A DNA stretch of 25,006 nucleotides from Spirochaetia bacterium UBA5368 (GTDB taxonomy: Bacteria; Spirochaetota; UBA4802; UBA5368): contig DHPI01000010.1 in NCBI GenBank assembly GCA_002407865.1, forward strand, positions 8,171-33,176, in the 5' to 3' direction. Below the pieces are notes generated by a model. It saw nothing but the letters and a program-made list of their open reading frames with translations, did no database searches and was not told the origin of the DNA. How positions within the stretch are numbered: the stretch's first letter is position 1; each line of letters begins with the position of its first letter. Made by a program: the position numbers and the translations under genes. Below are positions 1 to 25,006 of the stretch, one piece after another.

Positions 1-24
1 CGAAAGCGGCAATCTCCCGGACGC

Positions 25-44
25 ACTGCAGTGTTTTATGCAGT
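25..44 (-). terminator. Hairpin downstream of the NamZ-like gene, possible weak terminator
   Basis: ACTGCA (25-30) and TGCAGT (39-44) form a 6-bp stem around an 8-base loop, 25-45 bases past the minus-strand stop codon at 70. No run of T follows on the minus strand, so it may only pause transcription or protect the 3' end. The remaining bases of 1-69 show no gene. Confidence 0.2.
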
Positions 45-69
45 TTATGGAGATGTAACGGCGCCGAAT

Positions 70-1320
70 TCAGTAGATCAAATATTTCGAGCGCACGCGA
101 TTGAAATCTTTCATCTCGTCCTTTATGTCCTCCTGAAACTGGCGGGACGGTCTGCCGGCGTCGATCGATTTTCTGAACAGGTCGGTTCCCGCGAGAAAAT
201 CGACGCTGTACTGTCCGCCGTACTGCTCCCAGCGGAACCACGGCCACTTTTTCAGGTGCGAAATAATTGCGTATGAAACCTCCAGCGGGCTGAACTCACC
301 GCCTACATAAAAGATCTGCACGCCGCCGCACCGCTCGCCTTTGTATTTCGAAAACGTGGGATTGAAATAAATCGGCCGGAATTTAAAATTCTTGATGCCA
401 AGCCTGTTAAGACCGTCGCACAGTACAGCCGGGTCGAGCCACGGCGCGCCGATATACTCGAATGGTTTGGTGGTGCCGCGCCCCACCGATATATTGATTC
501 CCTCCATGAACACAATCGAGGCATACACGATGGACGATTCGTATGTCGGCAAATTCGGCGACGGCGGGATCCACGGCAGCATCGATTCGTTATACATCAG
601 ATCGCGGCGATAGTTTTTCAGCGGCACCACGCACAGCTTCACATCCTTCGCGAACTCGCCCCTGTAATACGCGGCGGCCTCACCGATCGTCATGTTATAC
701 ATAAACGTGGCCGGAAACGCACTGACGTGCCGCGAATAAAAATCCCTGTTCAAAAACGGCCCGTCCGCTCCGAGAAAGCCTATTGGATTGGGCCTGTCGA
801 GCACGATAAGTTCGATTGAACTTCCGCACAGCGCATCCATCACCATTTTTAACGACGATATATACGTGTAGCAGCGCAGCCCCATATCCTGAATGTCGAA
901 GATCACGATATCGACGACTCTGAACAGGTAGCGCAGCGTGGCTGGCGTACAGTGATGCATGTTATAGACTATCGCGTTAAGGCCGTCGTCCGACTGGCAG
1001 AGCCGACTGTCGTATTCATTCTGATACCCGTACAGGCCATGCTCGGGAGCAAGGACAAGCGCTATTTCAATCCCCCTGCTCCTGATAAGATCTATGTTCG
1101 TACGGAGATGATAATCGACCCCTGAATGATTCGTGACGACAGCCGCCCGTTTCCCGCGGTATTTTTTCGCGTCATTTTCAATGAAATTTTCCAGGCCCGT
1201 ATATACCCGTTTATATTTTCTGGGCGGCACATTATAGTTTACCTGCCGGCCGCACGAGGCAACGACCATCACAGCCAGCAGCAATGCCGCAACACAATAG
1301 TTTCGTCCGCTATTCATCAT
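70..1320 (-). CDS. DUF1343 / NamZ-type exo-beta-N-acetylmuramidase lipoprotein
   Basis: This 416-aa protein matches the DUF1343 (NamZ, YbbC-like) family, whose characterised members remove terminal N-acetylmuramic acid from peptidoglycan fragments. Visible family blocks are VVTNHSGVDYHLRTNID and LVLAPEHGLYG near the N-terminus, FDIQDMGLRCYTYISSL, VLDRPNPIG, and later WIPPSPNLPTYES followed by GINISVGRGTTKPFEYIGAPW. The N-terminus is a lipoprotein signal with lipobox VASC (Cys23), so it should act at the envelope, probably in muropeptide recycling or turnover. The start is the first of two adjacent ATGs, with AGGT six bases upstream. It is transcribed divergently from the lipoprotein gene that follows. 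Length is normal for the family and no truncation is seen. The family call is confident; the substrate is inferred from the family. Confidence 0.88.
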   Translation of the reverse strand: MMNSGRNYCVAALLLAVMVVASCGRQVNYNVPPRKYKRVYTGLENFIENDAKKYRGKRAAVVTNHSGVDYHLRTNIDLIRSRGIEIALVLAPEHGLYGYQNEYDSRLCQSDDGLNAIVYNMHHCTPATLRYLFRVVDIVIFDIQDMGLRCYTYISSLKMVMDALCGSSIELIVLDRPNPIGFLGADGPFLNRDFYSRHVSAFPATFMYNMTIGEAAAYYRGEFAKDVKLCVVPLKNYRRDLMYNESMLPWIPPSPNLPTYESSIVYASIVFMEGINISVGRGTTKPFEYIGAPWLDPAVLCDGLNRLGIKNFKFRPIYFNPTFSKYKGERCGGVQIFYVGGEFSPLEVSYAIISHLKKWPWFRWEQYGGQYSVDFLAGTDLFRKSIDAGRPSRQFQEDIKDEMKDFNRVRSKYLIY

Positions 1321-1388
1321 CTATCAACCTTTGTCGCCATACTTCGGCACGCACGATTGCCCGCACGCGCACATGAAAAATATCGCAT

Positions 1389-1417
1389 ATTTCAGTATCA
1401 TTCTTGAGCGGGGTCAA
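1389..1417 (-). promoter_or_regulatory. Candidate sigma70-type promoter of the NamZ-like gene
   Basis: On the minus strand TTGACC (1412-1417) is followed by a 17-base spacer and TGAAAT (1389-1394), about 70 bases before the start codon. It stands back to back with the plus-strand promoter at 1436-1464. Confidence 0.4.
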
Positions 1418-1435
1418 CCGGTTTTTTCAAACAGC

Positions 1436-1464
1436 TTGACATGCGGGCCGGGATTGTGTAGCGT
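1436..1464 (+). promoter_or_regulatory. Candidate sigma70-type promoter of the plus-strand lipoprotein gene
   Basis: A perfect TTGACA (1436-1441), a 17-base spacer and TAGCGT (1459-1464), which keeps the important T, A and final T of the -10 box. Transcription would begin near 1471, which favours the ATG at 1493 over upstream in-frame starts. Confidence 0.4.
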
Positions 1465-1492
1465 CGGGTTCATGGAACACGGAACACCCAAC

Positions 1493-2161
1493 ATGCTGCG
1501 CCCGACGTGCGGGGAAAATTCTTTCCATACAGGCCGAAACACGATCGTCAATTGTCTGCTTGCGGTAATGCTTATCGCCTCCAGCAATGGATGCGCCACT
1601 GCATCGGAGCGCGAAAAGTCGATACTGAACTACGCGCAGAACAGCCCCGCCCGCTACGACGACTGCCTCGTGCAATCGGATCAGTACACAACGAACGGCG
1701 CCTATTACCACAAAAAGTATTACACTTATCTCATCGGCATAGCCGGCCGCATCGCCGATACGCGAAAGGCGACGGTTGCAAAACACAGCATCGGATTTTA
1801 TTACGATAAAAAGGAAAACCGGAAGGAGCGGCTGTACCTGGGCGTCGATATTATAATCCCCCCCGATCAGGATGGGAAGGAAGTCCCCTACGGGAAAAAA
1901 GCGGCTATGGTGCTGGATGAATATCTCAGGGACGTAATGGACGTAATACACTCGTGCACCGCGATCTTTCTGGAAAAAGAAATTGTCGGCATGGTCATCG
2001 GGTTCCAATGGGAGGCCGGCGGCCACAGCGAATATATCAACATATGGATTGACGAAAAAGACGTGCTCCGGTTCGAGAACAGCCAGCTTACCCTTCAGGA
2101 ACTGATCAGCAGAAGCTATATCACAGACAGCGACGGAAAAATTATCCGGCTGCTGTTATAG
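1493..2161 (+). CDS. Hypothetical lipoprotein, 222 aa
   Basis: I do not recognise the family. From the ATG at 1493 the protein starts with a signal peptide ending in a lipobox-like SNGC, followed by CATASERE, so an outer-membrane or periplasmic lipoprotein is likely. The mature part is mixed alpha/beta with many Tyr, Lys and Asp residues. It has no obvious repeats and no transmembrane helix after the signal. The open frame extends upstream to 1331 and an ATG also exists at 1472; 1493 is preferred because the candidate promoter would start transcription near 1471. No clear Shine-Dalgarno sequence is seen at any of these starts. The gene runs away from the NamZ-like gene, and its last 20 bases overlap the 3' end of hisC on the other strand. 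A long minus-strand frame across it looks like a shadow. Confidence 0.6.
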   Translation: MLRPTCGENSFHTGRNTIVNCLLAVMLIASSNGCATASEREKSILNYAQNSPARYDDCLVQSDQYTTNGAYYHKKYYTYLIGIAGRIADTRKATVAKHSIGFYYDKKENRKERLYLGVDIIIPPDQDGKEVPYGKKAAMVLDEYLRDVMDVIHSCTAIFLEKEIVGMVIGFQWEAGGHSEYINIWIDEKDVLRFENSQLTLQELISRSYITDSDGKIIRLLL

Positions 2162-3197
2162 ATTCAAGTTCCTTTATAAGCGCGCGCAGCTCCATCATCG
2201 TACCGATTGAAATGCGGACATATTCCGACTGCACGGGCCCTTCAAAATACCGCACCAGTATTTTTCTCTCCTTCAGCGCTTCGTACAACGCTTGTGCGCC
2301 CACCGACGGATGGCGCACAAAAAGGAAATTCGCCTGTGACGGCACTATTTCGAAACCCATTGCGTCAAGCCGCTCCTCAAGGTACTCCTTGTTGTTTCTG
2401 ACCATCCCGATATTGTAATCAAAGCTTTTTTTATCGAGGAGCGCCGCGCACGCGCCCGCCTCGGCCAGCCGGTCAACATTGTACGAATCCTTGAGCTTGA
2501 TAAGCCCGCGGATGATTCCCTTATCGGCGGCGGCGATTCCCACCCTGAGTCCGGCAAGCGAATATGACTTGGACATCGAGCGGGTGATGATGACGTTATC
2601 GTGCGTGTGCACAAAATCAATCGCGGTCTCGCCGTAAAAATCCACATACGCTTCGTCGATCACCAGAAGCCCCTTGAACGCGTCGAGGAAATCTTCAAGC
2701 TGATCGAGGTCGCACCCCCTGCCCGTCGGATTGTTGGGATTGGCAATGATCACGAGATTGTATTCTTTCTTTAAAAATCCGGAAAAATCGATCTCCAGAT
2801 TTTCCGTAAGCGGAATTTTTTCATACTGCACGCCGTTCGCTTCGGCAAGCGTATAATACAGCGAATATGACGGATATGGAAACGCGGCGATTCCGTCGTT
2901 CTCAATAAACCCGCGGAAGAGCAGCGTAAAAATCTCGTCAGAGCCGTTGGCGATAAAGACATTCGATGTGTGAAGCTTGTTCTGTGCCGCAAAAACCTCG
3001 CGGACCGACATGGATGTCGGGTTCGGATAGCGCCGCAGATTGTCGTTGCACGCCTTGCGCAGCGCCTCGATCACCGACGGAAACGGAGAAAACGGATTTT
3101 CGTTTGTATTAAGCTTAATATACTCATCAAGGTTTTCCGGCTGTTCGCCTGGAATATACTCGGCCATGTTTTTCAGTTTACGGTTCCAATACTTCAT
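2142..3197 (-). CDS. hisC: Histidinol-phosphate aminotransferase
   Basis: A class I/II PLP-dependent aminotransferase of the HisC family, 351 aa, which converts imidazole-acetol phosphate and glutamate to histidinol phosphate. Visible motifs are KLNTNENPFSP near residue 30, IANPNNPTGRG near 151, VIDEAYVDF near 179 and TRSMSKSYSLAGLRVG, in which Lys210 is the expected PLP lysine and Arg218 follows. The open frame continues to 3293, but ATG 3197 has a strong Shine-Dalgarno sequence and begins at the normal N-terminus. pyrD lies 76 bases upstream on the same strand, so the two may be cotranscribed; the gap holds a 6-bp hairpin (3232-3246) without a T run. No other his genes are in the window. 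The 3' end overlaps the convergent lipoprotein gene by 20 bp. Confidence 0.93.
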   Translation of the reverse strand: MKYWNRKLKNMAEYIPGEQPENLDEYIKLNTNENPFSPFPSVIEALRKACNDNLRRYPNPTSMSVREVFAAQNKLHTSNVFIANGSDEIFTLLFRGFIENDGIAAFPYPSYSLYYTLAEANGVQYEKIPLTENLEIDFSGFLKKEYNLVIIANPNNPTGRGCDLDQLEDFLDAFKGLLVIDEAYVDFYGETAIDFVHTHDNVIITRSMSKSYSLAGLRVGIAAADKGIIRGLIKLKDSYNVDRLAEAGACAALLDKKSFDYNIGMVRNNKEYLEERLDAMGFEIVPSQANFLFVRHPSVGAQALYEALKERKILVRYFEGPVQSEYVRISIGTMMELRALIKELESITAAG

Positions 3198-3203
3198 CTG
3201 CGT

Positions 3204-3210
3204 CTCCTTT
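3204..3210 (-). promoter_or_regulatory. Ribosome binding site fixing the hisC start
   Basis: AAAGGAG on the minus strand, six bases before ATG 3197. It rules against the longer frame that begins at 3293 inside the pyrD 3' end. Confidence 0.75.
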
Positions 3211-3273
3211 CGTGCTATTCTGATTGCCGCGCGGCGGAAGCCGCCGGCATTTTTCGGATACAGGCGGGGGGGG

Positions 3274-4200
3274 TCAGGCCGTTGGGTGCGCAACGCCGAT
3301 TATTTCGCGCAGGGAATGTATTTTCTCCGAGCGCATGTACGCCGCGATGCCGTCGACGCACGCCATCGCGGCGTCCGGATTTACGAGGTTCATCGTGCCG
3401 ACCGATACCGCAGAAGCCCCGGCCATGAGAAACTCGAGCACATCGCCGGTATCGGCGATGCCGCCGATGCCGATTATCGGGATATCGACCTTCGCGAAGA
3501 TTTCGTACACCATGCGGACGGCAACCGGTTTTATCGCCGGGCCGCTTAAGCCCGCCACCCTGTTATAAAAATGCGGCTTTTTTTTCTTAATATCGATTTT
3601 CATGCCCAGCAGCGTGTTGATCGCCGAAACGGCATCGGCGCCGGATTCCCTGGCTCCCCGCGCGAACTCCGCGATATCCGCAACGTTAGGCGACAGTTTC
3701 ACAATCAGCGGAACGGCGGTGACCTTTCTCACCGCCTCGACCAGCCGTGTAAACACCGGCATACTGGTGCCGAACGCCATGCCTCCCTCCTTCACGTTGG
3801 GGCAGGACACGTTAAGCTCGACCGCGACGATTCCGGGCGTGTGGGATAAAACGGCGCAAAGCTCCACGTTCTCATCGATCGAATGACCGGCAACGTTCGG
3901 GATGACCGTCGCCCCGTGCTCCAGCAGAAACGGCAGTTTCTCTCCGAGGAAGCGCTCAAGCCCGACATTCTCAAGGCCTATGGAATTGAGCATGCCCGAC
4001 GGCGTTTCCATTATCCTCGGGCCCCTGTTTCCGGGACGCGGCTTAAGCGACAGCCCCTTTGTAAACACGGCCCCCAGAGCGCCGATGTCGTAGAAACGCG
4101 AGAGTTCCTCGCCGTAGCCGGCGGTGCCCGACGCCACAGTTATGGGATTTTTGAGCCGCAACGGCCCGATTTGCACCGATGTATCAATCATGCTTTCCAC
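3274..4200 (-). CDS. pyrD: Dihydroorotate dehydrogenase, class 1B-like
   Basis: PyrD oxidises dihydroorotate to orotate using FMN in pyrimidine synthesis. The sequence shows VASGTAGYG near residue 22, FTKGLSLKPRPGN near 46, LNVSCPNVKEGG with the catalytic Cys133 typical of class 1 enzymes, VKLSPNV, and the phosphate-binding IIGIGGIADTGD and GASAVSVGT near the C-terminus. The NVSCPNVKEGG form fits class 1B, which normally pairs with the electron-transfer subunit PyrK; no pyrK is visible nearby. The start taken is GTG 4200, seven bases after GGAG; ATG 4191 would also work. A promoter sits directly upstream and a terminator-like hairpin lies just beyond that. hisC follows on the same strand. The function call is firm; the cofactor subclass is less so. 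Confidence 0.92.
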   Translation of the reverse strand: MESMIDTSVQIGPLRLKNPITVASGTAGYGEELSRFYDIGALGAVFTKGLSLKPRPGNRGPRIMETPSGMLNSIGLENVGLERFLGEKLPFLLEHGATVIPNVAGHSIDENVELCAVLSHTPGIVAVELNVSCPNVKEGGMAFGTSMPVFTRLVEAVRKVTAVPLIVKLSPNVADIAEFARGARESGADAVSAINTLLGMKIDIKKKKPHFYNRVAGLSGPAIKPVAVRMVYEIFAKVDIPIIGIGGIADTGDVLEFLMAGASAVSVGTMNLVNPDAAMACVDGIAAYMRSEKIHSLREIIGVAHPTA

Positions 4201-4225
4201 CGCAATGCTCCATTAAGTCCACCCC

Positions 4226-4254
4226 ATAACAGTACCACTCCCGCCAACCGTCAA
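4226..4254 (-). promoter_or_regulatory. Candidate sigma70-type promoter of pyrD-hisC
   Basis: Minus strand TTGACG (4249-4254), a 17-base spacer and TGTTAT (4226-4231). Transcription would begin close to 4219, giving a short leader that holds the GGAG site before the GTG start at 4200. The -35 box lies against the T tract of the hairpin at 4257-4286. Confidence 0.5.
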
Positions 4255-4256
4255 GA

Positions 4257-4286
4257 AATAAAAAGGGACACCGTTTCCGATGTCCC
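4257..4286 (-). terminator. Intrinsic terminator or attenuator hairpin upstream of pyrD
   Basis: On the minus strand GGGACATC and GGTGTCCC pair in an 8-bp stem (one G-T pair) with a 6-base loop, followed by TTTTATTT. It would stop minus-strand transcripts arriving from further upstream before they reach pyrD. No convincing minus-strand gene precedes it, which makes a leader attenuator possible. Confidence 0.5.
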
Positions 4287-4650
4287 AGAAAATCATATCC
4301 GTCTAAGGTGACAACTTTATTATTTTTCCACAGCCATCTTCCTCCGTGAAACGCCTCCCGGCAGACACTCATCTCTTTGTATTATTGTATTACCATTATT
4401 CGATGTGCGCGTCAAGAAAAATATGTAAAAAAAATAATGCGTTGCCATCAGAATTTTTTATTAGTCTTCGGCTTTGCCGGCAAAATCCACCGCGATTACG
4501 CGACGGCATGCCGTTTCCCCACACGGCGCCTGCGGCCGTTGCGAACTCAATCATGAAGCGCAACAGGCCGTTAATGTTCTTTACAAATTGAAATGAAGCT
4601 ATTCCTGTTCACACGACGCATTACAATCCAAACGTCACAGAGGCGTATGC
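4287..4650. other. Intergenic region between pyrD and apbE
   Basis: No convincing gene. On the minus strand there is a weak promoter-like pair, TTGACG (4410-4415) and TAATAC (4387-4392). It is followed by a five-codon ORF, M-A-V-E-K-stop, at 4337-4320 with GGAGG (4341-4345) only three bases upstream. On the plus strand I could not find a good promoter for apbE; TTTACA at 4580-4585 lacks a matching -10 box. The short open frames here look non-coding. Confidence 0.4.
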
Positions 4651-5679
4651 ATGATGATACGATGGAGTCCGTATTTTGCATCACTGGCAATCGCGATACT
4701 CGTCTTCTGCGGATGCGGGAGAAAGGGCGAGCTGTACACCTTCAGCCGGATGCAGATCGGCACGCTGATCAATATCACGGTAATAGCCGATACGCCGGAG
4801 CGGGGGGTCAGAGCATCGAACGCGGCATTTAGCGAAATCGCGCGCGTCGAATCTCTGATGAGCCCGAAACGCGCGGGCAGCGACATCGTATCCATCAACA
4901 ACAGCGCGTGGAAGGCACCGGTCCATATCTCCGGGGAAACATATGCGCTGATGCGTAAATCAATCGCCATTTCAGAGCAGACTGACGGCGCTTTCGACAT
5001 AACATTCGCATCGGTCGGCAAACTCTGGCAACTGGCAAATCCATCATTTGTTCCGCCTGACAGCGCAGTTGTAAAAAAGAGGCTTTTTCTTGTCAACTTC
5101 AGGAATATTAAGCTCGATGATGCAGCCCATACCGTTATGTTCAAGCACAAAGGCATACAGATCGGGCTGGGGGGCATCGCCAAGGGGCACGCGGTGGGGC
5201 TGGCGGCCGCGGCGCTGCGGCGGGAAGGGGTCAGAGCCTCAATTATCGATGCCGGCGGCGACCTGATAGTACACGGTACGAAATTCGGCAATACGTGGCG
5301 CGTGGGGCTTCGCCACCCCCGAAACGACGAAATTTTGCTGGTTTTTACCGCGCACGATGGCGACGCAATAGTTACGTCCGGGGATTACGAGCGTTACAAA
5401 ATAGTAAAGGGTGTACGATACCATCACATTCTCGATCCGCATACCGGATTCCCGGCAAAGGGGCTGATTTCAGCGACGGTGGTATGCTCTGACCCCATAG
5501 ATGCCGATGCTTACGCGACAGCGCTTTTTGTGATGGGAGGGGTCAGAGCCCGCGAATTTACCAAAAAGCACCCCGAATTGCGGGTAATTCTGATTGATGA
5601 AGGAATGAAAATATCCGCCTCAAAAGCATTGAAAAAAAGGATTACCCCCCTGGAGAAGGTAGCAATCGAGTGGTTTTAG
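4651..5679 (+). CDS. apbE: FAD:protein FMN transferase (ApbE) lipoprotein
   Basis: ApbE attaches FMN to a Thr/Ser of target proteins such as Rnf and Nqr subunits, using FAD and Mg2+. The 342-aa protein has the family blocks MQIGTLINITV near residue 34, VESLMSPKRAGSDI near 66, DGAFDITFASVGKLW near 112, IGLGGIAKGHAVG near 171, DAGGDL near 200, HHILDPHTGFPAKG near 258 and DADAYATALFVMG near 284, which holds the expected metal-binding residues. The N-terminus is a signal peptide with cysteines at 20 and 22, so an envelope lipoprotein is likely. ATG 4651 is preceded by AGAGG with a 7-base spacer. No target flavoprotein operon is nearby. The gene contains four exact copies of GGGGTCAGAGC (three sense encoding GVRA, one antisense encoding CSDP), and a fifth copy follows the stop codon. 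Confidence 0.93.
   Translation: MMIRWSPYFASLAIAILVFCGCGRKGELYTFSRMQIGTLINITVIADTPERGVRASNAAFSEIARVESLMSPKRAGSDIVSINNSAWKAPVHISGETYALMRKSIAISEQTDGAFDITFASVGKLWQLANPSFVPPDSAVVKKRLFLVNFRNIKLDDAAHTVMFKHKGIQIGLGGIAKGHAVGLAAAALRREGVRASIIDAGGDLIVHGTKFGNTWRVGLRHPRNDEILLVFTAHDGDAIVTSGDYERYKIVKGVRYHHILDPHTGFPAKGLISATVVCSDPIDADAYATALFVMGGVRAREFTKKHPELRVILIDEGMKISASKALKKRITPLEKVAIEWF
4804..4814 (+). repeat. GGGGTCAGAGC copy 1, in apbE
   Basis: Exact 11-base word, sense to apbE, encoding GVRA at residues 52-55 in a poorly conserved stretch. Confidence 0.85.
5227..5237 (+). repeat. GGGGTCAGAGC copy 2, in apbE
   Basis: Exact copy, sense to apbE, encoding GVRA at residues 193-196 just before the conserved DAGG. 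Confidence 0.85.
5486..5496 (-). repeat. GGGGTCAGAGC copy 3, antisense in apbE
   Basis: Exact copy in the opposite orientation; its complement contributes to CSDP at residues 279-282, four residues before the metal-binding DADAYAT segment. Confidence 0.85.
5539..5549 (+). repeat. GGGGTCAGAGC copy 4, in apbE
   Basis: Exact copy, sense to apbE, encoding GVRA at residues 297-300. Confidence 0.85.
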
Positions 5680-5686
5680 TGTGGAT

Positions 5687-5697
5687 GGGGTCAGAGC
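5687..5697 (+). repeat. GGGGTCAGAGC copy 5, after apbE
   Basis: Exact copy eight bases after the apbE stop codon, in the gap between two convergent genes. It is the only copy that is clearly outside every plausible coding frame. Confidence 0.85.
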
Positions 5698-5721
5698 CCT
5701 TAAAGATCTATCTTCAACAAA

Positions 5722-5748
5722 GCCGGCATGTTTTAACGTAAAGCCGGT
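5722..5748 (-). terminator. Weak terminator-like hairpin at the end of the 1148-aa lipoprotein gene
   Basis: On the minus strand ACCGGC (5748-5743) can pair with GCCGGC (5727-5722) across a 15-base loop, followed by TTTGTTG. The stem starts in the stop codon. The loop is long and the T run short, so this is tentative. Confidence 0.3.
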
Positions 5749-8700
5749 CAATATGAACCTGTATCAGCAACATGCTCATAATAAATATCTGGTGCAGTAG
5801 CGCCATCTCTGTAATCCAGCCATAACGGTGTTAATCCGAAAGGCGCAGCTCCGTCATCCCAGTACAGCAATTTCAAATCCAGCGTATCATAGCCATAGGA
5901 GGTGGGAGTCGATATAAACACATCCGGAGCCCACACCGCGGCGCCAGCGCTGGTAAACCGCTGGCCGAAGAGAGCGAATCCGGCCGTTCCAAAATATCTG
6001 CCATCAAACCACGCGATATAAAATTCGCTGGCTCCCGCAGCGGCATCCGCCACAATCACCTGCGGCAATCTGCAATCATATGATGCAGCCGTGCTTGAGA
6101 CATTGATCGCGGCAAATCCTGGAGCAGCGGTAAGGCCAGCGGCGTTGTACGCCACGGCCCTGATGTGATAATAGTCGGCCGGAATGTGCCCGGCATTGTC
6201 CCGATACGTGACGATAACGCGATTGGCCGTACCGGCCACCGTATCGACCGCCATGTGCGGTTCATAGCCGGTGGCGCTCACTGCGTTGTTCCAGGCCACG
6301 GCGCCGGTGGCCCCGTTGATTCGAAGTACGCGTATCGAGCCTGAACCGTTCTTCGCCAGCAGGTACGCTCCCCCTACAGCGCCGGTTGATCTGGTGGGAA
6401 GCACCTGCACAATGCTGTACCCCGTAAGCGTCGCATCAGTGATCCCGGCGTCAGAGACCTGGTCTGCCAGCGGATCGCTCCACACAAACGCCCCGTCGGC
6501 AGAGACCTTTTTCCACCGTATCGCTCCGGCGTTCTGATAGAAAATCATCACGTCGCCCGCCCCGTCCGAGAGGGCCACGGGATTACTGCTTATACCGCTG
6601 GTTGTGACCGCAAACACGGCGCCCAGCGGCGATCCGTCGGCCAGATTAAACGCGCGCGCCATTACAAAATCACCGGCATCGATAAAGGCTACAAGAAATC
6701 CGCGGCGCTGAAATATGATGTATTTTTCCAGCGTTCCATTGAATATATCCGCCGAAAGGGTAAGCGTCGCGCCTGCGACATTTGTCACCATTGCGGAAAG
6801 ATCGGCGTCGATATTGTACACGACATCGCCGGTGGCAACACCAACACCCCCATAGTTCAATCCCGTAAAATCCGTAAGCGTAAAATCGGCCGGCGCCACC
6901 GCCGGCGAGAAGCCCACATCCTCCGTCCCGGCTGGCGTCATGGGAAGACGAAGAATAGAATAACTGTCACCACTATTCATTATATCAGAGCTGAGCTGCA
7001 AAGCATAGTCGGTATCCTCCGCAAGGTTAATGGCGTTGACACGCGCCCATGTGGCCGCGACGGTATTATTGTTTTCATTTACCACCACATCGTTCGCCAG
7101 GACGGTGACGACGGGATTGAAAAGCACCACCGGCAGCTGATCCCACAATGGATTGGCAACCGCTTCCGAAGCGAGCGGCCCGGCTATACGTGGATACACG
7201 TTGAAAGGATTACCTGCTGCGAGACCGTGATTTACATCGGTCCGGATGCGGTAGGCGCCGCCGCCAAGATCGGTTTTGTTGGTGACAATTGCCCATGTTG
7301 TTCCATTGCAGTTGATTACATCATTCACGACAATCAGCGGAAGGTTAATATCGTCAGCGTTGAATTCTGTGACCGAAAAGACAGAATCAACCGTTCCCGT
7401 AGCTACCGCCGTCTGGTCGGCAAGATAATAGCTCGTTGCCGCCAGGCTGGTGACGCCGGTGCTCCGTATTACAAACCTGAACACGTTAAATGAATCGACG
7501 TCAAATATTGCGGCCTGGCTCCAGGGGCCGCCACCCCATATAAGCAGATCATTGGCCGCCAGCCCGAGAACCGAAAAATCGGTATCTTTATCGTATAGCA
7601 GATTCGTCGCCACACCGTTTGCCGGCATGTCCGCCGTTCCTGAGCTTATGGGAGCAGGCCATTCGTGGGCCAGGGCCGCCGAGTACGTAGAACCGGCCTT
7701 GACGGCAATGCCAAGCGGCACGCCTTGCGCCGCTGCGTCCACGCCCCAGCGGAAGCCCACCACACCCACATTATTATACACCATCTTGGCGTAGAGATCA
7801 TTCCCGACCGTTGCATCGCGGTAAACGAGGACGACATCGTTAAAACCGTTGCTCACGGCCTCTATCCCGCTCTGATTATTCGCGTGGTTTGACACGGCCG
7901 CGCCGTTCGCGCCCCATTGCGGCGCGCCTGCGGTATTAAAGAATTGCCCGTAAATATCGTCATTACCGCCATGACTTTCCCAGAAAACAAATGCAGAACC
8001 ATCAGAAACCTGCACTGTCCTGATGGCATCCTGGCCGTTTGCGGCGCTGGTGAGTGGAAAATTGACGCCTGCCGTTATATCCGCGTCAGTAATGAACGTA
8101 GATTCCGCTGAAGTGAGCGCGCCCGCCCTTACCCTGTAATAATATACAGTCGAGCGTAACAGGCCGGTAATCTGGATCTTATGCAACGTATGAAGGTCTT
8201 TTCCATCCCCGTCCCAATCGGTTTCCGCAAGTGATGTCCAAGCATATGGGGCCCCCGAATTAACATCATAGTCCACAAAGCAGGTCGTACGGTCCGACGG
8301 TTTGTTGGTGGTAAAGTAGATCCATGCGGATGTCGGCGTAACCGAATCGACCCATACGGAATTGATTGCCAGCGGACCGACCGTATCGGGGTCCGGCTCA
8401 GTGGTAAACGACCACGTATCGTTACCATCTTCAAACAGCGGATTGGATACTGTATCTGTAATTGCATTCGTAAGATCTACGGTATATACCTGGTTATAGG
8501 CAAGCGGATTGAGATCGAGCCTGTATGTTTTTGAATTTACCGGCGTAACACCTGCGCCTGCTGCCGGGAATAGCGTAAAACTTGCCGTATCGATGCTTGC
8601 CAGAGACATGTCCCTCGTGAAAGTGACCTCAACATACGCAAGATCGGCGCTCACGCCTGTCGCGCCATTGGCCGGAAACCGCGTCGCGGCGACCACCCTC

Positions 8701-9194
8701 GGCAAAGCGGGCGGCAAGCTGTCGGCGGCCGTCGTGAATGTGGTATTGTACACAGCATCCAGATTCAGCGGCGGGACACTGAAATCCTGAATTGCTGTTG
8801 TAAGCTGCAATGTATGCAGATGGCTGTATTGCAAATTCCCTGCTACCGGCCCCGTGATATTGACAATCACAGTATTGCCGCCCGAGACCGGCGTTATCGA
8901 ATTAATAGCCATCACCTCAGATGTAACGGTATCTCTAATAATGAGACTGGCCGCATCTATTGTTGCGGGATCAATTGCCCTGGAAAATACCAGAATAATG
9001 TCCGCATCAACAGGGATGTCGATATCGCCAGTATCCGGATATATGCCTATCAGGCGGGGGATGTTGTCGCCAGGTTCGGTGCCGGTAAAAGTTCCCGTAA
9101 TGGCCCCGGGGACAACTGTCGGCGCCTCATTTGCACACGCTGTAATAAATACCAGCACGGCAACCGCAATGCCTGTATACAAGACCTTTTTCAT
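5748..9194 (-). CDS. Very large lipoprotein with two SbsA-type Ig domains and an Fn3-like domain
   Basis: From ATG 9194 the product is 1148 aa, beginning with a lipoprotein signal whose lipobox is ITAC (Cys20). Two Big_5/SbsA-type Ig-like domains follow: about residues 44-135 (opening PRLIGIYPDTGDIDIPVDAD) and 150-245 (FPANGATGVSADLAYVEVTF). An Fn3-like segment (about 255-350) contains SAWIYFTTNKPSDRT and ends in STVYYYRVRAG. The remaining roughly 780 residues are beta-rich, with propeller-like strands such as GSAFVFWESHGGNDDIYGQF and SEFYIAWFDGRYFG; I cannot assign a family there. The frame is open to 9284, but that adds a non-signal stretch, so 9194 is chosen although its Shine-Dalgarno sequence is poor. 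A cell-surface or outer-membrane role is likely; binding partner unknown. It diverges from the 786-aa protein across an inverted repeat and converges on apbE. Confidence 0.8.
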   Translation of the reverse strand: MKKVLYTGIAVAVLVFITACANEAPTVVPGAITGTFTGTEPGDNIPRLIGIYPDTGDIDIPVDADIILVFSRAIDPATIDAASLIIRDTVTSEVMAINSITPVSGGNTVIVNITGPVAGNLQYSHLHTLQLTTAIQDFSVPPLNLDAVYNTTFTTAADSLPPALPRVVAATRFPANGATGVSADLAYVEVTFTRDMSLASIDTASFTLFPAAGAGVTPVNSKTYRLDLNPLAYNQVYTVDLTNAITDTVSNPLFEDGNDTWSFTTEPDPDTVGPLAINSVWVDSVTPTSAWIYFTTNKPSDRTTCFVDYDVNSGAPYAWTSLAETDWDGDGKDLHTLHKIQITGLLRSTVYYYRVRAGALTSAESTFITDADITAGVNFPLTSAANGQDAIRTVQVSDGSAFVFWESHGGNDDIYGQFFNTAGAPQWGANGAAVSNHANNQSGIEAVSNGFNDVVLVYRDATVGNDLYAKMVYNNVGVVGFRWGVDAAAQGVPLGIAVKAGSTYSAALAHEWPAPISSGTADMPANGVATNLLYDKDTDFSVLGLAANDLLIWGGGPWSQAAIFDVDSFNVFRFVIRSTGVTSLAATSYYLADQTAVATGTVDSVFSVTEFNADDINLPLIVVNDVINCNGTTWAIVTNKTDLGGGAYRIRTDVNHGLAAGNPFNVYPRIAGPLASEAVANPLWDQLPVVLFNPVVTVLANDVVVNENNNTVAATWARVNAINLAEDTDYALQLSSDIMNSGDSYSILRLPMTPAGTEDVGFSPAVAPADFTLTDFTGLNYGGVGVATGDVVYNIDADLSAMVTNVAGATLTLSADIFNGTLEKYIIFQRRGFLVAFIDAGDFVMARAFNLADGSPLGAVFAVTTSGISSNPVALSDGAGDVMIFYQNAGAIRWKKVSADGAFVWSDPLADQVSDAGITDATLTGYSIVQVLPTRSTGAVGGAYLLAKNGSGSIRVLRINGATGAVAWNNAVSATGYEPHMAVDTVAGTANRVIVTYRDNAGHIPADYYHIRAVAYNAAGLTAAPGFAAINVSSTAASYDCRLPQVIVADAAAGASEFYIAWFDGRYFGTAGFALFGQRFTSAGAAVWAPDVFISTPTSYGYDTLDLKLLYWDDGAAPFGLTPLWLDYRDGATAPDIYYEHVADTGSY

Positions 9195-9301
9195 GGTATT
9201 AATCTGCTGAATTCGTTGAAATATCCCGATTGTGTTCAATATAGTAAAAAATAATAAACATAACAAAATTCCTGATGTCGTCATGCCCGAGTGATTATTT
9301 T

Positions 9302-9389
9302 GTTGATTTCTTTCTGTTTATTGCACTACCATGATAGACAGATAGTACTACCGGCAAATAGAATAACAGTGCAATAAAAATAAATCAAC
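9302..9389. repeat. Imperfect inverted repeat between two divergent surface-protein genes
   Basis: The left arm has GTTGATTT (9302-9309) and TTTATTGCACT (9317-9327). The right arm has AGTGCAATAAA (9368-9378) and AAATCAAC (9382-9389). These are exact complements in mirrored order, with spacers of 7 and 3 bases inside the arms and 40 bases between them. The right arm ends five bases before the ATG at 9395. It may be an operator, a paired promoter element or an mRNA leader structure. Confidence 0.7.
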
Positions 9390-9394
9390 CAGAA

Positions 9395-11755
9395 ATGACG
9401 CGAAAAAAACACTCTAGTATAGTCATTATGGCAATCGCCGTGTCGCTTCTCCTGACTGCGCGGGGAAGTGGAACTATTAACTCGGTCACACTCACGCCGG
9501 CAAATCCCACACTTCTTAGCAGCGGGCTTGGCTATTACCTGGCGGGCCTTACATATAATTTTGACGTGAATGTCATCGATCCGGATATAACCGGATGGGC
9601 CCAGCTTACCGACGTGCGTATAACCATCCCGAATTCGACCAACATACTACTCGTCATTAACCCGTCGGGTACGGGAACCGATCTGCCGGTAACGGTCAGC
9701 TCGGGCAACGTAAACGCGGTTGCCGATATCACCGGTACGTATAACAACTGCACGGTGACATTCAAGGTTACGTTCAGATGGGACACGCCTGAATCGGCGT
9801 ATACGGCGTCACGGAACGTAACTGCGTCTGCAACAAGTTCCAATACGGTTACAAATACACGACAGGTGCCGTACGGCGTCTGCTCGACATTGCGGGTTTT
9901 TAATTTTTCACAGGACGGCGTTGCCGCCGACGGGATGATCAATCCGTGGCATTCTGCCTTCAGTGTCAGCGGTATCGTTGTCTATAATGTTCCGGGGGCA
10001 AGCGGAACCGACACGCCCGTAACTGTAGACCCCGGCGAAATCACGGGCGCAGAGCTGTATCTCGACGGGGCCCCAACCGGTTTTACCGATACCATACCAG
10101 GCGGATCGAATGAATACAGCATGGCGGTTGCCGCCGCATATATTACCGCAATGGGCACTCATACCTGGGCAATGCAGGTGACCGTGGCAACGCCCGGGGG
10201 GCCGGTTACATCCACGAATCAACTCGCAATCAATTGCGATCAGGTTGAAATAACCGCGATTCAGTTCATCAACGGCGGGGGCGTGGATTCGCCCTCATAT
10301 TATCGCAGCGTAAATGCGCCAGGAACGCAGGTGCGCATTACCGCGCGCATGCGCAATTCACTCGGGCCGATGGTCGGCAACACAACGATAACCATCCGCA
10401 ATACCACCGAAGGAGCGGATTTTCCGGTTCAAATCAACAACGGACAGACCACGGGTGTGGCAAATGTGCCGAATCCAACGGTGCCCGCCAGCGATACCGA
10501 GCAGAATGTATATAGAATACAAACCATCAGCGGCGGCGCGTACGACAATGAACAAAACGATTTTACCCGCATAAATCAGCCTGCCAGTCCAGTCATCTAC
10601 TGGGACAACGACGATCCGCCCGGAGCCAATACCGCCCCGTTTACCGCATGGGGCGGGTTGTCACAAACTGCCTTTTCGCTTACATTCAACTGGACCGCGC
10701 TCAATGCCGCCCTTCCCGACTATGATGGGGATTTCTATACCTACAGGGTGTATTACCGTGAATCCGGCGCGACGGACTGGACGATTGTTGACCGCACCAC
10801 GACAGGGTACGCATCACTGGGCACGATCTCGACAAACAGCGTCACCATTCAGCCGCTCCGGTCGCTGACGACTTACGAATACTATATTACCGCAATCGAC
10901 GTGTTCGGACAGGATGTGGCGCCGGCAAACAGCCTTTACGATCCCCTTCCCGGCCCGGGTTATGGTTCGGCCAGCACCCTGGCTTCATCAATTGTCGTGT
11001 CCATTTCGGACGGCATAACAACGTACGATGACAACTCTTTTACCATAAATCCCGCAGCTTCGGCGCGGCCTCTGCGAAAAGCCAACACGAGGGTATCGAT
11101 GTTTATCATCGCAGAGGGCGGTCTTCCTGATGTGGTAAACCTTATCGTCGCACAGGATGGTGCTGGTTCACTGGTAACCGGCGGCGTTATAACATCAAGC
11201 CTGGTCGAAGGTACAGACTATTACAGAATTTCCAGTATTAAGAAGGGGCCAAACGAATGGGTAGCGTACATTCCCGAGACGCTTCCCATAATGGCGGCGG
11301 CAAGCAATGTACGGTTCATCATTGAGGCAAACAAGGGGGGTGTTATCTCCTATTCAGATCACAACTCTGAAACCGAGCCGGCTCCCGGCAATCCCAACGA
11401 TTACGAATGGACGTTTACGATAGGTATCGCAACCGCATTTACGCCATGGCCCACACGCATATTGAACAATGTCATAACAGATAAAAATCCCGTTGCCTAC
11501 CCGGCATATTATCTCTCCGATGACGCATATGTTACCATACAGGTTTTTGATATCAAGGGAAGGCCGCTGGTCACGCTCACCGACAACGAATATCGAAGGG
11601 GCGGACAGAATATAAAGGAAAACGGCTGGCGCGGCGATAACAAGGCGCGCAACAAGCTTGGCATGGGGCTCTATTATATCCATATCGAGGCAAAGCGTGT
11701 ATCAGATGGAAAAACCATTCTCAACAGTTTTCAAAAGGTTGTTATTGCGAAATAA
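9395..11755 (+). CDS. Exported protein with Fn3 domain and FlgD-like Ig C-terminus, 786 aa
   Basis: The N-terminus (MTRKKHSSIVIMAIAVSLL) is a signal peptide without a lipobox cysteine. Residues 30-390 are beta-rich and unassigned. An Fn3-like domain spans about 393-505 (ending TTYEYYITAIDVFGQDV). The last ~100 residues, from about 683, resemble the FlgD Ig-like fold seen at the C-terminus of many secreted proteins: VTIQVFDIKGRPLVTL, then GGQNIKENGWRGDN, then GMGLYYIHIEA, ending FQKVVIAK. In Bacteroidota comparable C-termini act as type IX sorting signals; whether this one does is unknown. The start ATG lacks a clear Shine-Dalgarno sequence and sits just after the inverted repeat. A hairpin begins at the stop codon. 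The role is probably extracellular or envelope structural; no enzyme motif was seen. Confidence 0.75.
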   Translation: MTRKKHSSIVIMAIAVSLLLTARGSGTINSVTLTPANPTLLSSGLGYYLAGLTYNFDVNVIDPDITGWAQLTDVRITIPNSTNILLVINPSGTGTDLPVTVSSGNVNAVADITGTYNNCTVTFKVTFRWDTPESAYTASRNVTASATSSNTVTNTRQVPYGVCSTLRVFNFSQDGVAADGMINPWHSAFSVSGIVVYNVPGASGTDTPVTVDPGEITGAELYLDGAPTGFTDTIPGGSNEYSMAVAAAYITAMGTHTWAMQVTVATPGGPVTSTNQLAINCDQVEITAIQFINGGGVDSPSYYRSVNAPGTQVRITARMRNSLGPMVGNTTITIRNTTEGADFPVQINNGQTTGVANVPNPTVPASDTEQNVYRIQTISGGAYDNEQNDFTRINQPASPVIYWDNDDPPGANTAPFTAWGGLSQTAFSLTFNWTALNAALPDYDGDFYTYRVYYRESGATDWTIVDRTTTGYASLGTISTNSVTIQPLRSLTTYEYYITAIDVFGQDVAPANSLYDPLPGPGYGSASTLASSIVVSISDGITTYDDNSFTINPAASARPLRKANTRVSMFIIAEGGLPDVVNLIVAQDGAGSLVTGGVITSSLVEGTDYYRISSIKKGPNEWVAYIPETLPIMAAASNVRFIIEANKGGVISYSDHNSETEPAPGNPNDYEWTFTIGIATAFTPWPTRILNNVITDKNPVAYPAYYLSDDAYVTIQVFDIKGRPLVTLTDNEYRRGGQNIKENGWRGDNKARNKLGMGLYYIHIEAKRVSDGKTILNSFQKVVIAK

Positions 11756-11782
11756 TATGTGCGTTAAAACGCAATATTATTT
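11750..11782 (+). terminator. Long hairpin at the stop codon of the 786-aa gene
   Basis: AAATAATAT (11750-11758), a bulged G and TGCGTT pair with AACGCAATATTATTT (11768-11782), giving about 15 base pairs around a 2-base AA loop (4-6 bases if the closing pairs open). The stop codon TAA (11753-11755) lies in the left arm. The downstream sequence is only moderately T-rich, so it is a probable terminator or 3' stabiliser. Confidence 0.5.
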
Positions 11783-11887
11783 GCCCTTATGCGCACGTCC
11801 ATGATTATAATGGTTTGGATACAACAGCATCTCGCGGTTAATGCGTACTTGTATAGCATGTAGATTTACAAATATCATACGCGATGC

Positions 11888-11906
11888 ATGTTTCAGAACA
11901 TATAAT
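11888..11906 (+). promoter_or_regulatory. Candidate -10 box and small inverted repeat before the ASH-repeat gene
   Basis: A perfect TATAAT (11901-11906) lies 26 bases before ATG 11933. ATGTT-TCAG-AACAT (11888-11901) is an inverted repeat touching the -10 box and could be an operator. No good -35 box is at the expected distance. Confidence 0.35.
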
Positions 11907-11932
11907 TGAATTTTTGGATTGGAAACAGACAA

Positions 11933-14900
11933 ATGCGGTTCCCTTCTATTAAAATTCGTTTTACGCTGCTCTGGATCACATGTATGGTGTTCGGATTGTT
12001 TTCCTGTTACTTCGGCTCGCCTGAGATTGTAGAATACCCTGATGAGAACGCGCCAGAAATCAACATCCGTCAGGGTAGTACGCTTATACACTCCGGCGAC
12101 ACCTTCGATTTCGGCTCCATTCCGACATCCGGTACCCAATCAATTACCTACGCCATCGAGAATCTCGGAAGAGGCGATCTTGTATTAAAGGGAACTCCCA
12201 TCGTCGTTATAAGCGGCGCCGGTGCGGCAATGTTTTCTGTGTCAACACAACCGGCATCCCCGATTGCGATGTTCAGCTACAGATACTTTACAATTGATTT
12301 TACCCCGGCAGCCGCAGCAGTATATAATGCAACCGTAACGATTATCAGCAACGATCCCGACGAAAGTTCCTTTTCATTTACTATTACGGGGACAGGTATT
12401 ACTGTTGCAGCGCCTGAAATTAATGTGCAGGTCAGCGGAGCCGACATCCTTTCACCTGCCGGCAACGACGATTTCGGCAGTGTAAATATCGGCACACCGG
12501 GCAATCATGTATATACCATTTATAATATAGGGACTCTTACTCTTACATTAACCGGATCTCCTCTCGTTCTGCTTACGGGTTCCAGCGATTTTTCCGTAAC
12601 AGCTGATCCCGTGTCACCGGTCATCCCATCGGGCAGCACATCTTTTACAATACGTTTCACTCCATCGTCGGCCGGTGTAAAATCCGCCACTGTCACAATT
12701 GTCAATAACGACAGCGATGAAAATCCTTATACATTTACAATAACTGGCACCGGATCTGTCGCGCCAGCGCCGGAAATAAATATACGGCATGGCTCAACGC
12801 CTCTTCTTTCTGGCGCGGGAACATTCAGCTTCGGCAATATCAACCAGGGTTTTACAAGCGCGGCAACCACGTTTACTATTGAGAACAACGGGACAAGTCC
12901 GCTTCTGCTGACAGGCGGCCCAAATTACGTGACATCAAGCGATCCGCAGTTTGCGATAACCGCACAACCCATCACCCCCGTCGCAGCGCCCGGAACAACG
13001 ACATTCATAATGACATTTACTCCATCAGCGCTTGGATTGCAATCATCCACTATTTCTATTGCAAACAATGATGCGGATGAAAATCCATATACATTTACGG
13101 TAAATGGAACGGGTGTGGCAATACCAGAAATCAACATTTTGGACGACGCGTCTGCGACACTCCTAAGCGGCAGCGCCAAAAGCTTCGGAACTACGCCAGT
13201 CGGCACTCCGAAACCGCTGCTTTTTACAATTCAAAATCTTGATGCAACCAGTACGCTCAATCTGCCATCAAATCCGATTGTCACTATCACCGGCGATAGC
13301 GTTTTCACTGTGACCACTCAACCTGCGTCCAGTTCTGTCGCCCCGGGCGGAAATATACCCTTTTGGGTCACCTTTAATCCTGACACGGCGGGGGTTTTAA
13401 ATACGGCCATACTCTCAATAGCCAACGACGATCCCGATGGCAACGAAAATCCATACATCATCACCATATCGGGAACGGGGACAGCAATTCCGGAACCGGA
13501 AATAAGCGTATACCAGGGAGTCAGTACGAACTGCATACTGTCCGGCGGCACATACGATTTCGGCGGCATGAGCGTCGGCGGGACCGCCATCGATATTACG
13601 TTCACAATCGAAAATATCGGGGCGGCAAATCTCGACCTTACCGCCGGAGTAATAGTGGCCGGGGCTGGCTTCAGTCGCATTCTTGATGCCGCCACTCCGA
13701 TAGCACCTGGCGCATCAACCACATTTACCATACGTTTTAACGCGCCTGGAGCCGGAGCATATACGGGAACGGTTACTATCGCCAATAACGATTCCGACGA
13801 AAATCCCTACACCTTCACCGTGACCGCCACAGGCATGAATCCCGAGATACAAGTGCGCGAGGGCACAACCAATATCGCCGACGGGGGAACTTACACGTAC
13901 GGAAATGTTAATGTCGGGTCGTCAAGACAGTTAACGTTCACAATAGAAAATGGTGCCGCCGCGACATCTAACCTGTATCTGACCGGCGCTCCCAAAGTCT
14001 CCATCACCGGTTCGGCAGATTTCGTCATCGCAAGCCAGCCGGCTTCAACCAGCATAAATCCGGGGGGCAGTACAACCTTTGCCGTACGATACACGCCATC
14101 CGGCACGGGGGCGGATACCGCAACCATCTCAATAGCCAACAATGACGTGAATGAAAATCCATATAATTTTACAATTACCGGAACCGGCGTTAATCCGGAG
14201 ATTGAGGTGCGGGATCCATCAAATGTACCGCTCTTTGATGGCACAGGATCATACAGCCACGGAAATCAGAAGGTAAACACTGCCGGAGCGGCTCTGACCT
14301 ATACCATACGCAATACCGGCACTATGGGCGACCTGCACCTGCTCGGGGCTCCGGCATCGCGGGTCGTAGTACACGGGGCCGATGCCGTATATTTCGCGGT
14401 CGTCCAGCCAGCCTCCGGCACCATTGCGCCCGGCGGCAGCACCACATTCACTATTGCCTTTAATCCGACGGGGATACCCGGCATCGGCGCAAAAAGCGTG
14501 ACGGTCTCAATCTATAATGACGATTTAGATGAATCTATTTACAGCTTTACGGTAACCGGCGCGGGCACTGTTCCGGATATTAACGTAACCTACGGCTCCA
14601 ACGACTTCGGCAACGTAAAGCAGGGTACCGCCAGCGGCGCTCTCGTTTTCACCATAGCAAATAACGCACCCGCGGGCTCCAATGCGCCTCTGGTGCTCAA
14701 CGGTACTCCCCGAGCGCGCCTTACCGGCGTCAATCCCGGCGATTTTACTATCACCGTTCAGCCGAGCACGCCCATCAATCCTGCAGCCACCTCAACCATG
14801 CAGATCACCTTCACTCCGTCGTCCACTGGGCTCAGAACCGCCACCGTGGAGATCGACAGCGATGATCCCGACACACCGACATACTCCTTTACTATCCGGG

Positions 14901-15262
14901 GCGCGGGCACCGTTCCGGATATTAACGTAACCTACGGCTCCAACGACTTCGGCAACGTAACGGTAAGCACAACAAGCGCACCATTAACCTTTACACTGCA
15001 AAATACAGCCGTATTAGCCAGCAACGCAGATTTAATTTTAACTGGTACGCCCTTTGTAATTATTACAGGTGCGGACGCTGCCATGTTCACCATTACAGTG
15101 CAACCTTCTTCCCCTGTTGGTCCAGCCTCAAATTCAAACTTTGAGATTACTTTTACACCGGGAAGTACTGGCCTCAAAACGGCGACAGTCGAAATAGCAA
15201 GCGATGATCCTGACGCCTTTGAAAATCCCTATACCTTCTCCATACAGGGTACCGGGAATTGA
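11933..15262 (+). CDS. Lipoprotein-like protein of nine choice-of-anchor-D (ASH-like) modules
   Basis: A 1109-aa exported protein. After a signal segment ending in GLFSC come nine tandem modules of 105-120 aa, starting near residues 40, 160, 279, 397, 520, 637, 754, 880 and 994. Each opens with PEIN(I/V) or PDINV, has an (S/F)FG(N/S) turn and a T(F/Y)TI(E/Q)N strand, then P(I/V)xPGxxTTF, FTPxxxGxxxATVxI and NDDxDENPY(T/S)FTITGTG. This matches the choice-of-anchor-D/DUF1573-like Ig fold. Modules 8 and 9 are shorter because they lack the SG hairpin near the start. The open frame begins at a TTG (11906), but ATG 11933 directly precedes the signal peptide. The lipobox is imperfect (F at -2). The 3' end stops nine bases from the convergent TPR gene. 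A surface stalk or adhesin is the likely role. Confidence 0.85.
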   Translation: MRFPSIKIRFTLLWITCMVFGLFSCYFGSPEIVEYPDENAPEINIRQGSTLIHSGDTFDFGSIPTSGTQSITYAIENLGRGDLVLKGTPIVVISGAGAAMFSVSTQPASPIAMFSYRYFTIDFTPAAAAVYNATVTIISNDPDESSFSFTITGTGITVAAPEINVQVSGADILSPAGNDDFGSVNIGTPGNHVYTIYNIGTLTLTLTGSPLVLLTGSSDFSVTADPVSPVIPSGSTSFTIRFTPSSAGVKSATVTIVNNDSDENPYTFTITGTGSVAPAPEINIRHGSTPLLSGAGTFSFGNINQGFTSAATTFTIENNGTSPLLLTGGPNYVTSSDPQFAITAQPITPVAAPGTTTFIMTFTPSALGLQSSTISIANNDADENPYTFTVNGTGVAIPEINILDDASATLLSGSAKSFGTTPVGTPKPLLFTIQNLDATSTLNLPSNPIVTITGDSVFTVTTQPASSSVAPGGNIPFWVTFNPDTAGVLNTAILSIANDDPDGNENPYIITISGTGTAIPEPEISVYQGVSTNCILSGGTYDFGGMSVGGTAIDITFTIENIGAANLDLTAGVIVAGAGFSRILDAATPIAPGASTTFTIRFNAPGAGAYTGTVTIANNDSDENPYTFTVTATGMNPEIQVREGTTNIADGGTYTYGNVNVGSSRQLTFTIENGAAATSNLYLTGAPKVSITGSADFVIASQPASTSINPGGSTTFAVRYTPSGTGADTATISIANNDVNENPYNFTITGTGVNPEIEVRDPSNVPLFDGTGSYSHGNQKVNTAGAALTYTIRNTGTMGDLHLLGAPASRVVVHGADAVYFAVVQPASGTIAPGGSTTFTIAFNPTGIPGIGAKSVTVSIYNDDLDESIYSFTVTGAGTVPDINVTYGSNDFGNVKQGTASGALVFTIANNAPAGSNAPLVLNGTPRARLTGVNPGDFTITVQPSTPINPAATSTMQITFTPSSTGLRTATVEIDSDDPDTPTYSFTIRGAGTVPDINVTYGSNDFGNVTVSTTSAPLTFTLQNTAVLASNADLILTGTPFVIITGADAAMFTITVQPSSPVGPASNSNFEITFTPGSTGLKTATVEIASDDPDAFENPYTFSIQGTGN
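14558..14618 (+). repeat. 61-bp direct repeat, copy A (start of ASH module 8)
   Basis: Sixty of 61 bases match copy B exactly 342 bp (114 codons) downstream. It covers the junction of modules 7/8 and encodes the PDINVTYGSNDFGNV opening. Confidence 0.9.
14900..14960 (+). repeat. 61-bp direct repeat, copy B (start of ASH module 9)
   Basis: Second copy; the only mismatch with copy A is T at 14569 versus C at 14911. The remainder of modules 8 and 9 is far more diverged, and module 9 is visibly richer in A and T. Confidence 0.9.
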
Positions 15263-15271
15263 GAGGAGTGT

Positions 15272-15838
15272 TTATTGATGCTGTTTAAGAACCAGAAGTT
15301 TGTTTTTTGCGGCGGTAATACCGAGTGAAAGGGCCTTGTGATAATCAGTCGCAGCTCTGACGCTATCGCCTTTCATGGAAAAAGCATTACCCCGTCCCAG
15401 GTATGCAATCCCGAATTTTGGATTCGCGGAAAGAACTGCTGTATAATCCTTAATAGATTCATCATAATCCCCTGAATAATAATACGCAATTGCACGGTTA
15501 TTTAGCGCAGAAGTGTTCTCTGGATTCAGTTTAATAGCTTCACTAAAATCCGCAATGGCTTGAGGATATTCCCCTTTTCCTAGATACGCTACTCCACGAT
15601 TATAATATACCATCACGTCCTGTTCATAGTCGAGTATATCCGAATAGTCCCTGATAGCGGAGTCGTAATCGCCTTTTTTCAAATTCTCTATACCCCTAAT
15701 TTTAAGTTTATTTATATCTTCCGCTGATCCTGATTTATGCAGAATATACATAATCCCTAAACTTATCATTACCGCAATAAAAAGAACAACTGCAATATAT
15801 TTCCCATACCCTACCTTTTTCACCTGTTCAAATTTCAT
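15272..15838 (-). CDS. Membrane-anchored TPR protein, 188 aa
   Basis: From ATG 15838 the protein has a short basic cytoplasmic end, one transmembrane helix at about residues 12-34 (YIAVVLFIAVMISLGIMYIL), then about four tetratricopeptide repeats. Typical TPR stretches are YNRGVAYLGKGEYPQAIADF, ALNNRAIAYYYSGDYDESI and AYLGRGNAFSMKGDSVRA. TPR units mediate protein-protein contacts, and the single helix points the repeats to the periplasm or outer face of the membrane. The open frame extends to 15889, but the extra residues precede a natural start and only a weak purine-rich site is present. It is convergent with the ASH-repeat gene nine bases away and lies downstream of the radical SAM gene on the same strand, so it may share that transcript. 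The specific role is unknown. Confidence 0.8.
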   Translation of the reverse strand: MKFEQVKKVGYGKYIAVVLFIAVMISLGIMYILHKSGSAEDINKLKIRGIENLKKGDYDSAIRDYSDILDYEQDVMVYYNRGVAYLGKGEYPQAIADFSEAIKLNPENTSALNNRAIAYYYSGDYDESIKDYTAVLSANPKFGIAYLGRGNAFSMKGDSVRAATDYHKALSLGITAAKNKLLVLKQHQ

Positions 15839-15909
15839 TTTCGTTTTTCCGTTTCCTTTTAATATTCCCGAATATATCAATGTACCCACCAGAGATACCG
15901 TTCTTTCCT

Positions 15910-16812
15910 TCAGCCGAACGGCTCGTCCCTTGCGAAATCAGGCAGGTAGTTACCGGCGCTTCCGAATTCCTGCACCCATCCCCGGTAAAAACCGAGCCGG
16001 TAAAATTCATCCAGCACCTCCTCGTATTCCTCCCGCGTGATTGTCCTGCCAAGTGTCGCATGATGTTTCACCGCCGGCACAGGGTAATACTGCGACATAA
16101 GCGATACATGCACCGACGTTGAAAGCTCTTCGGCAATGGCGCGCAGGCACTTTTTGCTGTTTTCCACATGCCCCGGCAATATCAGATGACGGATAATCAT
16201 GCCGGATGTAATTGCGCCTTCATCATCGCAGAGAATGTTCGAGCCCTTCTGCCTGTACATTTCTCGCAGCGCTCTGACCCCAACGCCGGGATAATTGCCG
16301 GCGCCTGAAAACTCCCGCGCGAGATCACTCTCCATATATTTAAAATCAGGAAGGTAGACATCGATTACGCCATCAAGCGATGCAAGCTTTTCCGGCCGGT
16401 CATAGGCGTTAGTATTCATCACATAGACAGGCCGGCGGCCGGTCGCATTGATGCCATGAATTATTTCCCTCATCTGCGAAATCATATGCGACGGAGAGAC
16501 AAATCCAACGCATTTAACTCCCGCATCGAGCATTTTGGAAACAGTATCGATAACGAATTCGAGCAATGCGTCACTCACCGGCACGCTGTTATTGCTGATC
16601 TGATAGTTCTGGCAATAGACACACTGCAAATTGCAATGATAAAAGAAAATATTGCATATGCCGCTCCTCCCCGTTATGACCGGCTCCTCACCACGATGCA
16701 GACACACTGACGCGACGGATAATCTCTCCCCTGTTCGACAGAAGCCCTGTGCCGCGGTTCTGTGGATTGCGCGGCACGCCCGCGGACAGATATCACAATG
16801 CATGTGGGTCAT
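15910..16812 (-). CDS. PflX-type radical SAM protein (COG1313 family)
   Basis: A 300-aa radical SAM protein similar to the uncharacterised PflX group, annotated as putative pyruvate formate-lyase activating enzymes. The N-terminus has the family's extra cysteines in CDICPRAC (6, 9, 13) with Cys25 in QGFCRTGE. The SAM cluster motif CxxxCxxC is CNLQCVYC (Cys60, 64, 67). Further family blocks are VGFVSPSHMI, VMNTNAYDRPE, DVYLPDFKYM, GMIIRHLILPGH and SLMSQYYPVPA. Length is normal. The true substrate is not established for the family, and no formate-lyase gene is in the window. ATG 16812 is used; an ATG three codons on is possible. Residues 178-181 (GVRA) are encoded by one of the GGGGTCAGAGC words. 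A 376-bp AT-rich spacer lies upstream. Confidence 0.88.
   Translation of the reverse strand: MTHMHCDICPRACRAIHRTAAQGFCRTGERLSVASVCLHRGEEPVITGRSGICNIFFYHCNLQCVYCQNYQISNNSVPVSDALLEFVIDTVSKMLDAGVKCVGFVSPSHMISQMREIIHGINATGRRPVYVMNTNAYDRPEKLASLDGVIDVYLPDFKYMESDLAREFSGAGNYPGVGVRALREMYRQKGSNILCDDEGAITSGMIIRHLILPGHVENSKKCLRAIAEELSTSVHVSLMSQYYPVPAVKHHATLGRTITREEYEEVLDEFYRLGFYRGWVQEFGSAGNYLPDFARDEPFG
16271..16281 (-). repeat. GGGGTCAGAGC copy 6, in the radical SAM gene
   Basis: Exact copy, sense to the gene, encoding GVRA at residues 178-181. No residues seem to be gained compared with the usual NYPxV...REM spacing of the family. Confidence 0.85.
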
Positions 16813-17188
16813 TGCACGTTACCCGACACCCCATATGAAGCGTATTCATTAAATATACAACTTTCATATAATAAATAATACCTAACATACTCTCTATAAT
16901 AATATATGATAAAAAAGTATAAAAAAATAATTTTTATGTTGACTTTTATCAAAACCATAAATATTGAATTTATTCTCAGTTACAAACACAGTATACTACA
17001 CACAAAAAACGTTATCTGAGCAACACTTGCATATTTTCTGATTTGCGCCGTTTTCTATGCAACTGCCAGTCCGCACAGTCACCATTACGGCACTGATCAG
17101 TTGATAGATACAGTATATTGCGAATACTGATTGGATGAAACAAATATTCGTGCGACGCATATAACTACTATAATCTGCAAGGTATGAA
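16813..17188. other. AT-rich intergenic region
   Basis: A 376-bp spacer between divergent genes, very rich in A and T from about 16845 to 16990. Promoter-like words include TTGACT (16940-16945) with TATTGA 17 bases later, and a perfect TATAAT at 17169-17174, which lies too close to ATG 17189 to be easily its promoter. Short open frames across it have no gene-like features. No RNA gene was recognised. Confidence 0.4.
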
Positions 17189-17431
17189 ATGGACACACTC
17201 GATACGCCGAAAGATTTGCCTCCCGCCGATTCGGATGACATCCCAGGCGAGACCCACGCACCCCCCATACCGCTCCTCGCTGAAATAGAGCTGACTGACG
17301 AATTGTTTTCATCTCTTGAGAACTATCGCCTGGAAGGCGAGGTTATCTCAACAAGCGGCGCATCCTCTAAGGCAAACCATATGCTCGATCTAAATCCATT
17401 TATCAGTAAAACCATGGCGCTCAAAAAATAA
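17189..17431 (+). CDS. Small hypothetical protein, 80 aa
   Basis: I do not recognise this protein. It begins with an acidic, proline-rich stretch (LDTPKDLPPADSDDIPGE), has a middle segment LLAEIELTDELFSSLENY that could form a helix, and ends basic (MALKK). It has no signal peptide, transmembrane helix or cysteine. AAGG lies seven bases before the ATG, and an AT-rich promoter-type region precedes it. It is convergent with the glycosylase gene 48 bases away. The ATG of a second frame lies six bases upstream. It is probably a real gene, because the frame is isolated on this strand and has a ribosome site, but composition alone cannot prove it. Confidence 0.45.
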   Translation: MDTLDTPKDLPPADSDDIPGETHAPPIPLLAEIELTDELFSSLENYRLEGEVISTSGASSKANHMLDLNPFISKTMALKK

Positions 17432-17479
17432 ATACGAGAAAAGGGCACGACACCGGCACAGACGATAAAACCGGCGATT

Positions 17480-18370
17480 TCATTTTATCCGATACCTATC
17501 GCCTCTCCGCACGATAAATCCTTCTTGCATTAGCTCGGATACAATTTTTCCGGTAAGCCCCGCATCCTGCGCAATCGTATCGGCAAGATCATCCAGCGTT
17601 ATTCCGGGATTTCCAAGTACCGCCCTGAGTATTTTTCCGCGCCGCTGGCGATGCGAATTTTTAAATGGGCTCTGACCCCTCGTCGCCGCGCTCCTTCTGC
17701 CCGGGTTGCCGTACGACTCCTTAAGCAGTACACCGTAATCCATGAGCGCGTTATACCATCGCGATGGGTCCCTGCGATAGAGTGTTTTTTCAACGAGGGG
17801 GAATATCTGCTTGTCCATGATACCCTCCATCCCTGGGAAGAAGAAGTGGATGAATACCGTTCTGATATTTGTTTCTATAAAAACAACCGGCCTGTGAAAC
17901 GCGTAGACCGCTATCGCCGATGCTGTCGCCTTTCCGATGCCGGGCAAAAGCGAGAGATCTTCAATCGATTCGGGCAAAATACCATCATATTTTCTTTGCA
18001 GTATTTGCGCGCTCTCCCGTAATGCTACCGCCCGGCGGTTGTATCCCAGGCCCTGCCAGAGAGCCAGCACCGACGACAGTGACGCTGATGCAAGGCTGTT
18101 AAAATCGGGAAAAGCCCTGACAAAAGCCTCAAACTTGGGAATAACCCGGCTTACCTGTGTTTGCTGAAGCATTATTTCCGATACAAACACGGCATATGGG
18201 GTGGGATTCACCCTCCACGGCAGCACGCGCCCAGATTTGCGATAGTGCGTAAGAATTATTCTCCTGAACGTCGCGATACTTTCCCCGGTAATACCGCAAT
18301 CGCACACGCGCAGGGGGTCAGAGCCTCTCGTATCGTTATACGTTAAACCTGAAGTTGACGATATCGCCAT
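17480..18370 (-). CDS. HhH-GPD DNA glycosylase, MutY-like, without the iron-sulfur cluster
   Basis: A base-excision repair glycosylase of the HhH-GPD superfamily, 296 aa from ATG 18370. The MutY-like block RVLPWRVNPTPYAVFVSEI holds Glu65, the expected catalytic acid, followed by MLQQTQV. The helix-hairpin-helix is LLPGIGKATASA (141-152). Where MutY has the catalytic Asp in DGNVxR, this protein has Glu166 (IETNIRT). The C-terminal C-x6-C-x2-C-x5-C cluster is absent; instead RGQSPFKNSHRQRRGK leads to a winged-helix-like tail (LDDLADTIAQDAGLTGKIVS). Adenine removal opposite 8-oxoguanine is inferred, not certain. The ATG overlaps the end of the ychF-like gene by 35 bp; GTG 18307 would avoid this and is a real alternative. 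Two GGGGTCAGAGC words lie in this frame. Confidence 0.82.
   Translation of the reverse strand: MAISSTSGLTYNDTRGSDPLRVCDCGITGESIATFRRIILTHYRKSGRVLPWRVNPTPYAVFVSEIMLQQTQVSRVIPKFEAFVRAFPDFNSLASASLSSVLALWQGLGYNRRAVALRESAQILQRKYDGILPESIEDLSLLPGIGKATASAIAVYAFHRPVVFIETNIRTVFIHFFFPGMEGIMDKQIFPLVEKTLYRRDPSRWYNALMDYGVLLKESYGNPGRRSAATRGQSPFKNSHRQRRGKILRAVLGNPGITLDDLADTIAQDAGLTGKIVSELMQEGFIVRRGDRYRIK
17669..17679 (-). repeat. GGGGTCAGAGC copy 7, in the glycosylase gene
   Basis: Exact copy, sense to the gene but in a different reading frame from the apbE copies, contributing to RGQS at residues 231-234. Confidence 0.85.
18314..18324 (+). repeat. GGGGTCAGAGC copy 8, at the glycosylase 5' end
   Basis: Exact copy, antisense to the glycosylase frame (contributing to GSDP, residues 16-19). 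If the real start is GTG 18307, this copy is intergenic, between the ychF-like stop codon and the glycosylase start. Confidence 0.85.
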
Positions 18371-19409
18371 CTTGCACCGTATAATCTTTACCCATTACGT
18401 GCAGCCTTCCCGCTTTTTTTACCGCATCCTCAGAACCGTATTCCGTGAGATCATCGTATTTTATCACCTCGGCGCGGATAAAACCTCGCTGGATATCCGT
18501 ATGGATAACGCCGCCGGCCTCCGGCGCGAGCGCGCCTCTGCGCAGCAGCCACTGCTTCACCTCATCAGAACCGACAGTAAAAAATGATATCAGCCCGAGC
18601 GCTTCCATGCACAGCCGCGACAACAGGTTGATCGCCGGTTCGGCAATCCCGGCCGCCTCCATGAAATCACGTTTCTCCTGCGCGGTATCAAGCTGTGCAA
18701 TCTCCGATTCGAGCTTTGCGCATATCTGCATCAGGGTAATCCCCTGCGGCAGGTACTTCGCGCTCAGCGTGTGCAGCAGCGCCGTATCGTCCATGGCGCT
18801 GTCGGAAACATTCAGGGCGATAATCATTTGCTTAATCGTAATGAAAGGATAGCTGCCGATTATTTTTTTTTCTTCGTCGGATATATCACAGACGCGCAGC
18901 GGCAGATCATTCTCCAGATGGGCCCTGAACCGCAGCAGCAACTCCTCCTCGTTTTTAAGCTGATCCTCGCGTGACTTTTTTTTGTTCTGTTCCAACCGCT
19001 CCAGTCTTTTTTCGACGAAGAGGAGATCGTGGAGCACAAGCTCCGAATTGACAGAGTCGATATCCCGTTCCGGATTCACCGAGCCGCTGACATGATATAT
19101 CGCGTCGTCGGCAAAAGCGCGCACCACATGACACAGCGCATCCATGTCGGCAATGTCCTTGAAAATATCGCCGTCTCTGATTGATGTTGCCTCGATTTTC
19201 GGCAGCAACTCTATATTGATTCTCGCGCGCGACGATTTTTTCGGCGCATACATAGATTCCAGCACATCGAACCGCGGGTCGATTATTTCCGCCACACCGG
19301 AGACCGATTTTTTCTGGTCAGCGGCTGGCATAACACCCGATGCCCCGGTCAGCAACTGGAACAGGGTCTTTTTCCCGGTCTGCGGCAATCCGGTTATTCC
19401 TATCTTCAT
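18336..19409 (-). CDS. YchF/Obg-family protein with degenerate nucleotide-binding motifs
   Basis: A 357-aa member of the YchF (Ola1) branch of Obg-like P-loop proteins, which usually bind ATP and associate with ribosomes. The C-terminus is a clear DUF933/TGS-like domain: ISFFTVGSDEVKQWLLRRG, then GGVIHTDIQRGFIRAEVI, ending VQDGDIVNFRF. The N-terminus has GITGLPQTGKKTLFQLLTG, where the Mg-binding Ser/Thr of the usual GKS/T is Lys. The G3 motif (normally DIAGL) cannot be found: the aligned stretch reads INIELLPKIEATSIRDGD. The later DALCHVVRAF is normal. ATG 19409 is chosen over GTG 19418 because AAGGTG lies six bases upstream. The glycosylase gene overlaps the 3' end. A divergent paralogue with altered or lost hydrolysis is likely, so I give no ychF symbol. 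Confidence 0.85.
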   Translation of the reverse strand: MKIGITGLPQTGKKTLFQLLTGASGVMPAADQKKSVSGVAEIIDPRFDVLESMYAPKKSSRARINIELLPKIEATSIRDGDIFKDIADMDALCHVVRAFADDAIYHVSGSVNPERDIDSVNSELVLHDLLFVEKRLERLEQNKKKSREDQLKNEEELLLRFRAHLENDLPLRVCDISDEEKKIIGSYPFITIKQMIIALNVSDSAMDDTALLHTLSAKYLPQGITLMQICAKLESEIAQLDTAQEKRDFMEAAGIAEPAINLLSRLCMEALGLISFFTVGSDEVKQWLLRRGALAPEAGGVIHTDIQRGFIRAEVIKYDDLTEYGSEDAVKKAGRLHVMGKDYTVQDGDIVNFRFNV

Positions 19410-19415
19410 TCTTCG

Positions 19416-19421
19416 CACCTT
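19416..19421 (-). promoter_or_regulatory. Ribosome binding site fixing the YchF-like start
   Basis: AAGGTG on the minus strand six bases before ATG 19409. The GTG at 19418 lies within this site and is therefore unlikely to be the start. Confidence 0.6.
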
Positions 19422-19517
19422 GTACTATAATATCGGCGCACATCGTTATCCGGCGCCGGCGGGTTCCACCTCTCTACAACAGTGGTACTTAACCGCAACA
19501 ATATTTCTATTATTATT

Positions 19518-19545
19518 TTGACAATCACGCTCCCCCATATACCAT
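19518..19545 (+). promoter_or_regulatory. Candidate sigma70-type promoter of the M48 protease gene
   Basis: Perfect TTGACA (19518-19523), a 16-base spacer and TACCAT (19540-19545), four of six matches to the -10 consensus. This leaves a leader of about 30 bases before ATG 19584. Confidence 0.5.
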
Positions 19546-19583
19546 TACTACACGTATAAGCACCATGCAAGGAGCTACAGGTC

Positions 19584-20717
19584 ATGGAAACGATCGCATT
19601 GTCATCCACTCCCGCCCCCGATGAATCGGGCGCGGTGCGCTACAACAGAATCAAAATCCGGCTTTCAATTATCGATATCGTTCTAAGCGCCGTATTGCTC
19701 GCAGTACTGGCATTCAGCGGCATCGCAACACTCCTTCTTGGCTATATTTCTTCGTACACGGAAAATGAATATTTTCAATTCCTTTTATTCCTTACAATCG
19801 CGGGTACGGCATCCGCGATATTCACGATCCCGCTCGATTTTTACGGCGGGTTTATGCTGGAACACAGGTTCGGGCTGTCACACCAGACACTACGTTCATG
19901 GTGCGCGGAGAGTCTCAAATCCCTGGCGGTCACCATCGCGCTGGGTGTCCCTATTGCGCTCCTTTTCTTTTTTTTCCTGCGTACATCGGGCGCTCTCTGG
20001 TGGTTGTATTTCAGTGTCGCCATCATTGGCGTCGCGGTGCTCCTTGCGCGGATCGCGCCGATAGTGCTGTTCCCCCTTTTTTATAAATTCACACCCGTTA
20101 GCAATGATGACATACGCTCAAGAATCGAAACCCTCCTTGCGGCCAATAACATCGATATTCGGGGAATTTATTCGTTCAACATGAGCAAAGACACGCGCAA
20201 GGCCAACGCGGGATTCACCGGCATCGGCAAAAGCAGGCGCATACTGTTAAGCGACACATTGCTCGAAAATTTCTCACCGGAGGAAATAGAGGTTATCTTT
20301 GCTCACGAAATAGGACATTACGTGAAACGGCATATACTGAAAAACATTTTTTTCAGCAGCGCTGTTATTCTGCTGACATTTTATCTCTGCGGCCTGCTGT
20401 ACGCGGAAACTGTCGCACACATGGGCTTCAGCACACTGTATCAGATAGACGCTATCCCCGTCCTTCTTCTGTATCTGTCCGTTTTCGGATTTGTGTGCAT
20501 GCCGCTTACAAACGCGATATCGCGAAGGTACGAACGCCAGGCCGACCGCATCGCCATTGAGTTTACGCGCGGCAGGGACGCATTCATATCGGGGATGGAG
20601 AAAATAGCGCGCCTCAACCTGGCGGAAATTCAGCCTCACCCTCTCGTGGAATTCCTGCTTTACAGCCATCCGTCAATCGCGAAGCGCATCGATTTCGCCA
20701 GAAAGATTCAGCCCTGA
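19584..20717 (+). CDS. M48-family (Ste24/HtpX-type) membrane zinc metalloprotease
   Basis: A 377-aa integral membrane protease. The zinc motif HEIGH is at residues 241-245 in VIFAHEIGHYVKRH, and the third ligand is probably Glu317 in RRYERQADRIAIE. Hydrophobic segments appear at about residues 28-53, 62-85, 110-130, 135-160, 255-275 and 290-310. The layout, with transmembrane helices on both sides of the HExxH and NAGFTGIGKSRRILLSDTLL before it, resembles Ste24/CAAX-type endopeptidases more than HtpX. Members degrade or process membrane proteins at the cytoplasmic face. AAGGAG lies nine bases before the ATG. It is divergent from the YchF-like gene and overlaps the convergent hypothetical gene by 10 bp. 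The substrate in this organism is unknown. Confidence 0.88.
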   Translation: METIALSSTPAPDESGAVRYNRIKIRLSIIDIVLSAVLLAVLAFSGIATLLLGYISSYTENEYFQFLLFLTIAGTASAIFTIPLDFYGGFMLEHRFGLSHQTLRSWCAESLKSLAVTIALGVPIALLFFFFLRTSGALWWLYFSVAIIGVAVLLARIAPIVLFPLFYKFTPVSNDDIRSRIETLLAANNIDIRGIYSFNMSKDTRKANAGFTGIGKSRRILLSDTLLENFSPEEIEVIFAHEIGHYVKRHILKNIFFSSAVILLTFYLCGLLYAETVAHMGFSTLYQIDAIPVLLLYLSVFGFVCMPLTNAISRRYERQADRIAIEFTRGRDAFISGMEKIARLNLAEIQPHPLVEFLLYSHPSIAKRIDFARKIQP

Positions 20718-21637
20718 TCGACGGGCGAAACCGGACACGACGTAAAATACAGCTTGTGCATTACCGCACGTTCGAGGTCGTTAAGCTCGGTTTCGTACTG
20801 CTTCAGATTAGCATCGAAATTCATGTGCGATTTTACCCTTTGAAGCATTTCCCGCAATTGCAAAAGATCCGAGCGTTTCTTTAGTTGTCCGTCCGTCACG
20901 ATCTTTTCGAGGTATGAAAAATTGTATTTGCGAAGGTTCACCTGTAAAAAAAAGCGTATGCCATAAATTTTCAGGATTCGCTGCAACGGATAGCTTTTGC
21001 TTTTGGCGGCAAAATCATCATACTGCGGCGAATCGACGGCCCTCATCAAATTTTTCGCCGCCTGCGCGCGCACTGCGGGCTTCGCGCCGGGAGCCGCAGC
21101 CGGCCCGGCACCGATATTCGCCTTGCTCATTTCATCCGCCAAATGCTCTGCTTTCCATTCCTCGGTAAATTCCGCGAAATTCTTTTCAAGAAGGCGCTCA
21201 AACTCCTCCAGCATAATCGCCTTGTTGGCGAGCTGGCCGACAAGCGTATTGTTCAGGCTCCTGATTATTGGAAAAAGCTCCTTCACAATTTGATGAACAA
21301 GCAGGTTTTTTCGAAACTGCTTCTGATACTCGATAACAAGTTCGCTTTGAAAATAGTTTTTCAGCCGGCGGACAATGGTCAGATCTGCCGCGATAAATCC
21401 TTCAACACGGGGAATGTTTCTGTTTTTATCCTCGGCCACGATTTCAATTGCAAATATTTTATGCGCATCAACGAGAACTTTAATACAGCGCCTGACGAGA
21501 TCGGTTTCGATACCGAAGTATCCCGTTATATATTTGTAGAAATCATCTGAATGCGGAATTGCCCGTATTCCCATCAGGTTGTTCTGCTTAACAATTTCTT
21601 GAAAAATTTCATCGACAATGGTTGTGGTTGCTGTCAT
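20708..21637 (-). CDS. Hypothetical protein, 309 aa, possible winged-helix N-terminus
   Basis: I do not recognise the family. ATG 21637 is chosen because GGGGA lies four bases upstream and because the longer open frame (to 21853) would run through the tRNA gene. Residues about 30-80 (FYKYITGYFGIETDLVRRCI and following) look like a winged-helix fold, with a recognition-helix-like segment and a basic wing (AEDKNRNIPR). Residues 85-170 are predicted helical and charged. A low-complexity Ala/Gly/Pro linker (GAGPAAAPGAKPA, about 176-188) leads to a second helical domain (200-300). There is no signal peptide or membrane segment, so it is cytoplasmic. It is convergent with the M48 gene (10-bp overlap). 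A regulatory or scaffold role is possible but unproven. Confidence 0.7.
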   Translation of the reverse strand: MTATTTIVDEIFQEIVKQNNLMGIRAIPHSDDFYKYITGYFGIETDLVRRCIKVLVDAHKIFAIEIVAEDKNRNIPRVEGFIAADLTIVRRLKNYFQSELVIEYQKQFRKNLLVHQIVKELFPIIRSLNNTLVGQLANKAIMLEEFERLLEKNFAEFTEEWKAEHLADEMSKANIGAGPAAAPGAKPAVRAQAAKNLMRAVDSPQYDDFAAKSKSYPLQRILKIYGIRFFLQVNLRKYNFSYLEKIVTDGQLKKRSDLLQLREMLQRVKSHMNFDANLKQYETELNDLERAVMHKLYFTSCPVSPVDQG

Positions 21638-21743
21638 AAAGTCCCCGTAAGTGCGCACTATGCGGGTAATGCGCCGCAAAAATCTCCCTGCCGGATTATT
21701 TCCATGATAGTGGCATATTTTGCACGTAATAGCCACACCTTTT

Positions 21744-21757
21744 TCACAATCTTGTGA
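21744..21757. promoter_or_regulatory. Palindrome between the hypothetical gene and tRNA-Asp
   Basis: TCACAA-TC-TTGTGA, followed by eight T on the plus strand. It could be an operator next to the tRNA promoter or a very short terminator hairpin (5-bp stem). No upstream plus-strand gene needs termination here. Confidence 0.3.
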
Positions 21758-21766
21758 TTTTTTTTG

Positions 21767-21795
21767 TTGACACCAATCGGCATTTTTTGCATTAG
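21767..21795 (+). promoter_or_regulatory. Candidate promoter of tRNA-Asp
   Basis: Perfect TTGACA (21767-21772), a 17-base spacer and CATTAG (21790-21795), a weak -10 box. It lies 18 bases before the mature tRNA 5' end. Confidence 0.35.
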
Positions 21796-21813
21796 TTATG
21801 GTGCGTCGTGAAT

Positions 21814-21888
21814 GGGGTGTTAGCTCAGTTTGGTTAGAGCGCCTGCCTGTCACGCAGGAGGCCGAGGGTTCAAGTCCCTTACACCCCG
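21814..21888 (+). tRNA. tRNA-Asp (GTC)
   Basis: A complete cloverleaf. The acceptor stem is GGGGTGT (21814-21820) with ACACCCC (21881-21887) and discriminator G. The D stem is GCTC/GAGC. The anticodon stem is CCTGC/GCAGG around loop CTGTCAC, giving anticodon GTC (21849-21851), which reads Asp codons. The T arm contains GGTTCAAGTCC. The 3' CCA is not encoded and must be added after transcription. A strong terminator follows directly. Confidence 0.95.
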
Positions 21889-21889
21889 C

Positions 21890-21921
21890 AAAAAAAAAGA
21901 ACCGTACGGTTCTTTTTTTTT
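21890..21921. terminator. Bidirectional terminator shared by tRNA-Asp and moaA
   Basis: A perfect palindrome GAACCGTACGGTTC (21899-21912) flanked by A runs on the left and T runs on the right, so both strands read as stem plus T tract. The moaA stop codon (21920-21922) lies in the flank. It ends tRNA transcription rightwards and the moaA operon leftwards. Confidence 0.85.
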
Positions 21922-22921
21922 ATCCTCCGATCCTTGACATGGTTCTTCCGTTTATAAGCGCCGAACACCCATCATCACCGCCCGTTCCGGGCTTTATTTC
22001 GTGTTCCTTCGGCTTGTGCAGAATGGACGTTTGTATAATCCCCCGCATTTCGTCATCGCTCCCATTCGTTCGGATGATTTTTTTCAGGTCGTATTCGCCC
22101 CGCGAGTAAAGGCATGTTTTAAGTTTGCCGTCGCACGTCAACCTCAGGCGATTGCAGCGTGCACAGAACTTATGGCTCATAGGCGGAATGACGCCAATCC
22201 TGATCGGATATATTCCCCTGTATTGAAGCGTGTACATCATCGCAACATTCGTATCGATGGTCCGGCTCCTCTCGAGGCTGCCCTTCCTTTTCAAAACTTC
22301 GATAAGCCTGTCCGACGGCAGGTACGTATAATCCGCATCTTCTGCGACAAACGGCATCCGTTCAATAAAACGCAACGATACGTTTTTATCCTTAAAATAA
22401 TCAAGCAGCGCATCGATCTCATCAAGCGATTGCTCGAAAAGGACGGAATTTATTTTAATATCAAACCATCCATACGACACGGCCTTCTCGATATTCGCAA
22501 TTACTCGCGAAAAACAATCCCTCCCTGTGATTCGCCTGTACCGCTCATCCGAAACGGTATCGAGACTTATGTTGAGCCTCTTCACTTCGCATTCTCTGAG
22601 ATACTCCAGCGCCCCATCAAGCAGCAGCCCGTTCGTGGTGAGACAAAGATCCACGTCTGGCGCAAGCTCCCTGGTTGCCATGATAATATCCTGAAATCCC
22701 TTGCGCACAAGCGGTTCCCCGCCGGTAAACCGTATTTTCTTTATTCCAAGTTCCGTAAAAATCCTGATTATATCGACAAATTCCTCGTTACGCAACACCT
22801 CATCGTGCGCAAGCAAATCCACCCCCTGCGGGGGCATGCAGTAAATACATCGCAAATTGCATTTGTCGGTTATCGAGACCCGTAAATAATCGAGCACGCG
22901 CCCAAATCCGTCTTTCAGCAT
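21920..22921 (-). CDS. moaA: GTP 3',8-cyclase, molybdenum cofactor biosynthesis protein A
   Basis: MoaA is the radical SAM enzyme that, with MoaC, turns GTP into cyclic pyranopterin phosphate. The 333-aa product begins MLKDGFGRVLDYLRVSITDK, with the SAM cluster motif CNLRCIYC (Cys21, 25, 28). KIRFTGGEPLVRKGF and LTTNGLLL follow, and the C-terminal second cluster is FCARCNRLRLTCDGKLKTCL. The protein ends in the conserved GG tail (SRIGG) needed for catalysis. ATG 22921 is chosen over 22942 because AAGGA is seven bases upstream and the longer start would overlap the upstream gene. It starts two bases after that gene's stop, so it is the last gene of the gatA-led chain and ends in the shared terminator. 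moaC and other cofactor genes are not in the window. A 294-codon plus-strand frame across it is a shadow. Confidence 0.95.
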   Translation of the reverse strand: MLKDGFGRVLDYLRVSITDKCNLRCIYCMPPQGVDLLAHDEVLRNEEFVDIIRIFTELGIKKIRFTGGEPLVRKGFQDIIMATRELAPDVDLCLTTNGLLLDGALEYLRECEVKRLNISLDTVSDERYRRITGRDCFSRVIANIEKAVSYGWFDIKINSVLFEQSLDEIDALLDYFKDKNVSLRFIERMPFVAEDADYTYLPSDRLIEVLKRKGSLERSRTIDTNVAMMYTLQYRGIYPIRIGVIPPMSHKFCARCNRLRLTCDGKLKTCLYSRGEYDLKKIIRTNGSDDEMRGIIQTSILHKPKEHEIKPGTGGDDGCSALINGRTMSRIGG

Positions 22922-22923
22922 GG

Positions 22924-23574
22924 CTACATCCTTAAAGTGCATCCGAGGGAAAATGCGTATTCCCGCGTACCCGTAAGTATATCTCGTCCGTACGATATTT
23001 CAAACGTGGGCAGCGATCTTTCCCTGGATTCATCAATTTTATACAACGTGTATATCAAGGACGCCGCGTATACCGCGGCGGTCCCCAGCACGGCAAACGT
23101 AATATTCTGGGCGCTTCTGTCGTAGTCATGATGAAGCTCTTCGACAGTTTTGTATCCGCCGCCGGGAACCTTGAACCGCAATTTATGATCCGGGTCCAAT
23201 TCCGCATTTGCCCGCTTCGCCGCAAAATAGAGCGACCTCTGATAGCGCCAGTCATTGTAAGAATAATACATCGCGCAGATACCCGCAATTTTCAACACGC
23301 CGAACAGCGCCCCATAATAATAATTCTTATAGTACAGCGCCCCGCCGCCGGGAACCACGAAATCGATCGCCGCTATGCGGAGGGGTGATGCGGCCTCGCC
23401 CGTTTTCGGCGCACGTGAGCCAATTTCACGCGGAGCTCCATCGGCCGCATTTTTTTCATCGGACACGGCGACTGCATACTCGGCGGCAACGAACGCAAGC
23501 AAAATGAAACAGCAGGCGCAGGATGCCGCATAACGTACCGTTCTCGCTTTCATCGCGTTATTCCAGACAATCAT
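22924..23574 (-). CDS. DUF5683-like membrane protein, 216 aa
   Basis: The protein has an N-terminal signal or anchor helix (CACCFILLAFVAAEYAVAV), a polar stretch, then IAAIDFVVPGGGALYYKNYY followed by a helix (GALFGVLKIAGICAMYY). This resembles the DUF5683 pattern in which a PGxGxxY turn precedes membrane helices. A second membrane segment (ITFAVLGTAAVYAASLIYTL) lies nearer the C-terminus. Its ATG overlaps the stop codon of the preceding gene as ATGA (23574-23571), which suggests translational coupling. ATG 23553 would give a more standard signal peptide. moaA follows two bases after its stop. No catalytic motif was seen and the role is unknown; an envelope function is inferred from neighbouring lipoproteins. 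Confidence 0.7.
   Translation of the reverse strand: MIVWNNAMKARTVRYAASCACCFILLAFVAAEYAVAVSDEKNAADGAPREIGSRAPKTGEAASPLRIAAIDFVVPGGGALYYKNYYYGALFGVLKIAGICAMYYSYNDWRYQRSLYFAAKRANAELDPDHKLRFKVPGGGYKTVEELHHDYDRSAQNITFAVLGTAAVYAASLIYTLYKIDESRERSLPTFEISYGRDILTGTREYAFSLGCTLRM
22928..22933 (-). promoter_or_regulatory. Ribosome binding site fixing the moaA start
   Basis: AAGGAT on the minus strand, six bases before ATG 22921. It lies across the stop region of the upstream DUF5683-like gene. Confidence 0.65.
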
Positions 23575-24074
23575 GGAATCACAATACTCACGACATTCGA
23601 ATGATCGCTTTCTCTCCCCCCATCATACGATGTCATCCAGAAATACAGCGCGCCATGAAATGCGGGATTTACTTTACCGACAATCACGCTTTTCGGATCT
23701 TTCCCGTTAAAGGCGGCTTCGGATGTATATCCCACATAATATACAGAATTATAATACTCGCCTTCATCTTCGAAGAACGCGGGATCGGCATCCAGGTAAT
23801 AAATAAAATAATATAAACCGCTGTTGTTTCCCGTATCTGGATCTATCGCGCCGCTCGACGTAAACGTAATGATTATAACGAGCGGGTCCGCCACGTCGGT
23901 TTCGACTGTCTGGATAGCCGGAGGCGTCGGCTTTTCGCCGCCCTTGATTTTCTCCACATCCAGATAATAGCCGCCGCCGACCGGATCATGAATGCACGAA
24001 ACAAACACCATCGGCAGCGCAATAACAGCGCCCGCAATCATCATACGCAGACGATCATTCGTGCGCGCCATCAT
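23571..24074 (-). CDS. Hypothetical lipoprotein with Fn3-like domain, 167 aa
   Basis: From ATG 24074 (or the adjacent ATG 24071) the product begins [20 protein letters not shown] and reaches a lipobox-like FVSC. The mature part is a single beta-sandwich-like domain: TPPAIQTVETDVADPLVIII, then LYYFIYYLDADPAFF, then HGALYFWMTSYDGGRESDHS, ending SNVVSIVIP. The FWMTSYDGGRESDHSNVV ending is typical of an Fn3-type domain. The frame extends to 24188 but that overlaps the upstream gene by 134 bp. The chosen start overlaps the TPR gene by 20 bp, and the stop overlaps the next start as ATGA. I do not recognise a named family; an outer-membrane lipoprotein is likely. Confidence 0.7.
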   Translation of the reverse strand: MMARTNDRLRMMIAGAVIALPMVFVSCIHDPVGGGYYLDVEKIKGGEKPTPPAIQTVETDVADPLVIIITFTSSGAIDPDTGNNSGLYYFIYYLDADPAFFEDEGEYYNSVYYVGYTSEAAFNGKDPKSVIVGKVNPAFHGALYFWMTSYDGGRESDHSNVVSIVIP

Positions 24075-24573
24075 TCGAATACAAAAAATTGCGCCTGACA
24101 TAATCATTATCCGGCTCCAGCAGACAAGACTTCGAATACATCTCGAACGCTTTTTCAGTGTCACCGAAAATTTCGTACACAATGCCAAGATTGTTATACA
24201 CCGCGCCGAAATTCGCGTCTTTCTTTACCGCATCTAAGAACAGTATTTTCGCTTCCTCTAATTCTCCCCTGAGTCCGTGCTCCACGCCCCTGTTGTTTAT
24301 CACGGCTGCCGACGTATGCGATGAGGAAAGCACAAAATACCGTTTGTGATATACTACATGCTCATTTTTTTTCGACTTTTCAACATTGCTGCCGGAAAAA
24401 ACGCGAGCATCTGTCTGCTTTTCGGGATCTCCACCATTCATTTTTTCATGATAGCAGGAGATATCAAACTGGCGCGCCAGCCTGACCGGCGCATACGAAT
24501 AGCATCCGATCGCCGATGCGGCAAGGACGGCGCACAGCAGGCGGATCTTACAATTTCGGAGTAATCGGTCCAC
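24055..24573 (-). CDS. TPR lipoprotein, 172 aa
   Basis: From GTG 24573 the product is [20 protein letters not shown] followed by AIGC, a good lipoprotein signal with lipobox AIGC. After a polar region come TPR units: [20 protein letters not shown] and [20 protein letters not shown], the latter running into [16 protein letters not shown] lipoproteins often act as docking subunits in envelope complexes; its partner is unknown. The frame is open to 24675, but that start lies deep in gatA; GTG 24573 has GGTGGAG with seven bases spacing and gives a normal signal length. It overlaps the end of gatA by 26 bp and the next lipoprotein by 20 bp. Confidence 0.75.
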
Positions 24574-25006
24574 ACACGGACTCCACCGCTTTCGCGACAT
24601 TGAAGACGGTTTTTTCCTGAAAATGGCTGCCCATGATCTGGAGTCCGATGGGCAATCCATTGCCGTCCCTGCCAACAGGAACGCTGATTCCCGGTATGCC
24701 CGCGAGATTTGCGGAACTCGTTAAAATATCCGCCATGTACATCTCGAGCGGATTGCTGATTTTTTCGCCAAGCCGGAACGCCGTGGTCGTCGTCACCGGC
24801 GTCACAATCGCGTTCACCCTGGAAAACGCCTTTTTAAAATCCTCTATGATGAGGGTCCGTCCCTTCAGCGCCTTGAGATAATACGCATCGTAATACCCTG
24901 AACTCAGCGAGTATGTCCCCAGTATTATTCTGCGCTTCACCTCTTTGCCAAATCCCTCGTTGCGCGTCTTCATATACAATTCCGCGAGATCCGCCGCGTC
25001 AGCCGT
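24548..25006 (-). CDS. gatA: Aspartyl/glutamyl-tRNA(Asn/Gln) amidotransferase subunit A, C-terminal part
   Basis: Only the last ~152 residues of GatA lie in the window; the frame is open at the right edge. Family blocks are [68 protein letters not shown] and [10 protein letters not shown]. GatA is the amidase subunit of GatCAB, which makes Gln-tRNA(Gln) and Asn-tRNA(Asn) by transamidation. The catalytic Ser-Lys region lies outside the window. The stop codon overlaps the start of the TPR lipoprotein gene, so gatA appears to lead a chain that ends with moaA. Upstream gatC is expected beyond the edge but cannot be seen. Confidence 0.95.
24581..24587 (-). promoter_or_regulatory. Ribosome binding site deciding the TPR lipoprotein start
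   Basis: GGTGGAG on the minus strand, seven bases before GTG 24573 and inside the gatA coding sequence. It supports a GTG start coupled to gatA translation. Confidence 0.55.

Follow-up and report, generated by a model that had tools for sequence, protein, structure and literature searches.

Why does one stretch of a bacterial chromosome hold the same 11-base word eight times, in both orientations and for the most part within genes? We followed the word, GGGGTCAGAGC, in a window of 25,006 nucleotides (the whole stretch of DNA analyzed), in the fragmented 3.4-Mb Spirochaetota assembly that contains it, and in relatives from the same order.

The word in the window and in its genome

An exact-match count on both strands re-found all eight copies of the original prediction, at every coordinate and strand, where 0 were expected. 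None of 100 dinucleotide shuffles of the window reached eight copies (mean 0.00, largest 0), and a one-mismatch search of the window yielded 0 extra copies against 0.23 expected. The genes and word copies are the following.

4651..5679, + strand: apbE (FAD:protein FMN transferase, PF02424), from homologues and codon alignment; four words in frame
4804..4814, + strand: word reading GVRA in apbE (codon alignment); identical in 5/5 word-bearing apbE genes
5227..5237, + strand: word reading GVRA in apbE (codon alignment)
5486..5496, - strand: word on the opposite strand, reading (C)SDP in apbE; inverted pair with 5539-5549
5539..5549, + strand: word reading GVRA in apbE (codon alignment)
5687..5697, + strand: word downstream of apbE (exact match)
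15910..16812, - strand: radical-SAM gene (PF04055, profile match) with one word
16271..16281, - strand: word reading GVRA in the radical-SAM gene; G003, G005, and G007 use identical codons
17480..18370, - strand: mutY-like adenine glycosylase frame (homology) with two words
17669..17679, - strand: word reading GQS in the C-terminal part of mutY; gap-free in 21/21 aligned relatives
18314..18324, + strand: word reading GSDP in the N-terminal portion of the mutY frame, close to the ychF end (exact match)

The translations agree with those claimed: apbE reads GVRA at three words and CSDP at the fourth, the radical-SAM gene reads GVRA, and the mutY frame reads GQS and GSDP. The C that follows the word in five of the eight copies was likewise confirmed. 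The claim that the copies lie mostly inside genes holds for the four in apbE, the one in the radical-SAM gene, and that at 17669 in mutY, but not for the copy at 5687, which sits directly past the apbE stop codon, and perhaps not for the copy at 18314, which falls in an N-terminal stretch of the mutY frame that is not conserved and may lie outside the true gene.

Across the genome, 53 exact copies of GGGGTCAGAGC were counted and none of a reversed control word. Allowing one mismatch added 30 matches, including eight of AGGGTCAGAGC and one with an N, and the reversed control gave 15 at up to one mismatch. Open frames of at least 200 codons hold 32 of the 53 copies, which is an upper bound for in-gene copies, and those of apbE, the radical-SAM gene, and mutY are in or beside genes for certain; with so many copies in long open frames, the extragenic location typical of REP and REPIN sequences was not observed. 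A hairpin or REP-type structure was likewise rejected, as 51 contexts of 41 bases folded no better than flank shuffles (mean z -0.2; 3/51 below -2). Scanning the word arrays from six sources for known RNAs returned two tRNAs only.

Linkage and co-variation of the word with RAYTs

The proteins found beside the word belong, by profile and predicted fold, to the family of REP-associated tyrosine transposases (RAYTs). All five RAYTs of the window's genome score above the PF01797 (Y1_Tnp) cut-off, and in all four sequences inspected the HUH motif is HFH. With the NF047646 profile, one protein reached E 1.7e-21 with 76.7 bits (cut-off 80), and a second reached 52.5 bits. The predicted fold of a close homologue had the REP-bound RAYT 4er8 as its best match (E 7.6e-9); a Protein Data Bank sequence search with a RAYT returned no match, and a search for HTH families at E up to 0.1 matched 0/4 RAYTs.

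Copies of the word are concentrated around these proteins. In the window's own genome, four of the five RAYTs have 15 of the 53 copies within 2 kb, where 0.33 would be expected, and the fifth RAYT has no word nearby; within 10 kb of a detected RAYT there are 22 copies, the other 31 being more distant. The word occurs within 1.5 kb at 46 of 66 RAYT loci, and at 35 of the 55 loci that were selected by RAYT, irrespective of words. The word forms short direct arrays and inverted copies at RAYTs: inverted copies flank the RAYT at L166, L168, L172, and L178 (among the loci listed). In the window's genome, they surround the RAYT on contig 30, and the copies on contig 1 share one orientation.

The word also varies with the RAYT. 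On the RAYT tree of this order, built from 61 of the 66 proteins (five of fewer than 90 residues were left out), word types track RAYT clades with five changes, the minimum possible, the labels having been assigned by hand from word counts per locus and 11 of the 61 proteins being unlabelled; none of 200 label shuffles gave as few changes. The GGGGTCAGAGC label is spread across several RAYT clades, with three changes. A simple match between presence or absence of the word and of PF01797 was rejected over 39 relatives, since some PF01797 protein is present in 7 of the 9 word-free relatives and none was detected in 3 of the 30 word-bearing ones. The signal is carried by RAYT subtype and not by the mere presence of PF01797.

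Gene order in the window is that of RAYT loci in G001, G003, and G005. The window is a locus without its RAYT that has retained its words, and syntenic relatives still have the RAYT. No RAYT was found beside the words in the window, on the G007 mutY contig, or in G006; therefore, RAYT action at such places would either continue in trans or lie in the past. RAYTs were seen in 0/50 apbE and mutY loci, but the flanks of these loci (about 1.5 kb) do not reach far enough: even the G005 RAYT lies just outside.

Taken from these sequence comparisons, GGGGTCAGAGC is probably a recognition word of the order's RAYTs (Y1, HUH), and its in-gene copies probably originate where they stand and are thereafter locked. 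An unlikely alternative, yet the strongest of those considered, is that the word is a host-selected site, which a host protein or a domesticated RAYT recognizes as a signal for regulation, chromosome organization, or repair and which is maintained by purifying selection, with RAYTs merely among the sites. Base-perfect conservation despite saturated synonymous divergence would be expected of such a site, as would the survival of words in the RAYT-less window and copies with no detected RAYT within 10 kb (31/53). It accounts poorly for a word that changes with RAYT clade, and for genes (apbE, radical SAM, mutY, ubiE, and U32 peptidase) that have no common function yet carry many copies each, in either orientation and in several reading frames. 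The distribution in mutY also argues against it: among 21 aligned relatives, chosen by gene from the strongest mutY matches, G005 and G007 have words in mutY, as does the window, and 19 have none, with no PF01797 match within 100 kb of mutY on the same contig; 18 of these 19 carry words elsewhere. The UbiE comparison gave nothing clear on the word site there, and a Protein Data Bank sequence search with the U32 peptidase gave no match.

In-place state and DNA-level constraint in apbE

In apbE, the four word sites were aligned with 25 word-free relatives and are gap-free in 25, 25, 25, and 24 of them (the alignment comprises 29 of the 35 relatives with a match, chosen by gene), and an insertion origin of these copies was rejected. 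The proposal of a unit moved by transposition is therefore unfit for the apbE copies, which are substitutions with length unchanged. Plain mobile repeats, in which the in-gene copies would be short REP- or MITE-like elements inserted by transposition, are very improbable: the arrays beside RAYTs resemble repeat arrays and RAYTs are multi-copy in G012 and G016, but length is unchanged at the four apbE sites and at mutY 17669, an 11-base insertion would be expected to shift the frame, no hairpin is common to the contexts, and few near-miss decay products are seen. In G012 and G016, the multi-copy RAYTs (among the matches listed) have repeated upstream arrays, and a mobile unit sought from these matches showed no clean element ends. 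A single extra codon is present at one mutY site and in one radical-SAM copy.

Uptake sequences of competent bacteria are short exact words that arise in genes by substitution and are kept at the DNA level, and the spirochaete word resembles them in being a short, sharply exact in-gene word, found on both strands, born of substitution and preserved as DNA. However, it is far rarer (just 53 copies in 3.4 Mb), clusters at RAYTs, varies in type with RAYT clade within one order, and is present in one copy or fewer in 11 of 45 order genomes; neither the even genome-wide spacing nor the independence from RAYT type expected of an uptake sequence was seen. A DNA-uptake sequence, a Chi-like recombination word, or a replication or segregation word is accordingly an explanation to which we give hardly any weight, and the uptake-signal, Chi-like, and chromosome-protein options of the original prediction are unsupported because the copies are concentrated around RAYTs and the word varies by RAYT clade.

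Codon usage bears on what is preserved. Across five apbE genes (ApbE identity 58-60%), 12/12 word codons are identical, compared with 17/134 codons of conserved residues outside the words (Fisher p 4e-10), and AGA encodes 15/15 of the apbE arginines inside words compared with 2/168 elsewhere. This comparison strongly supports the earlier suggestion that the DNA word, rather than the peptide, is preserved in apbE; the word overrides codon and even amino-acid choice in protein genes. Ordinary protein conservation, with GVRA and SDP conserved as peptides and the DNA following, was rejected for apbE on these codon counts and is close to inconceivable, since the peptides, although common to close relatives, are missing in outgroups and other in-gene copies read GSE, GQS, SDP, or ALTP; conservation of this kind in orthologues, against which the original prediction had cautioned, leaves the data unexplained. 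Each of the four genus-g2 apbE loci also has a word shortly after the gene end; the own-genome and genus-g2 loci were picked for holding words, so the comparison of orthologue pairs is biased to shared words.

Proposed origin of in-gene copies and known systems

If the word is recognized by RAYTs and its in-gene copies are made in place, genes close to a current or past RAYT site would gain the exact word within their coding sequence by in-place substitution, in any frame and strand that the protein can accommodate, and would keep it base-perfect once present. The RAYT protein may bind or nick the word, which could be created by (i) point mutation plus capture or (ii) RAYT-initiated short-tract conversion, and RAYTs acting in cis or in trans may be responsible for its upkeep. 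As a tentative extension, the RAYT would nick single-stranded sites that nearly match its word, and repair of short tracts templated by existing copies would write the perfect 11-mer into neighbouring genes and keep correcting its decay, amounting to 11-base homing.

To our knowledge, the benefit of RAYTs to their hosts is unsettled. The spread of REP-like sequences is described as poorly understood in the abstract of Corneloup et al. 2021 (PMC8266576). Here, ordinary genes contain a RAYT-tied word that was substituted in place and has stayed frozen, although surrounding synonymous sites have largely changed. One bacterial order supplies many word gains, near-miss forms, and loci without their former RAYT; therefore, selfish spread and domesticated function should be separable by counting. 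As a caution, a conserved peptide such as GVRA can reflect a DNA signal and not a protein signal.

According to excerpts of Di Nocera et al. 2013 (PMC3733652), TIRYTs are RAYT-like Y1 transposases whose flanking repeats share GGGGWSAS, and some TIR families are clustered; TIRYT/TIRtron is linked to subclass 2.1 in excerpts of Quentin et al. 2018 (PMC6006769). The spirochaete GGGGTCAG fits GGGGWSAS, and inverted word copies flank several g8 RAYTs. Together with the position of the copies and the RAYT-word co-variation on the tree, this published motif supports the RAYT option of the original prediction. In contrast to TIRYTs, four spirochaete RAYTs are without the C-terminal HTH of subclass 2.1, and in-gene, in-place, base-perfect copies characterize the spirochaete word, with no mention of such copies in the excerpts of PMC3733652 and PMC6006769. 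A search of open-licence papers found, among the papers listed, nothing on GGGGTCAGAGC or similar words in coding sequences.

The REP/REPIN-RAYT systems are similar in that an over-represented short sequence is tied to a RAYT, and transposase and sequence co-evolve (excerpts of PMC3116915 and PMC8266576). However, REPs are described there as palindromic and extragenic, whereas the spirochaete word has no common hairpin, is often in genes, and begins GGGG, not GTAG. In SBW25, 14 of 1,067 16-mers overlap genes (Bertels and Rainey 2011, PMC3116915, in excerpt), and the intragenic REPs in the excerpts of PMC3733652 are inserts, more than half of which encode 20 to 30 residues.

The word in the window and the genome

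A sequence count in the window recovered all eight copies of the 11-mer GGGGTCAGAGC (the word) named in the original prediction, at exactly the positions claimed, and a scan at one mismatch found no further copies. The features of the window considered here are as follows.

4651..5679 (+): apbE gene with four words; a fifth word lies just 3' of its stop codon
9362-11752: 797-codon frame
11906-15262: 1118-codon frame with degenerate repeats of ~342-366 bases
15910..16812 (-): radical-SAM gene with the word at 16271
17480..18370 (-): mutY-like frame with words at 17669 and 18314
21814-21888: tRNA gene

The window lies within contig 7 of a 3.41-Mb genome (86 contigs, 83% complete), and the close homologues of its ApbE that bear names are from Spirochaetota. 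The suspected excess extends genome-wide, with 53 exact copies of the word versus 0 of the reversed word used as a control. One-mismatch forms add another 30 (8 are AGGGTCAGAGC and one contains an N), and the reversed control has 15 matches at ≤1 mismatch. The word is sharp, near-misses other than the AGGG form being roughly at chance rarity. Open frames of at least 200 codons hold 32 of the 53 words, which is an upper bound for in-gene copies.

Words within coding sequences

Of 39 relatives searched, 35 gave an apbE match, and 29 loci were aligned. At four loci from the neighboring genus (g2; 58-60% protein identity), the word occupies all four window sites in identical codons and on the identical strand. 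The suggestion that words are units moved by transposition fails in apbE, where the 25 word-free relatives are gapless at the word columns, save one at one site; two of these 25 (L128 and L130, from another family) carry the word three bases off, in another frame. The proposal that the DNA word and not a peptide is favored, on the other hand, was borne out: all 12 codons wholly inside words are identical across the five word-bearing apbE genes, versus 17/134 control codons with a conserved residue, excluding Met and Trp (Fisher 4e-10). AGA accounts for 15/15 arginine codons within the apbE words and 2/168 elsewhere, and GVRA is encoded at sites where outgroup ApbE mostly has different residues. 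Since the word codons are identical and the conserved footprint is only 11 bases, with mostly variable flanking bases, the alignment indicates that DNA is the target of selection or drive in these words and that the protein follows.

Two further apbE observations concern duplication and length. In G003 contig 22 (L131, ~4200-4350), the part of apbE enclosed by the inverted words recurs as a second copy ~1.2 kb downstream of the gene, with the same two words at its borders. An ApbE of 98% identity (P0001) has three additional residues immediately beside the SDP word site.

In the radical-SAM gene, the word at 16271 is common to three relatives (G003, G005, and G007) at identical codons; a second site is shared by G003 and G007, while G005 has it in a form with one mismatch. 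Only G005 has a third site. The mutY words of the window lie at different sites from those of G005 and G007, and the word is absent from mutY and its fetched flanks in the 19 other aligned relatives. Eighteen of these 19 carry words elsewhere (G013 has zero), and none has a match to the REP-associated tyrosine transposases (RAYTs; PF01797, Y1_Tnp) within 100 kb of mutY on the same contig, some contigs being short. Site 17669 is gapless in 21/21 relatives and also against the solved MutY 8uuc. A mutY word site in G005 and G007 has an extra codon, and another extra codon adjoins one radical-SAM word of G003, so a word can come with a small indel. In G001, both genes are deletion-broken, and words survive in the remnants near the aligned deletion ends. 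A U32 peptidase gene adjoining a RAYT (L201, G017) contains four words.

Association with RAYT genes

The window's own genome has five Y1_Tnp genes. Four of these together have 15/53 words within 2 kb (expected 0.33; the binomial p of 5e-21 assumes independent copies, which clustered copies are not), and 22/53 lie within 10 kb of a RAYT, the remainder being distant from every detected one. The fifth (L040, contig 36) has another kind of repeat around it, the palindromic CGCGGATTCGAATCCGCG; palindromic repeats around RAYTs also occur in G010, G031, and G037. The proteins have the HFH motif; of two compared with NF047646 (REP_Tyr_transpos), one fell just under the cut-off and the other well under. 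The predicted fold of a close homologue is confident (mean pLDDT 92.2), and its closest structure is the REP-bound RAYT 4er8. At L053 (2930-2940), the word falls within the reading frame of a RAYT itself, at its C-terminal end, and encodes GVRA.

At least one copy of GGGGTCAGAGC lies within 1.5 kb at 46/66 RAYT loci and at least two at 39/66; among loci fetched for the RAYT and not for words, 35/55 have at least one. Other repeated words occur at RAYT loci elsewhere in the order: GTGTCAGAGC, GTCAGAGTAA, GGTGCCAGAG, GCTCAGAGC or GCTCAGAGTAA, and GGGACGGTGG. In a phylogeny of 61 RAYT proteins (50 with a word label), labels change five times, the minimum possible (shuffled mean 11.8; 0/200 as low). 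The GGGGTCAGAGC label alone takes 3 changes and is scattered over several clades, so it may be the older word type, or may have more than one origin. Among 45 other genomes of the order, 34 have at least five copies and the other 11 at most one; in 250 phylum genomes outside the order, the maximum is 9 (G157) and most have zero.

The window contains no RAYT. In G001, G003, and G005 (g2), a RAYT lies between homologues of the 797-codon frame and the radical-SAM gene, and by this gene order the window resembles a locus of the same kind whose RAYT was lost or never kept. The 1118-codon frame lies roughly at that position. The apbE-RAYT distance is ~7 kb in G001 and G005; in G003 and G006, the two are on separate contigs or the RAYT was not found. 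The absence of a RAYT is unreliable throughout, because many compared genomes are fragmented drafts with RAYTs often at contig ends. In G024, where no PF01797 gene was found, contigs 7, 8, and 27 have the word at base 128 from the start, as though a repeated RAYT element had interrupted the assembly there. At one end of contig 22 of G008 (18-123) are six tandem words with a 19-base period, and three g2 genomes (L139, L144, and L150) have word arrays with partly similar spacers and no Rfam match.

Known systems and proposed mechanism

TIRYT transposases have flanking inverted repeats with a common GGGGWSAS (Di Nocera et al. 2013, PMC3733652), and Quentin et al. (2018, PMC6006769) assigned 20 of 26 examples to subclass 2.1, whose C-terminal HTH is absent from the four RAYT proteins here. 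Intragenic REPs are inserts as described in PMC3733652, and REPs are nearly all extragenic according to Bertels and Rainey (2011, PMC3116915). A search of open-licence papers found no prior report of base-perfect, in-place cognate words within coding sequences.

The best-supported reading of these sequence patterns is that the word would be the cognate site of the RAYT, which presumably acts on it in single-stranded DNA like other TnpAREP enzymes (PMC8266576). Words near a RAYT, or reached in trans, would originate in place and then be retained, either through mutation followed by capture through selection for the site or through RAYT-triggered short-tract conversion. A two-base difference within the word between G001 and G005 at one mutY site fits stepwise change, and the missing large class of near-misses fits quick correction or strong selection. 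A host function could instead maintain the words; we lean slightly toward a RAYT-dependent process, since words track RAYT neighborhood and type, not gene function.
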